Source: Actinomycetota bacterium (lineage in GTDB: Bacteria > Actinomycetota > CADDZG01 > JAHWKV01 > JAOPZY01). From it: DNA of 63,943 bases. The position numbers and the translations under genes are program-made. The DNA lies in NCBI GenBank assembly GCA_035765775.1, contig DASTWV010000034.1, positions 1 to 63,943 of the forward strand. Reading direction: 5' to 3'. Under the pieces are notes generated by a model. It ran no database searches and was not told the DNA's origin. It was given only the letters and a program-made list of their open reading frames with translations. The first letter of the stretch is position 1; each line of letters opens with the position of its first letter. This document shows, in pieces, positions 1-63,943 of the stretch.

Positions 1-141
1 AGCCGCAGCACCTCTTCGATCTTGCGCATGGGTAGCCTCTTCCTGGGCACGCCTGGTCCTCCTTCGAACGGCAACTGGGGAGTCGCCATTCAAGGGGACC
101 GCGTGCCCGCCTTGGTGGATCTGGACCAAGGCGCTACCCCG
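1..141. repeat. Terminal redundancy, left copy
   Basis: Identical base for base to the last 141 bases of the window. The stretch contains the first codons of the IS21 transposase gene (complement of 1-89) and its upstream leader. An exact overlap of 141 bases is what a k=141 de Bruijn assembler leaves at the ends of a circular contig, so it is best read as one locus sequenced once, giving a circle of about 63,802 bp. The caveat is that the overlap lies inside a mobile element. Confidence 0.85.
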
Positions 142-143
142 CC

Positions 144-211
144 GGGGGTCAGGTGTCCGGAATCAGCCGGAACGAGTGTCCACTTTCAACTGGACTCGGT
201 GTCCGGATTCA
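144..211. repeat. IS21 right terminal inverted repeat
   Basis: Read inward on the complement from 211, it begins TGAATCCGGACACC, continues with GAAAGTGGACAC, and ends with ATTCCGGACACCTGACCCCC. It aligns over 68 bases with the left end at 61370-61437. Each end carries three spaced copies of a GTCC/GGAC-containing unit, the multi-repeat end architecture bound by IS21-type transposases. Confidence 0.8.
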
Positions 212-657
212 ATCGGAATCGGTGTCCGGATTCGCCCGGCCTACACAGCTCCGAGCGCAACGCCGACGCACGAATCGTGCATCAGATGCAACTTTGGGGC
301 CGAACATCCATTCTCACGAGGCACGCGGATCGAGCTATGGGCCCTGCTCGTGGGGGACCATCGAACCTGGATCATCCCTCACCTCTGACTTGCGAAGTGG
401 CAGGTCAGCTGGCAGTTGTGGCTTCGGCAGGGTCGCGTTCAGCGAGTCCTGCGCCCCCCCGCTGTGCCCGACATAAGATAGATTATTACCAAACCCCGTG
501 ATAGTTGGGAATCGGCTTTATGGACCATACCATCTCTTGCTGGGACTGTAGTGAACCAGGCCGAGCCGCGTCTCTTGCAGAAGGCGAAGAGTTCCCGCGA
601 TAGACGGTCCCCATACCGCGCGCAGGTCCTTTGGGCAATGAGAGACTCGAAACCGCT
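212..657. other. Intergenic region between IS21 and the DUF262 cassette
   Basis: No convincing gene is seen. The first bases carry an extra IS-end-like motif (220-233). Around 466-545 the composition becomes AT-rich, unusual for this replicon, and includes a dif-like element. The rest is unremarkable GC-rich sequence downstream of the minus-strand membrane-protein gene, and no intrinsic terminator was recognised. Confidence 0.6.
466..493. promoter_or_regulatory. Candidate dif-like XerCD site
   Basis: Two 11-bp arms, GCCCGACATAA and TTATTACCAAA, flank a 6-bp spacer (GATAGA). The inner CATAA-N6-TTAT matches the layout of bacterial dif and plasmid resolution sites, while the outer positions match only partly. 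No recombinase gene is recognised on the plasmid, so host XerCD would have to act. It sits in an AT-rich intergenic island, where a dimer-resolution site would be expected. Confidence 0.35.
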
Positions 658-1008
658 TCACAGCAGACGCAAAGCACCCAGGGCTACCAACACCTGCCAA
701 ACCACCAGGGGCACCATAAGCATCCACACTAGGTCGAAGATCTGCAGGACGGGTTCGCTCGATCCGGAGCAGCAGGTCCGCACAACGTCTAGGCCCAGGG
801 GGACAAGAGTGAGCCATGAAATCGCGGTCACAACAGCCAACACGGCGGCGACGGCCGCCACCCTTCTCAAAGCCGAGAGTCGGGGGCCACCGTCTCGGTG
901 CCGTTCAACGTCGAGCGCTCGTGCCTGCTCGGAAGTGAAGAGGGTGATTAGAACCAGGAGCACACCAACCAGAGTCGAGGCGTCCCCGACTCGCCCGACC
1001 AGGGTCAC
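658..1008 (-). CDS. Small three-helix membrane protein of the DUF262 cassette
   Basis: 116 residues starting at GTG 1008, which overlaps the stop codon of the upstream gene (GTGA), so it is probably translationally coupled. Three hydrophobic segments are visible, at about residues 12-27, 50-73 and 88-112, separated by short basic loops; no signal peptide is evident. It is the last gene of the four-gene minus-strand cassette 3311-658. I do not recognise a family. A membrane partner is common in abortive-infection modules, but assigning that role here is inference. Confidence 0.6.
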   Translation of the reverse strand: MTLVGRVGDASTLVGVLLVLITLFTSEQARALDVERHRDGGPRLSALRRVAAVAAVLAVVTAISWLTLVPLGLDVVRTCCSGSSEPVLQIFDLVWMLMVPLVVWQVLVALGALRLL

Positions 1009-1604
1009 CGTCGTCGGCGACTGACCTCGGGTGGTGGGGCAGACAACCCGAGCGAAGAAAGTGTATCAATGTCGCCGCTATCCCTGTGCACTGTTCTTGT
1101 CATCTCGAAGCTGCGCTGGAGTGCCGAGGGCTCAGCGACATCTTGAAGATGCAGCCGAACGATTTCCGACCAAGCGGTTTCGTACGTGGCGCTCTCGGTG
1201 AACCTCAGCCGCCACTTTTCACCCGTTTCCACCGATCCCGTGGAGGTGACTGTGGCGTCTTGCCTCATGCGCAGCAGGGCCTGCTGGCGCAGTTCCTGTT
1301 CGTAGGTCGCCCGGGCATTCGTAAGTATGCTCCTAGCCGCCGACCGGGGGATTCGAAACAGCAGCTCGACTTCCCGTTCGCTCAAGATACGACCCACCCG
1401 GCGGCAGGCGTAACGGATGAGGTCGGCGCGCAACGAGGTCACCGAGGACGGCACGGGCCCGGTTCCCACAATGAGCTCCAAAGCCTCGTCAACGTGGGCG
1501 TTCAGCGTCGCATCCACCAACTGCTCGGCAGAGGCGACCTCCACGCCAGCCAATGCAACGAACTTGTCGACGGCTTCTTGCCGCTTTCCTTCGTTGATCT
1601 CCAT
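1005..1604 (-). CDS. Hypothetical helical protein of the DUF262 cassette
   Basis: 199 residues. The start at ATG 1604 was chosen because the upstream extension is the complement of other sequence, and because protein-like composition begins here (MEINEGKRQEAVDKF). Residues 1-120 look mostly helical and acidic-basic, with a stretch resembling a DNA-binding helical repeat (ILSEREVELLFRIPRSAARS). The C-terminal half is mixed alpha/beta. The stop overlaps the next gene by four bases (GTGA). No family is recognised. It sits 91 bp downstream of the DUF262-HNH gene and is probably co-transcribed with it. Confidence 0.6.
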   Translation of the reverse strand: MEINEGKRQEAVDKFVALAGVEVASAEQLVDATLNAHVDEALELIVGTGPVPSSVTSLRADLIRYACRRVGRILSEREVELLFRIPRSAARSILTNARATYEQELRQQALLRMRQDATVTSTGSVETGEKWRLRFTESATYETAWSEIVRLHLQDVAEPSALQRSFEMTRTVHRDSGDIDTLSSLGLSAPPPEVSRRRR

Positions 1605-1695
1605 GGTTCCTCTGATCTGGGGGGCTAGGCCGCCAAGTCTAGATCGTCGCGGGAGAAGCCCGCGCTGAGGGCTCAACTGAATGGCGCGGCAGTTC

Positions 1696-2883
1696 CTATC
1701 GAGCACCCTTGGCAAGGTTGTGCGTCGGGCACAGCACCTGCGCGTTTGCCAAGGTGGTGGCGCCTCCCTTCGCCCAAGCCTCGACGTGATCCGCATGAAA
1801 CGAGGCGAAGTCGACAACAAGACCACATCCACTGTGCTGGCATCTGCCGCCATCGCGGTAATACATCGCGGCGCGCTCCTCGGGACTGAATATTCGCTTC
1901 GGATCACGACGTGGGATGTCCGGGGCGAACTCAGCCAGTCCCCCGAGGACGTACCGATGCCTGGTTTCCAAGGAGCGCTTCTGGTCTGATGAGTGAGCGA
2001 GCGCGAGCCGAAAGTCGCCATAAGCCGCATCGTCGCCTAGGTGCTTCTGGTCGAGCATTCGCATCGCGTGCAGCACGGCCTGCTCGCTGCCTGCAAACAC
2101 CAGATCCGTCCACAACGAGTAGATCCCGTAGGCTACTGACACGACTTGACCCCGGTTCCTTAATACGGGATCCCTCGTGCTGAAGACCCCACCGAGCCAG
2201 TCGATAACCTGCCGGAGCCGCTTTGCATTGTCATCCGGCGCCCAAGCGGCCCGGGTCCTGTACAGCGTGAGCAGATCAGACTTGCGAACGTCGCCGAAGC
2301 CTTCGACCGCAAGCCGAGCAAGCTGCGAAGCCACGTGGCGATGTGCGCCACGATTGCTGGAGAAAGCGACCCGCTCGGAGAAGAACGCCTTCTCGGCCAG
2401 CGCTTGCACGAAGTCGTGCATGCCTCCCGCAACAGCGTTCAATTCCTCCGCAGCGTTGAGCCGGACGCCCATCTGCAGCCGGAGAAACATCTCTCGAATG
2501 GCCTCGTCATCGGCGTCCCTGATCACCGAGAAGCTCAGCTGGTAGTCATCGATCGCGTCCGAAACGTCGATCGGGACCGATGCATAGCTTCGGCCGGCGA
2601 GGTGAACGCCAGACTCCCTCGGAAGCTTCAACTCGTTCGCCAGGAAGGCCACGATCGCGTTGAGCCGTTGCTGACCATCCACAACTTCGGACGGTCCACC
2701 ATCGACCTCACGGATGAAGAACTTCGGCAAGTCGTACCCGCGAAGCATGCTGTCGATTAGCAATGATTGCCGGCGTCGACTCCAAACGCTTCCACGCTGG
2801 TACTCGGGTGCCAGGTCGATCTCGCCCTTCTGGAGCCTCTTGTACACGCTCAGAGCAGAAAGCTGCTTCGCGTCGACCTTCAT
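1696..2883 (-). CDS. DUF262-HNH endonuclease (GmrSD-like)
   Basis: 395 residues. The N-terminal two thirds is a DUF262 (GmrS-type, ParB-fold) domain: an N-terminal segment of the YQRGxVW type at about 28-35 and the DGQQR nucleotide-binding motif at 69-73. The C-terminal 50 residues form an HNH nuclease: CQHSGC, then HADHVEAWAKGG, then CPTHN, providing metal and catalytic positions. In the GmrSD family the DUF262 part hydrolyses NTP and gates DNA cleavage, often of modified phage DNA. The start overlaps the upstream gene (ATGA, 2880-2883). A role as a type IV-like anti-phage nuclease is inferred from the family. Confidence 0.85.
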   Translation of the reverse strand: MKVDAKQLSALSVYKRLQKGEIDLAPEYQRGSVWSRRRQSLLIDSMLRGYDLPKFFIREVDGGPSEVVDGQQRLNAIVAFLANELKLPRESGVHLAGRSYASVPIDVSDAIDDYQLSFSVIRDADDEAIREMFLRLQMGVRLNAAEELNAVAGGMHDFVQALAEKAFFSERVAFSSNRGAHRHVASQLARLAVEGFGDVRKSDLLTLYRTRAAWAPDDNAKRLRQVIDWLGGVFSTRDPVLRNRGQVVSVAYGIYSLWTDLVFAGSEQAVLHAMRMLDQKHLGDDAAYGDFRLALAHSSDQKRSLETRHRYVLGGLAEFAPDIPRRDPKRIFSPEERAAMYYRDGGRCQHSGCGLVVDFASFHADHVEAWAKGGATTLANAQVLCPTHNLAKGAR

Positions 2884-3311
2884 TTGTCGCGGCCCTCACT
2901 CCATGGCGGAGCGCTCTGTTCCGCGGCTCTCAGAAAACCGAGCACGTCAAAGCCATGCTGTTGCAGCCGCTCTTTCGCCACGCGACGTTCCTCTTCAGTG
3001 AACAGGTTCTCATACCAGGGAAGCAGCACGTACGCCTCGACGCTCCTATCCAGTCGCCGATGTTCCCACAGGGTGGTGAACCCGTCTGACGCGTCCGGTC
3101 CTCTGAGTAACACGCGCGCAGCCGCGATGCCGCCATGTCGGGCTACCATTTGGTTGAATCGCGTGGGGCTGTATCCGATCTCGCGCTTCAAGACTTCCCC
3201 GCCATTGACCATGTCACGGTGAAACGCCCGTTCCGCCTCATCCATACTCCAGGTCACCCTTCCTAGAAGGCGCCAACGCGTCGCTCGCTGGGCCAGAACC
3301 TGGGCATCCAT
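2880..3311 (-). CDS. Small protein with a conserved 'SEGF/DGFTTLWE' type domain
   Basis: 143 residues, first gene of the cassette. The segment from about residue 45 (GYSPTRFNQMVARHGG) through GPDASDGFTTLWEHRRLD to VLLPWYENLFTEEE matches a short conserved module I have seen repeatedly in hypothetical actinobacterial proteins, often next to nuclease or restriction genes. I do not know a biochemical function for it. Its last codons overlap the DUF262-HNH gene by four bases, which argues for a fixed partner ratio. It may be an accessory or specificity subunit. Confidence 0.6.
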   Translation of the reverse strand: MDAQVLAQRATRWRLLGRVTWSMDEAERAFHRDMVNGGEVLKREIGYSPTRFNQMVARHGGIAAARVLLRGPDASDGFTTLWEHRRLDRSVEAYVLLPWYENLFTEEERRVAKERLQQHGFDVLGFLRAAEQSAPPWSEGRDK

Positions 3312-3399
3312 CGATGCCTACGTGCATGGTCCCCAGATCAATGGAAGTTCGCCAGAAGGCGTTGACCTGGGGGTAAGTCGTCACGAGAGACCGCGTGCC

Positions 3400-6300
3400 T
3401 TAGCGGACAGCCTCGCGCCGGATGAGGCGTAGCCGGCGCCGGGGGCTGTTCCCGTTGACCTCGGACACCAACGCGGGTGGGACGCCGCTAGTGTCCAACG
3501 TGGACGTCTGACGGGCGCCGGCGGCGGAAAGTAGCGAGCGGTAAAGCTCTTCCGCGCGAGGTCCGGGCGGTGGCAGCGTGGCGGCGCTCAGAAGGGCCTG
3601 GTATCGGCCGTAGAGGTCGATCAGACCCGGCCGGTCGTCGAGTCCTCGAGGGCCCGCTGCACCCTGGCAGCGCAGCGCGCACAACCACAGGTCTTCGTTG
3701 AGAATGCCGGCGAGCAGGGGCTCGAGGGCGTCCAGTGCTTCGCGAGGCCTGTTTGCAGCGCAGAGGTGCTCGGCGAGGGTCAGCGCCGCCCAGGCGACTT
3801 TGCTCTGCTGCGTGGTGCGCAGGTTCTCCTTCTCCACCCAAGCCACGGCCTCGCTATTGCGGTCCGGGTCGAGGAGGGTCCCGGTGTAAGTTGCGAGCAT
3901 CCTCCGGAGGGCAGCGATGGATTCCGGATGCGCCTTCGCGGCGGCCCAGGCACGGTCGAACTCGGCGACGTCGACTTCGATGCCGAGCTCGGTCGCGAGG
4001 CGGTAACCCTGCCCAGACTGCTGCGCGATGAGCTCGGTCCCCTTGGGTGGCACTTCGCCCGGGTTGCTGGAGGTCCACGACGCCAGGAGCCACCGGCGTG
4101 CCTCCGACACTGCGGCGTACAGGTCCTGATGGGTGGAGCGGAGGTCATCCCCCTTGTTTAAGGCCTGCCGTACTTGATCGGCGTCTACCCATCCTGGGTG
4201 GGCGGCCAGGAACGCTAGAGCGTCTCGGGTAGCCCTCCTCCCCCGGCCGGGCTGGGCCACTCTCTCTCCGCGAGCGTCCGTGACGCGCAGGGTGCCGAAG
4301 AGGCCAACGTGGACCACTGCTTTACTGGCCACCAGCTGCAGCTGCTCGTCGCCATCGTCGGGGTCTTCGTACGGTGGCCAGTCGGTGTCCGGTACCTCGA
4401 CATTGTCAGGAGGTTCCTCGTCGGCGACGGGTGCCAGCTCATCCAGCACGGGTTGCGGGAGGAGGCACGGGCTCAGGGATTCACGATCGATACCCTCGCC
4501 CTCCATATAGAGAATGCCGTCGGCGTTCAGGATCAGCTGGCGGGGCGCAACGCGGTAATCGCCGACAATCACAGCGCCGATGCCTAGGCCCTGGCTGCGG
4601 GTGAGGAGCGGGACCCACGCTTCGACCTCGCCGGCGGGCAGGATCAGGACACTGGCCCGCACACGGTCGTCCGGGTGAGTGATGACGTGGGTGGCCAAGT
4701 CTTGCAGCTGGTGCCCGGCGATGACTGTGGCGTTGGTTTGTAGCAGCTCCTCCAGCTCGAGGCGAACGGACTCCTGCTCCCCCAGCGAGACGTGACGCAC
4801 CGGCACAAGTTCGGAGTCGGTCTCGGCAAAGCCCGGCGGTAGAGCTCCGCCAACGACAATGACCTCGAGGTCGTCGGGCAGGCAGCGCGCCCGGGCCGCC
4901 AGGATCATGGCTGCGACCAGCGATGGCGCCTCCCCCCCGTCCGCGGCAATGTGCCCGCCCAGCAGCGGGGCGTGGAGCGTGCTGTCGTTTCGGCTGCCAA
5001 CCGGGACCAAAATGCCGTCGGCGAGCGCGTTCATTCCCCGGACGATCGGTGCCGGCGCGCTGTCGGAGATCAGACCCGCGAGCCGATTGCCGACAGGCCG
5101 GAACTCCACCCGGACATGTTCGTCCTCGTAAAGGTCGGGACACGGTGCGTCGGCAGCGACGTCCAGGACGAAGGTGGTTGGCTCACCCTCCCAGCAGCTG
5201 AGGACCTTGGGCACCACTCCCCCGTTGGCGTTCGCCCAGCGCTGCAACACGGTTTCGGCCAGGGCGCCGAGGCCGTCGAAAGCCGGCCCGAGGCCGGAAG
5301 TCCTGAGGGTCGAGAGGATCTCGCCCTCAGGCTCGAGGCGGACTGGGGTCCCGTCCAGGTGGGCCTCATGGAGACGCCGCGCTCGCGCCCGGTGGCGCAG
5401 GGCGAGCAGCAGCCCGGCGCTGGAGCCAGCAAGGACGACCCCGCCAGGGACTTCAATGGGGAAACCGTGCGTGCGGCCGTGACCCTGGGATCGCCTCACG
5501 TTGGTAACTGGCGCCACCGTTGTATTCGTGGCCGGGGTGAGGGCGGATGCGGTCGTGGGCGACACAACGGGGACGGCCGGCGCCGGGGCCTGAGGGCTGA
5601 CCGGCGCGGGGGTCACAGCCGATACCGGCGGTTTCACGGCCGGGAGGGGCTCAGCCGGGACGACGGGGACAGTTGCGGCCGCCGGCGGTGCTGGCGCCGT
5701 GATGCGGGCAGGGGCCGACACGCTCGGAGGGATCACGAGGGTCCATCCCGCCTCGATGAATCGGGGCCGGTCCAGCCGTTCGCCGTACGGACCCACCACT
5801 CGGTTGTGGTTGGCGCTGAATAGCTGACTCGAGCGCTCGGCGATCTCTGTCTCGCTGGTCCCCGCCGGCGCGTAGTGGGCGGCGATGCTGTACAGGCTCT
5901 CGCCTTCGGCGACGGTGTGAAGCACGGCGGCCGGCCGACTATCAACGCCATTGCCGGGTGCACATGGGATGGCTAGCTGGTCGCCGGGGTGGATCAGGTT
6001 CGGGTTCTTGATCTGCGGGTTGGCGCCAGCGATGGCGCGCCACTGGGAGGCGTCGCCGCAGTCGGCCAGGGCGACGCTCGAGAGAGTGTCACCCCGGGTC
6101 ACCGTGTACGTGGCGCCTCTGTCGGTTGAGCCATCGGGGGCGGGTGAATGTGCCGGCGTGAGTGCGGGCAAGGGTGTGGGGCTCGGGCTGGGCGGGGCGA
6201 GTTGCGTGACTGCCTGGCCTGCCGGCAGGTGGCCGATGGAGGCGGATGCCCTCAGTGCGGGCGCCATGACTGCCGCGACGAAGACGGTGTCGAGAATGAC

Positions 6301-6663
6301 GCGGACGGACGTTGGGACTACACGATTGCGGATACTGAGGACGGCGCTCGCCGGGCCTTTGAATCTCAGGTGATGGGCGACGAAGCCCAGCAGGCTGAGC
6401 ACCGTGATGGTCAGGCAGTAGGCCCACAGGGCCCAGACGACCCATACCCCTACGTGCGCGAGCGCAGTCAGCTTCACGCTCGCCGGCGCTAGGGCGAAGG
6501 CGTGGAGGGACTGCCCTGACGGCGCTGCCGGACGGTGGAGGCCTCCGTTTGGGTGGATGGTCGTGAGGAGAATCGCCGGGACGCCAATAACGACCGCGAG
6601 AACCTCGAAGCCGGCGGCAAAGCGCCTCGGCCTGGCAGTGTAGGTAGGCAAGCGGCGGGACAT
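3400..6663 (-). CDS. Membrane-anchored LysM-BTAD protein of the Tad cluster
   Basis: 1087 residues from ATG 6663, five bases after the upstream gene. Order: three membrane segments in the first 140 residues (about 18-36, 65-97, 121-140); a Pro/Ala linker; LysM 1 at 186-233 (YTVTRGDTLSSVA); LysM 2 at 249-316; a long Pro/Val-rich linker; a fourth hydrophobic segment followed by RHRARARR; a roughly 300-residue central region; and a C-terminal winged helix plus BTAD domain (about 790-1060). LysM binds peptidoglycan and BTAD is typical of SARP-like activators. Such fusions accompany actinobacterial Tad loci. A wall-sensing regulatory role is inferred. Confidence 0.8.
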   Translation of the reverse strand: MSRRLPTYTARPRRFAAGFEVLAVVIGVPAILLTTIHPNGGLHRPAAPSGQSLHAFALAPASVKLTALAHVGVWVVWALWAYCLTITVLSLLGFVAHHLRFKGPASAVLSIRNRVVPTSVRVILDTVFVAAVMAPALRASASIGHLPAGQAVTQLAPPSPSPTPLPALTPAHSPAPDGSTDRGATYTVTRGDTLSSVALADCGDASQWRAIAGANPQIKNPNLIHPGDQLAIPCAPGNGVDSRPAAVLHTVAEGESLYSIAAHYAPAGTSETEIAERSSQLFSANHNRVVGPYGERLDRPRFIEAGWTLVIPPSVSAPARITAPAPPAAATVPVVPAEPLPAVKPPVSAVTPAPVSPQAPAPAVPVVSPTTASALTPATNTTVAPVTNVRRSQGHGRTHGFPIEVPGGVVLAGSSAGLLLALRHRARARRLHEAHLDGTPVRLEPEGEILSTLRTSGLGPAFDGLGALAETVLQRWANANGGVVPKVLSCWEGEPTTFVLDVAADAPCPDLYEDEHVRVEFRPVGNRLAGLISDSAPAPIVRGMNALADGILVPVGSRNDSTLHAPLLGGHIAADGGEAPSLVAAMILAARARCLPDDLEVIVVGGALPPGFAETDSELVPVRHVSLGEQESVRLELEELLQTNATVIAGHQLQDLATHVITHPDDRVRASVLILPAGEVEAWVPLLTRSQGLGIGAVIVGDYRVAPRQLILNADGILYMEGEGIDRESLSPCLLPQPVLDELAPVADEEPPDNVEVPDTDWPPYEDPDDGDEQLQLVASKAVVHVGLFGTLRVTDARGERVAQPGRGRRATRDALAFLAAHPGWVDADQVRQALNKGDDLRSTHQDLYAAVSEARRWLLASWTSSNPGEVPPKGTELIAQQSGQGYRLATELGIEVDVAEFDRAWAAAKAHPESIAALRRMLATYTGTLLDPDRNSEAVAWVEKENLRTTQQSKVAWAALTLAEHLCAANRPREALDALEPLLAGILNEDLWLCALRCQGAAGPRGLDDRPGLIDLYGRYQALLSAATLPPPGPRAEELYRSLLSAAGARQTSTLDTSGVPPALVSEVNGNSPRRRLRLIRREAVR
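5621..5635. promoter_or_regulatory. Variant of the dispersed palindrome in the LysM-BTAD gene
   Basis: GATACCGGCGGTTTC: the 15-bp palindrome with G at the centre and one arm mismatch. Weaker than the exact copies but far above chance similarity. Confidence 0.35.
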
Positions 6664-6668
6664 TTTGG

Positions 6669-7727
6669 TCAACCCCGGGCCGTAACGAGGCTGTCGATGA
6701 TCTGGACGGGGTAACTGAGCGTTGCGCTGCGCCGGATGGCCGGTAGCGGGATCTGGGGGCCGCCGTTGACCGAGTAGCTCACCGCGAAGTTGAAGGTCAG
6801 CGAAACCGTGACGCTGGAACTCGGCGCCGTCCAGCAGTGCGTCACCGAGCCCGGCACGATGGCGTCGATATGGGTCGGAGTACCGTCGAAGGTGCAGTCG
6901 GCGTGCGCGGTGGCGGGGGTGTATGCCGCTTGCCACGGAACACCAAGCGACGAGCTCGACAGTGGCGGGGACCCGTCACCGAAGGTCCAGACGTACGAGG
7001 TCGGCGTGGCCACGATGGCGATGCTGACGCCAGGCGTGGGGGGCGTCACTCGAATCGGCCCGCCGTTGTAGCCGGTGGCGTAGAACCAGGTATCCACATG
7101 CACCGTACCCCCGCCTACTGGCGGGTTGGCTTGGATGGCAACGTTCGGCATACGGATCTGGCCGGCGGCGGACTCAGCGATGGTCTGGATCTGCGCCGGT
7201 GTCGGAGCCCGCACTGGGGCCGGGGCACCCGGCTTAGGTGGGGTCAGGAACGCGAACCCCTTCGGCACCCCGCTGCAGGAGACGATTACGAGGGTATCCG
7301 AGCCCATGTTGTTCGAGCTGACGGTTCCATAGTTGGGCAGGGGTTGCCCGTTGTACGTCACCTGCGTCCCTGGGGGCGGGGTCGAGGCCTGGGGCCCGAC
7401 CACATCGCGGAAGGGTAGTTGGACTCCTGACGGGATAGTGGTGCTCGCCGTGCACGATGGCCCCGAACGATGGGGGCCCGACTTCGGCACGCTGGACCCC
7501 GAACCGGCTTGCACGTTCGTGGCGCCACCACCCACTGCGTAATCGACGGTCCCGTTTTGCTGGTTGGTCGTCGCAAGGGCTGTGAAGGTACTGCCATCTG
7601 GCAACAGCGACACTGGAGGGGATATTGGAGCTGCCGGTGCTGGCGACGGAGGAGGTTGGGCGACGGCCGGAGCCGCGATTAAGAGCAATCCAGTTGTGAC
7701 GCTGAGTATGCCTGCGAGCCTGCTCAC
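6669..7727 (-). CDS. Secreted PKD-like protein of the Tad cluster
   Basis: 352 residues with a clear signal peptide (MSRLAGILSVTTGLLLIAAPAVA, cleavage after AVA) followed by a Pro-rich stretch. The mature part is Ser/Thr/Pro/Gly-rich and beta-like. YVWTFGDGS near residue 255 is the hallmark of PKD folds. Cysteine pairs (for example SC at about 92 and 150) suggest an extracellular protein. It lies in the Tad transcription unit, overlapping the preceding gene by four bases, so a surface or pilus-associated role is likely but unproven. Confidence 0.7.
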   Translation of the reverse strand: MSRLAGILSVTTGLLLIAAPAVAQPPPSPAPAAPISPPVSLLPDGSTFTALATTNQQNGTVDYAVGGGATNVQAGSGSSVPKSGPHRSGPSCTASTTIPSGVQLPFRDVVGPQASTPPPGTQVTYNGQPLPNYGTVSSNNMGSDTLVIVSCSGVPKGFAFLTPPKPGAPAPVRAPTPAQIQTIAESAAGQIRMPNVAIQANPPVGGGTVHVDTWFYATGYNGGPIRVTPPTPGVSIAIVATPTSYVWTFGDGSPPLSSSSLGVPWQAAYTPATAHADCTFDGTPTHIDAIVPGSVTHCWTAPSSSVTVSLTFNFAVSYSVNGGPQIPLPAIRRSATLSYPVQIIDSLVTARG

Positions 7728-8407
7728 TTTTTGAAGTCCTGGAAGTGCTCACTCGCTTTCCACGTGCCGTCCTCGATTACGAACGAGAAGCTCGATGTCA
7801 CCGAAGTCGCCGGTGCGGGTGACCCAACAGGCTCTAAGGTCGTCGGTTTCACATACTGCGCAGTCTCGGTCGACTGGATGTGAATCGACACGAAGCTGTA
7901 CGGCTGAGGCGACATCACTACCCGCAACACTGTCACTTGGGTGCCGGTGCTCAATCCGTAGCCGGACTGCTGCAGGGTCTGAAACCTTTGCTTTAACGCA
8001 CCGAGCTCATCACCGGTTGCGACCAGTGGAAGTACGGAAGCGTCGAGCCTTTCCGACGATTGATTCACAACCTCGTTGAATCGGTTCATTACTTCCAACA
8101 TTACGGCCTGCTGCTGATCCGCTGGCAACGCAGCGAAGGCCTCGAAAGTCGTAGCCGGGACGGGGGCGGGCAACGAGGGCGTGCCTCCCGGCGGACTCGC
8201 CGAATTGCCCGGAGTTGGCTGGTGGTGCTGCGTCCAGTGTCCGAGGACGAGCCAACCGCCGGCGGTCAGCGCCACCACAACCACGAATGTGAGCGCGGCC
8301 CACCCGAGCCGCGAGCGGTGCTCCTCCGGGGGCGCAGGCCACGGGCCCGGGGGTCCTATCGGTGGCGGCGCCCCGACCTCAGGCTTGGTCTCAGTTCTCC
8401 TGGCCAT
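7724..8407 (-). CDS. Single-pass exported protein of the Tad cluster
   Basis: 227 residues: about 33 cytoplasmic residues rich in Pro, one transmembrane helix (WAALTFVVVVALTAGGWLVL), then an extracytoplasmic domain starting with a Pro/Ser linker. The outer domain (EAFAALPADQQQAVMLEVMNRF onward) is alpha/beta and ends TWKASEHFQDFKK, reminiscent of small NTF2/DUF-type export-associated domains, though I cannot name a family. It lies between the pseudopilin genes and the PKD-like gene and overlaps the latter by four bases. Confidence 0.7.
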   Translation of the reverse strand: MARRTETKPEVGAPPPIGPPGPWPAPPEEHRSRLGWAALTFVVVVALTAGGWLVLGHWTQHHQPTPGNSASPPGGTPSLPAPVPATTFEAFAALPADQQQAVMLEVMNRFNEVVNQSSERLDASVLPLVATGDELGALKQRFQTLQQSGYGLSTGTQVTVLRVVMSPQPYSFVSIHIQSTETAQYVKPTTLEPVGSPAPATSVTSSFSFVIEDGTWKASEHFQDFKK

Positions 8408-8418
8408 CGTGGCCTCCC

Positions 8419-8832
8419 TTACTTGGTCGACACCGGTGCGGACGAGGAGCTTGCGTGCAAGGTCACCGTGGAAATTCCGATGAACTGATCGAATGCCAGA
8501 TGATAACTCTGCGTGAGGGCCACGGAGATCTGCGACGGGGTCACACTTACTTGCGGGGGGCTCCCGGCATAGCCCGCCGCGCTCAGGTACTGCGTCACCG
8601 CCGCCTGCGCCTGCTGGGGATCGATCTGCGGCGTCGCCGTGGTCACCAGAGCGTCCTGGTTCAGGGCGCCGGCCCCTGCCCGCGCTGCGCCGTCGGCGAG
8701 GCCCTGGAGCTCCCGGCGCTGGGCCAGCGCCTGTCCCCCGTCGGACACGACGCCGACCAGGGCGATGACGACCAGGACGAAGACGAGGATGACCACCGTC
8801 GCCTGCCCCCGCTCGTCTCGCGGCAGGGTCAT
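8419..8832 (-). CDS. TadG/Rv3654c-like Flp pilus-assembly protein
   Basis: 137 residues from ATG 8832 (ATGA overlap with the upstream gene). The N-terminus DERGQATVVILVFVLVVIALVGVV is the pseudopilin-like hydrophobic helix typical of TadE/TadG and the mycobacterial Rv3654c group. It is followed by AQRRELQGLADGAARAGA, a conserved segment in which proteins of this group carry Ala-rich helices. The C-terminal part is beta-rich. It is a probable minor pseudopilin of the Tad pilus, inserted in the membrane. Confidence 0.75.
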   Translation of the reverse strand: MTLPRDERGQATVVILVFVLVVIALVGVVSDGGQALAQRRELQGLADGAARAGAGALNQDALVTTATPQIDPQQAQAAVTQYLSAAGYAGSPPQVSVTPSQISVALTQSYHLAFDQFIGISTVTLHASSSSAPVSTK

Positions 8833-9257
8833 TGGTTCGTGTACCTCGAGATCGGTTGGGCCGCGCTGGCGGAGATCGTGGCGCTGGACGGCAGCAACCC
8901 CAGTCCCGGGATCTCGCTCATGGTGAGGTGGTAGGTCACGACGACCTTGTAGGTGGCACCTGGCGCGAACGGGCCGATGGCATCGACGCTCAACTCCGAG
9001 GTGTCCAACTTGTAGTCCGACGCCGCGGACTGCGCCGCTGTTGTGGCCGAGTTCGCCGCCGAGACCGCATCGGGTTGCGTTACGGCGGCCCGGGCTGCTT
9101 GCTGGGCAACAGCCAGGACGTCGGCCCGCACCATCCAGAGCCGGCCGACAGTCATGATGATGGCGAGGGCGAGTACCAGAACGGGCATCAGGATCAGGAC
9201 CTCGAGGACAGCTGCCCCGTCCTCGGAACGTAGGGACCCGCCCCGGCGCCAACTCAT
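8829..9257 (-). CDS. TadE-like pseudopilin
   Basis: 142 residues. The sequence RSEDGAAVLEVLILMPVLVL at about residues 10-29 is a TadE-type N-terminal helix with the conserved Glu (E19-like) in the hydrophobic segment. A long Ala-rich helix (VLAVAQQAARAAVTQ) and a beta-rich C-terminus follow. It overlaps both neighbours by four bases. TadE-family proteins are minor pilins needed for Flp pilus assembly; that role is transferred from the family. Confidence 0.8.
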   Translation of the reverse strand: MSWRRGGSLRSEDGAAVLEVLILMPVLVLALAIIMTVGRLWMVRADVLAVAQQAARAAVTQPDAVSAANSATTAAQSAASDYKLDTSELSVDAIGPFAPGATYKVVVTYHLTMSEIPGLGLLPSSATISASAAQPISRYTNQ

Positions 9258-9634
9258 GGCAGCTGCTCCACGCGCGCCAGGGCGGAGGCGTGCAGGCCAA
9301 AACCACCCAGGCCCGGGATCAGGCTCTGCAGATGGGCCGAAACCGATACCAAGATCTGACCGGCGCCGGCGGGCGCAACCGTGATCTGTGGCGCCGTACT
9401 CATCGACGACACGCCCGCCATGAGTAGCTGGGCGCGTTGCTGGGCAGCGGCGGCCTCTCCGCCGTGGGTCGACGCCTGTGCGGCTCCCTCCTGCGCGGCG
9501 GCGATGGTGGTCTGCTCGGCGTTGTACCAGATGGCGAACTGGATCAACCCGAGGAGCACGAACAGCAGGAGCGGCAACACGAGCAACAGTTCAAGCGTTG
9601 CCTGCCCTCCGTCGTTCGCGCCCCGGTACTGCAT
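9254..9634 (-). CDS. TadE-like pseudopilin
   Basis: 126 residues from ATG 9634. GANDGGQATLELLLVLPLLLFVLL (about 5-28) is a textbook TadE N-terminus with Glu inside the hydrophobic helix. The rest is an Ala/Gln-rich helix and a beta-rich domain ending in VEQLP. It is the first of three coupled pseudopilin genes immediately downstream of the Flp pilin gene, and overlaps the next gene by four bases. Confidence 0.8.
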   Translation of the reverse strand: MQYRGANDGGQATLELLLVLPLLLFVLLGLIQFAIWYNAEQTTIAAAQEGAAQASTHGGEAAAAQQRAQLLMAGVSSMSTAPQITVAPAGAGQILVSVSAHLQSLIPGLGGFGLHASALARVEQLP

Positions 9635-9651
9635 CCCTCGCACTCCCTGCC

Positions 9652-9921
9652 TCAGTTGAGCGAGTCGATGTTCTTGATCACACGGCTGGCGAATGCCGAT
9701 ACCGAGCCGGTCAGCGCCTGCAGGATGGTGAGGAACGCGACTACCCCCACCGACAGCAGCAGGATGTACTCGACGACGGCCATGCCCTCGTCGCTGGTGC
9801 GGAGCCGATGGGGCAGTCCCCCTACCCGCTCCCCCACCGACATCTGAAGAGCCAGCATGAAAGCGCCTGCTGACAGCCACGCCGAGGCCAGCCTGGACTC
9901 GGCGCTTCGGATGCTCTCCAT
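9652..9921 (-). CDS. flp: Flp-type major pilin precursor
   Basis: 89 residues from ATG 9921, preceded by AGGAGG with seven bases of spacing; an in-frame TTG one codon upstream fits less well. The Flp signature is DEGMAVVEYILLLSVGVVAF at about 45-64, where the Glu-Tyr pair starts the hydrophobic helix. The leader ahead of the motif is unusually long (about 45 residues) compared with typical Flp prepilins of 50-60 residues in total. No prepilin peptidase (TadV) gene is seen on the plasmid, so processing would depend on the host. Confidence 0.8.
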   Translation of the reverse strand: MESIRSAESRLASAWLSAGAFMLALQMSVGERVGGLPHRLRTSDEGMAVVEYILLLSVGVVAFLTILQALTGSVSAFASRVIKNIDSLN

Positions 9922-9998
9922 CAAGTTGCCTCCTTTTGCTCAAATCGCTTCTGAATTAAGTGGTCATGACTTGTGCACGTTGTCAAGGGACTCCTTTG

Positions 9999-10889
9999 TC
10001 AGCCATGGGCGATCCGGATCAGAGCCGCGGCCGTCGGATAGATCAGCAGGAGGGCGACCCCTGGGAACACCAGGCCGGCTTGGACCACCACCATCAGGAC
10101 CTCGGCTCGTTGCCCAGCAATGCGGGCGTCTCGGCTGTGGCGGTCGCCGATCGCCGCCGCCTGGGCCATGACGGTGTCCGCGACCGCCGCCCCACGCTCC
10201 GCAGCCCGCAGCGTGGTCGCCAGCTCTTGGGCTTCCTCGAGTCCCGTCCTGGCTGCCAGATCCTCCAGGGCATCCGCCGGCCCGCGGTGCTGAGCGGCGG
10301 CGCGGCCCAGGGCGGTGCGCAGTTCCTCGCCGAACGCCCCCTGCGCCTGGGAGGCGGAGCGGACCGCATCGCTGATACCGGCTCCCCCGGAAACCCGCAA
10401 GGCGATGTCGAGGCAGGCGACCGCCAGTCCGCCCTCCAGAGCCACCCCACGTGCTCGTGCCTCCTCCCGGATGATGCGGTCCGGCAGCAGCCAGGCACCG
10501 ACGGCGATGGCGACGCTCAGCCAGATCGGCATATGGAACCCCAGCGTGCGCATGGCTGCGGGGACCCCCACTGCGAACGCTGCGACCGAGACCACCTTCG
10601 TCGCGACGAACAGAGGCACGGAGTCGCTCCGACCTGCCAGCGCGAGGTCCCGACCAATCCGTCCCGTGTCCAGGTGCGTCAGTCGGGCGAGGAGCTCCCC
10701 CATCGACTCCATGGCCGGCCGGAGCGCCTCCAGCGCGGCGAACCGGAAGACGGACGGCGGCGGCACCGGTCGCATCGACCACGGGCGCAGCGCATCCACT
10801 CGCTGCGCAAGTGTCGGCTTCCGCCGCCCGGCCACCACCATCGCCACCCCGGTGGCGAACATGATGGCCAGGACGATGTCAGCGATCAC
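9999..10889 (-). CDS. tadC: TadC-like type II secretion F-domain protein
   Basis: 296 residues. GTG 10889 was chosen because GTGA overlaps the TadB stop. It has hydrophobic segments at the N-terminus, mid-protein (PLFVATKVVSVAAFAVGVPA and IWLSVAIAVGAWLLP) and C-terminus (MVVVQAGLVFPGVALLLIYP), with a T2SSF cytoplasmic domain between (GGLAVACLDIALRVSGGAGISDAV). TadB/TadC form the inner-membrane platform on which CpaF drives pilus extension. Confidence 0.85.
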   Translation of the reverse strand: MIADIVLAIMFATGVAMVVAGRRKPTLAQRVDALRPWSMRPVPPPSVFRFAALEALRPAMESMGELLARLTHLDTGRIGRDLALAGRSDSVPLFVATKVVSVAAFAVGVPAAMRTLGFHMPIWLSVAIAVGAWLLPDRIIREEARARGVALEGGLAVACLDIALRVSGGAGISDAVRSASQAQGAFGEELRTALGRAAAQHRGPADALEDLAARTGLEEAQELATTLRAAERGAAVADTVMAQAAAIGDRHSRDARIAGQRAEVLMVVVQAGLVFPGVALLLIYPTAAALIRIAHG

Positions 10890-11686
10890 GCCCGTACCCT
10901 CGCCAGCGAGCGCCCGATCCACCACGCAGCGGCTACCAGCCCGAAGCCCACCAGCATCACCAGCTGCCCCTGCACTGTGTTGTAACTGCGAAGGAAGTTC
11001 GGGCTCGCCGCCCGGAGGTACAGCATCAGAACGAGAGGTACGGCTCCAAGGAGGTTGGCGCTGATGCGGAGCTGGGTCTGGCGGGCGTGGATCTCATGCG
11101 TGGTCCTCGCCTGCAACGACGCTGCGTCCGACACCGCGCCGAGGAGAGGCCCCAGGCGGCCGCCGCCCTGGTACGCACTCGCGAGCACCATGGCGAAGCG
11201 CTCCAGGAAGGGATCGTCGGTAAGCTCCGCCAACGCCTCCAGGGCCTCCTTCACACCCCGGAGGCGGATCAGTTCCCGCAGGGCAGCCATCTCCCCGGCC
11301 AGGACCGGCGGTGCGGCATCGGCCGCACGCACCAGGGCTTCCTTCAGATCGGTGCCGGCCTTGACCGCGGTCCGAAGGCGGTCGGTGACTTTCGCCAGCG
11401 CTTCCTGGCGGGCGAGCCGTTGGCGGGCCGCCCGTGCGTTCACGTAGGCCTTGGGCGCCAAGGCGCCCACCACCGCCGCCACCACCGTCACGGCCGCCCA
11501 GCGGGTGAGGAGGAAAGCAGCCAGCGCCGCGGCCGTCGCGACGACAGCGCCTGCCACGCCCTGAACGGATGCCGAGATGACGAGCTCCCCGGCGGAGCGC
11601 CGGGATGGCGGCCGGACTCGCTTGCTGGCGCCGTCGATCACGAGCGCGGCCCCGAGGGCGAAGAGCGCCGCCGCCGCCCAGATCAC
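10886..11686 (-). CDS. tadB: TadB-like type II secretion F-domain protein
   Basis: 266 residues from GTG 11686, overlapping the CpaF stop codon. One N-terminal helix (VIWAAAALFALGAALVI), two further helices at about 48-85, a T2SSF domain with LRTAVKAGTDLKEALVRAA and AYQGGGRLGPLLGAV, and C-terminal helices (LLGAVPLVLMLYL; LVMLVGFGLVAAAWW). It is paired with TadC directly downstream, the standard Tad platform order. Confidence 0.85.
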   Translation of the reverse strand: MIWAAAALFALGAALVIDGASKRVRPPSRRSAGELVISASVQGVAGAVVATAAALAAFLLTRWAAVTVVAAVVGALAPKAYVNARAARQRLARQEALAKVTDRLRTAVKAGTDLKEALVRAADAAPPVLAGEMAALRELIRLRGVKEALEALAELTDDPFLERFAMVLASAYQGGGRLGPLLGAVSDAASLQARTTHEIHARQTQLRISANLLGAVPLVLMLYLRAASPNFLRSYNTVQGQLVMLVGFGLVAAAWWIGRSLARVRA

Positions 11687-12948
11687 CGCATCCTCCAGCC
11701 GGCGCCCTCCAGGCGGTCGGCCCGACGGGGTCGGATCCCGCTGAAGCACAGCTCACCCTCGCGGCGGGTGAACAGGGTGTTGGTCGTGATGACCTCACCG
11801 TTCTCGCAACCCGTTACCTCTACGACCTCGCCGACGACCCGCCGGCCGAGCTCGCGGTCCTCCCGCAGGTGCACCAGGAGGTCGACGTTCTCGCCGATCA
11901 ACTCCTTGGCCGCCCGGGGCGTCCAGTTGGCGCCCTGCGTCACGTACATCTCGAGCTTGCTGAGGCCCCGGCGGCCCTCGTCGGCGTGTACTGTGCAGAA
12001 ACTACCCGCATGCCCCGAATTCATCGCCAGGAGCATCTCGATGGCTTCGGGGCCACGGACCTCGCCGACCATGATCCGGTCCGGGGTCATGCGCAGTGCG
12101 AGGCGCACCAGCTGGCGCATGGTAATGGCGCCCACCCCCTCGATGTTCTCCGGCCGCTCCCGCAGGTCGATCGCATGCGCCACGACCTGTTCGAGCTGCA
12201 GCTCGGGGTCCTCCTCGATGGTGATGACCCGCTCGTGGCTCGGAATGGCCGTGCACAGCGCCTGCACGAACGTGGTCTTCCCCGAGAAGGTGGCCCCCGT
12301 CACCACGATGTTGAGCCGCCCGATCACCGCGGCCGTGAGGAACGCCGCCAGGGTGTCGTCGATGGTGCCGGCGTCTACCAGGTCCTGGAGGGACCGCACC
12401 CGAAGGCGAGGTACCCGGATCGTGAGCCGCGGGTGCGAGCTGATCGCCACCACCGCGGTCACCCGGCACCCGTTCGGCAGATGCACGGTCACGTACGGGG
12501 CGGCGTCGTCGATCCGGCCGCCCCCGATCTCGATGATGCGGGTGATGAGGCTGCGCAGGTCGTCGTCCGAGCTCAAGCCGGGGTGGAACACCTCGATGCG
12601 GTTGCCGACGCGGCGCAGCATCCCTTGGCTGGGCGTATCCACGCACACCTCTTCGCAATCGGGCTGGCGGTCGTCGCAGTACTGCGCCAGCGCGGCGCCG
12701 ATGTCGAAGAGCTCGTCCCACAGGTACTGCGCGAGCAACTTCTGTCCGGGAATCCGCAACGCGCCCTGGCCGACGGCCGAACGCTCCTGATCGATCTCAT
12801 CGCAGAACCGCAGGAGCGCCGGTTCGGCCCGCGCCTTCTCGGCCTCACTCAGCTCGGTCAGCGCCTTGCCGGGGAATAACCGGGTAAGCATCTGCCCCGC
12901 TCGGGGAGCCACGTCGCGCGCCAAGAACGCCAGAGCGTCAGGCTCCAT
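11683..12948 (-). CDS. cpaF: CpaF/TadA pilus-assembly ATPase
   Basis: 421 residues, type II/IV secretion ATPase family. Walker A is GATFSGKT at about 218-225. ITIEEDPELQLEQ is the Asp-box region, RMTPDRIMVGEVRGPEA is Walker B, and GHAGSFCTVHADEG carries the His-box. The ATPase powers Flp pilus assembly from the cytoplasmic face of TadB/TadC. It overlaps the TadZ gene by 11 bases at its start and TadB at its stop. Length and motif set look intact. Confidence 0.92.
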   Translation of the reverse strand: MEPDALAFLARDVAPRAGQMLTRLFPGKALTELSEAEKARAEPALLRFCDEIDQERSAVGQGALRIPGQKLLAQYLWDELFDIGAALAQYCDDRQPDCEEVCVDTPSQGMLRRVGNRIEVFHPGLSSDDDLRSLITRIIEIGGGRIDDAAPYVTVHLPNGCRVTAVVAISSHPRLTIRVPRLRVRSLQDLVDAGTIDDTLAAFLTAAVIGRLNIVVTGATFSGKTTFVQALCTAIPSHERVITIEEDPELQLEQVVAHAIDLRERPENIEGVGAITMRQLVRLALRMTPDRIMVGEVRGPEAIEMLLAMNSGHAGSFCTVHADEGRRGLSKLEMYVTQGANWTPRAAKELIGENVDLLVHLREDRELGRRVVGEVVEVTGCENGEVITTNTLFTRREGELCFSGIRPRRADRLEGAGWRMR

Positions 12949-13669
12949 CGGGGATCACCTTTCTGCTCGCGACCGGCGCCGCCTGTGCCCGGGCGGTGGG
13001 CACGATCACGTCCGCCAGCCGCTCGTAGGCCCGCTCTGCCCGACCCGTCACGGGCCGCTGCTCCTGGCGCGCTCGGCGCATCTCATCGGGTTCCCACGGC
13101 ACGCCGCCCAGCACTGGCACGCCGACCAGCTCGCCGACCTCCGCGAGCTCGGCCTTGGCGGTGCTACCGGTGACGATGATCGCCACCCGCCTGCGCAGTG
13201 CCGGTCCTAGGGCCTGGAGAGCCTGCTCCCCCGCCAGGATGCCGACCGGGTCCCGTACCACCACCAGCACGATCCGCTCGCACATGGCCAGCACCGCCAG
13301 ACCCGGTCCGGGCAGCCGCCCGGCGTCGACGAGAACGTGGGGCCCCAGCCCCGCTCCCACCCGGGCGACCTCGGCCAGATCGATACCGGCCGCATCGCTT
13401 GCCCGCGGCACGCCACCGATCACCGCCAGGCGGTGCAGCGTCTGGATCTGCTCGACCAGGGCCGCCGGTGTCGGCTCCACTCCTCCGTACGCCAGCGGCC
13501 ACAACCCCTTGCGGGGGTCCCCGCCCAGGTACGCGCTCAGCACACCCCCCGCCGGGTCGAGGTCGAGTGCGACAACGCGCTGGCTGCGACTGGCGCCGGC
13601 GGCCCCCACGTTGGCGACTGCGAGGGTTGCACCGGGGGCTCCCTTGCCCGCAGTGAAACCGGTGAGCAC
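12938..13669 (-). CDS. tadZ: TadZ/CpaE-like MinD-family protein with degenerate P-loop
   Basis: 243 residues from GTG 13669. It has a MinD/ParA fold with the loop TAGKGAPGAT at about 6-15. The signature Lys of deviant Walker A (K9) is kept, but the second Lys of KGGxGKT is Ala. VVALDLDPAGG (about 32-42) and HVLVDAGRLPGPG follow the ParA pattern. TadZ proteins localise the pilus machine and some have atypical ATPase sites. The gene lies between CpaB and CpaF. Loss of the P-loop lysine suggests no, or altered, ATP hydrolysis. Confidence 0.75.
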   Translation of the reverse strand: MLTGFTAGKGAPGATLAVANVGAAGASRSQRVVALDLDPAGGVLSAYLGGDPRKGLWPLAYGGVEPTPAALVEQIQTLHRLAVIGGVPRASDAAGIDLAEVARVGAGLGPHVLVDAGRLPGPGLAVLAMCERIVLVVVRDPVGILAGEQALQALGPALRRRVAIIVTGSTAKAELAEVGELVGVPVLGGVPWEPDEMRRARQEQRPVTGRAERAYERLADVIVPTARAQAAPVASRKVIPDGA

Positions 13670-13681
13670 GCTCTTCGCCCC

Positions 13682-14359
13682 CTATCGGTTGGCCAGGGCC
13701 AGGTCGACCTTGTAGGCCCGGTAGGCGGCATCCAAGGTCGTGGCCTGCCCCGGCGTCAGGACCAACGTCACATAGACCGCCGGCGACCCGGCTTGCGTGC
13801 TGGGCGTCGCCACCCCTCGGACCGCTACCCCGCTGAGAACTTCGGCCGCTGCCGGGGATGCCCCCGGCGCCACGGTTGTCGGGGCCGCGAACACGTCCAC
13901 ACTGTCTCCAGCCCGCAGGGTCCCCCCCACCGCCTGCTCCGGCGCGAGCGACAGCGTCATCGCGACGTCCCCGGGCGGTAGCGCCGGCTGGGTGCCCACG
14001 TCGTGCGGGTCGAGGATGTCGCCCGGGTAGAGCGGGATCTGAGCCACCTGGCCGATGACACTCCCCCGCTGCCCGCTCGGGATCGCCGGCACCGACGCTC
14101 CCACCGGAATTGAGGCCTCCCCTAGGTCCGAGCCGCTGATGACCGAGCCGGCGGCGACCGGCGCCTTCACACTCACCACCAGCTGCGTCTGGCTGTTCCT
14201 CTCCAGCCCCAGGAACGCCACGGTGAAGGCCACCAGCGCGAGGACGAATCCCACCAGCACGCGCCGGCTCGACGCCTGTGGTCGATAGCTGGCTGACGGG
14301 GGCGGCTGCGAGTCCGGGTAGACCGCTTCCAACGATCTGCTGCGTGTACCCTTTGCCAT
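13682..14359 (-). CDS. cpaB: CpaB/RcpC-like SAF-domain protein
   Basis: 225 residues, first gene of the Tad operon, with a strong ribosome site (AGGAGGT) before ATG 14359. About 32 cytoplasmic residues, one transmembrane helix (VLVGFVLALVAFTVAFLGL), then the SAF domain (VVSVKAPVAAGSVISGSDL through IPLYPGDIL) and a beta-rich C-terminal part containing LRAGDSVDVFA. CpaB proteins sit outside the membrane in Tad systems; in Gram-positives the partner is not a secretin. Confidence 0.8.
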   Translation of the reverse strand: MAKGTRSRSLEAVYPDSQPPPSASYRPQASSRRVLVGFVLALVAFTVAFLGLERNSQTQLVVSVKAPVAAGSVISGSDLGEASIPVGASVPAIPSGQRGSVIGQVAQIPLYPGDILDPHDVGTQPALPPGDVAMTLSLAPEQAVGGTLRAGDSVDVFAAPTTVAPGASPAAAEVLSGVAVRGVATPSTQAGSPAVYVTLVLTPGQATTLDAAYRAYKVDLALANR

Positions 14360-14436
14360 TGCCTGGACCTCCTACGTAGGTCTCGGCCAGCCCCCCGGTC
14401 GTTTCCGCGACGCGGGGGGCATTTCGTCGCGGCAGC

Positions 14437-14450
14437 TTACACCCGTGTGA
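14437..14450. promoter_or_regulatory. TTACA-N4-TGTRA palindrome at the Tad operon promoter
   Basis: TTACACCCGTGTGA, an inverted repeat with one mismatch, lies about 80-90 bp upstream of the cpaB start. On the minus strand it overlaps a possible -10 hexamer (TAAGCT) that follows TTGGCG at an 18-base spacing. It resembles the palindromes at 16108-16121 and 16606-16619, which suggests a shared regulator. Confidence 0.5.
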
Positions 14451-14588
14451 TCCGCTTCGCCAACGCCAAATGTCACGAGCCCGTCGCCGGAACCCGGAGG
14501 AAGCCGACGATACCACCCAGGAACTACCACCATCCGGTTGCCTCCCTCCGTTCCCCTCTTCCGTCCACTTTGGATAGTGCCTCCGGCC

Positions 14589-15917
14589 CTACTCCCCTAT
14601 CGGCTCGGCCTCCAGAGCCCTCCCGCGGGTGAGCCAGCGGGCGAGGAGTTCCTCTCGCCGGCGGTCGACCAGTTCCTCGCCCAGCTGCCGCTGCGCTCGA
14701 TTCGCCGACTCCTGCATAGCCAGCGCCTCTTGCCGGGAGTCAACCTCGGCGAGCGGCTCACGGCCGTGCCCCGTCTCCATCTCCATCTCCGGCAGAGCAC
14801 CGAGCAGCGACCGCACCAACTCCCGGGCCGCACCCTCCGGAATCCCCCGGGCCTGCCTGGGCGGGAGATCGACGTGTTGCCCCTCGAGGATGGCTCGCAG
14901 TCGCAGCGGCGAACACCGCCCCACCTTGCCAACGACGGCGCGCACGTCCCCCGGTTGGAACTCGCCGGCGAGCAGCGCCCTAGTGACCGACCGGATCTGG
15001 CCCATCACGCGCTCACCCGGTTCCGCCCCGGCGCTGGCGGCCTCCACCGCCGCCCGCATCGCCCCGTACTCGGCCGCCGGCCAGATCGGAAGACTCTTAG
15101 CCCCAGAACCAACACCACCACCAACACCACGACCCACGGTTGTGCTTGTAGGTCCGGTGCGCGAGACCCGAGTCCTGCGCGGTCTTGCCTTGCCGTTGGC
15201 TTTCGGGTCGTTGCGAGATGTTGGTTCTGCCCGCCGCTGGGGAGCCGGGCGGGTCGGGGTCGCAGTCGGCTCTTCTTTCGGTGCGCTTTTGGGGTTGGGG
15301 GGTGGTGTGGGAGCGGAGGCTGGGGGTGTGGCACGCGGTGTTAATGATTCTTCTTCTACGGTAAGACTTAATTCTAAAGGCAAAGGCGCGCGATCAGAAG
15401 TTGCCTTCATGATGTCGCGATTTGCCGGCAAGGGACCAGCCGGGGCCTGGGGCCGCTGCGCAGGGCGCCCCTGGCACAGGCGTTGGGGCACCTCGATCCG
15501 CCAGACGCTCCCCCAGTGGTTCTTGCGGCCGATGCCAAGCCGCGTCAGCCAGCCGGCGGCCTGCAGTTCCCGGATGCGCTCGCCCACCGTGCCTGCGCTC
15601 TGCAGGCCGACCAGGGCGCCAAGGCGTTCCAGGGTCTCCTCGACCTCAAGTGAGCATCGGTCCTGCGCCAGCCCAATCAGCGCTTCCAGGAGCCGGCGCC
15701 GAGTAGCGCCAGCCTTTCCGCTCCACAGGGAGTCGTCGAGAACGATCTGGCGCTCCACGTGGGCCAGAGCGGCCCGCAGCTCGGCCCGTGGCCACGCTCG
15801 CTCCCGGCGCCGGTCAAGAGCCAACAGCGAGACGAGATCGGGTCGGCACCCATCCCGGGTTGGACGTACAGGTGTCTGGTCTTCCGCGCTGCCGCGGGGT
15901 AAAATGGCGAACGTCAA
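14589..15917 (-). CDS. Winged-helix plasmid protein, candidate replication initiator
   Basis: 442 residues from TTG 15917, chosen because GGAGG lies five bases upstream; a GTG at 15947 lacks such a site. Residues about 30-155 form a winged-helix DNA-binding domain (LLALDRRRERAWPRAELRAAL; GTVGERIRELQAAGWLTRLGIG, with the final wing VWRIEVP). A roughly 130-residue Pro/Ala/Arg disordered linker follows, then a helical C-terminal domain (VRAVVGKVGRCSPLRLRAIL). The architecture fits plasmid Rep or transfer regulators. Initiator function is inferred from position beside the RHH regulator and ParA, and from lack of another Rep. Confidence 0.6.
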   Translation of the reverse strand: MTFAILPRGSAEDQTPVRPTRDGCRPDLVSLLALDRRRERAWPRAELRAALAHVERQIVLDDSLWSGKAGATRRRLLEALIGLAQDRCSLEVEETLERLGALVGLQSAGTVGERIRELQAAGWLTRLGIGRKNHWGSVWRIEVPQRLCQGRPAQRPQAPAGPLPANRDIMKATSDRAPLPLELSLTVEEESLTPRATPPASAPTPPPNPKSAPKEEPTATPTRPAPQRRAEPTSRNDPKANGKARPRRTRVSRTGPTSTTVGRGVGGGVGSGAKSLPIWPAAEYGAMRAAVEAASAGAEPGERVMGQIRSVTRALLAGEFQPGDVRAVVGKVGRCSPLRLRAILEGQHVDLPPRQARGIPEGAARELVRSLLGALPEMEMETGHGREPLAEVDSRQEALAMQESANRAQRQLGEELVDRRREELLARWLTRGRALEAEPIGE

Positions 15918-16107
15918 GACAACCTCCAGGCAGAGGGGTCGAGGCACTTGGCTTGCGGTCCTGGCAGACCGGAAGCCAGCTAGGTTGGATTTTTGGTTAG
16001 AGGGGTCGTCTCACCAGAGGCGGCCCCTTTGCCGTTGGCCGCTTCTTCTCATGCCGGCGTCCTTTCCCCCCGAAGCGCTTTGAGCGCGCTCAAGGGCTGG
16101 TGGGGAG

Positions 16108-16121
16108 TTACACGGCTGTAG
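16108..16121. promoter_or_regulatory. TTACA-N4-TGTAG palindrome upstream of the candidate rep gene
   Basis: TTACACGGCTGTAG, 190 bp upstream of the TTG start at 15917. It shares the context GGGAGTTACA...TGTA with the site at 16606-16619, so similarity extends beyond the palindrome core. It could be an operator for the neighbouring RHH protein. Confidence 0.5.
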
Positions 16122-16325
16122 TTTATGCGCGCGCGCAAGAACGCCCGTGTCGGGGTGCCTACGGACGACCGCGGCGTTTCCCCATGGCGCAACGGGTCTT
16201 TTGGGCCGGCGCAGGCACCGAACTCTCACGCTCAACTGGAGAGTTGGGCATCGGTCGAGGTAGTTGCTTCCGCGCTTCAGAGGCGCTATTCTGCGCACTG
16301 GTTAATACCGCTTCCTTCAGTTCAG

Positions 16326-16365
16326 GGGCCGTACCCGCTGCCAGCCAAAGCCTTGGGTGCGGCCC
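16326..16365. terminator. Strong stem-loop downstream of the RHH gene
   Basis: GGGCCGTACCC (16326-16336) pairs with GGGTGCGGCCC (16355-16365), an 11-bp stem with one G-T wobble and an 18-base loop. On the plus strand it is followed by TTTCCTTT. On the minus strand, the direction of the RHH gene ending at 16402, no T-run follows. It may act as a terminator, but orientation is uncertain. Confidence 0.4.
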
Positions 16366-16401
16366 TTTCCTTTGGGGACGTCCTGCCCCCCGGTCTCCCC
16401 C

Positions 16402-16578
16402 CTACGCGACTCGAATCCCGCTGGCAGAGTCCTTCTCCAGCTTCTCGGTGAGGGCTTCGATGACGAGCTTCGAAATCGGGATGCCGCGTCGGTCCGCCGC
16501 AACACGGGTGGCCTCGTGCAACTCGGGTGGGACGCGAGCTGTCAGTTCCGTCCGTGGTCCAATCCGGGGTCTGCCCAT
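16402..16578 (-). CDS. Short ribbon-helix-helix (Arc/CopG-like) regulator
   Basis: 58 residues: begins MGRPRIGPRTELTARVPPEL, continues with HEATRVAADRRGIPISKLV and ends GIRVA. The pattern is a basic N-terminus, one beta strand (ELTARVPP), helix A, a GIPIS turn and helix B (KLVIEALTEKLEK), which is a complete RHH domain. AAGGAAGG lies upstream of ATG 16578. A TTACA-N4-TGTAA palindrome lies 28 bp further upstream, as expected for an autoregulator. RHH proteins of this size set plasmid copy number or repress transfer genes. Conserved-looking residues make it a convincing gene despite its size. Confidence 0.8.
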   Translation of the reverse strand: MGRPRIGPRTELTARVPPELHEATRVAADRRGIPISKLVIEALTEKLEKDSASGIRVA

Positions 16579-16605
16579 CGTTGGAGCCCTTCCTTTCTGC
16601 GGGAG

Positions 16606-16619
16606 TTACAACGATGTAA
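16606..16619. promoter_or_regulatory. Perfect TTACA-N4-TGTAA palindrome before the RHH gene
   Basis: TTACAACGATGTAA, perfect five-base arms with spacer ACGA, 28 bp upstream of ATG 16578. Together with 14437-14450 and 16108-16121 it defines a small operator family. Autorepression by the RHH protein is the simplest reading. Confidence 0.55.
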
Positions 16620-16747
16620 GTCTCAACGCGCGCCACCATACTCCCCCGCTGCCCTGAAGTGGTGGATTTTTACGCGCACGTGGGAATGCCCGCCCCCTGC
16701 GGCCTCCGGCGGGTCCTCCCAGCGCAGGAGTTGCGCGCCGGTTGCGC

Positions 16748-16914
16748 GCTGTACAGATGTAAAGCTGTATTGCAAGCTGGCGGTCTTGCAAGCTGTATTG
16801 GTGGGGGAGCCTTTACCTGACCCCCCCGCGTAGCTCCTTGCAAGCTGTACAGCTGTATGCGAGTATGGCCGCCATGCCAGCCGTACAGCCAGCCAGCCCT
16901 ACAGCAAGCGCTAC
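16748..16914. repeat. GCTGTA/TACAGC repeat cluster, candidate partition centromere and parA operator
   Basis: Within about 170 bp around the start of parA there are some eight copies of TACAG/CTGTA (for example 16748-16760, 16763-16770, 16791-16799, 16844-16857, 16886, 16897, 16909). There are also three exact copies of TTGCAAGCTG (16770-16779, 16786-16795, 16838-16847). The repeats continue into the first codons of parA. Short direct and inverted repeats directly upstream of a ParA gene with an RHH partner are typical of parC/parS centromeres of type Ib systems. Confidence 0.6.
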
Positions 16915-17632
16915 AGCCATACTGCTGGCTGTGGCCGCTGACAAGGGCGGCATCGGAAAGACGACCACGGCCTTCGAGCTCGCCGCCGCAATGGATGCGC
17001 TCGCCGTCGACTTCGATTGGAGCCACGGAGGCCTCACTCGGATGTGGGGCTACGACCCACTCGCACATCGCGGGGCGCGCCTCCTCGACGCCCTGGAGTC
17101 CGGGCGCGTGCCGCGCCCCCTCCGGGCGGCTCGCCGGCCTGCCTTGGTGCCGTCGCATCCGGACCTCGGCGCCACCTCCCTCAGTGCGGCCGTCGTGGCC
17201 GACTCGTTGGAGGCCTGGGCGGTGGAGTGGGGGAGGGAGTTCCGCTACGCCGTTGTCGACACCCACCCCGGAGCCAACGAGCTCACCGACGGGGCCATGC
17301 AAGCTGCACGCCTGGTCCTGGTCCCGGTGGTCCTGGCAACCCGAGAAATGGACGCCCTGGAGGGGATGCTGGGCGACTACACCGACTACAACCTCCTGCT
17401 GGTGCCCACCAAGGTTCCCCGCCAGCCACCCCGGCGTCTCTACGAGCGGCTGGCGGCGGCAGCCCGTGACGCCTCCGTGCCGGTTGCCCCTCCCATCTCT
17501 CACTACCCCGGGATCCCGAGGCGGGTCCGGCGGGCGGCCATGACACTGGAACCCAGCCCTGGCGCCTGGGTGGAAGCCGCCGCGGCCGAATACCGAAAGC
17601 TCGCTGCGACCGTGGAGGCGATCTGTGGCTGA
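16865..17632 (+). CDS. parA: ParA-family partition ATPase
   Basis: 255 residues from ATG 16865; ATG 16874 is an alternative and no clear ribosome site is seen. Deviant Walker A KGGIGKT is at 27-33, the switch/Walker B region is DALAVDFDW and YAVVDTHPGAN, and the NLLLVPTKV segment is typical of small type Ib ParA proteins. The N-terminal 20 residues (MPAVQPASPTASATA) are encoded by the TACAGC repeats, so may be constrained by DNA function. The stop overlaps the next gene. Role: plasmid segregation. Confidence 0.85.
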   Translation: MAAMPAVQPASPTASATAILLAVAADKGGIGKTTTAFELAAAMDALAVDFDWSHGGLTRMWGYDPLAHRGARLLDALESGRVPRPLRAARRPALVPSHPDLGATSLSAAVVADSLEAWAVEWGREFRYAVVDTHPGANELTDGAMQAARLVLVPVVLATREMDALEGMLGDYTDYNLLLVPTKVPRQPPRRLYERLAAAARDASVPVAPPISHYPGIPRRVRRAAMTLEPSPGAWVEAAAAEYRKLAATVEAICG

Positions 17633-18146
17633 AATCGAAGATGGGCTAGCAGCGCTCGGCCAGCGGGTCCAGCGCAAGACCCGGGCGGTGCCGCCGCCCC
17701 GTCACGCCCGCGTCCCAGCAATCGGTCCGCAACCTTCCGACACGACGGACCAACCCGCCCCGCTTGGCCCGGACGCGACACCGGGGGAGTCCGGAGGCGT
17801 CGACCTGCCGGCGCAGGCCCCTGCCGCGCCGATACCGGTCCCGGCCGATGAGGCCCCCGCCGTTCGAACACCCCGCCCCGCCCGTCCTCCTGCGTCGGGG
17901 CCGCCCGCCGTCGAGCCTCTGGGCTGGCTGCCCTCGGCGAGCGAGCCGAAGAAGAGCGTCACCATGCAGCTGCGGGTCTCGCTGGCCCAGCGGCTGGAGG
18001 ACCTCGTCGTGGACCTTCGCCGCAAGCACGGTCTCCGAACGTCCCAAGTCGAGCTCGTCGAACTCCTGGTCTCAACCTTGCCGGCGAATCCCGACCTGGC
18101 GCTCGCCGCTCGAGTCCGCGAGTTCCAAACCCGAGCGCCGCGGTAG
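17625..18146 (+). CDS. RHH centromere-binding partner of ParA (ParG/ParR-like)
   Basis: 173 residues from GTG 17625, overlapping the parA stop by eight bases. The first 105 residues are Pro/Ala-rich and disordered. Residues about 109-152 form a ribbon-helix-helix domain: strand SVTMQLRVS, helix LAQRLEDLVVDLRRKHG, turn LRTS, helix QVELVELLVSTLP. Position, overlap and fold match the small DNA-binding partners of type Ib partition ATPases. The disordered N-terminus is longer than in ParG (about 30 residues). It probably binds the repeats at 16748-16914. Confidence 0.75.
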   Translation: MAEIEDGLAALGQRVQRKTRAVPPPRHARVPAIGPQPSDTTDQPAPLGPDATPGESGGVDLPAQAPAAPIPVPADEAPAVRTPRPARPPASGPPAVEPLGWLPSASEPKKSVTMQLRVSLAQRLEDLVVDLRRKHGLRTSQVELVELLVSTLPANPDLALAARVREFQTRAPR

Positions 18147-18170
18147 GCGAGGGCGTTCTCCGGGGGGGCT

Positions 18171-19073
18171 CTACGGTCGGCGCAACCGGTGGGGGGCGAC
18201 CCTGGGCAGTTGCGCTCCCCGCCCCAGCCCGCTGGCGATCGTCCGGGCGATCTCGGCTGGGTGCAGCCCGATTCCGAGGCCCGCCTGCGTCAGCTGCTCT
18301 TCGACTGTGCTGCGGTCCAGCTCGCCGCCGGCGACGAGCATGCCGAGGCTGAACGCAGCCTGATTCAGACGACTGTTCTCGCCGTGCTCGGTGGCACTCA
18401 GCTCTTGGAGTTCCCGCCGGAGGGCCGCGAGCCCGTAACCGGTGTTGCCGCCCGGGCCCATCGATACCGCCGGTATCGGCACCGGGGCCGGCCGGGGGGC
18501 CTCGCGCAGCCAGTTCGGAGCCGGGGCCGGGGGGGTGGTCGCGTCCACCCACCGGTAGGTCCGCCCCGAGACGTGGCGGCTGGGCGCCACGACGATGGCA
18601 CCGCCGTCGGCTCGCAGGTCGACGTGGGGGAGGGGATCGGCGAACCCGTGCAGCTTGCCCACCGTGTTGCCCATCCACCCGCCGGGGTGGACGTACACCA
18701 GGTGGCGGCCCCCGCCGCCGGTCAGGGCCTCGAGGGTCGCAGGAAGGGGCCCCAGAGCCCTCATCACGAGCTCGAGAGACGCGGAACCCCCCGGCTCGTC
18801 GACGTCGATCACCACGATTCCCGAGGCCGCGCCCGTCGCTACGGCGATGTTGGCTGCCGGCCACCGGCCCCACCAGCCAGCCACCACGCCGACCTCCGTC
18901 GTGGCCTCGTGCAGCCCCCGGGCCACCAGCGGGTGCTTGCCCGGCCGCGGGCAGTCCGCCCGCCGGCATCCGCACTCGCCGTTTGCCCGGATCCCGAACA
19001 GGGGGAACACCGCCCAGCCGGCCCGGGCGTAGTCGAGCGCCGCCTCGCGCAGGCTTTCGCCGGCGGCGCTCAC
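18171..19073 (-). CDS. Prim-Pol bifunctional primase/polymerase-type protein
   Basis: 300 residues from GTG 19073 (GTGA overlap with the upstream gene). Prim-Pol (AEP) features: AGWAVFPLFG near the N-terminus, the acidic motif IVVIDVDEPGG at about 92-102, GGGGRHLVYVHPGG, and DLRADGGAIVVAPSRH near 155-170. The C-terminal third is helical. Such proteins prime or initiate replication in actinobacterial plasmids and phages. A GATACCG-C-CGGTATC palindrome lies inside the gene at 18463-18477. Confidence 0.85.
   Translation of the reverse strand: MSAAGESLREAALDYARAGWAVFPLFGIRANGECGCRRADCPRPGKHPLVARGLHEATTEVGVVAGWWGRWPAANIAVATGAASGIVVIDVDEPGGSASLELVMRALGPLPATLEALTGGGGRHLVYVHPGGWMGNTVGKLHGFADPLPHVDLRADGGAIVVAPSRHVSGRTYRWVDATTPPAPAPNWLREAPRPAPVPIPAVSMGPGGNTGYGLAALRRELQELSATEHGENSRLNQAAFSLGMLVAGGELDRSTVEEQLTQAGLGIGLHPAEIARTIASGLGRGAQLPRVAPHRLRRP
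18463..18477. promoter_or_regulatory. Dispersed palindrome GATACCGCCGGTATC, copy in the Prim-Pol gene
   Basis: Perfect 15-bp palindrome, 17 bp when flanking C/G is included. The same word occurs at 22026-22040 and, with one outer base changed, at 43570-43584. It lies inside coding sequence, which is typical of scattered ParB/KorB operators rather than of promoters. Confidence 0.55.
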
Positions 19074-19303
19074 TCGGGTTCCTCCTCGGCGCGGGGGAGT
19101 GGGTAGGCGAGGCGCTCGGCCCGGTCCAGGTGCCGGGCTGCGGCGAGCAAGCTCTGCCGGATGGCGCCGAGGTCCCCCCCGGTCCCGGGATCCTGGCGCA
19201 CGTCCGCCGGCAGCCGGTCGCACGCCGCCAGCGCGGCCGCCAGGGCCGATCCGGCCGCCTGGACGTGGCCGCACACCTCGGAAAACGGATCCCCTTCGCT
19301 CAT
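19070..19303 (-). CDS. Small acidic helical protein between KfrA-like and Prim-Pol genes
   Basis: 77 residues (MSEGDPFSEVCGHVQAAGSA...). It appears all-helical and Ala/Leu/Asp-rich, with no recognised family. Four-base overlaps with both neighbours (ATGA at 19300-19303, GTGA at 19070-19073) tie it into the replication operon 20559-18171. It may be a cofactor of the primase, but nothing in the sequence proves this. Confidence 0.6.
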   Translation of the reverse strand: MSEGDPFSEVCGHVQAAGSALAAALAACDRLPADVRQDPGTGGDLGAIRQSLLAAARHLDRAERLAYPLPRAEEEPE

Positions 19304-20559
19304 GCGGGCTCACCTCCGGTCTTGGGTCGCCGGGGACCCCTGGCCGGCGCCTTCCTCGTCGGCCTCCCCGCGGCAGCCTCCGGCGGAGGACCGCCCGTCA
19401 GTGCCTGCAGGCGTCGCTCGGCGTCCAGTCGCCCAGCCTCGGCTGCGGCCTGCGCCCGCTCGGCGTCCGCCGCCGTCTTCTCGGCCGCCCGAGCCGCCGC
19501 GACCGCCGCCCGCTCCGCCTGCCGGGCCTCCTCGGCCCGCCGCTCCGCCTCGGCCCGCCCGGATTCAGCTGCCGCCCGGGCCCGCTCTGCGTCCCCACGG
19601 GCCGCCTCCGAGGCCTCGGCCCGGCCCCGGTGGGCCTCGGCCGTCTCCCGTGCGGTGACGAGCAGCTGCTCCACCGAGCGGGCTCGTTCCTCGGCGAGCT
19701 CCGCCGCCCCCCGCGCCTGCGCCGTGGCCGACTCAGCGGCGAGCGCCCGGCGCTCCGAGGCCTCCGCCGCCTGCTCGTGCTCCCGCCGGGCCGCCTCCGA
19801 CGCCCGGAGGGCCTCTGTGGCCTCCTGAGCCGCCCGTTCTGCCCGTTGCTGGCCTGCAGCGGCCCGTTCGGCCTGGCGGCTCATTTCGTCCCGCTCACGG
19901 GCCGCGGCGGCTGCCTCGGCCTCGGCCTCGGCCTCGGCGGCCACGGCGGCGTCACGCTCGGCGACGGCCACCTCCTGGCGCCGCTCCGCCTCCGCAGCCC
20001 GGTCGCCGGCCTCGCCGGCCAGCCGGATCGCCTCGGCCGCCCTGGCGGCTTCGGCCTCCGCGCCGGCCCGCGCCACGGCAAGATCCGCACCCATCACCTC
20101 CGTCGCCTCGCTCGCGGTCTCCAGGTCGTCCTCTGCCTGGATGCGCCGGCGCTGCTCCATCGCCATCCGGCTGTCCGCCTCGGCGATCCGGGCCTGCGCC
20201 TCCGCCTGGACCGCCGCCAGCTGTGCCTCCACCGCCTCGGCGTTGCCGACGAGCGCCAGGTCGACGGCCGCCCGCTCCACCAGCTGGCGCAGCTCGCCCA
20301 GCAGACGCTGGAACCGGTCGCCTTGCTCACGGATGCGCAAGACGGCCATGCTCACCGGCCGGTCCAGGTCGACCTCGAGGACCTCCTCCGGTGACACCGC
20401 CGCCCGCTGGGCCTGGCGGGCCCGGAACGCAGTGGCGGCGTTGTGCTCGGCGTCGTCGCAGTACTTGGAGCGCCCGCCGGTGGCCGGCGGGGGAGCGGCC
20501 GGCCGCACACACCCCGGATAGGCGCAGATCGTGGTGGTTGCCGCGGGATCTTCGGGCAT
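19300..20559 (-). CDS. Long coiled-coil protein with N-terminal zinc motif (KfrA-like)
   Basis: 419 residues from ATG 20559 with GGAGGAGG upstream. Residues 12-40 hold CAYPGCVRP...KYCDDAEHN, a CxxxxC...C...H zinc-knuckle pattern seen in actinobacterial plasmid proteins. From about residue 65 to 390 it is a nearly uninterrupted Ala/Glu/Arg coiled coil. The pattern (N-terminal DNA-binding-like part plus long coiled coil) resembles KfrA, a plasmid-stability and nucleoid-like protein, but the N-terminal domain differs. An iteron-like array lies just upstream at 20598-20654. Confidence 0.65.
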   Translation of the reverse strand: MPEDPAATTTICAYPGCVRPAAPPPATGGRSKYCDDAEHNAATAFRARQAQRAAVSPEEVLEVDLDRPVSMAVLRIREQGDRFQRLLGELRQLVERAAVDLALVGNAEAVEAQLAAVQAEAQARIAEADSRMAMEQRRRIQAEDDLETASEATEVMGADLAVARAGAEAEAARAAEAIRLAGEAGDRAAEAERRQEVAVAERDAAVAAEAEAEAEAAAAARERDEMSRQAERAAAGQQRAERAAQEATEALRASEAARREHEQAAEASERRALAAESATAQARGAAELAEERARSVEQLLVTARETAEAHRGRAEASEAARGDAERARAAAESGRAEAERRAEEARQAERAAVAAARAAEKTAADAERAQAAAEAGRLDAERRLQALTGGPPPEAAAGRPTRKAPARGPRRPKTGGEPA

Positions 20560-20597
20560 TGCGGGCCTCCTCCGGTCGGGATCGGGTTGATCCTACC

Positions 20598-20654
20598 ACG
20601 TTCGTTCATCATAAACGGACGAATGAACGAATGATTGAATGAACGAATGAACGT
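20598..20654. repeat. ATGAACGA tetranucleotide-periodic repeat array
   Basis: ATGAACGAATGA occurs twice with a 16-base period (20623-20634 and 20639-20650). The inverted sequence ACGTTCGTTCAT is at 20598-20609. The block is AT-rich relative to its surroundings and lies 40-95 bp upstream of the coiled-coil gene. It could be an operator or iteron set for that protein, or a slippage-prone repeat at the 3' end of the broken gene beside it. Confidence 0.6.
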
Positions 20655-21156
20655 CAGCCCAGGGGCGCGTCCGCCGGGGGCGCCGGCGCCACGTACCCCG
20701 GGCAGGCGCACAGGCCCCCGGCACGGGCATTCCTCCGCCGGAAGGACGGCGAAGCCCTGGCTGTGGACCCCCCAGGCGTGCCCGCACTGCCCACACGGCG
20801 GGTGGTGCAGCGAGTCGTGACGGTTGGCGCTCATCTCCTCTGCGTTGCGGAACCGTCGGTGGCCCATGAAGTGACCGTCCGCGTCCCGGGAGTCCCGGGG
20901 ACAGCCGATCCAGCCGAGGTCGTGGTTGATGGTCATCCCGTAGACGAACGTGAACTCGCCGCAGCGCCCGCAGCGCACCTGAGGCAACCCCCGCCGAGGT
21001 CGGGGGACAGGGCAGGCCGGTGCAGCAGTCCAGGTGGATGGCCCTCCGCCAGCTGGCGTGCTCGGCGACCCGGGCCGCCAGGGCGGCAGCCGCTGCCTCC
21101 GCGGCCTCCACCTCGCCGAAGAGGTCGTACTAGCGGCCGCCCTCCGTCCCGGTCAC
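20655..21156 (-). pseudogene. Broken zinc-ribbon protein gene
   Basis: A GTG at 21156 overlaps the ParB stop (GTGA), the junction style used throughout this plasmid, but codon 9 is TAG (21132-21130). Beyond it the frame continues with protein-like sequence (YDLFGEVEAAEAAAAALAAR; HLDCCTGLPCP). Near 20990, at a run of five Gs, coding character moves to another frame (CGRCGEFTFVYGMTINHDLG; CGQCGHAWGVHSQG; CPCRGP). Two CxxC pairs indicate a zinc ribbon. One stop plus one frameshift suggests decay. Alternatively the second half is a separate gene from TTG 20987 whose frame runs on through the repeat array to 20352. Confidence 0.55.
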
Positions 21157-22550
21157 CGGGGCGCCTTGCCCTTCAGCTCCAACCGCTCGGCCAACGACAC
21201 GCCGTACCCGCAGCGCTCCAGGTAGGCGAAGTGGGCCCCGGCGGCCCGGAAGCTCGGGTAGTCGCTGCGCAGCGGGTCCTCGGCGATGCCGAGCGCCAGC
21301 GCCAGCCCCGCCCGGGTAAGGAACTCCGCCCCCTGGGCGGCGTAGTCCGCGAGGCCCTTCTTGGCGTCGGGTCCGTACGGGCCCTTGGGGACCTCTACCC
21401 CGAGCAGCTCGCAAGCGCGCCGCGCTGCCCGGTCGTTGCTCTGTTCCTCCAGCAGCGCGCCCACCAGCCGCTCGACGACGTCGCCCTGGTGGATCCGGCC
21501 CCCCACCAGCTTCTCCATGAAGGCGATGCGCTCCGCCTCGGCCGCCCGCCGGTCCTTGTTGTGCTGGCGCTTCTTGCGGGCCTCCTCCTTCTGGTCCTCA
21601 TTGCGGCTGGCCACCCCTCGCAGCAGACCGCCCTCCTTCGCTTCCTCCGGGTGCCGGTGGAAGTCGGAGCAGATCGCGACCAACGACCCCCGCCGGGGGT
21701 CGATCGTGACGGCGTGACACGGTTCGCCGGCGTGGGTCGCCTCGCTGATGCTGAGGCCCTGCCAGCTGGTGCCGAGCCGGGCCGCCGCTCCCGGGAGCTT
21801 CCACCCGCCCCACTGGTCGGGGACCATCGCCAGGTACGGCACCGCTCCGGCCTCGGCCTGGGCCACCATCTCGGCGAAGGCCTCCTGGCGCTTTTGGTCC
21901 TGCAGCTGCGCCTCGACCGCCCGGCGGATGTCCCAGGCGCCCCGACTCGTCCCCTCGGCGAGCGCGGATGCCAGCCGCTCTGGGTGCTCCTTGAGCTTGG
22001 TCAACTCCACCGCGTCCTCGATGCTGATACCGCCGGTATCAAGCGCGGCCGTCGCCTCGACCGGGAGCTCCAGGAGCGCCAGCCGCCGGGAGATGTGCGC
22101 CTGGGACCGCCCCACCCGCCCGGCGAGGCGCCGCTGGCTGTAGCCACACCGATCGACGAGCGCCCGGTACGCCCCCGCCTCCTCCAGGGCGGAAAGCCCC
22201 TCACGGGCAAGGTTCTCAATAGCCATAGCCTCCAGCCGCTCCGCCTCGGTGAACCCCCGGACGATCGCCGGCACCACAGTGAGCCCCGCCACCCGGGCCG
22301 CCGCCAGCCGCCGGTGCCCCACCACGACCAGGTAGCGGCCGTCCTCACGGGCCATGACCACCAGAGGTTGCAGGATCCCCGCGGTCCGGATCGAGGCCGC
22401 CAGCTCGGCGAGGTCGCCCACCTCGCGCCGGGGGTTGTCCTCGGCGGGGACCAGCTGCTCAAGGCGGAGGGACACGATCTCCCCCGACCCCGGGTCGCTC
22501 ACCGGGGCGATGCCGTCCTGCTCGGCCTGCTCGGCCGCTCGCTTGCTCAT
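21153..22550 (-). CDS. ParB/KorB-like DNA-binding protein
   Basis: 465 residues from ATG 22550, five bases after GGAGG. ParB N-terminal domain: LRLEQLVPAEDNPR, IRTAGILQPLVVM, then the CTP-binding-type motifs GHRRLAAARVAG and ENLAREGLSALEEAGAY. HTH: YSQRRLAGRVGRSQAHISRR. The C-terminal half is long and basic (EEARKKRQHNKDRRAAEAER) without a known domain. It is not next to parA, so it may be a KorB-type global regulator or replication factor rather than the partition partner. It contains its own copy of the 15-bp palindrome at 22026-22040. Confidence 0.85.
   Translation of the reverse strand: MSKRAAEQAEQDGIAPVSDPGSGEIVSLRLEQLVPAEDNPRREVGDLAELAASIRTAGILQPLVVMAREDGRYLVVVGHRRLAAARVAGLTVVPAIVRGFTEAERLEAMAIENLAREGLSALEEAGAYRALVDRCGYSQRRLAGRVGRSQAHISRRLALLELPVEATAALDTGGISIEDAVELTKLKEHPERLASALAEGTSRGAWDIRRAVEAQLQDQKRQEAFAEMVAQAEAGAVPYLAMVPDQWGGWKLPGAAARLGTSWQGLSISEATHAGEPCHAVTIDPRRGSLVAICSDFHRHPEEAKEGGLLRGVASRNEDQKEEARKKRQHNKDRRAAEAERIAFMEKLVGGRIHQGDVVERLVGALLEEQSNDRAARRACELLGVEVPKGPYGPDAKKGLADYAAQGAEFLTRAGLALALGIAEDPLRSDYPSFRAAGAHFAYLERCGYGVSLAERLELKGKAPR
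22026..22040. promoter_or_regulatory. Dispersed palindrome GATACCGCCGGTATC, copy in the parB-like gene
   Basis: Perfect palindrome, extended to 17 bp by flanking T/A. It is identical in its 15-bp core to 18463-18477, is encoded within an ordinary stretch of the protein (DTGGI), and is a candidate self-regulatory or spreading site for the ParB-like protein. Confidence 0.55.
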
Positions 22551-22570
22551 CAGGGCCTCCCTTCGTGCGC

Positions 22571-22828
22571 TCATTGGGCCTGGGCGCTCCGGCCGGCCTG
22601 CCGGGCGCCGTCGAGCTGCTGGTCGTGGCAGGAGTACAGCCCCCGGGCCCGGGCCTCCCGCGGGCACCCCCGCCGGCCGCAGAGCGTCCCGGGCCACGAG
22701 CGCGGGCCGCCACCGAGCGGGTGCCCGAGGCGGTACCACCGTTGGAAGTAGCGGCGCCACCAGCCCCACGGCGCAACGGGCGCCCCGCAGCCCTCCACCC
22801 CGTCGGTGAGGGTGTGCTCTGGCTCCAC
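22571..22828 (-). CDS. Small Trp/Arg/Cys-rich protein
   Basis: 85 residues from GTG 22828, two bases after the preceding stop. Contains WGWWRRYFQRWYRLGHPLGG and four Cys (GCGAP, LCGRRGC, YSCHD), perhaps a small zinc-binding fold. It ends 21 bp before the ParB-like start, whose ribosome site lies in the gap. No family is recognised. Confidence 0.45.
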   Translation of the reverse strand: MEPEHTLTDGVEGCGAPVAPWGWWRRYFQRWYRLGHPLGGGPRSWPGTLCGRRGCPREARARGLYSCHDQQLDGARQAGRSAQAQ

Positions 22829-22830
22829 GG

Positions 22831-23136
22831 CTACCGCCCTGCCCGGCCGTCGGCCCGATGCGCCGCCCGCCACCGCCGTTGGGCGGCTGCCAGCGCCGCG
22901 GTGGCCGGGGACAACCCCGACCACCGGTCGCACCGGCAAACGGCGAAGCTCCGCTCCTGCTCGCCTTTGCGCATCCCGACGTAGGCGGGCACTTGACCGC
23001 ACTCGGAGCAGGGCGTTGATCCCTGCGCCACCCGCAGCTCCACCGCCGAGTTCCAGCACGGCACCCAGCCCTGCGCCAGCAGCGACTCCTCGTAGGCTTC
23101 CCACGACCCCCGGCTCCGGTACTCGTGAAGGGTCAT
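22831..23136 (-). CDS. Small zinc-ribbon protein
   Basis: 101 residues (MTLHEYRSRGSWEAYEESLL...). CSECG at about residue 43 and CRCDRW near 69 provide a CxxC...CxC metal site. The N-terminus has aromatic and acidic residues typical of small actinobacterial plasmid proteins. It overlaps the gene upstream by four bases. Function unknown; probably binds nucleic acid or protein. Confidence 0.55.
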   Translation of the reverse strand: MTLHEYRSRGSWEAYEESLLAQGWVPCWNSAVELRVAQGSTPCSECGQVPAYVGMRKGEQERSFAVCRCDRWSGLSPATAALAAAQRRWRAAHRADGRAGR

Positions 23137-23357
23137 CGGGCCACCCCGGCTGCGGCAGCGACATCGACGTCCTGCAGGTCGGCCAGGTGCAGGTCCAGGC
23201 AGGCGAGGGCCTCCTGGATGTGGGCCACCAGCTGCTCAATGCCGGTCAGTACCGTCACCGGCATACCGGGGTGGTGGTCGGCCGCGTTCGCGGTGGCGAA
23301 GGCCACCCCCTGAACCTCCGATCCGGCCCGGCGCACCCGCCCCCGGATCTCCTCCAC
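23133..23357 (-). CDS. Small acidic helical protein
   Basis: 74 residues if started at GTG 23357: MEEIRGRVRRAGSEVQGVAF..., with a C-terminal amphipathic helix (GIEQLVAHIQEALACLDLHL). The frame stays open further upstream, so the start is uncertain. An ATG in another frame at about 23390 has a better ribosome site but leads into poor sequence. It overlaps the zinc-ribbon gene by four bases. Confidence 0.45.
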   Translation of the reverse strand: MEEIRGRVRRAGSEVQGVAFATANAADHHPGMPVTVLTGIEQLVAHIQEALACLDLHLADLQDVDVAAAAGVAR

Positions 23358-23427
23358 ATCCCGTTGTCGCTGGTGAGCCTCTGCATCGCCTTGCCCCTTT
23401 CTGCCGGTTTCCCGGAAGGTCTGGCGA

Positions 23428-23729
23428 GGTCGCCCTCGACCACCCGTTCCGGCAGGCCCTCGTGGCCTGCCGCGCTCAAACCAGGGGGTCAGGGGGGGAA
23501 GGGCTCCCGGCAAGCGATGGTGATTCGGACAGCTCCGGGCGACGCCGACGGGCTCGGTGCCGGGTGCATTTGGGGCGGGCTTGGGAGCTGTTCGAATCGA
23601 CACCCCCGGAGGACTTTGCAAAAGAGCAAGCCCGCCGCTTCAGCGGCGCCCAAGAGCAAAGGTCCGGAGGGGGTTGCGCTTGCCGGGAACCACCCCTGAC
23701 CCCCGAGGCTCGGGTGGTCGAGGGCGACC
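23428..23729. repeat. Nested inverted-repeat structure (about 300 bp)
   Basis: From outside in: a perfect 19-bp pair (GGTCGCCCTCGACCACCCG at 23428-23446 with its complement at 23711-23729); a roughly 30-bp imperfect pair (23484-23515 and 23677-23705, with perfect 12-base blocks at each edge); a GATTCGRACAGCTCC pair (about 23524-23538 and 23585-23598); and an inner hairpin with GGACTTTGC (23611-23619) against GCAAAGGTCC (23656-23665) enclosing GCCGC-TTCA-GCGGC (23634-23647). The order is symmetric overall, so the whole stretch can fold as one branched structure as ssDNA or RNA. Confidence 0.65.
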
Positions 23730-24071
23730 CACCCGCACGCAACGGCGGTGCCTGGCCGTTGCCTTTGGCGTGCCGCTGCCCAAAAAACGTGGGAAGTGTT
23801 GCTGGGTGCACGCGCCACAGATCGCGGTCGGCCTATCCCATGCGATTGCTGTCGGAGCCACAGGCCTGGGTGTGCCCCTTTGCGATCGGGGGACCGCTAC
23901 CGGCGCTATCGGCCGGTCACGGCGCGCTGACCCCTTTGCCTCCACTGCGGAAGCGGAGGCAGTGCTCGGAGATCCCTATCCATGACCGCTGGTCTGCAGC
24001 TGAGGGTGCCCGTGCCTTATGGCGACGCAGGGGGAGGCGACGCGCCATCGAGAGCGGGTACAGGCGAGGCG

Positions 24072-24112
24072 GCCACGCATGACGTGCCCTCGCCACGATC
24101 AGCATGCGTGGC
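24072..24112. repeat. 10-bp perfect inverted repeat, 21-base loop
   Basis: GCCACGCATG (24072-24081) and CATGCGTGGC (24103-24112). It lies just downstream of the minus-strand gene ending at 24133. There is no T-run, so it is not a typical intrinsic terminator. It could be a protein-binding or transfer-origin stem. Confidence 0.5.
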
Positions 24113-24132
24113 ATGGAGTCCCTCACCTCCTG

Positions 24133-24333
24133 TCAGTTGGTGCAGTAGCCGAGGCGGTAGCGCTCCAGGTTGCCCTCGGTGTCGGCCAGGTCCACCAGGG
24201 CGTCGCTGAGGCGGAACCCGTTGGCTGGGGTGGTGACCGTGGTGTGGGGGAGCTTCCGGTACACGCCCTGGCGGAGCATCGCCTCGGTCTTGGCCCGGAC
24301 GAAGCCGTGATCGGTGGTGGGCACACGTCCCAT
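24133..24333 (-). CDS. Small hypothetical protein, 66 residues
   Basis: Starts at ATG 24333, six bases after AGGAGG (a strong site), and reads MGRVPTTDHGFVRAKTEAML... ending RYRLGYCTN. The sequence is mixed alpha/beta with a basic N-terminal half; I do not recognise it. It stands alone on the minus strand, divergent from the methylase-helicase. The longer in-frame extension upstream lacks protein-like composition. Confidence 0.6.
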   Translation of the reverse strand: MGRVPTTDHGFVRAKTEAMLRQGVYRKLPHTTVTTPANGFRLSDALVDLADTEGNLERYRLGYCTN

Positions 24334-24542
24334 GGGGAGCCTCCTGTCGCTTCGAGAGCAGCCGCTCTGCTCTGATGCCGCAGAGCCCACGGGGTGGCCC
24401 CGGCGACGCGGTTGGTGTTGTCGACGGGGCCGGGTGGCCGGGGCGGGTCAACCGACGCCGCAGGCGCCCGGCGGTAAATGGGAGGGACCCGCCCCGCGGG
24501 GTTCTGGGGCGGGAGGTGCCCGTTTAAGGAGCCGGGTTGCGG

Positions 24543-24570
24543 TTGACGCGTCCCGGTTATCCCGTACGCT
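24543..24570 (+). promoter_or_regulatory. Sigma-A-like promoter for the methylase-helicase
   Basis: TTGACG (24543-24548) and TACGCT (24565-24570) separated by 16 bases, about 105 bp upstream of GTG 24675. The -35 is near consensus, and the spacing is one base short of optimal. Confidence 0.5.
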
Positions 24571-24590
24571 GGTCGCATCAGAGGAGAGCC

Positions 24591-24623
24591 GTGAAAACAC
24601 TTGACGTGCGCGCGGAGGTGTGA
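24591..24623 (+). CDS. Possible 10-residue leader peptide
   Basis: GAGGAG is followed by GTG AAA ACA CTT GAC ... GTG TGA, giving MKTLDVRAEV. A second short frame from TTG 24624 with GGAGG upstream ends at about 24662. Such tiny frames between promoter and main start can couple or attenuate translation. Both may be chance. Confidence 0.25.
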   Translation: MKTLDVRAEV

Positions 24624-24674
24624 ACTTGCTGCCAGGAAGACGCAGGACGACGGGAGCGAGATGAGGAGCCGCCA

Positions 24675-27600
24675 GTGGTCCGCAAGAAGGGTCCCGCGCA
24701 CGATCGTGGCCAGCTGTCGCTCGAGGACTTCCTCAGCAGCGATGATGGGGCCTTCACTGAGGAGGCCGCTGGTGAGCGCGCAGGATCTGACGCCCGAGGA
24801 GCTGGGTCGGCTGGGCCCGCTCGGAGCTCGCGCCCTGAGCTACGTCCGGGACCATTGCCCAATGGCCTTCGCCACGATCCAGGACCCGGTGGGCTTCTTC
24901 GTGACCTTGGGGGAGGAGATCAGCGATCAGGTCCTGGTGACGGAGCAGGCGCTCCGGCCGGCGCCTGGGCCGGGGGAGGACTGGGGGACGGCGCTGGGGG
25001 AGATCCGCATGACGCACCTGGCGGCCGAGAGCCGGGTATTCCAGGAGATGGTCTTCGACCGCTGGCCGGCGGAGGACGACAGCCAGGACCTCATCCCGGA
25101 TCCGGCCGACCCCGCCTACAACCGCTACCTGAGCCAGCTCGCGGATCTGCGGGCAGCCGAGCGGGAGGCCCGGGCGGCGATGGAGCAGGCGGACACCGAG
25201 GAGACCTAACCGCCTTCCGGCCGGGCGGCCAGGCCGATCTGGCCCCCTCCGGCGTCGTCGCCAAGGCCCAGGCCAACCTCGCTGCGCTGGAGGTCCTGGG
25301 ACAGCTCCGGGCAGAGAGCCGTCCCGCCACACCCGACGAGCAGCACGTCCTGGCCCGCTGGTCAGGGTGGGGGGCGATCCCCAAGATCTTCGACGAGGCC
25401 GATGAGCGCTGGGCGACGCTCCGGGAGCAGCTGCGGCAACACCTCGACGGCGCCGCCTGGGATGCCGCCCGGCGCACGACGCTGAACGCCCACTACACCC
25501 CGGCGGCAATCGTGACCCAGATGTGGGGCGCGGTGCGCGATCTCGGCTTCGAGGGTGGGCGGGTCCTGGAGCCGGGATGTGGCAGCGGTAACTTCATCGG
25601 GCTGGCGCCGTCCGATCTGGCGCTGGAGATGGTGGGTGTCGAGCTCGACCCGACCACGGCCGCCATCGCCGCCGCCCTGTATCCGCGGGCCTCGATCCGG
25701 GCGGAGGGCTTTGAACAGACCCGCCTTCCTGACGGCTCCTTCGACCTGGTGGTGGGCAACGTCCCCTTCGCCCGGGTGGTCCTCCACGACTTGAGCCACA
25801 ACCGGGGACGGCACTCGTTGCACAACCACTTCATCATCAAGTCCCTCCACTTGAGCCACCCCGGAGCGCTGGTCGCGGTGATCACCTCGCGGTTCACGAT
25901 GGACGCCCGCAACCCGGCGGCGCGGCGGGAGATCAGCGAGCTGGCGGACCTCGTGGGCGCGGTCCGCCTCCCCGGCGGCGCGATGCAGGCCGCGGCGGGC
26001 ACCGGGGCGGTCACGGACCTGTTGGTCCTGCGCCGCCGAGGTGTGGGGGAGCCCCCGGCGGGTGTGGCGTGGGAACGGACAGTCCCCCTCGAACTCGCCG
26101 ACGGCCAGCTGAGCGTCAACCAGTACTTCGCCGAGCATCCCGCCCAAATCCTCGGTGAGCTTCGGGCGACGGGCGGCCAGTACAGCGAGCTGGACCTGCA
26201 GGTGGTGGCCGGCCCGGAGCCATTGGAGACGTCGTTGGCCGCTGCCCTCGCCGCCGTGGTGGGGGAGGGGAAGCGCCGCGCACTCACGTGGTCCCAGGCC
26301 CCGGATACGGAGGTGGACGGCGGCGACTTGGAGATCCTCCCTGTGGGGTCGGCCCACAAGGAGGGGAGCTTCCTGGTCCTGCCCTCGGGGGCGCTGGCGC
26401 GGGTGGTTCAAGGCGCCGCCCGCCCCTACGAAGCGAAACCCGCCCGTGATGCCGGCGAACTCCGCGGACTCATCCGCCTCCGCGACGCCATGGGCCAGGT
26501 CCTCGACCTGGAGGCGGCCGGGGCGGATGACGTTGCTTGTGCGACCGCCCGGGACGCGCTGAACCGGCGCTACGACGACTACCACTCCCGCTACGGCGCG
26601 CTGAACCGGTTCAAGCAGGTGCGGACCGGTCGGCTCGACCCGGTTTCCGGCGAGGCGCTTCTGCGCCGGGCCTTCCCGGGGATGGGGGGGTTCCGTCACG
26701 ACCCGGACTACCGGTCGGTGCTGGCCCTGGAGATGTTCGACCCGGAGACGCAGCGGGCGGGGAAGGCGCCCGTGTTCTCCACCCGGGTCATCAATAGGCG
26801 GGAGCCTCGTCGCGGTGCCGACACCGCCCAGGACGCCCTGGCAATATCTCTCGACGAGCTCGGCCGAGTGGACCTCGGGGTCATCGCCTCCCTGCTGGGG
26901 ACTGAGGTCGACTCCGCACGCAGCGAGCTCGGAGCCCTGGTGTGGGAGGACCCGGCCTCGTCGCAGGTGGTGACCGCGCAGGCGTACCTCTCGGGCGACG
27001 TCCGGGGCAAGCTCGCCGAGGCCGAGGCGGCTGCCGCCGGCGACCCCCGCTGGCAGCCAAACGTCGAGGCCCTGCGCGCCGTGGTCCCCGTCGACATCGG
27101 CCCCAGCGACATCGATGCCCGGCTGGGGGCGACTTGGATCCCGGCCGGCGACGTCGAGGCCTTCGCCGCCGATGTCCTGGCCTGCCCGTCGCTGCGAGCG
27201 GAGTACTCGGCAGCAGCCGCCACCTGGGCGGTGAAGCTAGACAACCTGTCGGAGCGCCACAGCATCACCGCCACGAGCCAGTGGGGGACCGCGCGGGCGG
27301 ACGCCGTGCGCCTGCTCAGCCTCTCGCTGGAGCAGGCGCCGGTGGCGATCTACGACGAGGAGGAAATTGACGGCCGGGACGTCCGGGTCCTCAACACGGC
27401 CGAGACCCTCGCCGCCCGCGAGAAGCAGGAGGCGCTGGAACAGCGCTTCGCCGCCTGGGTCTGGGAGGACCCGGCCAGAGCCTCCCGGCTGGCGGCGGAC
27501 TACAACCGGCGGTTCAACTCGGTCGTAGTCCCGCGCTACGACGGCGCCCACCTGAGCATGCCCGGCCTGGCTGCCACCTTCTCCCCCCACGGCCACCAGC

Positions 27601-30185
27601 GCGACGCGGTGTGGCGGATCCTCTCCGAGCCCACTGTCCTGCTCGCCCACGACGTCGGCGCCGGCAAGACCGCCACCATGGCGATCGCCGCCGTCGAGCT
27701 CAAACGCCTCGGCCTGGTGAAGAAGCCGGCGATCGTGGTCCCCAACCATATGCTGGAGCAGGTCTCGCGGGAGTTCCTCCAGACCTATCCGATGGCCCGG
27801 GTGCTGGTGGCCGACCGGGATGAGATGTCCGCCGGCGGACGCAAGGAGTTCGCCGCCCGCTGTGCGACGGGGGAGTGGGACGCCGTTGTCATCACCCACT
27901 CGGCCTTCGGCCGGCTGCCCGTCAGCCAGGAGCTCCGCCGGGACTTCCTCTCCTCCAGGGTCGGCCAGTTGCGGTCGGAGATTGAGTCCGCCAAGGCCGG
28001 CAACGCCCCGACCGTGAAGCGTCTGGAAGCGGCGGTCGCCCGGATGGAGGAGCGCTACAAGCGGCTGATGGCCGAGGAGGGCAAAGACGACGGGGTGTGC
28101 TTCGAGCACACGGGGATCGACTATTTGCTGGTCGATGAGGCACACAGCTTCAAGAACAAGGAGTTTGCCACCCACGTCCAGGGGGTCGGGGGAGAGGGCT
28201 CCAACCGCGCCACCGACCTCGACCTCAAGCTCGCCTACCTCCGCCGGCACCACGGCGAGCGGGTGGCCACCTTCGCTACCGCAACCCCGATCGCCAACTC
28301 GATCTCGGAGATGTGGGTCATGCAGAGCTATCTCCAGCCGGGGATGTTGGCCCTGGCCGGGGTGGAGAGCTTCGACGCCTGGGCGGCCACCTTCGGCCGG
28401 ACGGTCACCGGCCTAGAGCTGGCTCCGGACGGCGGCAGCTACCGGATCCACAGCCGATTCGCCCGCTTCGCCAACGTGCCCGAGCTGCTCACGATGTTTC
28501 GGGCCACCGCAGACGTGCGGGGTGCCAAGGACCTGGGTCTGGCCATCCCACGGCTCCGCGGCGGCGGGCCGCAGACCGTGGTGGTGCCCGCGTCCGAGGA
28601 GCTCCGGGACTACGTGGAGCAGTTGGTCGAGCGCGCCGAGGCGGTGCGCAACCGCCAGGTCCGCCCTGACGAGGACAACATGCTGAAGGTCGCCGGCGAC
28701 GGGCGGAAGGCGGCCCTCGACCTACGCCTGGTCGACCGGCAGCCCGACCCGGCCGGCGGCAAGGTCGCCGCCTGCGCCGACCGGCTGGCAGCGTTGTACG
28801 AGGAGACCAAACAGCGGGTCTACGCAGGACCGACGGGTGAACCCTCGTCCCGCCCGGGCGCCCTACAGGTGGTCTTCTGCGACCTCGGGACGCCGCACGC
28901 TGGCGCCTGGAGCGTCTACGAGGAGCTCCGTGGCCAGCTGGTGCGCCGGGGCATCCCCGAAGCGTTGGTGCGCTTCGTGCACGAGGCCGGCGACGACCGG
29001 GCGAAGGCCGAGCTCTTCGCCGCCTGCCGGGACGGGCGGGTGGCCGTGCTCATCGGGTCCACCGAGAAGATGGGCGTCGGGACCAACGTGCAGCGGCGCC
29101 TCGTCGCCCTGCACCACCTGGACTGCCCATGGCGCCCAGCCGACATCGCCCAGCGGGAGGGGCGCGCCCTCCGCCAGGGCAACCAGAACGAGGAGGTCGG
29201 GATCTACCGCTACGCGACCGAGGCCAGCTTCGACGTCTACATGTGGCAAACTGTTGAGCGCAAAGCGGCGTTCATCCACCAGGTCATGGCCGGGGAGGTT
29301 GCCGGCCGGGAGCTCGAGGACATCGGCGACGTGGCGCTGTCCTACGCCGAGGTCAAAGCGCTGGCGACCGGCAACCCCCTGATCCTGGAGAAGGCCGGGG
29401 TGGACAACGAGGTGGCCCGCCTGCTGCGCCTGCGCCAGGCGCACGGCAAGGACCAGAGCCTCCTCCGCCGCAGCATCGAGGCGGCCCGGCGGGATATCCC
29501 CCGCTTCGAGGCACAGATCGCCCAGCTGGACGCCGCACTGCTTCGCCGGCGGGACACCGCCGGCGAGCGTTTCGTCATGCGGGTGGGCGGCACCGACTAC
29601 CGTCGGCGGGCCGACGCCGGCGGCCACCTGATCCACGTCATGCAGCGCGAAGCCAAGCTGCCGACCACCGAATGGCCCGAGGAACCCCGGTGGGTGGCCA
29701 GCCTCGGCGGTCTCGACGTCGAGATCCGGCCGGCTTTCGCCCTCAGTGGCAGCGCCCAGGTCGTGGTGTCCATCGCCGACACTCCCTTGGACCGCATGTA
29801 CGCCCTGGCCGCCGAGCTCCCGCAGCTCGATCCCATGGGCCTGGTCACCCGCTTGGAGAACAAGCTGCGCTCCTTGGAGGAGACCCGTGCAGCCCTTGAG
29901 ATCCGGCTGGCCCGCTCCCGGAAGGACCTCGCCGACGCCGAGGGTCGCCTCGGACGCCCGTTCGATCAGCAGGAGCGCCTCGACACCCTGCGGCGCAAGC
30001 AGGCCGAGATCGAGGCGGCGTTGATACCGGCGGAATCAGACGCCGCCCAAGAGCGGGCGGCGACGCCGGGGCCGGCGGCCGAGTCGCATCCCGCGCTAGG
30101 ATTTCCACCGTCCGTGCACTACTCTGTACCTGGTGGAGCGCTCGGGGCAGGACCACCCGGCCCGGGCACAGCGTTCGGCCGGTGA
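24675..30185 (+). CDS. Giant DNA methylase-helicase fusion (DarB-like)
   Basis: 1836 residues if read from GTG 24675 (GAGGAG six bases upstream). Residues 1-33 (RGQLSLEDFLSSDD) look genuine. Residues about 34-175 are Gly/Pro/Arg-rich, shadowing another gene. From about 180 (FRPGGQADLAPSG) the family sequence resumes. Methylase motif I is EPGCGSGNF at about 298; motif IV is NVPF, not NPPY, near 362. SF2 helicase: GAGKT about 995, DEAH about 1154, TATP, and QREGRALRQGNQ about 1493. A coiled coil ends the protein. Phage P1 DarB and many plasmid proteins share this layout and protect incoming DNA from restriction; that role is inferred here. Confidence 0.8.
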   Translation: MVRKKGPAHDRGQLSLEDFLSSDDGAFTEEAAGERAGSDARGAGSAGPARSSRPELRPGPLPNGLRHDPGPGGLLRDLGGGDQRSGPGDGAGAPAGAWAGGGLGDGAGGDPHDAPGGREPGIPGDGLRPLAGGGRQPGPHPGSGRPRLQPLPEPARGSAGSRAGGPGGDGAGGHRGDLTAFRPGGQADLAPSGVVAKAQANLAALEVLGQLRAESRPATPDEQHVLARWSGWGAIPKIFDEADERWATLREQLRQHLDGAAWDAARRTTLNAHYTPAAIVTQMWGAVRDLGFEGGRVLEPGCGSGNFIGLAPSDLALEMVGVELDPTTAAIAAALYPRASIRAEGFEQTRLPDGSFDLVVGNVPFARVVLHDLSHNRGRHSLHNHFIIKSLHLSHPGALVAVITSRFTMDARNPAARREISELADLVGAVRLPGGAMQAAAGTGAVTDLLVLRRRGVGEPPAGVAWERTVPLELADGQLSVNQYFAEHPAQILGELRATGGQYSELDLQVVAGPEPLETSLAAALAAVVGEGKRRALTWSQAPDTEVDGGDLEILPVGSAHKEGSFLVLPSGALARVVQGAARPYEAKPARDAGELRGLIRLRDAMGQVLDLEAAGADDVACATARDALNRRYDDYHSRYGALNRFKQVRTGRLDPVSGEALLRRAFPGMGGFRHDPDYRSVLALEMFDPETQRAGKAPVFSTRVINRREPRRGADTAQDALAISLDELGRVDLGVIASLLGTEVDSARSELGALVWEDPASSQVVTAQAYLSGDVRGKLAEAEAAAAGDPRWQPNVEALRAVVPVDIGPSDIDARLGATWIPAGDVEAFAADVLACPSLRAEYSAAAATWAVKLDNLSERHSITATSQWGTARADAVRLLSLSLEQAPVAIYDEEEIDGRDVRVLNTAETLAAREKQEALEQRFAAWVWEDPARASRLAADYNRRFNSVVVPRYDGAHLSMPGLAATFSPHGHQRDAVWRILSEPTVLLAHDVGAGKTATMAIAAVELKRLGLVKKPAIVVPNHMLEQVSREFLQTYPMARVLVADRDEMSAGGRKEFAARCATGEWDAVVITHSAFGRLPVSQELRRDFLSSRVGQLRSEIESAKAGNAPTVKRLEAAVARMEERYKRLMAEEGKDDGVCFEHTGIDYLLVDEAHSFKNKEFATHVQGVGGEGSNRATDLDLKLAYLRRHHGERVATFATATPIANSISEMWVMQSYLQPGMLALAGVESFDAWAATFGRTVTGLELAPDGGSYRIHSRFARFANVPELLTMFRATADVRGAKDLGLAIPRLRGGGPQTVVVPASEELRDYVEQLVERAEAVRNRQVRPDEDNMLKVAGDGRKAALDLRLVDRQPDPAGGKVAACADRLAALYEETKQRVYAGPTGEPSSRPGALQVVFCDLGTPHAGAWSVYEELRGQLVRRGIPEALVRFVHEAGDDRAKAELFAACRDGRVAVLIGSTEKMGVGTNVQRRLVALHHLDCPWRPADIAQREGRALRQGNQNEEVGIYRYATEASFDVYMWQTVERKAAFIHQVMAGEVAGRELEDIGDVALSYAEVKALATGNPLILEKAGVDNEVARLLRLRQAHGKDQSLLRRSIEAARRDIPRFEAQIAQLDAALLRRRDTAGERFVMRVGGTDYRRRADAGGHLIHVMQREAKLPTTEWPEEPRWVASLGGLDVEIRPAFALSGSAQVVVSIADTPLDRMYALAAELPQLDPMGLVTRLENKLRSLEETRAALEIRLARSRKDLADAEGRLGRPFDQQERLDTLRRKQAEIEAALIPAESDAAQERAATPGPAAESHPALGFPPSVHYSVPGGALGAGPPGPGTAFGR
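24772..25209 (+). CDS. Out-of-frame gene inside the methylase-helicase frame
   Basis: 145 residues from GTG 24772 with GAGGAGG six bases upstream: MSAQDLTPEELGRLGPLGAR, then LSYVRDHCPMAFATIQDPVG, ending in an acidic helix (RAAEREARAAMEQADTEET). The composition is clearly protein-like, with hydrophobic cores and acidic helices, whereas the enclosing frame is low-complexity here. No family is recognised. Its 3' end meets the point where the large protein's conserved region begins. It is either a true overprinted gene or evidence for a frameshift in the large gene. Confidence 0.65.
   Translation: MSAQDLTPEELGRLGPLGARALSYVRDHCPMAFATIQDPVGFFVTLGEEISDQVLVTEQALRPAPGPGEDWGTALGEIRMTHLAAESRVFQEMVFDRWPAEDDSQDLIPDPADPAYNRYLSQLADLRAAEREARAAMEQADTEET
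30023..30037. promoter_or_regulatory. Variant of the dispersed palindrome at the 3' end of the helicase gene
   Basis: GATACCGGCGGAATC, flanked by T and A as in the copy at 22025-22041, with one arm mismatch. It lies near the end of the methylase-helicase gene. Confidence 0.4.
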
Positions 30186-30346
30186 AGTCAGTAGTGATTC
30201 TGCCAACCAATCCCGCGGATTCCCCGGGGGCTTGCTGGCCCTTGCGAAGTGAAAGAGCCACTCAGCAGGCTTCACGCCGTGCTGGCCGGGCTCCTTCCCG
30301 AAGTCCTCGGCTTCCGGGCCATCGAAGTATGCGACCATCGCTGACG

Positions 30347-31273
30347 ATGACTGCCCCCCGAATCTTCGTATCCTCCGTGATGGCAACCCTTCGCGGGGAA
30401 CGAGAAGCAGCAAGATCAGGGGTAGTGGCCGCCGACTGCGTACCGGTCCTCGCCGAGGACTTCCCAGCGGGCCCGGCCTCACCGCAGGAGACATGCCTCG
30501 ATGAGGTGCGGCGATCGGACGGGTTGGTGCTTGTCCTCGGGTCGGACTACGGGAACGCCCCTTCCCCCAGCATGACTGAGCAGGAATACCTCGCTGCCCG
30601 TGAGGCTGATGTACCCGTTTTCGCAATCGTCACCACCGCTGAGCCCAGTGGCATTGAACAGGAACGTTTCCGACGGCAGGTCCTCAACTCCACGGCCGGC
30701 CAATACGTCGCCTTCTATGCCGAGGGAGACAACGCCTCGATTCAGGCCGCAGCAAGGCGCGCCCTTGACACCTTCTTCCATCCCGCCGATCCTGCCGCCG
30801 TGGCCCGCGCTGCAAATACGTTTCTCTACCTCCTCGAACTTGCCCGCATTCTCTTCGATCGGGTCTCCGGTGAGGGTGGGGTAGGGCCCCTGGTTGGAAG
30901 TGAAGCGCGCCAGCTTGCGCAACTCATGGATGATCGGCGAGACGCGATAGGGGATGAGGCGTTGAGGAGGGCAGTAGTCCAGGTCATTCACCAATGCGGG
31001 GAGCTCTGGAGCAATCAGCCGGGCTTCGGCCAAGAACACGCCTTGGATCCGGCCCACGCCGCCCAAGCCCAGCGAGCCAGCGAGGCGGCAGCTCGAGGCT
31101 GGCGCGCCGCTTCGCGAGCGATAAGGAGGTGCCACTTCTTCGGAAATGCCTACCCGGGAGAGTTCGGTGAGCCCCTCGGGTCCGGGGTGCCGTGCCAGTC
31201 TTGTGGGCGGATTTCTTGCCTCAACGATCCTCCGGCCTGCCCCTATTGTGGCGCCGTCATCGGGCTCTACTGA
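30347..31273 (+). CDS. DUF4062 protein with C-terminal zinc ribbon
   Basis: 308 residues from ATG 30347, chosen because the family N-terminus (APRIFVSSVMATLRGEREAA) begins here; the upstream extension is poor. DUF4062 continues with DEVRRSDGLVLVLGSDYG and SMTEQEYLAAREADVPVFA, a TIR/nucleoside-transferase-like alpha/beta fold found in many defence-associated proteins. The middle is helical. The end holds CQSCGRISC...CPYCG, a four-Cys zinc ribbon. It stands upstream of the decayed HATPase-DUF3883 gene. Anti-phage or signalling roles are plausible; the substrate is unknown. Confidence 0.75.
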   Translation: MTAPRIFVSSVMATLRGEREAARSGVVAADCVPVLAEDFPAGPASPQETCLDEVRRSDGLVLVLGSDYGNAPSPSMTEQEYLAAREADVPVFAIVTTAEPSGIEQERFRRQVLNSTAGQYVAFYAEGDNASIQAAARRALDTFFHPADPAAVARAANTFLYLLELARILFDRVSGEGGVGPLVGSEARQLAQLMDDRRDAIGDEALRRAVVQVIHQCGELWSNQPGFGQEHALDPAHAAQAQRASEAAARGWRAASRAIRRCHFFGNAYPGEFGEPLGSGVPCQSCGRISCLNDPPACPYCGAVIGLY

Positions 31274-31470
31274 CTGGACGGCACTGTCCGCCCAGAGGCC
31301 GCTCCCTGACCGGACACCTTGCGATCCTCACCTCTCGGGGTCTTGTGCCCCCGAGTCCCCCAGGAGTACCATTCCGTTCAGCCACCCAGGCCGTATCCGG
31401 GTCGGCGCCTGAACCCTCGACACCCTCAAATCTTGCCGGATGATCCAGCGTTACGCGGGAGAAGCTGTGG

Positions 31471-32401
31471 ATGAGGCCGGATGCTGAGTGGCGTGCGCCG
31501 CACATCGTTGAGGGACAGTTCCAGTTTCAGGTCGCCAGCAGCATGCTCGACGAATTTGTACTGGGGCACACAGCCTCCGATGTCCTGCGTGAGCTGGTGC
31601 AAAACGAATACGACGCCGGAGGGAGTGTCCTCAGCGTCGTCTTCGGCGATCTGGGGCTGACGATCACGGGCAACGGCCGGCCGATCGATGCTCTCGGGTG
31701 GAAGCGCCTCACGGTGATGCTCGGCACGGGGCACGTAGCTGGAGCCAGCGGGCAGGTAATCCCACAGAAGGTGAACGGGATCGGGTCGAAGAACTTTGGC
31801 CTCCGCGCCCTCGAGCCCTGCGCCCGTTGATAGTGCAGGCCCGGAGGCCGCTGGCGGTCGCGCCCCACGGGCAGCCCTTCCCGACCTGTCTACCGTCCAG
31901 GAATCCGAAGTACCAGAAACGCATTGGTCAGCCCCCACCCATGCTGGCTCCGGTGGCTACTCTGGCGGCGGCGGCTGGTGGGCTCCACGGAGCGCCCAGG
32001 AAGAGATGGCCGACGCGGAAGTTGGTCGTCGGGGCGAGGAACTGGTGCTGCGGCGCGAGCTCGCGCGCGTTGCGGCTCGCGGTGTTCCGGCGGAGCGAGT
32101 TGTCTGGTCCGCGGACACGAACCCCGCTGGCGACCACGACATCAAGTCTGTCGCCGACGACGGAGGGGATCTCTGGATAGAAGTGAAGGCAACCAACGGA
32201 AGGGAAGGGCGATTCACATGGTCTCGCTCCGAGTTCAACCTGGCCATGCGGGAGCGTCAACGCTACGTCCTGTGTCGCGTCTACCTGGCCAACACGGTGC
32301 GCCCCGTCATTCGGCGGATCCAAGACCCGATCGCACACCTGCTCGCTGGCGAGATGAGGCTTGAGCTGAACAACCTCGCCGCAGAAGTGGAGCCCCTCTG
32401 A
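31471..32401 (+). pseudogene. Remnant of an HATPase-DUF3883 (NOV/sacsin-like) gene
   Basis: The first part (31471-31830) encodes an HSP90-type ATPase N-terminus: SDVLRELVQNEYDAGG (N-box), LTITGNGRPID (G1-like) and GIGSKNFGLRAL, then stops. In another frame, 31880-32401 encodes a DUF3883 domain: EVGRRGEELVLRRELARV, DIKSVADDGGDLWIEVKATN and SRSEFNLAMRERQRYVLCRV. In intact members these are the two ends of proteins of more than 1000 residues, so a large internal deletion plus frameshift is likely. If each part is still made, the DUF3883 piece could start at about 32005. Confidence 0.7.
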
Positions 32402-33124
32402 CTAAGCGGGCCGGGCCGACTTGACGCTTGCGAACATGCTCAGGGGCACCCAGTCTGGGAAGCTGCGCACCAGCCCAGGAACTCCCTCCACCCGCAACCG
32501 GCCGCCCGCCCGGGCCTCTCGGTAGCTCAGCTTCCCCGAGTGCCAGAGGGCCAGCGTTTCCCGGTCCGCTGCGACGACCAGGTCCTCGTCGAAACCGGGG
32601 TGCTTGGCGCACACCTCGGCGCCCGTGGGTTGGACAAGGATCCACAGGGGCTGGCGGAAGTCTGAGATGTCGAACCGGATCACGATGCGCGGGCGCGGGA
32701 GCTTCGAGAGGTCCCACAGTCGGCATTTCGCCCACAAGACGACGTACGGGTCCATGTGCTGGACCTCCATCTCGGTCCACCGAGCGCCCCATTCGCCAAG
32801 GATCCTGCCCACATCGGCCAGCTCCTGCCCCGCCTCGGTCAGGTAGTACAGGGAGCCCCGGCCCCGAGGGTTCGGCACCGCGGCCACGACCCCCGCACGC
32901 TGAAGGCTGCGCAGCCGCTCCGAGAGCAAGGTTTTGGACAGGCCGGGCGCGCCGCCCAGGATCTCGTTGAAGGAGTGGCAGTCCAGGGAGATGTTGCGCA
33001 GGATGACGGGTGTCCACCGCTCGGCGAAGACTTCCGCAGCGCGGGCCACCGGGCAGTACTGACCGTAGCTTCTCACCGCTCCAGGGTCCCATGGGTCCGG
33101 GCCCCACGCAAGTACAGATTTCAT
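32402..33124 (-). CDS. HxlR-family transcriptional regulator
   Basis: 240 residues from ATG 33124. Winged helix: YCPVARAAEVFAERWTPVIL, NISLDCHSFNEILGGAPGLS, LLSERLRSLQRAGVV and the wing PRGRGSLYYLTEAG, all HxlR/MarR-type hallmarks. The C-terminal half resembles the SCP2-like domain attached to some HxlR proteins. It is divergent from the FAD oxidase gene with 76 bp between starts, so it probably regulates that gene and itself. Its ligand is unknown. Confidence 0.8.
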   Translation of the reverse strand: MKSVLAWGPDPWDPGAVRSYGQYCPVARAAEVFAERWTPVILRNISLDCHSFNEILGGAPGLSKTLLSERLRSLQRAGVVAAVPNPRGRGSLYYLTEAGQELADVGRILGEWGARWTEMEVQHMDPYVVLWAKCRLWDLSKLPRPRIVIRFDISDFRQPLWILVQPTGAEVCAKHPGFDEDLVVAADRETLALWHSGKLSYREARAGGRLRVEGVPGLVRSFPDWVPLSMFASVKSARPA

Positions 33125-33200
33125 ACCGCCGAGTCCAGTTTCTGTTCTTGCCTGGAGGCCCCCGGCTGGCCAATCCTGGAGGCGACGGAAGGAGGCATTC

Positions 33201-34625
33201 ATGTTCGGAACCATGAGCCGTTCAATCCCCAAGGTGGCGCTGGAACGGCTGCGGGGCTCACTTCAAGGCGACGTGGTGCTCCCGGAAGATGCCGGCTACG
33301 GCGAGGCCCGCAGGATCTGGAACGGGGCGATCGACAAGCACCCCGCGGTCATCGCCCGCTGCCAGACCGCTGACGACGTAGCAGCCGCGGTGGTGTTTGG
33401 GCGGGAGCAGGGCCTCGAGATCGGGGTGCGGGGCGGCGGGCACGGGGTCGCGGGCAACGCACTCAGCGAAGGCGGGATCGTCGTGGACTGCTCCCGGATG
33501 CGAGGCATCCGCGTCGACCCGGCAGTCCGGCGTGCCCGGGTGGAGCCAGGCGTACTGCTTGGCGACCTGTGCTCGGCCACCCAAGCCTTCGGGCTCGCCG
33601 TCCCCTCCGGGATCGTCAGCCACACCGGCGTGGCTGGGCTCACCCTCGGCGGGGGCATCGGCTGGCTGATGCGTCGCTTCGGTCTGACGTGCGACAACCT
33701 CCTCGCCGCTGACGTCGTGACCGCCGACGGGGTACGCGTGCGCGCCTCCGAGGACGAGAACCCCGACCTCCTCTGGGGCCTTCGGGGCGGGGGCGGCAAC
33801 TTCGGCGTGGTGGTCTCCTTCGAGTTCGCCTGCCATGCCATTGGTCCCACGGTGCTGGCGGGACCCGTCCTGTGGGCGGCTGAGGACGCCGAGGAAGTGC
33901 TGACGTCCTACCGGGAGTTCGCCCACATCGAACCTGACGAGCTCACGACCATCAGCTTCCTGCGATTCGCTCCGCCGGCGACGTGGGTGCCGTCCGAGCT
34001 GCACGGCCGGCCCGTCTTGGTCATTGCGGCCTGCCACGCGGGAGCGCTTGCCGACGCGGAGCGCGATCTGGCGCCGCTGCGGCGCTTCGGAAGGCCCCTG
34101 GTCGATGCCATTGGGCCGCGAGACCTGACCGAGTACCACTCGTTCTTCGACGCATCGGTGCCACACGGGTGGGGCTACTACTGGAAGTCCCATTACCTAC
34201 GGGATCTCACGCCGGAGGCGATCCAGGTGCTCACCGAATCCGCCTGGAAGGCGTCGTCCAAGCGCTCGTACACGATCATGTTCCACATGGGGGGTGCCGT
34301 CCGCGACCTCGCACCGGAGGCCAGCGCCTTCGAGGACCGGTCGGCGGAGTTCTCCCCCAACATCAACGCCGCCTGGACCGACCCCGCCCAGCCCCAGGAC
34401 GTGGGGTGGACCCGCGATCTCTTCGCCGCTCTCGAGCCGGCCTCGACCGGGCGCGCCTACGTCAATTTCATGAGCAACGACGAGCAGGGCCGCGTGGCCA
34501 GCGCCTTCGGGCCTGGCAAGTACGAGCGCCTGGTCGCGCTCAAGCGGCGCTACGATCCCGAGAACACCTTCCGTCTCAACGCCAATATCCGGCCGGCGTC
34601 ACCCCCGGAAGGGGGTAGCGCCTAG
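33201..34625 (+). CDS. FAD-dependent oxidase, berberine-bridge type
   Basis: 474 residues from ATG 33201 with AAGGAGG five bases upstream. FAD_binding_4: IARCQTADDVAAAVVFGREQ, VRGGGHGVAGNA (the His is the usual covalent flavin site), EPGVLLGDL, SHTGVAGLTLGGGIGWL and DLLWGLRGGGGNFGVV. The C-terminal BBE segment is YERLVALKRRYDPENTFRLN. A second Cys attachment site is not evident. Such enzymes oxidise alcohols or amines in secondary metabolism or detoxification. The divergent HxlR gene suggests inducible detoxification. Confidence 0.88.
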   Translation: MFGTMSRSIPKVALERLRGSLQGDVVLPEDAGYGEARRIWNGAIDKHPAVIARCQTADDVAAAVVFGREQGLEIGVRGGGHGVAGNALSEGGIVVDCSRMRGIRVDPAVRRARVEPGVLLGDLCSATQAFGLAVPSGIVSHTGVAGLTLGGGIGWLMRRFGLTCDNLLAADVVTADGVRVRASEDENPDLLWGLRGGGGNFGVVVSFEFACHAIGPTVLAGPVLWAAEDAEEVLTSYREFAHIEPDELTTISFLRFAPPATWVPSELHGRPVLVIAACHAGALADAERDLAPLRRFGRPLVDAIGPRDLTEYHSFFDASVPHGWGYYWKSHYLRDLTPEAIQVLTESAWKASSKRSYTIMFHMGGAVRDLAPEASAFEDRSAEFSPNINAAWTDPAQPQDVGWTRDLFAALEPASTGRAYVNFMSNDEQGRVASAFGPGKYERLVALKRRYDPENTFRLNANIRPASPPEGGSA

Positions 34626-34887
34626 CACGTCACGCTCCGTCTCGCCTGCCCTTGCGAGCCGGAGCGTCCAGGAGCGTCCAGGCGCGACAGCGAAGATGTA
34701 CCTCGCCACGCCATCAAGTCGAAGCCCGGCGCCCCACGAACACATCCCGGCGCCGGCAGGTCAGGCGGTGAACAGCATCCGGCCGTCGGAGTGGCAGAGC
34801 GGAGGGCTGGACGGGGAAGGCTTCGCGCCTGCCGCGGTCGGCGGTGTAGGATGACACCCCCTCGACGTCACACGGACTGGGAGCGGG

Positions 34888-36084
34888 CTAAAGCAGCGAC
34901 TCGAGGAGCGCGGCGGCTGCGCTGGGTGGATCTGTTTCGCGCAAGCGCCTCGCGTGAAGCTGGGCCTGTCCGCTCATGCTCTGGTCGGCCAGGACCACAT
35001 CGACGGCAGCCCGGATCGTCTTGGGCGAGGCCTCCTCCCGGGACACGGATACGGCCACGCCCAGCGCCAACGCACGCGCCGCGACACCAGGCTGATCTCG
35101 CCCCCATGGCACAAGCGCCATTGGACGCCCGTACCAGAGCGCCTTCATCACGGACCCGTGACCCGCGTGACTGACGAGCAGCGCAGCATGTGCGAGGACG
35201 GCGGCGTGCGAGACAGTCCGTTCAACGCGAGCGTTCGGCGGAACCGATCCCAGTTCGGCGGGATCGCGCCCGGGACCGACGGTCACAACGACCCGCAGCC
35301 GCCGATCCGCGAGCGCCTCGAGTGCAGCCTCGGCCAGGGGCAGGTCATCGCCGGGTTGCGAGCTGATCGTGACCAGCGCCCACGGATCGCCCGGCTCGGC
35401 CAAGTATGCCGGCACATCGCTGGGTGGCTCCCAGATTCCCAGTGGACCAACGTAGTGGTGATGATCCGGGAGCCGGTCGAAGGAGAAGTCGAACACGGGA
35501 TCGGTGGCGTGCAGTACCAGGTCGGCGGACTTGAGCAGGGAGGCATAGCCTTCGATCAGGGGTACGGCGCGCGGTCCAAAGTCCTGCTCGAGCGGTCGTG
35601 GAGGATCGGGACCCACGTAGAACGTGCTGTTGACGACCGCCCACGGAGATGCAGGCAGGGCCGCTGCCACCGCCTCGACGCCAAAGAGCGACGTCACGAT
35701 CACGCCCGGCGCTCTCGTGCGTGCGATCTCGGCGACGGGCAGCGCGACCTCCTCTGCCCATGCTGTCATGCGCGCTCGCACGATCGGACCGGCCGCGGCG
35801 AGGTCACCGCCGGTCGAGGACATCGCATCCCGGACCGCCCCGACCAAACGCGGACCAAGGTCAAGCTCTGACGCCAATACCTCAGTTTCGATACCGAGCG
35901 GACCGAGTGAACGCGCCACCGATGCGTCGCCGACGAAGACCGTCTCGTGCCCCCGCTCGCGAAGCGCGAGCGCAGCCGCAACCAGGGGCTGCAGATCTCC
36001 ACCCGCGCCGGCCGTCGCGATAACCAAAGCGCGTCCCGAAACGGCACTCACCTCCAAGCTGCGGGCCGACGTCCCTGCCACCAT
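34888..36084 (-). CDS. MGT-family glycosyltransferase (GT1)
   Basis: 398 residues from ATG 36084. GT-B fold: an N-terminal Rossmann segment (ALVIATAGAGGDLQPLVAAA, where family members carry a G-x-G-H-x-x-P motif) and a C-terminal nucleotide-sugar site (SHAGHGSVMKALWYGRPM, then PWGRDQ). This is the macrolide glycosyltransferase/UGT pattern. Possible roles are macrolide inactivation or natural-product glycosylation. Note that the usual N-terminal His (GHxxP) is Asp (GDLQP) here. It is a monocistronic cargo gene downstream of the relaxase on the same strand. Confidence 0.82.
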   Translation of the reverse strand: MVAGTSARSLEVSAVSGRALVIATAGAGGDLQPLVAAALALRERGHETVFVGDASVARSLGPLGIETEVLASELDLGPRLVGAVRDAMSSTGGDLAAAGPIVRARMTAWAEEVALPVAEIARTRAPGVIVTSLFGVEAVAAALPASPWAVVNSTFYVGPDPPRPLEQDFGPRAVPLIEGYASLLKSADLVLHATDPVFDFSFDRLPDHHHYVGPLGIWEPPSDVPAYLAEPGDPWALVTISSQPGDDLPLAEAALEALADRRLRVVVTVGPGRDPAELGSVPPNARVERTVSHAAVLAHAALLVSHAGHGSVMKALWYGRPMALVPWGRDQPGVAARALALGVAVSVSREEASPKTIRAAVDVVLADQSMSGQAQLHARRLRETDPPSAAAALLESLL

Positions 36085-36126
36085 AACTCCCCCGTGGCTT
36101 CCTAACGCCAAACGCCGTCTCGCCAC

Positions 36127-37653
36127 TCATGGCCCCATACCCCGGTCGGGCGCGCCCGGCGCCGACACGGGTATAGGCCGGTTCTGCAGCGGTATGCCAA
36201 GCAGGTGACGCCGCCCAGGCAGCGCGCAGTGGTGCTGGTGCACGCGGTTCAGCTCCTTCGATGCCTCGGTCGCCAGCCGCCGGGCCGCTCCCGCCTGTAC
36301 GTGGGCGTCGTCGGCGTTGGCGATCGCGCTCACGAGACGTTGCATCTGGCCCAGCAGGCACAGCCATGCAGGTGGCCCTCCGGGCAAGAGGGCCTGCGCG
36401 ACCACGGTGGCCACGCCGCGTAGATCGTCGGCCGTGGCTCCTGGGGACAGCCGGGTCACCCCCGGGCGGTGCGCTGCGGCGGCCAGCTGGCGGGCGGCGC
36501 GGGTCAGGCTCCCTGGAATGGGTCCTTCCACACGGTCAGCGAGGATGGCGAGGACGCCGGCGGCGTCGCCGGTGATCGCCTGCCAGGTCGCCGGATCACC
36601 CGGTGGCACCGCCATGAGGCGGTCCACGAGGGCGCCGACGTGATCCGCCGCCTGTTGCCATTCCGTGGAGCCGTAGCGCCGCCCTTCGCCCGCCGCGTTG
36701 GTGCCAACCAGCCGCCGGTCACGGCGCCACTCGGCTACGGCGTCGCCCTCAGCACCGGCTGGCCACCGGCTCCGGAGGCTGGGCAGGCTGAGGTCGGGAG
36801 AGAGAGTCCCACCCCCGTGCCAGATGGGTTTGTCCCCACGCAAGGCGACCGAGTACCCGATCACTGCGTCCTTGCCCCCGGTCTCGTAGCGGGGCCGCAC
36901 GGCTATCCCATCGACCCGCAGGCGCCGGACGAACTCCGCCTCGCTGCCGGCGGCCACGGCCGCCGCCCGGACGCTCTGCTCGAGGCGTTCCTTGACGCTC
37001 GCCTCCCGGGGAGCTTCGGCTGCCGTAGCCCTGCGCTCCACTTCCCTCCGGGCTTCCGCCGGGCTCAGATCGTGTCGTGCCCCGCCCCTGCGGCCCTCCA
37101 CCACCGTTAGGCCGTACCGCCGCTCGTACTGGGCACAGGCTGTGCCGATCTTGACCCAGTCGTTGTGTACGTTGGCCTTGCGGCCGTCCTCCCGCACCAG
37201 AGAGACGGCCACGTGAATGTGATCATTGCCGTTGGCGCTCAGGCCGTGGCGGATCGCCGCCCAGGGGCACGGTGCTACGCCCTCGCTGCCGGCGAACCCC
37301 ATCCGCCGCATCGAGTCCTCGGCGATCCCGGCCCACTCCTTGTCGGATAACAGGCGATCGCCGGCGGGGTTGGCCAGCACCAGGTGCCACACGTGCGCCG
37401 GCTGCTGGATCCTCGTGCCGTCCGAGAGTTCGACCGCACGCGTGACCTTGGTGCCATGGATCCGCCGGGGCAGGTCCATCTGGAAGCCGAGGGAGCGGAT
37501 CTCATCGCCGGACGGGGTCACCCCGAGCGCCACGCTGATCCCGGCCTCGGCAGCGATCACGCGGGGGTTGACGTGCTCCTCCTCCCGGCCGTGGCCCAGG
37601 AGATACCGCACCAGGCCCGGCATGTCGTCGCCGCGCACGATCGGTCCGTTCAC
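36127..37653 (-). CDS. MOBP-type relaxase
   Basis: 508 residues from GTG 37653 (GTGA overlap with mobC). The relaxase core shows a candidate catalytic Tyr near residue 17 (VRYLLGHGREEEHVNP), HVWHLVLANPAG at 87-98 and NDHIHVAVSLVRED at about 143-156 (the metal-binding 3H motif). The C-terminal half, a Pro/Gly/Arg-rich helical region, lacks a recognised primase or helicase. It nicks oriT and leads the strand into the coupling protein (TraG-like, 42315-44081). It closes the long mobilisation operon on this strand. Confidence 0.88.
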   Translation of the reverse strand: MNGPIVRGDDMPGLVRYLLGHGREEEHVNPRVIAAEAGISVALGVTPSGDEIRSLGFQMDLPRRIHGTKVTRAVELSDGTRIQQPAHVWHLVLANPAGDRLLSDKEWAGIAEDSMRRMGFAGSEGVAPCPWAAIRHGLSANGNDHIHVAVSLVREDGRKANVHNDWVKIGTACAQYERRYGLTVVEGRRGGARHDLSPAEARREVERRATAAEAPREASVKERLEQSVRAAAVAAGSEAEFVRRLRVDGIAVRPRYETGGKDAVIGYSVALRGDKPIWHGGGTLSPDLSLPSLRSRWPAGAEGDAVAEWRRDRRLVGTNAAGEGRRYGSTEWQQAADHVGALVDRLMAVPPGDPATWQAITGDAAGVLAILADRVEGPIPGSLTRAARQLAAAAHRPGVTRLSPGATADDLRGVATVVAQALLPGGPPAWLCLLGQMQRLVSAIANADDAHVQAGAARRLATEASKELNRVHQHHCALPGRRHLLGIPLQNRPIPVSAPGAPDRGMGP

Positions 37654-38249
37654 GAACGCTCCAGGGCCTCGACTAGATCGCTGACCCTGGCCTCCATCCG
37701 CTCGACCGCGGCAAGGCTGGAGTCCAACCCCGGCGGCAGCTGCTGGCGGCCGTTGGCCCAGTGGGCGAGCTGGTTGATGTTGACGCCGATCCCCACCAGC
37801 TGGCGGCGGATGAGCAGGACTGTCTCTTTCACCGCGTGGCGCTCGGCGATGACGGCAGGGCCCAGCAGGGCCAACTCCACCAGCAGGCGCGGGGGTGACA
37901 CCCCGCCGGCCTCCGCCCGCGCACGGATGCGGGCGTACTCGTCGTCGTTGCAGCGGACCTGGATGATCCGCGTCCGCAGGGCCGCGTCCCGGGGACGGCG
38001 CCGCCCTTGCGGTGAGGCAGTGCTTTCGGCCAGCGCAGCGACCGGCGTAGCCGGATGGTTCGGCTCTCCCTGGGCGGCAACCGAGCCATCCTGGAGGGAT
38101 AAGCTACGCGTAGCGTATAACTTGCTGCAGCTGCTTTCGCTCTCTCCGGCGTCGCCGACGAGGGTCTCCGCCCGGGCTACACCACTGCCCACCGGGCCGG
38201 CTTCTTCTGGACCCCTCTCGTCGTACCTGCCGAGCTCACCGGTCGCCAT
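37650..38249 (-). CDS. mobC: MobC-like relaxosome accessory protein
   Basis: 199 residues from ATG 38249. The N-terminal 90 residues are disordered. Then a ribbon-helix-helix (RTRIIQVRCNDDEYARIRAR...) and the MobC tail (IRRQLVGIGVNINQLAHWAN), a hallmark of bacterial mobilisation proteins. It binds oriT beside the relaxase. It overlaps the relaxase gene by four bases and the upstream gene by one. Confidence 0.85.
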   Translation of the reverse strand: MATGELGRYDERGPEEAGPVGSGVARAETLVGDAGESESSCSKLYATRSLSLQDGSVAAQGEPNHPATPVAALAESTASPQGRRRPRDAALRTRIIQVRCNDDEYARIRARAEAGGVSPPRLLVELALLGPAVIAERHAVKETVLLIRRQLVGIGVNINQLAHWANGRQQLPPGLDSSLAAVERMEARVSDLVEALERS

Positions 38250-38641
38250 CAGGCAACCCCCATCCCGTCGCCTCGGGCGACACTTGCCTCCGTCTCGGAC
38301 TGCGCTACGCCCGGCGGAACCCACTCCCCACGGGTTGTTGGGGCGGCCGTGGTGGGAAAGGAGGTGGCGGTGAGCTCCGCGATCTGTTCGGCTTCGCTTC
38401 GGTAGGGGGAGCGCTGGTTGAGGGCTCCGAGGTTGAGGCCCTGCGCTCGTTCCTGGCGGCAGAGAGGGCAACATTCGTCAAGCTCGGGCCAGACCCTGGC
38501 CATGGCGTCGCGGTCGAGAGCGTCCAGGCCCGCTCGGGTGATGCCGTGGTAGGGGTGAACCTCGGTGATCGTCTGGTGTGGCCTGGAGTCACGGACGGTC
38601 CAGGCGGCTTCCTCGGGGATGGAGTCCCGGACGACCGACAT
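38249..38641 (-). CDS. Accessory protein with CxxC and the SFP motif
   Basis: 130 residues. Contains CCPLCRQER near residue 57 (possible metal site) and IAELTATSFP at 87-96, followed by a disordered tail. The same ten-residue motif is present in four other proteins of this operon. One-base overlaps (TAATG, TGATG) join it to both neighbours. No family is recognised. Confidence 0.65.
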   Translation of the reverse strand: MSVVRDSIPEEAAWTVRDSRPHQTITEVHPYHGITRAGLDALDRDAMARVWPELDECCPLCRQERAQGLNLGALNQRSPYRSEAEQIAELTATSFPTTAAPTTRGEWVPPGVAQSETEASVARGDGMGVA

Positions 38642-39129
38642 TACGCCACCTCCGGTGCGGGCCGGGCCATCGAGGGCAGTGGTGGTGGTAGGAGGGCGGA
38701 GCCGGTCCGGGTGCCGCGCAGCGGAGCCGGCTCGTCATGGTTGGTCTGGTGAGTCTGGCCAGGAAAACAGCTCGTCGTGAGCTCCGCGACCAGCTCAGCG
38801 TCGGTCTGGGTGGGAGCCGGATGATGGGCTGTGGCCGTCTGGAGACCCTTGCGGCGTTCTTGCTGGCGCGGGGGAGTTCCCTGCGCCGAGTGTCGGTCGG
38901 TCCCCAGAAGCTGGTGCAGATGCTTGAGGCACGCTCGCCCGTAGTAGGCGCTCTCGGCGGCCGAGCTCGACACCGCCCGGATGAGGTCGAAGAATTGGGG
39001 GTCGGTGTCGCCTGCGCCCTCGAGTTGTGCGGTGACGTTGTGCAGATGGGTGACGGCGTCGGCCACTCGGCTGATCAGTTGGCCGATGTCGGCGTCGACA
39101 CCGCTCGGCGTGATGATCGTGTCAGTCAT
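38641..39129 (-). CDS. Accessory helical protein with the SFP motif
   Basis: 162 residues. Residues 1-80 are helical (VDADIGQLISRVADAVTHLH; AYYGRACLKHLHQLL), then a disordered Gln/Pro-rich tail containing VAELTTSCFP at 114-123. AAAGGAC precedes the start. It resembles small actinobacterial plasmid proteins of unknown function. The motif, not the domain, is what it shares with its neighbours. Confidence 0.65.
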   Translation of the reverse strand: MTDTIITPSGVDADIGQLISRVADAVTHLHNVTAQLEGAGDTDPQFFDLIRAVSSSAAESAYYGRACLKHLHQLLGTDRHSAQGTPPRQQERRKGLQTATAHHPAPTQTDAELVAELTTSCFPGQTHQTNHDEPAPLRGTRTGSALLPPPLPSMARPAPEVA

Positions 39130-39162
39130 TGCTTGTCCTTTCGTTTCGCGGGGTGACGGGGA

Positions 39163-40191
39163 TCAGGCAACCTCGGGTGCGGCGTGGCGTGGGGACATGA
39201 CGGGGGGCGGGATCGCGATGGCGCTGGGCGTCCCGGTCCGGGCAGGGCCAGCCGCGGCGGGGCTGACGCCGGCAGGCCCTTGGAGGGCGGGAAAGCTGGG
39301 GGATACCAACTGGCTGATTGCCGTTGCATCCTCTGCGGCCGGGGCGTGGAGCAACTGGCGGATCTCCCGGGCGGCGAGGGAACCCGGGCAGTGCTGCAGC
39401 ACCTCCGCCGACAGGACGGGGTTGGCGGGCAGGTGGGTGCGAAGGGCCTCCAGGCCGGCGGCGGCATGGGGGTTGCGATCAGCGAAGGCCGTGGTCTCCC
39501 GGACGGCCCGCATGACCATCGACGGGCTGGCCGTCCGGTACCAGGCCGGGGACTGCACTCGACGCCAGAGCGCCTCACGAGCGGCGAGGTCCTGACGACC
39601 TTCGGGGCCTCGGGCCCGGGCGTAGAAGAGCATGCGCTGCCGTGCGGAGGGGTCGGCCGGGTCGGCGATGACGCCGTCCCAGGCGGCCACCCAGCTGCTG
39701 TAGAGCTCGCCGGGGAAGTCGGGGGCGATGGGGATGTGGGTCTCCAACGTGTCGATCAGCTGGCTGGCCTCGTCGATCACGAAGAAGCGCGGGTCGTGGT
39801 GGCTGGTGTAGGGGGGACTGGTCACGGGGACCTCCTGGAAGGGTGTGTCAGGTCGGGTCGGGTGTTGAGCAAGGTCGTTCGTGCGGGACTGGTGGCCACC
39901 GGGCTTGTGGGCGTCCGCCCGGCAGATGGGACAGAGACGTGGAGCCTCCTTGCGGTTCTTGAGCCGGCGCTCCAGGGTCCGGCCGCCGGGCCAGGTGCGG
40001 GCGACGACGAAGCTGACACCGGCCCCGGAGATGACTTCCATCAGTCGGGCGCCCCGCCCGGCGCGGTGGTCCTCCATGCGGGCGGGGAGGTCGGAGGTGC
40101 TGCCGATGTAATGCTGGGCGAAGCCATGCGGGCCGCCGGCACCGATCGGGCGGTCGAAGTGCAGGAGGTAGACGGTGCTGGTTCGGGACAC
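39163..40191 (-). CDS. GIY-YIG nuclease-like domain fused to an SFP-motif protein
   Basis: 342 residues from GTG 40191. Residues about 1-100 match GIY-YIG: TVYLLHFDRPIGAGG, then HYIGSTSDLPARMEDHRAGR and GARLMEVI; a CPICRADAH zinc pair follows. The second part (VTSPPYTSHHDPRFFVIDEA onward) is a helical domain ending with ISQLVSPSFP and a Pro-rich tail. GGAGG lies five bases before GTG 39825 at the junction, so the second half could also be translated alone. The frame is open throughout, so this is a fusion or two in-frame products. Confidence 0.65.
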   Translation of the reverse strand: MSRTSTVYLLHFDRPIGAGGPHGFAQHYIGSTSDLPARMEDHRAGRGARLMEVISGAGVSFVVARTWPGGRTLERRLKNRKEAPRLCPICRADAHKPGGHQSRTNDLAQHPTRPDTPFQEVPVTSPPYTSHHDPRFFVIDEASQLIDTLETHIPIAPDFPGELYSSWVAAWDGVIADPADPSARQRMLFYARARGPEGRQDLAAREALWRRVQSPAWYRTASPSMVMRAVRETTAFADRNPHAAAGLEALRTHLPANPVLSAEVLQHCPGSLAAREIRQLLHAPAAEDATAISQLVSPSFPALQGPAGVSPAAAGPARTGTPSAIAIPPPVMSPRHAAPEVA

Positions 40192-40211
40192 CGTTACTGA
40201 CGCCGGCGGGC

Positions 40212-40334
40212 GTGTGTAAGGTCGGCAGGCGCGCGTAGGGCACCTGTTCGGACCACTTGCGTCCTTTGACGCCGGAGGCATCGGTGGCCGCCGGGGTGTG
40301 TGTAAGGTCGGCTCATGGGCTTTGTGAGGTCGGG
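40212..40334. repeat. Direct repeats upstream of the GIY-YIG gene
   Basis: GTGTGTAAGGTCGGC at 40212-40226 and again at 40298-40312 (86-base period), with a degenerate third copy (TGTGAGGTCGGG, 40323-40334). On the minus strand the repeats read GCCGACCTTACACAC. They occupy the only sizeable gap in the mobilisation operon, so they may mark an operator, internal promoter or oriT component. Confidence 0.5.
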
Positions 40335-40365
40335 TAACGGCGTCGAGCAAGGTGGTCAGTGAGTT

Positions 40366-41172
40366 TCAGAGCTCGGCGCCGACGGCGGGCAAGGTCGGGA
40401 GCGGAAGAGCGGGCTGGTCGTGGGCGGCGCCGGCGCGTACCTGCCAGGGGGCGTTGCCCATGGTTAGGGCCCGGGCCCGTCGGGAAGTCGCCTCGGCGGG
40501 GCCGTCGGGGAAGCTCGGGGCCACGAGCTCGGCGACGGCTGTCGGGGTTTCCTTGACGGCGGCAGGGTCCTGGAGTACCCCGCCGGTGCTGGCCAGGCGG
40601 GGCGGCGATCCGGAGGCCTCGGGAGGGAAGCTCGGGGCCACGAGCTCGGCGACGGCGGCGGCCTGGAGCGGCTCGGCCAGGGGAGCGTCGACGACGGACT
40701 CGGCACCGGCGGCCGATGGCTGGGTGATCCCGCCCGTTTCCGTCCCCGAGCCCTGGACCGCCTGAGCCGCCGCGCAGTCCGGGCGGCCGGCACGCAGGTC
40801 TCGGGCGAGGTCGGGGTGCTGGTCAAGGCCCTGACGCAAGTCGTGCAAGGCTCGGCTCGCGGCCGGGTCGGAATGCTCGAAGGCGACGGCGGCGTCCCAG
40901 GCCGTGGCCACGCCGTCCGGGGTGGCGGTCTGCCACCAGCTGGAATACCGGGTCGGGGTGTAGAGCGCTGCCGCCGTCGTGCGCTCGGCTTGGAGGCGCT
41001 GGGTGGTGGCCCGGGCGTCGGCCTGGTCGGCGAGTGCAGCCTTACGGTCGGCGTGGGCCTGGCGGGTCAGCTTGACGTGCAGGATCTGGCCGGCCGCCAT
41101 CGCGGCGGTGCGCACGGTGCCGCTGATGGCCTCGCCGGCCTCGCGCAGCGGATCGTCGACAGGCTCGGGCAT
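40366..41172 (-). CDS. Helical plasmid protein with two SFP motifs
   Basis: 268 residues. The N-terminal half is helical and basic (AMAAGQILHVKLTRQAHADR; TRYSSWWQTATPDGVATAW) like other actinobacterial conjugation accessory proteins. The C-terminal half is disordered with VAELVAPSFP at 174-183 and again at 213-222. The two motif copies share about 31 identical bases, a recent duplication. One base separates its start from the DUF4913 stop. Confidence 0.65.
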   Translation of the reverse strand: MPEPVDDPLREAGEAISGTVRTAAMAAGQILHVKLTRQAHADRKAALADQADARATTQRLQAERTTAAALYTPTRYSSWWQTATPDGVATAWDAAVAFEHSDPAASRALHDLRQGLDQHPDLARDLRAGRPDCAAAQAVQGSGTETGGITQPSAAGAESVVDAPLAEPLQAAAVAELVAPSFPPEASGSPPRLASTGGVLQDPAAVKETPTAVAELVAPSFPDGPAEATSRRARALTMGNAPWQVRAGAAHDQPALPLPTLPAVGAEL

Positions 41173-41173
41173 G

Positions 41174-41590
41174 TCAGTTGCTCCTTTCGGTGGGGGGGCC
41201 GCTCCACACCGCGATCCACTCGGAAGGCAGGGGCGTGTGGGGGAGAGGCTTGAGCTTGTCCTTGTGCTTGCCGTCGCAGGCTTGGAAGGGGCCCCGCTCG
41301 GCGTCGGCGAGGACGCTGAAGCAGGGCTCGAAGTGGTAGGTCCACCAGGTGGACATGCCCGTGCCCGGCTCCATCCGGAGGGCCTCCCAGGCGTGCCACA
41401 GGGCCGTCAGCCGGGCGACGACCTCGGCGTGGCGCCACCACTCGGCGCACCAGCGCCGGCCACCCCCGTCCCGGCGCCGGATCAGCGGGGCAAGGAAGCC
41501 GGTGTAGAACGAGAGCAGGTCCGGGTAGTAGGACTCGCCCAGGCCGCCGGGCGGGGCGTCGGGCTGGTAGGGCGCGTCGGTCAGGGTCAT
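41174..41590 (-). CDS. DUF4913 protein
   Basis: 138 residues. The core RWCAEWWRHAEVVARLTALWHAWEALRMEPGTGMSTWW (about 53-90; longest run here split) followed by HFEPCFSVLAD and GPFQAC is the DUF4913 pattern, common on actinobacterial plasmids between SSB/transfer genes. Function unknown; Trp-rich, no membrane segment. Confidence 0.8.
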   Translation of the reverse strand: MTLTDAPYQPDAPPGGLGESYYPDLLSFYTGFLAPLIRRRDGGGRRWCAEWWRHAEVVARLTALWHAWEALRMEPGTGMSTWWTYHFEPCFSVLADAERGPFQACDGKHKDKLKPLPHTPLPSEWIAVWSGPPTERSN

Positions 41591-41689
41591 GGGCGCCTGC
41601 GGCTTTCTCGTGAGGGTCCCCCCCGGCCGCCGTCGACCGGTGGGTCTGGCGACGGCCGAGGGGGTCTGCCATGTCGGGACCTGCGGACC

Positions 41690-42241
41690 TCAGAGCGCGG
41701 GCCCGGCCTGGGCGGTCGTCGCCATGGCCGGGACCGGCTGCTGGGCGGGCTGCTGGGCGGTGGGGGCGGCAGCCGGTGCCGCGTTGTTGGCCCCGCCCGG
41801 GAACGAGGCGCCCGCCAGGTTGGCGACCTGGCCCGCCTCGGCGGTCGGTGCCTGCCGGCCGACGGCGGCCTCCTGGGCCTTGCCGTTCTCCCGGGCGGAC
41901 GGGGTCACCTTGACCGTGGCGAAGCGCAGAGAGGCGGCCACCTCCTCGGCCTGGATGTCGATGGCGGTGCGCTTGGAGTGGTCCTCGGTCTCGTACTGGC
42001 GGGACTGCAGGCGCCCGGAGACCACTACGTGGTTGCCCTTGCGGAGGGACTCGGCGACGTTCTCGGCGAGCTTGCCCCAGGCGTTGGCGTTGACGAAGTC
42101 GGTGGCTTCCACGCGCTCCCCGGCCCGGTTGAAGTACGACCGGTTGACCGCCAGGGAGAAGTTGGCGACGGCCTGGCCCTGGGGCGTGTAGCGCAGTTCG
42201 GGGTCGCGGGTGAGGTTGCCGGCGATGCTGACGTTGTTCAT
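41690..42241 (-). CDS. ssb: Single-stranded DNA-binding protein with an atypical tail
   Basis: 183 residues with GAGGAG before ATG 42241. OB fold: MNNVSIAGNLTRDPELRYTP, AVANFSLAVN, FVNANAWGKLAENVAES, KGNHVVVSGRLQSRQYE. The C-terminal 70 residues are Gln/Ala/Pro-rich and end in TAQAGPAL, without the acidic DDDIPF-type tip that recruits partners in most bacterial SSBs. Instead, VANLAGASFP at 139-148 matches the motif of its operon neighbours. Role: coating transferred or replicating single strands. Confidence 0.9.
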   Translation of the reverse strand: MNNVSIAGNLTRDPELRYTPQGQAVANFSLAVNRSYFNRAGERVEATDFVNANAWGKLAENVAESLRKGNHVVVSGRLQSRQYETEDHSKRTAIDIQAEEVAASLRFATVKVTPSARENGKAQEAAVGRQAPTAEAGQVANLAGASFPGGANNAAPAAAPTAQQPAQQPVPAMATTAQAGPAL

Positions 42242-42314
42242 GGATTTCTCCTCGTGTCGTAGATGTCGATCAAACGATGTGTGCAGTTGCTGTCTTCGAC
42301 CCGTACCTCAGGCG

Positions 42315-44081
42315 TCACTCCATAGGCGCCTCCTCGCTCAGCCAGTCGGGGTAGGGGATGAAGGAGGCAGAGTCGGATACGGGGTCCGCGGCGGAACCAG
42401 GCTCGAAGCGGGCGATGCTCGCCCGCACGGCCTCGGCGTGGGGCCCGGCCATCCAGGGCTGGGCGGCGACCAGCACGGGACGGGCGCCGGACATCAGCAC
42501 GAGGGCCCGCCCGGGTGGCAGGGCGCCCAGCGACGCGACGTCGAAGACCTCTTCCCGGTGGTGCGCCAGGGAGGTGGACGGCCCCATGCGGTAGCTGTGC
42601 GAGCGGCTGCGCATCGGGCGGTCCCACTGTCCGCACAGGTCCGAGAGCGACTTCAAGAACTCGGTGTCGGCGACACCCCCGCCGTAGACCCGGAGGTTCA
42701 CGGCACCCCACATTGCCCGCATGCCGTGCTGGCCCCAGGCACGGATCCCCTGGGACCAGGACTGCAGGATGATCACCAGCACGATGGCGCGGCTGCCGTA
42801 GTGGGAGACGATGTTGGGCAGCTGGTGCCAGCGGCAGATGTTGGCGGCCTCGTCGAGGATCGCGGTGAGCGGCACCGGCAGGCGGCCGCCCGGGAAGGTG
42901 GAGGCTCGCTCCTCGGCGGCCTCGAGGACCGCCGCGGTCAAAGCGGTGGTCAGCGGGGCGCTGGAGCCCTCCCCCTCCCGGCTGATCGAATACAGGGTGG
43001 CGTTGGCGCCCTCGACGAAGGCGTGGGGGTCGAAGGCGGGCCGAAAGCCGCCCGGGTCGGCGATCCAGGCGAGCACGTCGGGGTCGGCGGCCCAGGCGAT
43101 GAAGGTGGCGGCGGTGCCGTAGACACCGGCCCGCTGCTTCTCGGGGAGGCGCTGGGTCATCGTGAGGCCCCGGTGCCAGATCCAGTCGCCGTACTCGGCG
43201 AGCAGCTCCCGCGGCATGTCGTCGTCGGGGTTGGCGACCCATTCGTACACGTCGGTGATCGGCCGGCGGCCCCGGGCGGCGGCGAGCAGGAGCATGGAGA
43301 GCAGCTCCTGGCCGGCCCGGTCGAAGTACGGGTCCGGGCGGGCATCCGCGTCCCGGCCGGAGGTCGCCCAGATGGTTGCCAGCTGGCGGGCGGTGCGGAC
43401 GTTGGTGACGTAGCTGAGGGGGTCCCACCACCAGGTGGGCTGGCCGCCGGCGAGGGCCTGCGGGTCGAACAGCCAGATCGGGCCCCGATCGGGGCTCTCC
43501 CGCACCCCGCGGGTGGCGTCGACGATGTCCCTCTTGTTCGAGGTCACCACCACGGCGCCGGGGGCGGCCAATACCGCCGGTATCGCGGTCGAGGTGGTCT
43601 TGCCGGTGCGGGTGCCGGCGATGTGGATGACCTGGTCCTCCCAGGTTGCCCGCACCAGCTGGCGGCCGCCCGGCAGGACCTTGCCGATCGGCAGGCCGGG
43701 GGCGCAATACAGGTGGGCGGGCGGCTTGGTCGTGTAGCGGGCGATCTCCTGGGAGCGGGTGAGGTGCAGCGCCCGGCGGTCGACGTGGGTGGGGGGCTTG
43801 CGGCGGGCGAGCGCGCTGATCACCCAGACGCCGATCGACACGGCAAGGGTGCCCAGGACCGCGGCGTAGCCCGAGGCGGCGCCCGTCCAGGCGAAGCGGC
43901 CCCTCGCCAGCTGGGCGACGAAGACGATCGGGTTGGCGGTCGGCCGGGGGCTATGCGCGAAGACCGCGGCGAGATGGGCGGCCCCCATGGCGACGCCGAC
44001 GGCGACGGCCATCAGGGCGGCGATGGCGCAGGCGGCGATCTCCTGGTCGGTTGCGACGGTGGTGCCGTGGGAGGAGTTCAT
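42315..44081 (-). CDS. VirD4/TraG-type coupling protein
   Basis: 588 residues. Two N-terminal membrane segments (about 17-42 and 70-92), Walker A GTRTGKTT at 156-163, Walker B LTAILDEAANI, and the TraG/VirD4 C-terminal motifs (IVLVIILQSWSQ; NLRVYGGGVADTEFL). It couples the relaxosome to the secretion channel and powers transfer. It overlaps the VirB4-like gene by four bases. The dispersed palindrome lies just after the Walker A codons. Confidence 0.9.
   Translation of the reverse strand: MNSSHGTTVATDQEIAACAIAALMAVAVGVAMGAAHLAAVFAHSPRPTANPIVFVAQLARGRFAWTGAASGYAAVLGTLAVSIGVWVISALARRKPPTHVDRRALHLTRSQEIARYTTKPPAHLYCAPGLPIGKVLPGGRQLVRATWEDQVIHIAGTRTGKTTSTAIPAVLAAPGAVVVTSNKRDIVDATRGVRESPDRGPIWLFDPQALAGGQPTWWWDPLSYVTNVRTARQLATIWATSGRDADARPDPYFDRAGQELLSMLLLAAARGRRPITDVYEWVANPDDDMPRELLAEYGDWIWHRGLTMTQRLPEKQRAGVYGTAATFIAWAADPDVLAWIADPGGFRPAFDPHAFVEGANATLYSISREGEGSSAPLTTALTAAVLEAAEERASTFPGGRLPVPLTAILDEAANICRWHQLPNIVSHYGSRAIVLVIILQSWSQGIRAWGQHGMRAMWGAVNLRVYGGGVADTEFLKSLSDLCGQWDRPMRSRSHSYRMGPSTSLAHHREEVFDVASLGALPPGRALVLMSGARPVLVAAQPWMAGPHAEAVRASIARFEPGSAADPVSDSASFIPYPDWLSEEAPME
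43570..43584. promoter_or_regulatory. Dispersed palindrome, copy in the coupling-protein gene
   Basis: AATACCGCCGGTATC: identical to the exact copies except for the first base, with a perfect 13-bp palindromic core. It is the third near-exact occurrence on the circle and lies far from any promoter. Confidence 0.5.
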
Positions 44082-45529
44082 GAGGACTCCCAGCGCTGGT
44101 TGGTATCGTTCAGGGCGAGCTCACGGGGGGTGAGCGCGACGCGGACAGGGATGCCCGGGCGGCCGCCGACTTTGATCAGGAAATGGCCGCGTCCGGGCGG
44201 GGCGACGTGGCGCTCGCCGGCGGTGTCCCAGGAGGGCGGGGAGGACCAGCCCGTCACCAACTCGGCTTCGGCGTCGGAGAAGCCGATGACTTGGCGGAGG
44301 TCGGCGATCTCGGCTGGCGGGACCGCTCCGACGATCTTCAGGGCGACGCGCTCGACGAAGCCCTTGGCTCGCAGCGCGTCCGCAGGGTCGGGGAAGGCGA
44401 GGAAGTCACTGACGCTGTGGGTGATGAGCAGCGTTCCGGTGCCGAGCGAGCGGTCCAGCCGGGTGAGCGCGTCGATGCGGGCGACCATGCCGGCGGCGCC
44501 GCTGCGCAGCACCCGCCAGAGCTCGTCCATCACCACCAGCCAGTTGCGCCGGGGCTGCAGGCCGGCCTCGGCGAGGGCGTGGGCAGCGGCAATGGCGCCG
44601 AAGCCCTCGGCCCAGGTGGCGAGCAGGGTGGCGGCCACCAGACGCTCGTCGGACTCGGCGATGCCCGAGATGTCGACACAGAACGGCACGGTGAGGTCGA
44701 GCTCGACCGTGGTGCGCTGGGCAAAAGACCGTCCCAGGGCGCCGTCGGTCAGCGCCCGAACGGACAGCTGGAGAGGGTCGACGGCAGCCCGGTAGCGGGG
44801 GTCCTCACCCCGCTCCAGCGTCAGAGCCCGCACCGGCTCGGGACCCTCCTCCAGGAGGGCGACGAGGTCGTGGAGGGTGGCATGCCCGGGGGGCAGCCGG
44901 TCGTCGAGGATGCTCAGGCACAGCGAGAGCACGGCCTCCTCGATGTCGAGGACCTGGCCGCGCCGGTTGAGGGCGATGAGCGCGCAGAGCACGTTCAGCC
45001 GGCGGCCGAGGATGTCGGCGGTGAGCTTGGCCCGGGCCTGGCCGGCCAGGCGGGCGGTGGCGGCGAGCCCGGCGCCGGGGTCGAGGATGTTCAGGCAGCC
45101 TTGCCCCCGGCCGAGCTTGACCACCTTGCCGCCCAGCGCCTCGATGAGGGGGACGTGCTCGCCCTTGAGGTCTCCGATGACGAACGGGTTGACCCCGAAG
45201 GCGGCCAGCCCCAGCTGCATGCGCCGGGCGACGGTCGACTTGCCGAAGCCCGGCAGGGCGATCAGCAGCCCGCTCGGGTTGGGGATCAGGCCGGCCCGCA
45301 GGAAGTGGCTGATCGGATCGCAGCACACCGTCTCGCCGGTATGCAGGTGCTGTCCGAGCGGCACGCCCATGCGGGGCGCCCCGGCGCCGACCGCGTAGGG
45401 CCATAGCCCGCATGCCTGCACGGTGGTGGCGCGGAACTCCAGGGCAGGCTCCACCAGGTGGGTGCTGCCCTGGGCCCGGCCAGCCCACCCGCGCCGTCCC
45501 GGGGTCGGGGGGGAGGTGGCACCCGCCAT
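44078..45529 (-). CDS. VirB4-like conjugation ATPase
   Basis: 483 residues. Walker A LPGFGKST at 92-99, Walker B NWLVVMDELWRVL, and LLITHSVSDFLAFPDPADAL. The order matches VirB4/TraC-type ATPases of actinobacterial systems, which are shorter than VirB4 (about 800) because the N-terminal part is supplied by the separate SCO6880-like protein upstream. It overlaps the coupling-protein gene (ATGA). Confidence 0.85.
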   Translation of the reverse strand: MAGATSPPTPGRRGWAGRAQGSTHLVEPALEFRATTVQACGLWPYAVGAGAPRMGVPLGQHLHTGETVCCDPISHFLRAGLIPNPSGLLIALPGFGKSTVARRMQLGLAAFGVNPFVIGDLKGEHVPLIEALGGKVVKLGRGQGCLNILDPGAGLAATARLAGQARAKLTADILGRRLNVLCALIALNRRGQVLDIEEAVLSLCLSILDDRLPPGHATLHDLVALLEEGPEPVRALTLERGEDPRYRAAVDPLQLSVRALTDGALGRSFAQRTTVELDLTVPFCVDISGIAESDERLVAATLLATWAEGFGAIAAAHALAEAGLQPRRNWLVVMDELWRVLRSGAAGMVARIDALTRLDRSLGTGTLLITHSVSDFLAFPDPADALRAKGFVERVALKIVGAVPPAEIADLRQVIGFSDAEAELVTGWSSPPSWDTAGERHVAPPGRGHFLIKVGGRPGIPVRVALTPRELALNDTNQRWESS

Positions 45530-47050
45530 TTAGAGCAGCTCCTTGAACTCGGTGGGGATGCGGGTGTGGGCCGGCAGCACGAGCCCCAGGGGCAGGGCGG
45601 CGAGGAACGTGGTCGCCTGGCTGCGCCACGCCCGGCGGATGGTGAGCCGGCTGGCGGTGGCCAGTCCGTCCACCGCCGCCTCGGCGAGGGCGAGTGCCTC
45701 TCCGGTGGCATCGGGAGTGCGACGGCGCCGCACGGTGGCGGTGACGACCAGGCCGAAGCGCACGAGGCCTGCGCCCCGGGCGTGCTCGGCCTCCCCCTGC
45801 TGGGCCGCCCTGAGCTTGCCGAGCTCGGCGGCGTGCGGGATCTTGACCGAGTTGGCGCTGAACAGTGCGTCGCGGTGGTCCCGCTGTACCAGCGTGGCCG
45901 CCTGGCCGGGGCTGTAGGGCCGGAACAGGATCGTCACCCGCTTGCGGTCGACGTCGGGGTGGGGCGCGAGCACCGGTACCAGGACGTTGCACGGCACAGG
46001 CCCCTGGGGTGGGGCGGTCATCGCCCAGCTGACCGAGACGGCGCCGTCGTGGTGCAGCTCGCCCACGGTCTCGTCGAAGCTGACCGGCCCGCAGTCCTCC
46101 CAGGCCACCGACCCGGGCCCGGCCGCCTCGACGTCGCCGGCGGAGGTTGGGTCGTAGGCCGTGCGGATGGCGCCGGCGAGCTCCGCGACCGTCATCGGCC
46201 GGGCGGCGCCGGCGCCGGTTGCCTGCAGGGCGAGGCACACGCCAGGCAACCGACGGCCGACCTCGGCGGCCATGGCGGTCAGGGGTCGACGGCGGCCGGT
46301 GGCCCGGGGCGTGCAGGTCCAGGTGAGGGCGATGCGGGCGGTGGTGATCGCGGCGGTCAGCGGGTAGCTGCGGGCGATGTCCGCCATGACCACCTGGGCG
46401 AGCTGGGGCGCGGAGATGCTGACGTTCTGGTTCAGCTCGCTGGCCAGTCGGCCGCCGGGATCGGGGGCGGTCTCGATCGTCACCGAGGCGGCCACCAGCG
46501 AGGAGTCCTGGCCGAGCACCCGGAGGAACTCTCCCCAGCTGGCCACCCAGTGGTCGATCGTCGCGTCGTCGACGAGGCTGGCACCCTCCGGGCATGCCTG
46601 GATGACTGCGGTCACGTGGTGGGCGTGGGGGTGGTGCAGCAGGGCGAAGGGGTGGCCAGCGCTGTCCAACTGATCGGTGGCGGTGATGGCAGCCGCCAGA
46701 CCAGGGAGGGACCAGCGCCCCGTCGGCACCCGACCGGTGGGGCCGGCGCGGTACAGGGTCTGTCCACCGTGGTGGGCGACCCGCCAGCTTGCCCGGGCGG
46801 TGACCCCCTGGAGCAGGCTGCGGTGGTGACGGTCGGTCAGCACCAGCGGGGCGATCAGCGCGGTGGCGCCGAGAGCCGTCAACAGGGCCAGCCTGAGGCT
46901 GAACGCCAGGCAGGCGATCACGCCGACCGCGGCGATGAAGAAGAGCACGGTCGGAGCGAGGCCGAGCTTGCCCAGGCCGGGTCGGCCGGGCGTGCGCCAG
47001 CCGCCATAGGTGCGGAACTCGGGTGCTGGCGCGGTTGTGCTGGTGGTCAT
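45530..47050 (-). CDS. SCO6880-family conjugation protein
   Basis: 506 residues from ATG 47050. Two membrane helices near the N-terminus (APTVLFFIAAVGVIACLAF; LALLTALGATALIAPLVL), then a soluble domain with VRFGLVVTATVR and TRIPTEFKEL at the end. This matches SCO6880-type proteins, which correspond to the N-terminal module of VirB4 and precede the ATPase gene. It is the membrane-anchored partner of the ATPase. Confidence 0.8.
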   Translation of the reverse strand: MTTSTTAPAPEFRTYGGWRTPGRPGLGKLGLAPTVLFFIAAVGVIACLAFSLRLALLTALGATALIAPLVLTDRHHRSLLQGVTARASWRVAHHGGQTLYRAGPTGRVPTGRWSLPGLAAAITATDQLDSAGHPFALLHHPHAHHVTAVIQACPEGASLVDDATIDHWVASWGEFLRVLGQDSSLVAASVTIETAPDPGGRLASELNQNVSISAPQLAQVVMADIARSYPLTAAITTARIALTWTCTPRATGRRRPLTAMAAEVGRRLPGVCLALQATGAGAARPMTVAELAGAIRTAYDPTSAGDVEAAGPGSVAWEDCGPVSFDETVGELHHDGAVSVSWAMTAPPQGPVPCNVLVPVLAPHPDVDRKRVTILFRPYSPGQAATLVQRDHRDALFSANSVKIPHAAELGKLRAAQQGEAEHARGAGLVRFGLVVTATVRRRRTPDATGEALALAEAAVDGLATASRLTIRRAWRSQATTFLAALPLGLVLPAHTRIPTEFKELL

Positions 47051-48267
47051 CGGGCGTGCTCCTCTCCGGTGGCGTTGGTGGCGGCCCTGCTGGCGGTCGA
47101 CAAGAGGTGGCCCGCCACCGAGGCGGCGGCAGCGACGGGTGCTGCGGGGCCGGCCGCTGCTGCCCCTGCCGCACCTGCTGCGGTGTTGGCGGAACCCGCC
47201 GCGGATCCGGGGGCGGGTGCCGCGCCGCTGCCAGCCGGGCCGGAGCCCGGGGGTGGCCCCGAGCCACCTGCGGTGGGAGCCGAACCGCTGGGGCTGGCGC
47301 TGTCCGGCTGGCCGCCGCCGCCAGCGGTACCGCTGAGGCCGCCGAATCCGCGGCCGCTGAGCGCCACGGCGCCGGTGGCCAGGACGGCGGCACCGGCGGC
47401 CACCTTGCCTGCGGACACGCCGCCGATGGCCGAGACCGCGGGCACCGCCAGTCGCATGAGGGCGGGCAGGGCCAGCACCGCCATCACGAAGAGCATCACG
47501 CCCTCGACGGTGGCCAGCCCGCTGCTGTCCTGCGAGAGGCTGAGGCGTAGCGCAGCGGCGTAGACAATGGAGGCGACCGGCTTGAAGAGCACGAAGGCCG
47601 CGAGCCAGCCCGTGGTCTTCTGGAACCAGGCCTTGCCCTGCTCGCTTCCGCTGGTGGCGGCAGCCAGGGGCCAGGTCCCGCCTAGGACGACGATCAGGCC
47701 CGCCCGGGCGATGAGCAGGAAGATCTGGATGAGGCTTGCGAGGATCGCGATGACCGCCAGGATCAGCAGGAGGCCGGCGGCGGGCAAGGCGGCGCTGGAC
47801 AGAACGACGAGATGGCCGAAGTTGCCGGTCGTCGGCGTGGCGGCGTTGAGGATCCAGGTCGAGAAGGCATCGCCGGCTTTGAGGGCGACGTCGAGCAGGG
47901 CCAGCCCGCCGCCGCTGATCACCACCAGGCGGAACAGGGCTGCCGCGATCTCCTTGCCCGGTTCCACTCGCTGCTGCCAGGCCATGCGGACGGCGGCGGA
48001 GATGACCGCGACGGCGCCGGCGACGGTGGTGACGGGCATGAGCATCCCCTGCAGCCAGGAAGCGGTGCCGCCCGACACACCCGGCGTGGCGATGTTCGTC
48101 CAGCCGGTCACGACGTACTTCACGGACTGGTTGGCCGCGTCGGCCATGGCTCCGGAGATCGCTGAGAGGACGCTCGAGGAGGCCGCGTTGGCGACGCCGC
48201 CTGCCAGCGTCGACGCGACGGGGCACAGCCCTAGGGTGATCACGTCGGTCGCAGCCGAGCAGCTCAT
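47047..48267 (-). CDS. VirB6/TrbL-like polytopic channel protein
   Basis: 406 residues from ATG 48267 (ATGA with the upstream gene). About six hydrophobic segments between residues 70 and 310, including LLLILAVIAILASLIQIFLL, IVVLGGTWPLAAA, WLAAFVLFKPVASIVYAAAL and VMLFVMAVLALPALMRL. A long Gly/Ala/Pro/Ser-rich tail follows. Topology and context match VirB6-type inner-membrane channel components of type IV secretion. Confidence 0.78.
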   Translation of the reverse strand: MSCSAATDVITLGLCPVASTLAGGVANAASSSVLSAISGAMADAANQSVKYVVTGWTNIATPGVSGGTASWLQGMLMPVTTVAGAVAVISAAVRMAWQQRVEPGKEIAAALFRLVVISGGGLALLDVALKAGDAFSTWILNAATPTTGNFGHLVVLSSAALPAAGLLLILAVIAILASLIQIFLLIARAGLIVVLGGTWPLAAATSGSEQGKAWFQKTTGWLAAFVLFKPVASIVYAAALRLSLSQDSSGLATVEGVMLFVMAVLALPALMRLAVPAVSAIGGVSAGKVAAGAAVLATGAVALSGRGFGGLSGTAGGGGQPDSASPSGSAPTAGGSGPPPGSGPAGSGAAPAPGSAAGSANTAAGAAGAAAAGPAAPVAAAASVAGHLLSTASRAATNATGEEHAR

Positions 48268-49019
48268 GGTTGCTCCCACACGACGTAGCCGACCAGGTTC
48301 GCCACCGCGCTCTGGGGCGAGGTGAGGCTGTTGACGCCGACCGGCACCAGGTGCCAGTCGCCACTCGTCCAGGCCAGGGTGGTGGCTGCCGCATAGAGCG
48401 TGCCGGCCTGGGTCCGGTAGACCAGGTCCACCACCGCCTGCCCCGGCGAATAGCTGAGGAGGTCGAAGCCGGCGACCTCGGCGAAGGCCTGGCCGGGATC
48501 GCTGGCGGTATCGGCCTGGGCCAGGGCGGTGGCGACCTGGGCCTTGATTGTGTCGGTGGTCGAGCTCGGGGCGAGGGCGGCCGCGGCAGCCGGCCAGCTG
48601 GCGGCGGTGGCGTCGGCCACCTGCTCCTGCAGGCGGACGGCAGCGATCAGCGCCCCCTCGGGGTCGTGGGCGAAGCAGCTGCTCGCCGTGGCGGTGACCT
48701 GGGCCGGCCCGGCGGTGGGGGATGCCGGCGCCAGTGCCCCGTCAATGACCGACCAGGTCGTATCCGAAGGTGCGCTGGTGAGGCTCGTATGGCGGGTGTC
48801 CGCCAGGGCGGGGCAGGCGTCGGTCTGCCCGGTCGCGGTGGCGGAGGGCGCCGGCTCGGCCAGGCTCGCTGCCTGGTTCAGGGCTCGGGCCCGCGGGCTT
48901 GGGCTGAGCACGAGCCATGCCGCCAGGACCGGGACCGCAGCAAGGACGACGACGGAGGTGATCAGCCAGGGGGAGAACCTGGTGCCGGCGCGGGTGCGGG
49001 AGCGGGAGCGCAACGGCAT
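48264..49019 (-). CDS. Membrane-anchored conjugation protein
   Basis: 251 residues: a basic N-terminus (RSRSRTRAGTRFSP), one transmembrane helix (WLITSVVVLAAVPVLAAWLVL), then an extracytoplasmic alpha/beta domain ending WHLVPVGVNSLTSPQSAVAN. It has the layout of small VirB8/TcpC-like proteins (NTF2-like fold outside the membrane), but no diagnostic motif was recognised. One-base and four-base junctions join it to its neighbours. Confidence 0.65.
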   Translation of the reverse strand: MPLRSRSRTRAGTRFSPWLITSVVVLAAVPVLAAWLVLSPSPRARALNQAASLAEPAPSATATGQTDACPALADTRHTSLTSAPSDTTWSVIDGALAPASPTAGPAQVTATASSCFAHDPEGALIAAVRLQEQVADATAASWPAAAAALAPSSTTDTIKAQVATALAQADTASDPGQAFAEVAGFDLLSYSPGQAVVDLVYRTQAGTLYAAATTLAWTSGDWHLVPVGVNSLTSPQSAVANLVGYVVWEQP

Positions 49020-49324
49020 CAGGCGAAGGCCCCGACGATCGTGGCCGAGGCCCCGATGATGATCGTGGCGAGGATGGCCAGGGTGATGCCCCGGGTGTGC
49101 TCGCCGAGGCCGCCCCCACCACTGCGGTGGGAGATAGCCATGGCCACGGCGGCGCCGATCAAACCCATGATCGTGCCGCCGAAGCCGCCGTATTTGAACC
49201 AGGCGAGCAGGGTGTTGAGCTTGGCGACGACGTCGCTGGGCAGGGGGGCACCGCCGTTGCCGGTCGGGACGGTCTGAGCCGGGAATCCGGCGAGGTGCTG
49301 CATGAGTGCGACCAGGCTGTGCAT
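49019..49324 (-). CDS. VirB2/TrbC-like pilin subunit
   Basis: 101 residues with AAGGAG upstream of ATG 49324. Two hydrophobic helices (WFKYGGFGGTIMGLIGAAVAMAI and GITLAILATIIIGASATIVGAF) separated by a short polar, Gly-rich loop. The size and hairpin topology fit conjugative pilin or channel subunits. No obvious signal peptide is present. Confidence 0.65.
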   Translation of the reverse strand: MHSLVALMQHLAGFPAQTVPTGNGGAPLPSDVVAKLNTLLAWFKYGGFGGTIMGLIGAAVAMAISHRSGGGGLGEHTRGITLAILATIIIGASATIVGAFA

Positions 49325-49352
49325 GGTGGACGTGCTCCTTCGGTGGGGACGG

Positions 49353-49976
49353 TCAGGACACCTGCGCGACCCGCCAGGCTCCTCCCGGACCTGGTCGGGA
49401 AAGGGTGAGGAACTCGATGTCGAGGAAGGCCGTCCCCACCCAGCCGTTGCCGGCGTGGGGGGTGACGGTCACCGCGAAGGACCGGTAGGCGGTGGTGGCG
49501 GTGTCTTGGGGTGCGCCGGAGTCATGGGTCTGGACGACCTGGGCGGTGGTCGTGGCGTGGTGGGCCTGCCACAAGCTGAAGGTCGTGGCGGGCAGTGTCT
49601 GGCCGCTAGGCGCGATCTCGGCGGCCAGGAAGGGGGTCATCAGCCCGGTAAGGCGGGCCTCCGCGGCGGCTTCGCTCGGAACGACCGCGGTGTCAAAGGT
49701 CCAGCTGTCCCGAGCGAACACCGCTGCGACGGCGGTTGGGTCCGTAGGATCGACACCAGCGAGCAGTCCCTGGGCGCCGGGAGCCACCGGAGCGTCAGCG
49801 ACAGGAGGCACGGCCTGCGGCTGGGGGGTCGGGGCGGTCCGGCCAGACGGGATAGGTCCGGGGCTCTCCGGCGCCTCGGCGTCACGGCGTTGCGGCGAGC
49901 GGCAGGCGGACAGGGCCGACAGGCCGAGGCTCAGTGCCACGACCAGCGCCCCAGCTTGCTGACGCCGGGGGTTCAC
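49353..49976 (-). CDS. Lipoprotein of the conjugation operon
   Basis: 207 residues. Signal sequence with lipobox LSAC at 22-25 (ALVVALSLGLSALSAC). After a Pro-rich linker, an NTF2/TcpC-like domain (DPTAVAAVFARDSWTFD; RSFAVTVTPHAGNGWV). In Gram-positive conjugation, such proteins scaffold the channel outside the membrane. It overlaps the hydrolase gene by four bases. Confidence 0.72.
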   Translation of the reverse strand: MNPRRQQAGALVVALSLGLSALSACRSPQRRDAEAPESPGPIPSGRTAPTPQPQAVPPVADAPVAPGAQGLLAGVDPTDPTAVAAVFARDSWTFDTAVVPSEAAAEARLTGLMTPFLAAEIAPSGQTLPATTFSLWQAHHATTTAQVVQTHDSGAPQDTATTAYRSFAVTVTPHAGNGWVGTAFLDIEFLTLSRPGPGGAWRVAQVS

Positions 49977-50959
49977 TGGTACCGCCTCACGGTGTAAGCG
50001 ATCCCGGCGAAGTCGCTGAGGGGTTGCACGCGGACGCTGGATCCGGTGTGCGGCGCGGCCACGACCTGGCCGTCACCGACGTAGATGACGATGTGGGAGT
50101 AGTCGCCCGGGCCGTCCAGCTGCAGCGCTACGACGTCGCCCGGCTGGATGGCGGCCAGCGGTATCGGCTGGCCGAGGGTGGCCTGCAGCTCCGAGGAGTG
50201 GGGGAGCGCGACGGCGCCGTGGGAGGCCTGGTAGACGGCGTACATGACGAGGCCGGAGCAGTCGAAGCCCGCGGGGCTACCGGTTGGCCCGGTATAGGAA
50301 CCACCGCCCCAGACGTAGGGGGTACCGATCCATGCTTCGGCGGCCGCAACCACTGCCTGGCCGAAGGGGGTCGCGGTCGCCACGACGTAGGTGGCGGCCA
50401 GGGCCTCGACCTGGTTGACGTACGCGCTCACCGCGGGGACCGGCGGGATGCCCCCAGCGGCGGCCACAGCTTCCGGGGTGGCGTCGTACGCGGCGAGCAA
50501 CAGGGAGAGGAGTGGGGTGCCGCTCCGCGTGGCGGTGGAGGCCTCGGCGCCGGCGAGGGCGCAGTCGTAGCGACCGAGGGCCATAAGGGCGTCCGCTTCG
50601 TCCATCGGACTGGGCTGCCCGTTGTGCTCGTCGTCCTGGCCGTACCTCGACCAGATGCCCGGGCCCAGCTGGGCGATGCCCCGGGCGGTGGAGGACGCCT
50701 CCTGGGCGTTCCACCCTGAGGCGACCGCGACCTGGGCAGCGATGACCGACGCCGGCACCGCCGGGCACAGCGATCCCGCCCGTATCACCCAAGGAGCCAG
50801 CGCAGCATCCGGGACCGCCGTCGGCGTCAGCGGCCCAACGAGGAGCGCCGTCCCCGGAGCGGACGCCGGGCTCGGGGAGGCGGCACCGATCAGCAGTCCC
50901 CCGATCGTGAACGTCGCCACGGCCCCAGCGGCGACCCCCGCCACGACGCCTGCGCTCAC
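49973..50959 (-). CDS. NlpC/P60 peptidoglycan hydrolase with a degenerate SLT-like domain
   Basis: 328 residues from GTG 50959 (GTGA overlap). One N-terminal hydrophobic segment; an SLT-like region (about 60-165: AAQVAVASGWNAQEASSTAR, GIAQLGPGIWSRYG) in which the usual catalytic Glu of the ES motif is Ala; then NlpC/P60 (about 200-328): GTPYVWGGGS, GFDCSGLVMYA (Cys 234) and YSHIVIYVGDG (His). It locally opens the wall for the transfer channel. Loss of the Glu suggests only the peptidase half is active. Confidence 0.8.
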   Translation of the reverse strand: MSAGVVAGVAAGAVATFTIGGLLIGAASPSPASAPGTALLVGPLTPTAVPDAALAPWVIRAGSLCPAVPASVIAAQVAVASGWNAQEASSTARGIAQLGPGIWSRYGQDDEHNGQPSPMDEADALMALGRYDCALAGAEASTATRSGTPLLSLLLAAYDATPEAVAAAGGIPPVPAVSAYVNQVEALAATYVVATATPFGQAVVAAAEAWIGTPYVWGGGSYTGPTGSPAGFDCSGLVMYAVYQASHGAVALPHSSELQATLGQPIPLAAIQPGDVVALQLDGPGDYSHIVIYVGDGQVVAAPHTGSSVRVQPLSDFAGIAYTVRRYQ

Positions 50960-51435
50960 CGCCGTCTCCGGCGCTTCCGCGGTGGTGGGGGAGCGGGGAG
51001 GCGCAGCTGCGCCTCGACCGTGGCTTGCAGGTGGTGGCCGGCGGCCAGCGACAGGCCGTAGGTCCGAAGACGCGGGCCGCATCCCTCCGGTCTGCCCATG
51101 AGGCACCAGAGCAAGTGCTCCTCGGCGTAACCCTGCTGCGCGGTATCCGGGATGCGGCGAACGTAGTTGCGCGCGGCGGTGATCTGCCCCCGCGTTGGCA
51201 GGTCGGCAGGGACAGGCAAAGCACTCTCCACGGGTTGCTGGCCCCCATCGACCTGGGGGAGGCGGATGGCGATGGCGCACACCGGCGCTTGGCACGACCA
51301 GCTGCACGCGAGGCAGCGCAGCGTGAACCCGGTGCCGGCGCTGGTGCTGACCGGGCCCGTGCGCAGGTAGCACTGGGTTGGAGCAGTGTCTTCGGTGGAG
51401 AGATCCTCGGCGAGCGCGGGGCTGGCCTGCGACAT
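50956..51435 (-). CDS. Cys-rich small protein of the tra operon
   Basis: 159 residues from ATG 51435. CLACSWSCQAPVC (about 44-56) is a Cys-dense metal-binding segment, WCLMGRPEGCG lies near 114, and the tail PPPPRKRRRRR is strongly basic. It overlaps both neighbours. It may be a nucleic-acid-binding regulator of transfer; no named family is recognised. Confidence 0.6.
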   Translation of the reverse strand: MSQASPALAEDLSTEDTAPTQCYLRTGPVSTSAGTGFTLRCLACSWSCQAPVCAIAIRLPQVDGGQQPVESALPVPADLPTRGQITAARNYVRRIPDTAQQGYAEEHLLWCLMGRPEGCGPRLRTYGLSLAAGHHLQATVEAQLRLPAPPPPRKRRRRR

Positions 51436-51890
51436 CACAGAGTCACCCAGTGGCCGCACTCCGGACAGGCGGCCCAGCTCCTGGTGCGGCGGTCCAGGCG
51501 GAGGCTGGTGGGCTCCATCGTGGCACCACAGATGCAGGTGACTCGGCGGGAGGACAACCGGTCGGCCAGCTGCCACCCGCCGCCCTGCAGGGCGGCGAGA
51601 ACCGTGGGGAGTGCCTCTCGCTCCGGGCAGTGCAGGCCGGGCAGGCGGCAGGGGTAGCCACACCTCCCGGTGCGACGCTCATAGATGATGGCGACGTTCA
51701 GCGCGGCTGCTGTGCAACGGTGCAGATGCCGGAGGCCGACGACATCCAGGAGGATCCCGCTCGCATTGAGCTCGTCGATGGCGGCGGCCAAGGCTCGGTG
51801 GGCGTCGGCCATCGCGTGATCCATCGTGTCGTCGAGGTGGTGGCCGGTGATGTGGCTCGGGGGGTCGAGAAGTGCTGCTCGTGAGGCCAT
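51435..51890 (-). CDS. Small zinc-ribbon protein, first gene of the tra operon
   Basis: 151 residues; GGAAGGGAG lies nine bases before ATG 51890. Helical N-terminal half (MADAHRALAAAIDELNASG), then CGYPCRLPGLHC and CICG...CPECG, two sets of Cys pairs. It shares the CPECG-type ribbon with other plasmid regulators. As the first gene after an 818-bp gap, it may regulate the operon. Confidence 0.6.
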   Translation of the reverse strand: MASRAALLDPPSHITGHHLDDTMDHAMADAHRALAAAIDELNASGILLDVVGLRHLHRCTAAALNVAIIYERRTGRCGYPCRLPGLHCPEREALPTVLAALQGGGWQLADRLSSRRVTCICGATMEPTSLRLDRRTRSWAACPECGHWVTL

Positions 51891-52708
51891 CGGCTGTCAC
51901 TCCCTTCCTGGTGCCCGGTGCCGACGGAAGCCGGGGATGGCCGGGCGGACCAATAGGGGACAGCGTGGAAGGGTGCACTTTGCTCAAATGCTTGCTGGCG
52001 GCCTTACACGCGAAAAAAACTTCTTGCTCAGCGCAAAGAGTTGGGTGCGAGATGGCTGGTTAGATCGCTTTGCCGGGCTGCAAGGCGGTGCAAGATCCGC
52101 GGTCAGCCGTCGCCGGGGGAGTGAGAGGCAAGGAGTCCTGGGCGGATCCGGGGGCCAATGATTGTGCCGTCAGGAGACGGGACGAGGCTGTGCTTCACAC
52201 AGGAGGTGGACACCGCACGGAAGGCTTGCTTACATCCGCATTTGGGCGGCCACCGTCGGGGTTCCCCGGAGCCGGGGGCGCGGGGTTCCGGGCCTGGGAG
52301 AGTGGGAGGCCTCGCCGGGGGTGACAGGTGAGGGTCCCTGGCGACGAGCGGGTAACGGGCACAGGGATGTCTCGATCCCGAAGGGTTTCCTACCGAAGCG
52401 TCGCCGAACGTGCCTCTCCGTGGCTCTGAGCAGGGGGCGCTTGGCTGGTTCGGGGGAGATGAGGAGGAGGGGTTCGTGAATGCGCGTGGAGGTCCGCTGG
52501 TTGCTCATGCGGGTCGCCCTGCAGGGCTAAACGTAAGGGGACCCGCACGGCGCGGTGGGAACTGGCTGCCTCAAGCCGGGGTGCGAATGCCATGGCCACG
52601 CATCCCATGGGTTGGCACGGCCAGAGGTCTGTGGGCGGGCGCTACTCGTTGGCCACGGGCGGTTCGATCGGTTTGAACGTGGACAGGAACGCTCGGAGGC
52701 CTCGTCGC
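51891..52708. other. 818-bp leader region upstream of the tra operon
   Basis: Several short frames exist on both strands, but none has protein-like composition with a good start. An AT-rich patch at 51970-52040 (including CTTACACGCGAAAAAAAC) is the likely promoter zone for the minus-strand operon. The region is a candidate for oriT or a long regulated leader; no large inverted repeat was found. Confidence 0.5.
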
Positions 52709-53209
52709 TTAAGCTCCTCGCCGGCGGCCATGCAGAGCTTGCACTCGAGCCAGGCCCAGGCCGTGCGGGCACCTATCCTCGGGCTCGTCGGCCGCGGGTG
52801 AGGGAGAGCGGCGGCTGGCAGACAACTCGTTGCGGATCTCGGTGGCGCGGTTGACGCACCACAGACCGATGTCAGTCGTCTGCCGGCCGGCCGGATCCTC
52901 CAAGAGCGTGCGCAGCTCGTCGAGCACCTGGGTTGTCACGGCTTGGGGGAACCCGAGGCGGGCGAGTGCTTGGGCGATTTGCTCGTGGACCTCTGACCGG
53001 CTTGGGGGGTCGGGGACAAGCGTGGCGTCAGGCACGCGTTGCGTCGTGATCCAGTCCTCGATGTCGGAGCCTGTCCACACCGGCCCCATGGCGAGGCGGG
53101 CCGTGGGGTCAGGTAGCTTGCCCCGGCGGTACCACTGGGAGATCGTGCCTCTCGGGCGCCCGGTGGCGGCGGCAAGCTCCGCGATGCCAAACATCTGAGG
53201 CTTGGCCAT
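52709..53209 (-). CDS. Excisionase-like HTH protein
   Basis: 166 residues from ATG 53209. MerR/AlpA-type HTH: FGIAELAAATGRPRGTISQW, YRRGKLPDPTARL, WTGSDIEDWI. The rest is helical (EVHEQIAQALARLGFPQAVT). The C-terminal 35 residues look frame-displaced: another frame across 52642-52770 reads TAWAWLECKLCMAAGEELKR and continues to VANE-stop, which is more protein-like. So either a frameshift near 52770 or a tiny downstream gene. A partial palindrome lies upstream at about 53211-53244. Confidence 0.7.
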   Translation of the reverse strand: MAKPQMFGIAELAAATGRPRGTISQWYRRGKLPDPTARLAMGPVWTGSDIEDWITTQRVPDATLVPDPPSRSEVHEQIAQALARLGFPQAVTTQVLDELRTLLEDPAGRQTTDIGLWCVNRATEIRNELSASRRSPSPAADEPEDRCPHGLGLARVQALHGRRRGA

Positions 53210-53428
53210 TGTTGTCACCGGAGATTACAGTGTTACCACTGGCGACAGCCCGGCGGCGAGTCTGCCGACGATGCCACGCCTCATCGGCAAAGACCAGTCA
53301 AGGACGGAGCGGTCTGGCGACCGAAGGCGTTCGCTTAGTCTTGGCACCTGCAATGGCAAGGCGATGCGTGACGAGAGTGGGAAAACCGACTACCGTCTGT
53401 CGAAGGCAACGCCGAGGGCGGGGGAGCG

Positions 53429-54185
<757 letters not shown>

Positions 54186-54196
<11 letters not shown>

Positions 54197-55133
54197 AGGG
54201 AAGGCCCAACGGACCTGGGGGTACTGGACGCAGGCGAAACTGCAGATTCTTGAGCGCTACCTCAAGGCTTTCGCAACTGCGTCCAAGGGTGCCGACGAGC
54301 GGGTGTACCTCGACGCCTTCGCTGGCGAGGGCTTCGGCATCGATCGCGTGACCGGGGAGCAGTTCCAAGGTTCGGCCCGGATTGCACTGAATGTGGCCGA
54401 TCCAGCGTTTACCCGGCTGCGGTACTTCGAACTTCCCGAGCGGGCGAAGGCCCTTCAGGACCAACTGCAGCAGGAGTACCCAGGCAGGGACATCCGCGTG
54501 TACGGCGGGGACTGCAACGAGGCGATCCCGCTGGCGTTGTCAGATCTCAAGGATGTCCGATGGGCCCCGACGTTCGCTTTCCTGGACCCCGACGGCATGG
54601 CCTTGCGATGGGGGACGTTGGAGCATCTGGCGGACCACCGAACGGGGAACCACAAGGTGGAGCTGTGGATGCTGTTCCCCACCGGAGGCCTGCTTCGAAC
54701 CCTGACGTTACGCGGGGAGCCATCCGAGGCTGACCTGGCAAGGGCCACGAGACTCTTTGGCTCCGACCAGTGGCAGGCGATCTTTGCGGCCCGCCGGCAA
54801 GGGCTGATCGAAGGTGCCCAGGCTCGCGCTGGCTATCTCAACCTAATGCGTTGGCGCCTTGAGAGCGTGCTGGGATACGCCCAGACCCACCCCTTAGAGA
54901 TCCGAAACCTGCAGGGGGTACCGATCTACGACATGATCTTCGCCACAGACCACTCGGCTGGCACGGCGATCATGAGCCATCTTTATGCCCGGGCTGCTGA
55001 CGAGATTCCGGCGATGCGCCAAGCGACCCGTGACCAGAAGGCCGGTGTGTTGCGGCTGTTTGACCTCGGCGAGGTTGAGGCCTCGCCCGGGTATACGTAC
55101 GAGAAGCCGATCTCACCGGACGCATTTCTCTAG
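54186..55133 (+). CDS. tcmP: TcmP, three-Cys-motif partner protein
   Basis: 315 residues from GTG 54186; the ATG at 54153 would add 11. Family features: YWTQAKLQILERYLKAFATA, VYLDAFAGEGFG, YGGDCNEAIP, TFAFLDPDGMALRW and VELWMLFPTGG. Its SAM-methyltransferase-like fold has a GxG-type loop altered to AFAGEG. It follows the DUF5131 gene. An accessory methyltransferase or nuclease role is conjectural. Confidence 0.85.
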
Positions 55134-55345
55134 GCGCGCCAGAGTGATGGGGGGACGAACTCAGGTTGGCGGTGCCATCTTTGCCCGCGCGTTTCCGAAA
55201 CGGGCTGGGACCACGGGGTCCCTGCCTGAGGACCGCCAGAACGGTTGGGGACAGTGAAGGTTCGAGATGTGATTCGGATGACGGATGAATTTGAGGTCGA
55301 CCGGGTCGGGAGCCAAGGGGGTCACCCCGCCGGCCTAGCCGGTTG

Positions 55346-55999
55346 ATGGACGTCTGGGAACTCGTTGGAGCCGTCGGGTCGGTGACCGCGGCAGGGGTAG
55401 CCGCCTGGGCGGCACACCAGTCGCGCTCCTCCGCGCAGGAGGCAAATGCTGCAGCCAAGACGATGGCTGCGATTGAGCATGACCGTCGGCACTCGGAGCT
55501 GTGCCCCCGTTTCCGGCTCTCCTGCGAGCCCGGTCCACCGGGCTCGGTTGTGTTGCGGCTACACGTCCGGCTTCTTGGACCTCCCGGCCTGGACCGGCTC
55601 GACGGCTTAACCGTAGCGGTCAGGGACGATCACTTTGGTCGGGATGAAGGCCCACTCCTTACGCAGCTGACTAAGGACCAAGTAAGACAGCAGGTTTGGG
55701 GGCCTTACCGAATTACACCCCTCACAGGCTCCCATGGAGCGCTGGCGGACGCTACTGGTCGCACCCTCGCTTACAAAGGGCACTTGCCGCTCGGGGAGGA
55801 GTTACTCCTCCAGCTTGAGAACACGCCGCCGCCGCCTTGGTCCCAGATGACGCCCCAAGACTGGCGACGTGAGCAAGGCACGGTGATTCGACTTGCCCTC
55901 GAGGCAGAGCACACTGGCCATGGCGCATGGACCGTGCCTTGTGAGATTGACGTCGCCGATGGCACCGCTCTTGTGGTGGTGCAGGCACCGAGTCTGTAA
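55346..55999 (+). CDS. Membrane-anchored hypothetical protein
   Basis: 217 residues; ATG 55346 is preceded in frame by TTG 55343. An N-terminal helix (WELVGAVGSVTAAGVAAWAA), then a coiled stretch (QSRSSAQEANAAAKTMAAIE) and a beta-rich domain. Similar proteins (helix, SAxEANAA, HxRRHSELCP) are frequent in streptomycetes without assigned function. It lies between TcmP and the restriction enzyme gene. Confidence 0.7.
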   Translation: MDVWELVGAVGSVTAAGVAAWAAHQSRSSAQEANAAAKTMAAIEHDRRHSELCPRFRLSCEPGPPGSVVLRLHVRLLGPPGLDRLDGLTVAVRDDHFGRDEGPLLTQLTKDQVRQQVWGPYRITPLTGSHGALADATGRTLAYKGHLPLGEELLLQLENTPPPPWSQMTPQDWRREQGTVIRLALEAEHTGHGAWTVPCEIDVADGTALVVVQAPSL

Positions 56000-56135
56000 A
56001 AGGTCTGGAGTTTCTATCAATGCTGTAGCATCGGCGAACAATCCTCACCGCGCAAGCCTTTGCGGTTCATGACACGATCCTCGGTGTGAACCGCCCTTGG
56101 GGGACAGCTACCGACCACAGGAGAGGGTGCCTGGC

Positions 56136-59100
56136 GTGACAGTGGCACGAAGCAAGGAAGAGGGACGCGCAGCCGTCGACATACTGACGCGCACTTTCGC
56201 TTCGAACGTTCCATACTACAAATCATCGGCTTACTCGGAGACCGCAACTCGCAATCAGTTCATTGACCCGCTCTTCGAGGCTCTCGGGTGGGATGTGGGT
56301 GACCGCCAAGGTCTGGGTCCGCGGCGCGACGTCCTGGTCGAAAACCGCCAACAGACAGAAACCAGTGCCGCGGGTGAAGAAGATTGGGATGTAGACCTCA
56401 GCGAGGATGAAGTCGCAGAGCGTACGCCCACGAACCTGTATCCTGACTACGTTTTCCGGGTCGACCTACGTAATCGACTGGTAGCTGAAGCAAAAAAGCC
56501 GAGTGTGGACCTACAGCACCGGGCGCCCGCCTTCCAGGCGAAATCCTACGCCTGGACCATGCGACTACCGTTGGCCATTCTCACCGACTTCGAGGAGCTC
56601 CGCGTCTTCGACGCTCGCTATCGCCCGAGCTTCGGTCAGCCCAATAGCGGCCAGGTCCCGGGATTGGATCTCCGATACGACCAGTACCTCGACGCGTGGG
56701 ACAGGATCTGGGAACTCCTTTCTAGAGATGCCGTGGTGTCAGGCAGCCTTGAGACCTTTCTGGCGCAAAATCCCACCCGTGGCGCTTCCGCAGTGGACCA
56801 AGCCTTTCTTGCTGACCTGGCGGACTGGCGTGTGGAGATCGCCACCGATCTCAAGGCTCGCAATGCTGATCTCGACCGATGGGAGATCGCTGAGGCCACG
56901 CAGCGAATCCTGGATCGTGTCGTGTTCATACGCGTAATGGAGGACCGAGGAATCCTCAATGAACCCATACTTCGTCGACATGCTCGGCTCAGCGACTCGT
57001 ACCGGCGGCTGGTCCCCACATTTCGGCATTTGGACGCCGTATACAACGGGCAGCTATTCGCCAACCACTTCTCTGAACGCCTCGATATCGCCGACGGAGT
57101 ATTCCAGCGCTTGGTGGAAAGCCTCTATTACCCCCACTCTCCCTACCGGTTCGATGTGGTGGCCGTGGACCTGCTCGGAAGCATCTATGAGCGGTTTCTT
57201 GGTCAAGAGATCACCATTGACCAGCAGGGACGGGTCCAAATCGAAGACAAGCCCGAGGTCCGCCATGCCGGCGGCGTCTATTACACGCCCCGATGGGTGG
57301 TGGAGCGAATCGTTCAAAGCGCTCTGGCTCCTTTGGTGGAGGGGAAAACGCCTCGGGCGGTGGCCAACATCAAGATCGTCGATCCCGCCTGCGGGTCCGG
57401 CGCTTTCCTATTGGGCGCGTTTGACTACCTGGTGGATTGGCACGAGCGGTACTATGAGGCCCACCCGGACGAGAACCAGCAGGGCCATTTCACGACGACA
57501 CTCGGCGAGCGACGCCTGACAGCTGAGACAAAAGCGAACATAATCGCCAACAACCTATTCGGAGTCGACATCGACGCCCAGGCTGTCGAGGTCACCCAGA
57601 TGAGCCTTTACCTAGCCTTGCTGCAGAACGAGAACCTTGCCACCCTGCAAGCGCAGTTGCGGCTTGAGGTAACGGCCTACTTGCCGAAGCTTGACCGGAA
57701 CATTCGATGGGGGAACTCCCTGCTCGGGGGGGAGGATCTGCCAGAAAACGTCCTCTTTGGGAGCGAGGAACTTCGGCGCCGCGTCAATCCATTCGACTGG
57801 CGAGATGAGGGAGGCGGATTCGGGGCGATCTTCGCCCGACGGGGCGGGTTCGACGCCGTGATCGGCAATCCGCCGTACACGAGAGTACAGGTACTTCGGC
57901 GCTTTCGCCCGGAAGAGACCAGCGCTTACCAGGCGAAGTACCGGTCCGCATCTGAGGGCTCGTTTGACATCGCATCTCCTTTCATCGAGCGGGGACTCGA
58001 AATGCTGCGTCCGGATGGTCGGCTCGGGTTCATCGTTTCCCGCCAGTTCTGTGAGACCCAGGCCGGCCGCCCACTTCGACAACTCCTCTCTGAGAACCGC
58101 CTAGTTCAGGAGATCGTGGACTTCGGTTCAGGATTGGTTTTTGAGGGGGTCAGCGCCTATACGGTCCTGTTAGTGGCCGGAAGGAGCCCATCGCGTTCTT
58201 GGCGCCTCACTCGTGTACCGCCCCCACCTAGCGCGAGGGGGCTTGCAGCCGCAGCGGCCCAGGGGAGTCAGCTCACGGGTATGCGTCCGGCATCGATACT
58301 CGAATCGTCCGAGTGGACCCTGGATCTGCCAGCCGAGGCCGAACTCCTGAACCGACTGGCACTGAGTCATCCAACTCTCGCCGAGGTTTGTGGGAACGTT
58401 GTGTTCCAAGGGGTGGTCACCGGCGCTGACTACGTTTACCGACTCCGGGACCTTGGGCCACACGCTGATCCCACTTTGCGACGCGTGTCTCGTCGCGACA
58501 CGGGTCTTGAGGGGGTCATCGAGAACGAACTACTTCGGCCCGTATATGGAGGTCGGTCCGATATTCGGCGGTTCTCAGCTGCCGAGGCGACTGAGGTTCT
58601 GCTGCTGCCCTATCTGCGCCCAAGAACCGGCCGGCCATTTGTCCTCATGTCGCCCACCGAAATCAGTTCTCGCGTTCATGGGCGAAGTTGGCTCCTTCAC
58701 CACGAGCAGGAGTTGCGGGCCCGCAGAGGGGATTGGCATGACAGCAATTGGTGGGGGTACAGCCGACGGCAGAATCTTGAGCGGTTCATGGATCCCAAAC
58801 TTCTCGTACCCTACATGATTGATCATCTTTGTGCTTATCTCGATCCTGACGATCATTTCTTTGTGAACGTGACTACTGGCGGCTACGGCATTCCGGCGGG
58901 AAACCTTCCCGACCCCGCATTTGTGTGCGCCCTTCTGAATAGTCGGTTGCTATCTTGGGCCCTCCGCAGGTACAGCCGGGCATTCCGGGGAGGGTGGTTC
59001 GCTGCGAGGAAGGGGAACCTGGTGCGTTTGCCGATCGCTGAGGCCGACGACGCCCACCGATCGGAGGTGGTGGACCTTTACGATCGGTGTGTAGAGACTC

Positions 59101-59249
59101 TCGCAGCCATGAGCCAAGCACGGGGTGAGACGGCTCGTGACCTTGCCCAGCGCTCCTACAACGAGGCAACCCGAAGATTCGACAGCGCAGTCGAGCACCT
59201 GTATGACTTGACACCTGAGGAGATCCAGCTCCTAGCCGTCGCCGGCTAG
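56136..59249 (+). CDS. Type IIG (Eco57I-like) restriction-modification enzyme
   Basis: 1037 residues from GTG 56136, eight bases after GGAGAGGG; a GTG two codons later is possible. An N-terminal nuclease with PD-(D/E)xK-like DYVFRVDLRNRLVAEAKKP (about 104-122); helical connector; methylase motif I DPACGSGAFLL at about 416 and motif IV NPPY at about 578; and a TaqI-like specificity domain (GNLPDPAFVCALLNSRLLSW). One polypeptide methylates adenine and cuts, so no separate REase is needed. It looks intact and is the main restriction system of the plasmid. Confidence 0.88.
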   Translation: MTVARSKEEGRAAVDILTRTFASNVPYYKSSAYSETATRNQFIDPLFEALGWDVGDRQGLGPRRDVLVENRQQTETSAAGEEDWDVDLSEDEVAERTPTNLYPDYVFRVDLRNRLVAEAKKPSVDLQHRAPAFQAKSYAWTMRLPLAILTDFEELRVFDARYRPSFGQPNSGQVPGLDLRYDQYLDAWDRIWELLSRDAVVSGSLETFLAQNPTRGASAVDQAFLADLADWRVEIATDLKARNADLDRWEIAEATQRILDRVVFIRVMEDRGILNEPILRRHARLSDSYRRLVPTFRHLDAVYNGQLFANHFSERLDIADGVFQRLVESLYYPHSPYRFDVVAVDLLGSIYERFLGQEITIDQQGRVQIEDKPEVRHAGGVYYTPRWVVERIVQSALAPLVEGKTPRAVANIKIVDPACGSGAFLLGAFDYLVDWHERYYEAHPDENQQGHFTTTLGERRLTAETKANIIANNLFGVDIDAQAVEVTQMSLYLALLQNENLATLQAQLRLEVTAYLPKLDRNIRWGNSLLGGEDLPENVLFGSEELRRRVNPFDWRDEGGGFGAIFARRGGFDAVIGNPPYTRVQVLRRFRPEETSAYQAKYRSASEGSFDIASPFIERGLEMLRPDGRLGFIVSRQFCETQAGRPLRQLLSENRLVQEIVDFGSGLVFEGVSAYTVLLVAGRSPSRSWRLTRVPPPPSARGLAAAAAQGSQLTGMRPASILESSEWTLDLPAEAELLNRLALSHPTLAEVCGNVVFQGVVTGADYVYRLRDLGPHADPTLRRVSRRDTGLEGVIENELLRPVYGGRSDIRRFSAAEATEVLLLPYLRPRTGRPFVLMSPTEISSRVHGRSWLLHHEQELRARRGDWHDSNWWGYSRRQNLERFMDPKLLVPYMIDHLCAYLDPDDHFFVNVTTGGYGIPAGNLPDPAFVCALLNSRLLSWALRRYSRAFRGGWFAARKGNLVRLPIAEADDAHRSEVVDLYDRCVETLAAMSQARGETARDLAQRSYNEATRRFDSAVEHLYDLTPEEIQLLAVAG

Positions 59250-59328
59250 GATTATTTCCGCGCTCGATTGCCTCTTGTTCTAGAGGGCTTCGGGAGGCAG
59301 GGGGGGCGACCTAAACGTCGGCGACGCG

Positions 59329-59988
59329 TCATTGACCTTCACTGACGAATCTAATCCAAATCTCCTGAATTTCGGCGATCGGAATCATCACACGTTGCCA
59401 CCCGTCCACGTCCTCAGGCGCCCCGGCCTGTGAATACCGACGGAGGGCGCCCTGAAGAATCAAGTGACCCCAGTCTCGGCTCCCATGTGGATCAACGCCA
59501 AGGGCTTTGCCGCAAATCGCTTGGCCATTGGCCATGCGCACCGTTAGGTAGGGGTAGGGGTTCGAAGAAGGTTCGACCTTGCCAAAGATGCCCTCCCAGA
59601 GCGTGGGATCGTTGGACATCGAAGTTCGCAGGCCCTTTGGCCGTCTAACAGAAAGACGAGCCGCCAGGAGCGAAAGCAGACACGCAAGCGCAAGTTCGAG
59701 TAGCACTGTTCGAACGATAAGGCGGTAGTGGGTCGAGAGATAGGGAGCAGCGTTGCTAAGCCAACCGCCTGGATTCGGCATTGAGGCGGGCCAGTATCCG
59801 CGCAGCGCGGCCAGGATGATTATCGAGACCAACGAACAAGCCGTGCCGGCGAGAAGAACCGAACTAACCTCGCGGAAGTTGCTTCGCTGGACCGTAGGGC
59901 GTCTGGTATCCCTAATGAACTCGAACAGCAGCCCCGGCACAACCAGGAGGAGAAATGCCAGGAACGTTGCTACGGTTGACGGGACCAA
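59329..59988 (-). CDS. DUF6338 membrane protein
   Basis: 219 residues from TTG 59988, directly after the upstream stop. MVPSTVATFLAFLLLVVPGL at the N-terminus is the family hallmark. Further helices follow at about 42-61 (LLAGTACSLVSIIILAAL) and 90-110. The C-terminal cytoplasmic domain is beta-rich (PYPYLTVRMANGQAICG). Unknown function, often near defence or restriction genes. Convergent with the restriction-modification gene. Confidence 0.8.
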   Translation of the reverse strand: MVPSTVATFLAFLLLVVPGLLFEFIRDTRRPTVQRSNFREVSSVLLAGTACSLVSIIILAALRGYWPASMPNPGGWLSNAAPYLSTHYRLIVRTVLLELALACLLSLLAARLSVRRPKGLRTSMSNDPTLWEGIFGKVEPSSNPYPYLTVRMANGQAICGKALGVDPHGSRDWGHLILQGALRRYSQAGAPEDVDGWQRVMIPIAEIQEIWIRFVSEGQ

Positions 59989-60237
59989 CTAGCTTTTGGG
60001 TGTTCCATCCCCGGAGGCGATCGGGGTCGTCGCTGCTTGTGCGCCCGCCGGTTCGGATGCTCGAACCTCAGCCACAGGGCCACCCGCTGGACGAATGGCC
60101 TCAAGTGCAACGAGCTGCGGTTCGAGCAACGGTGCGTCGATCCAACCCGAACCGGTGATGCTTTTCCCGACGTCCGGCTGTTGTACAGCTGTGTTGTTTG
60201 AGGCCGGGGCGGGGCCCGGCTGACGATCTTCTGCCAT
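59989..60237 (-). CDS. Small disordered protein upstream of DUF6338
   Basis: 82 residues from ATG 60237 with AGGAGG seven bases upstream. Pro/Ala/Gln-rich, with no predicted fold. The frame is open a further 40 codons upstream with plausible composition (MSILTVVGAGSLNTETERTF), so a longer form is possible. Its stop abuts the DUF6338 start, as is usual for DUF6338 partner proteins. Confidence 0.6.
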   Translation of the reverse strand: MAEDRQPGPAPASNNTAVQQPDVGKSITGSGWIDAPLLEPQLVALEAIRPAGGPVAEVRASEPAGAQAATTPIASGDGTPKS

Positions 60238-60396
60238 GATTTCTCCTCCTCGGAAGTGGGTCAGCAACGACGATACATCAAACGTCCGTTCGGTCTCGGT
60301 ATTTAGGGATCCCGCTCCCACGACTGTTAGAATCGACATAATATTCGTTCGTACCACTAATAGCCCGCAGGTCCGTAAGGCTGGTTAACGGGGCCT

Positions 60397-61102
60397 TTAT
60401 CGCTCCGGAACGGGGTCGGGACCAGAGGATCCGGGTGGCTCGGGATAGGGTCCCGGCGGCTGCCACGGATGGGGGAGGGGGCGCTCACGTTCGGTGCCGG
60501 GCGCCTGCTGGTCTGCAAGGGCCTCAAGTTCGGGGAGAGCCTCGCGGTCGGACGGGCGGTTGGCAACACGCTTGGAGGCAATGATGTCCGCGAGGGCAGC
60601 CACGTAGATGGGATGCCGTTAAGACTCGTGTCACCAGGGGCAACTCACCTCACACCGGGAAGTCTTCGATAACCGCCTGGTACTTCTCCTGGGCCTAGAT
60701 CGTGCAGCCGGCGACGATGTGCTTCTCGGCCCGGCCCCGGAGGACGTCGAACCGATTCAGGCCGGCCTCAGGGCTGGATGGGATCCCGACCAGCACGTCG
60801 ATGTCGCCGGCGCTCGTCCGCCACGTCGTCACCACACTGTCGTGGAGCAGGTGGGCATCGACCGCGGGGGGTTGGACTCCTGGGCGCACACGGAGCTCAG
60901 CGTTCAGCTCCTGAAGAGCGTCGACCAGCCGACCGAGGTTGGCGAGGTCCCACGCGGCACAGAGGTCGAAGTCCATAGTCGGACGGCTGGCGCCATGAAG
61001 GAGGGCACCCAGGCCGCCGACCAGCACGTAGGCCACGCCGTGCCGATCGAGGACTTGAACGATCCGGGCTTCGTCGAACCGGGGTGCGTCGGGCGAACTC
61101 AC
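60397..61102 (-). pseudogene. Nucleotidyltransferase gene interrupted by a 91-bp insertion
   Basis: The first part runs from GTG 61102 to a stop at 60695: YVLVGGLGALLHGASRPTMD (GG motif), then MDFDL (DxD) and DIDVLVGIP. It ends AEKHIVAGCTI-stop. Family members usually continue directly with VAALxDIIASKxAANRPKD. That segment is present 91 bp downstream in another frame (60606 to 60397: VAALADIIASKRVANRPSD). Removing the 91 bp between two ATCTA words would restore one frame. It is coupled by GTGA to the 66-residue gene upstream. MNT/AbiEii-like antitoxin or defence role before decay is inferred. Confidence 0.65.
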
Positions 61103-61299
61103 TGCTGCTGTTGGCGGCGGCGGTGCTTGTCCACCCATGCGGCGATCTCGTCATCGCTTGCCACCTCCCAAACTCCGTCAGGGCCGATGGCAAGCACGCA
61201 GCGGTCGTCGTCTCGCGTAGGCCGAGCGCGTTTGTTCACGAGGTCGTTGAACTCCTCGGCAGACCAGGTTTGTTGTACCGGAGGCTCCGGTGCAGGCAT
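61099..61299 (-). CDS. Small partner protein of the nucleotidyltransferase
   Basis: 66 residues, GGAGGG seven bases before ATG 61299. QTWSAEEFNDLVNKRARPTR, then CVLAIGPDGVWEVASDDEIA and a basic-Gln tail. It overlaps the damaged nucleotidyltransferase gene by four bases, a typical toxin-antitoxin arrangement, though no toxin or antitoxin motif is recognised. The IS21 left end lies 71 bp upstream, so its promoter may be disrupted or supplied by the IS. Confidence 0.6.
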   Translation of the reverse strand: MPAPEPPVQQTWSAEEFNDLVNKRARPTRDDDRCVLAIGPDGVWEVASDDEIAAWVDKHRRRQQQQ

Positions 61300-61369
61300 T
61301 CGGGCTCCCTCCTCGTGTCTAGCCTACGTCGGCAGTCGGCTCTTGATCCGGGCTCCGTGTGTAGTCCGA

Positions 61370-61437
61370 TGATTCTGGACAGCCGTTCCGGCTGAAAGTG
61401 GACACCCGTTCCGAATGATTCCGGACACCTGACCCCC
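61370..61437. repeat. IS21 left terminal inverted repeat
   Basis: Begins TGATTCTGGACAGCC and ends CCGGACACCTGACCCCC. It pairs with the complement of 144-211 over 68 bases; the innermost 20 bases are nearly identical. The TG-start tip fits the 5'-TG...CA-3' rule of IS21. Confidence 0.8.
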
Positions 61438-61543
61438 TGGCGGAGTAGCGCTACTGACGTGTGTGTTGCCTGGAGGTCCGTGGCTGGGCATCACCTCTCT
61501 TCCGCGGGCTGGTCAGCGTGTGCTGCGGTGGGTGGACTGAAGG

Positions 61544-62299
61544 CTACTGGATCGGGTTTTCCACCACCTCCGGCTTCGACCTGCGCAGGGAGGGGCCCTT
61601 CAGGGCGATTCGGTGCGAGGCCTGCAGAATGCGGTCCAGGACGGCCTCGGCCAAGGTAGGGTCCGCCATGGCGGCGTGCCAGGCCTCGACGGGGAGCTGG
61701 CTGGCGACGAGGGTGGAGCGGCGTTGGGAGCGATCCTCGATCACCTCGAGCAGGTCCCTACAGGCCTCCACTGGGGCCGGGGTGAGCAGGAAGTCGTCGA
61801 GCACCAGCAGCGACACCCGGCTGAAGGAGGCCAGCAGCCGGCTGTAGCGTCCGTCGGCTCGCCCGACGGCAAGGTCGTCGATCAACCGGGGGACCCGCAC
61901 GTAGAGGGCACTATGGCCCGCCCGCAGCGCGGCGTTGGCCAGGGCGCACGCCAGGTAGGACTTGCCGACGCCGGTGGGGCCGGTGATCACCAGGTTGTGG
62001 TGGGCGGCGACCCAGCCGCCCTGCGCCAGTGAGGCGACACCGGCACGGTCCATGCCCCGGGGGGCACGCCAGTCGATGTCTTCGAGCGCCCCCGGGTAGC
62101 GAAGCCTGGCCGCCTTCAGCCGGGTGGCCAGCCGGCGGCTGTCCCGGGCGTCGGCCTCCTTGTCGACGAGCAGGCCCAGGCGGTCCTCGAAGGGGAGCCC
62201 CTCGAAGGTCCCGGGCATGGCCAGCTGGTCGGCCAGTCCGGTGGCCATGGTGGACAGGCCGAGTGCTGTCAGCTTGTCGATGGTGGGGTTGGTCAGCAT
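61544..62299 (-). CDS. istB: IstB, IS21 transposition helper ATPase
   Basis: 251 residues, five bases after istA. AAA+ ATPase: Walker A GPTGVGKS at 107-114, Walker B LLVLDDFLL, sensor ASQLPVEAWH, and the C-terminal arginine region (VLDRILQASHRIALKG). It assembles target complexes for IstA. Full length for the family. Confidence 0.93.
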   Translation of the reverse strand: MLTNPTIDKLTALGLSTMATGLADQLAMPGTFEGLPFEDRLGLLVDKEADARDSRRLATRLKAARLRYPGALEDIDWRAPRGMDRAGVASLAQGGWVAAHHNLVITGPTGVGKSYLACALANAALRAGHSALYVRVPRLIDDLAVGRADGRYSRLLASFSRVSLLVLDDFLLTPAPVEACRDLLEVIEDRSQRRSTLVASQLPVEAWHAAMADPTLAEAVLDRILQASHRIALKGPSLRRSKPEVVENPIQ

Positions 62300-62304
62300 G
62301 GGCT

Positions 62305-63891
62305 TCAGGCCTCCTGCCAGTAGTCGGCACCACGCAGGTTCTCGTGGGCGGGGGGTGGGGGTGTGGGGGACGTGCCCGGCAGCGCCAGCCGGTCGAGGTT
62401 CTCGGCCAGGATCGACTTGACCGAGGTGTAGCTGACCGCCCCGCAGGCCAGCGCCCGGCGGCAGGCGGCATCGACCCGTTCGTTGCCGTAGCGCCGGGCG
62501 AGGCCCATCAGTCCCAGGCAGGCCCGGTAGCCCTGCTCAGGGTGGGCCTTGGTGGCGAGGATCTTCTCCACCACCGCTGCGGTGTCGGCGCTGATGGTGC
62601 CGGCCCAGGACACCAGGCGGCTGGGGGTCCACTCCAGGTGCGCCCGGTGGCTGGCGGGCATGTGGTCGGGGTCGGTCACGTAGCGCCGCCGGCCGTACTC
62701 CCGGACGTGGCTGGCCACCCGGTGGTTCGCCTTGAACACCTCGACGGTGGAAGCGGTGGCCCGCACCTCGAGGCGCTGACGCACCAGCCGGTACGGGACC
62801 GAGTAGCAGCGGCGGTCGAACTCCACGTGGTAGTCGATGTTGGCGGTCACCTTCTTCCAGGCCGCCAGCTCGTAGCGGGTCGCTGGCAGCGCTTTGAGCG
62901 CCGGGGCCTCGAGCTCGGCGAAGAGGTCCGCCCGGCTTGCGGGCTCCCCACGGAAGGCCCGGGCGTTGAGCTGGGCGGTCTGCTCCCGGATAGCGGCGTT
63001 GAGCTCGGCGAGGGAGAAGAACTGCCGGTGGCGCAGCGGAGCCAGCACCCAGCGCTCCACCGACAGCACACCCGCCTCCACCGCGGCCTTGTCCCTGGGG
63101 TGGGCGGCCCTCGTGGGCACCACGACGGTGCCGACGTGCCGTGCCAGCTCCAGGTAGGAGCGGTTCACCTCGGGGTCGTAGTAGCAGGCCCTGGTCACCC
63201 CGGACTTCAGGTTGTCAGGCACGGTCAGCTCGGCGACGCCACCGAACGCCTCCCAGGCATGCACGTGGGCCATCAGCCAGGAGCCGAGGTCCTGGCTGCG
63301 GGTGGCCTCCACGTGGAGCATCCCGCTCATGCCGAGCACGGCCACGAACACCTCTGCGGCGTGCACCTCGCCGGTGGTGGGGTCGGTCCAGTTCGCCTTG
63401 TCGCCGGAGAAGTCCACGAACATGCGCTCCCCGGCCTTGTAGGTCAGGCGCATCACGACGTCCTGGCCGCCCAGCCAGGCCTGGTAGTGGGCGCAGTACT
63501 GGCTGTAGCCCCAGGCCTCGGGGTGGATCCCCCGCCACTCCAGCCACAGTAGGCGCAGCGTCACATGGCGCCCACCCTTCAGTTCACGGTGGACCTGTCG
63601 CCAGTCCGGCACCGGCCGGCGTGACGCCAGCCCTGGGGTCGGCTCGGGGAACAGCCTGGCCTCCAGGGCTGCATCGTCAAGCCCTTCGGGCAGCGGCCAG
63701 GAGACTCCTGCCGCCTCCGCCCGGGCCAGGTACTCATGAACCGTCGACTTGCCCGCCCCGATGCTGGCGGCGATCCTCCTTGTGCTCATCCCTGCGGCAC
63801 GCAGCCGCAGCACCTCTTCGATCTTGCGCATGGGTAGCCTCTTCCTGGGCACGCCTGGTCCTCCTTCGAACGGCAACTGGGGAGTCGCCAT
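62305..63891 (-). CDS. istA: IstA, IS21 transposase
   Basis: 528 residues from ATG 63891 in the terminal overlap. N-terminal HTH (MRKIEEVLRLRAAGMSTRRI, then IAASIGAGKSTVHEYLARAE). DDE catalytic core: FVDFSGDK, LTVPDNLKSGV, and DKAAVEAGVLSVERWV carrying the Glu. The C-terminal beta-barrel-like part follows. The same codons 1-30 reappear at 1-89 because of the terminal redundancy. No frameshift seen. Confidence 0.93.
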   Translation of the reverse strand: MATPQLPFEGGPGVPRKRLPMRKIEEVLRLRAAGMSTRRIAASIGAGKSTVHEYLARAEAAGVSWPLPEGLDDAALEARLFPEPTPGLASRRPVPDWRQVHRELKGGRHVTLRLLWLEWRGIHPEAWGYSQYCAHYQAWLGGQDVVMRLTYKAGERMFVDFSGDKANWTDPTTGEVHAAEVFVAVLGMSGMLHVEATRSQDLGSWLMAHVHAWEAFGGVAELTVPDNLKSGVTRACYYDPEVNRSYLELARHVGTVVVPTRAAHPRDKAAVEAGVLSVERWVLAPLRHRQFFSLAELNAAIREQTAQLNARAFRGEPASRADLFAELEAPALKALPATRYELAAWKKVTANIDYHVEFDRRCYSVPYRLVRQRLEVRATASTVEVFKANHRVASHVREYGRRRYVTDPDHMPASHRAHLEWTPSRLVSWAGTISADTAAVVEKILATKAHPEQGYRACLGLMGLARRYGNERVDAACRRALACGAVSYTSVKSILAENLDRLALPGTSPTPPPPAHENLRGADYWQEA

Positions 63892-63943
63892 TCAAGGGGA
63901 CCGCGTGCCCGCCTTGGTGGATCTGGACCAAGGCGCTACCCCG
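63803..63943. repeat. Terminal redundancy, right copy
   Basis: Identical to bases 1-141. See the left copy for interpretation. When annotating the circle one copy should be dropped. Confidence 0.85.

Follow-up and report, generated by a model that had tools for sequence, protein, structure and literature searches.

Why would an SSB and four of its operon neighbors carry the same ten-residue peptide? The question arises in contig DASTWV010000034.1, positions 1 to 63,943, from an Actinomycetota bacterium (assembly GCA_035765775.1; GTDB lineage Bacteria; Actinomycetota; CADDZG01; JAHWKV01; JAOPZY01). We analyzed this stretch of 63,943 nucleotides whole and refer to it as the window. It contains an operon with a MOBP relaxase, a MobC/NikA-like protein, a DUF4913 protein, an SSB, a TraG-like coupling protein, a VirB4-like ATPase, and an SCO6880-family protein, and all the genes described in this and the next paragraph are on the minus strand unless stated otherwise. 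The relaxase (36127 to 37653) ends in ...APDRGMGP. The MobC/NikA-like accessory protein (37650 to 38474) has a reading frame that overlaps the gene at 38249 to 38641 by about 225 nt, and its true start probably lies further downstream. The coupling protein (VirD4/TraG-like T4CP; 42315 to 44081), the VirB4-like ATPase (44078 to 45529; assigned from weak family matches and an operon position as in relatives), and the DUF4913 protein (41174 to 41590), a marker of the SCO6880/TraG type of T4SS, all lack the motif; the SCO6880-family T4SS protein itself lies at 45530 to 47050. Relatives of the coupling protein occur in 528 plasmid records, so this T4SS type is widespread in Actinomycetota. The same contig also encodes an Eco57I-type restriction-modification protein (56097 to 59249, plus strand) and an IS21-type transposase/ATPase pair (61544 to 63891, minus strand).

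Five proteins of the operon carry the motif. Two are small and belong to no Pfam family, one of 130 aa with a CCPLC cluster before its motif tail (38249 to 38641) and one of 162 aa with a motif tail (38641 to 39129). The third (39163 to 40350) has a weak GIY-YIG match at its N terminus, then a domain homologous to the fourth protein, and then a motif tail. The fourth (40366 to 41172) has a helical domain and a disordered tail with two motif copies; it belongs to a family of 27 proteins whose usual gene neighbor is a relaxase or coupling protein. The fifth is a plasmid-type SSB with the motif in its tail (41690 to 42241). The first-pass annotation had placed six copies of [IV][AS][EQN]Lx3[SC]FP in these proteins, and we found all six at those positions, on the minus strand and in frame. 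They are IAELTATSFP (38354 to 38383, with its F 36 residues from the C terminus), VAELTTSCFP (38761 to 38790, 41 residues), ISQLVSPSFP (39289 to 39318, 43 residues), VANLAGASFP in the SSB (41798 to 41827, 37 residues), and two copies of VAELVAPSFP in the 40366-41172 protein. The first of these two is an internal duplicate (40624 to 40653); the second (40507 to 40536) is followed by DGPAEATSRR and has its F 48 residues from the C terminus. Six-frame translation of the window gave these six strict matches and no others. The five tails end in GVA, EVA, EVA, AEL, and PAL, with no terminal Arg, and their net charge ranges from -2 to +1. The proteins at 38641-39129 and 39163-40350 also have the terminal residues APEVA in common, outside the motif. 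The tails had been described as disordered, which held for the 40366-41172 protein, the one that was modeled: AlphaFold2 predicted a confident helical domain up to about residue 140 and a pLDDT mostly below 50 after it. A Foldseek search of this model against the PDB gave no match with an E value below 1.

The strict pattern had 0 matches in 88 related loci, and the reversed pattern also had 0. A codon-restricted DNA pattern had three matches across the whole 3.6-Mb genome, always in this operon, and its controls matched 0 times. Across 397 genomes of the phylum, it revealed no further clusters, and its scattered single matches were about as frequent as those of the reversed control. Three regions with such matches and three more distant T4CP regions contained no C-terminal carriers by an 18-column profile. 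Searching plasmids by tblastn with the 29-residue tails returned the query's own record or nothing, these queries being too short. No closer relative of the element turned up in plasmids, viral contigs, or the 80 genome loci, where T4CP identity did not much exceed 50%, and the class of the source organism has only 24 genomes in the genome set used.

A wider element was found in relatives. These comprised about 90 actinobacterial T4SS loci and plasmids, namely, 80 named genome loci plus annotated plasmid stretches. In the wider form, [SAG][FY]P is preceded by a short stretch of Ala and Leu, and xSAxxAT often comes next; this element lies 32 to 41 residues from the C terminus in 18 relatives. 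Taken together, the five window proteins and the 18 relatives have [SAGC][FY]P after a helix-prone stretch at 32 to 48 residues from the C terminus. The motif does not stand alone but is a local variant of this wider element. As in the window, the carriers in relatives are encoded together with an SCO6880/TraG/DUF4913 T4SS. They include VbhT-like Fic toxins, several of which have an adjoining VbhA-family antitoxin gene; zeta toxins of Streptomyces canus and Micromonospora maris; an AbiEii toxin, which is a nucleotidyltransferase; a NUDIX protein; giant primase/helicases of Micromonospora and Citricoccus plasmids; and Streptomyces and Micromonospora homologues of the 40366-41172 protein. In Micrococcales members of the 40366 family, SFP is replaced by DVSQAKPATEAV. 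These members (in loci L001, L002, L054, L057, L120, and others) have a longer C-terminal module, YDSxERR...RMRADVSQAKPATEAV, which aligns with the Fic tails in register and has SQA at the SFP position. A protein of 454 aa annotated as an ABC transporter permease (L121:11684-13048) has the tail element and no Pfam domain, and its label is probably a misannotation.

We determined the position of the element in the last 110 residues or so of 894 nonredundant proteins from related T4SS loci and of 278 chromosomal controls. The bare pattern [SAG][FY]P, whose histogram is the least biased of our tests, occurred 64 times in the 894 proteins; 24 of these occurrences were 32 to 41 residues from the C terminus, and the other ten-residue bins held 2 to 7 each (binomial P, 8e-10). 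When the upstream hydrophobic pattern was included, 14 of 20 occurrences fell in this zone (P, 7e-11). The chromosomal controls had 1 of 16 and 0 of 2 in the zone, respectively. About four of the zone matches were discounted because they belong to conserved machinery domains, and the bare pattern without these four still gave a P value of 2e-7. A control pattern, [DEKRTVLI][FY]P, was flat across C-terminal distances. Counts in the zone were likewise elevated for the reversed control, P[FY][SAG], probably because of conserved DUF4913 residues.

Profiles pointed in the same direction, although their P values are not fully blind since the seeds were picked after inspection. When each family was left out in turn, the element outranked every other position of the protein that bears it in 16 of 18 cases, and the tail-shuffle P value was below 0.005 in most non-Fic cases; three of the five Fic tails were not significant. 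We also trained an 18-column profile on 20 tails of relatives, with the window left out, and scored 42 window proteins. The top positions were those of the SSB (tail-shuffle P, 0.005), both copies in the 40366-41172 protein (0.004), and the copy in the 38249-38641 protein (0.002). The copies in the 38641-39129 and 39163-40350 proteins were not recovered by this profile; for the latter, ISQLVSPSFP, a 10-column version trained on relatives gave a P value of 0.015, and the 18-column version was not significant.

The element was not universal among similar proteins. It was absent from several Fic toxins on similar plasmids of Clavibacter, Rhodococcus, Gordonia, and Gulosibacter; from the zeta toxins of two loci near a T4CP match (L188 and L199); and from the SSBs on two relatives' plasmids. 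Zeta toxins in 11 Streptomycetaceae loci with no detected T4SS genes lacked the tail element as well, an absence that speaks for the translocation reading proposed below. The chromosomal SSB of the source genome (C42:27125-27532, in locus L159), which adjoins ribosomal protein genes and a dnaB-like helicase gene, is without the strict SFP motif; it ends in GSYPQEVHAAP, and the usual acidic tip seems to be absent from it as well. Elsewhere in the window, a helicase-like protein of 1836 aa with weak matches to anti-phage SNF2-like helicases (24675 to 30182, plus strand) ends in ALGFPPSVHYSV...AFGR, possibly a degenerate version of the tail. As a seventh, degenerate copy, ALGFPPSVHYSV, with its F 27 residues from the end, was rejected for want of profile support.

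The first-pass annotation had offered a docking motif or a secretion signal. Both docking and translocation are functions that we infer, and of the two, we favor the secretion signal. In our judgment, the motif probably lies at the core of a C-terminal signal for translocation by the SCO6880/TraG/DUF4913 type of conjugative T4SS in Actinomycetota, a reading drawn from sequence comparison. We favor it because the wider form sits on soluble, cargo-like proteins, because the distance to the C terminus is nearly fixed, because profile matches in the T4CP and VirB4-like proteins are at chance, and because carriers, like relaxases, often end in Arg. In coupling proteins and VirB4-like ATPases, the best profile positions were no better than chance. 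Relaxases do not clearly carry the SFP part itself, which weighs against this reading: the best position lay in the zone in 5 of 24 relaxases, with 3.5 expected, and with the family and Fic profiles, relaxase tails were about at chance overall; a few Micrococcales relaxases were exceptions and have an SQA- or GQA-like version in register at 35 to 37. A C-terminal Arg was found in 22 of 25 relaxases (88%), 19 of 24 proteins of the 40366 family, and 9 of 14 carriers, versus 7 of 37 T4CPs, 1 of 18 VirB4-like proteins, and 15% of other proteins. The C termini of relaxases in related loci converge on DRGPER- or DRGIER-like ends. Relaxases are the protein class established to travel in conjugation, and the Arg terminus that they have in common with the carriers thus points to a common route. 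The VA, EL, or AL ends of the window tails speak against this but may be an element-specific variant of this feature.

We consider it unlikely that the SFP peptide acts in the donor as a scaffold that tethers SSB and the accessory proteins to the coupling protein or the relaxosome, with no transport. All five carriers lie in the mobilization operon beside the T4CP, MobC, and relaxase genes, and SSB and the 40366-family proteins could serve donor DNA processing. A short peptide within a disordered tail is also typical of docking motifs. However, the carriers in relatives are Fic, zeta, and AbiEii toxins, a NUDIX protein, and helicases, which have no obvious relaxosome role, and the fixed C-terminal distance and relaxase-like Arg terminus better fit a signal read end-on.

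The carriers had been called otherwise unrelated, and this was true of some of them but not all. We found that the 39163-40350 and 40366-41172 proteins have an 88-residue ungapped match (E, 2e-6) and fall within the one 27-member family; this homologous domain means that these two are not unrelated. The tails of the 38249-38641 and 38641-39129 proteins resemble each other over 32 residues (E, 0.004), and the DNA flanking their motifs is 51 to 56% identical. The two VAELVAPSFP copies are identical at 29 of 30 nt and, on this evidence, are a recent internal duplication. Given the homology, the similar tails, and this duplication, about three to four independent carriers are left. The same three observations are what one would expect if the tails arose by duplications inside the operon and the motif were a neutral leftover of ancestry. 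We regard this as improbable. In the other pairs of copies, the synonymous codons mostly differ and the flanks are 22 to 49% identical, yet the ten residues are retained. The differing codons and diverged flanks show that most copies are not recent DNA duplications, and we concluded from the codon comparison that most are maintained at the protein level. Ancestry alone is also hard to reconcile with the recurrence of a comparable element, equally far from the C terminus, in unrelated families of other genera.

The SSB itself suggests another reading, to which we give slightly less weight still, that its tail is a hub in which a Phe-Pro peptide stands in for the acidic tip as the binding site for one of the element's maintenance or repair proteins. 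We found no DDxPF-like acidic tip in the 41690-42241 protein, which ends in QAGPAL; its tail does contain a Phe-Pro peptide. However, the element lies 36 to 48 residues inside, away from the tip, is not acidic, and is borne by proteins other than SSB.

Finally, Ala/Pro-rich, high-GC tails often match looser patterns, but a chance or compositional origin of the strict motif is hardly credible and was rejected. When the terminal 110 residues of the five proteins were shuffled 20,000 times, the motif appeared in 0 of the shuffled sets. Its six copies score 23 to 29 bits, and nothing else in about 455,000 residues from related loci exceeds 15.8.

The signal that we propose resembles known ones in part. 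VirE2 and VirF of Agrobacterium have Arg-rich C-terminal signals with an R-x7-R-x-R-x-R pattern. Like these, the element lies in a short unstructured C-terminal tail, and the tails of relatives are often net positive and end in Arg; a VirE2/VirF-type signal was nevertheless rejected, as the R-x7-R-x-R-x-R pattern occurred in 0 of 24 tails. The XVIPCD domains of Xanthomonas antibacterial T4SS effectors are C-terminal and recruited by VirD4. Unlike the SFP tail, XVIPCD is a folded domain and far longer, and the carriers have no such Pfam match. Another likeness is to the BID of Bartonella VbhT and Beps and of rhizobial relaxases, a C-terminal T4SS signal common to Fic toxins, zeta-type toxins, and relaxases. 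The BID signals of the Fic toxin VbhT and of its own plasmid's relaxase are virtually identical, VbhT is delivered to recipients by conjugation, and a zeta-type toxin, PezT, with a BID domain has been described (PMC5675462). As in BID systems, a VbhA antitoxin gene adjoins several of the Fic carriers. However, BID is a folded domain, and the actinobacterial element is a peptide of about 10 to 18 residues in a disordered tail, in another phylum and with another T4SS. Pfam scans of the Fic carriers, the two zeta carriers, and the other carriers found enzymatic domains only and no BID domain. For the F-type plasmid pED208, the portion of the report drawn on here describes translocation of SSB, ParA, ParB, and PsiB to recipients and mentions no common tail motif of the SFP kind (PMC8406263). 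Codelivery of a plasmid SSB with DNA, as we propose here, would parallel this case, in which the machine is Gram negative. The phrase "translocation signal" occurs nowhere in a 2025 review of T4SSs, and the sections of it that we consulted mention no such signal in actinobacterial conjugation (PMC12857230). We found no account of an actinobacterial T4SS signal in the literature that we covered, an incomplete coverage that does not prove absence.

According to our model, the translocation signal consists of a short, helix-prone phi-A-x-L-x-x-x segment with S-F-P at its end, about 32 to 48 residues before the C terminus in a disordered tail. The TraG coupling protein, our proposed receptor, perhaps with DUF4913, would recognize this tail during mating and pass its bearer through the channel. 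In this operon, the predicted cargo is the SSB, the GIY-YIG/40366-family protein at 39163-40350, its homologue at 40366-41172, and the two small proteins. Once delivered, SSB may coat and protect the incoming strand and aid establishment in the recipient. Whether the element is a general C-terminal export signal, with an SFP-like core about 37 residues from the end and usually a terminal Arg, that serves to inject cargo with the DNA is a question on which we are evenly divided. If it is, then SSB, nucleases, primase-helicases, and Fic, zeta, and AbiEii toxins would enter recipients along with the DNA. Little is known of how monoderm conjugation machines choose the proteins that they carry. With a short, searchable tag, cargo could be predicted for hundreds of actinobacterial plasmids, and protein codelivery in Gram-positive conjugation would become directly amenable to experiment.
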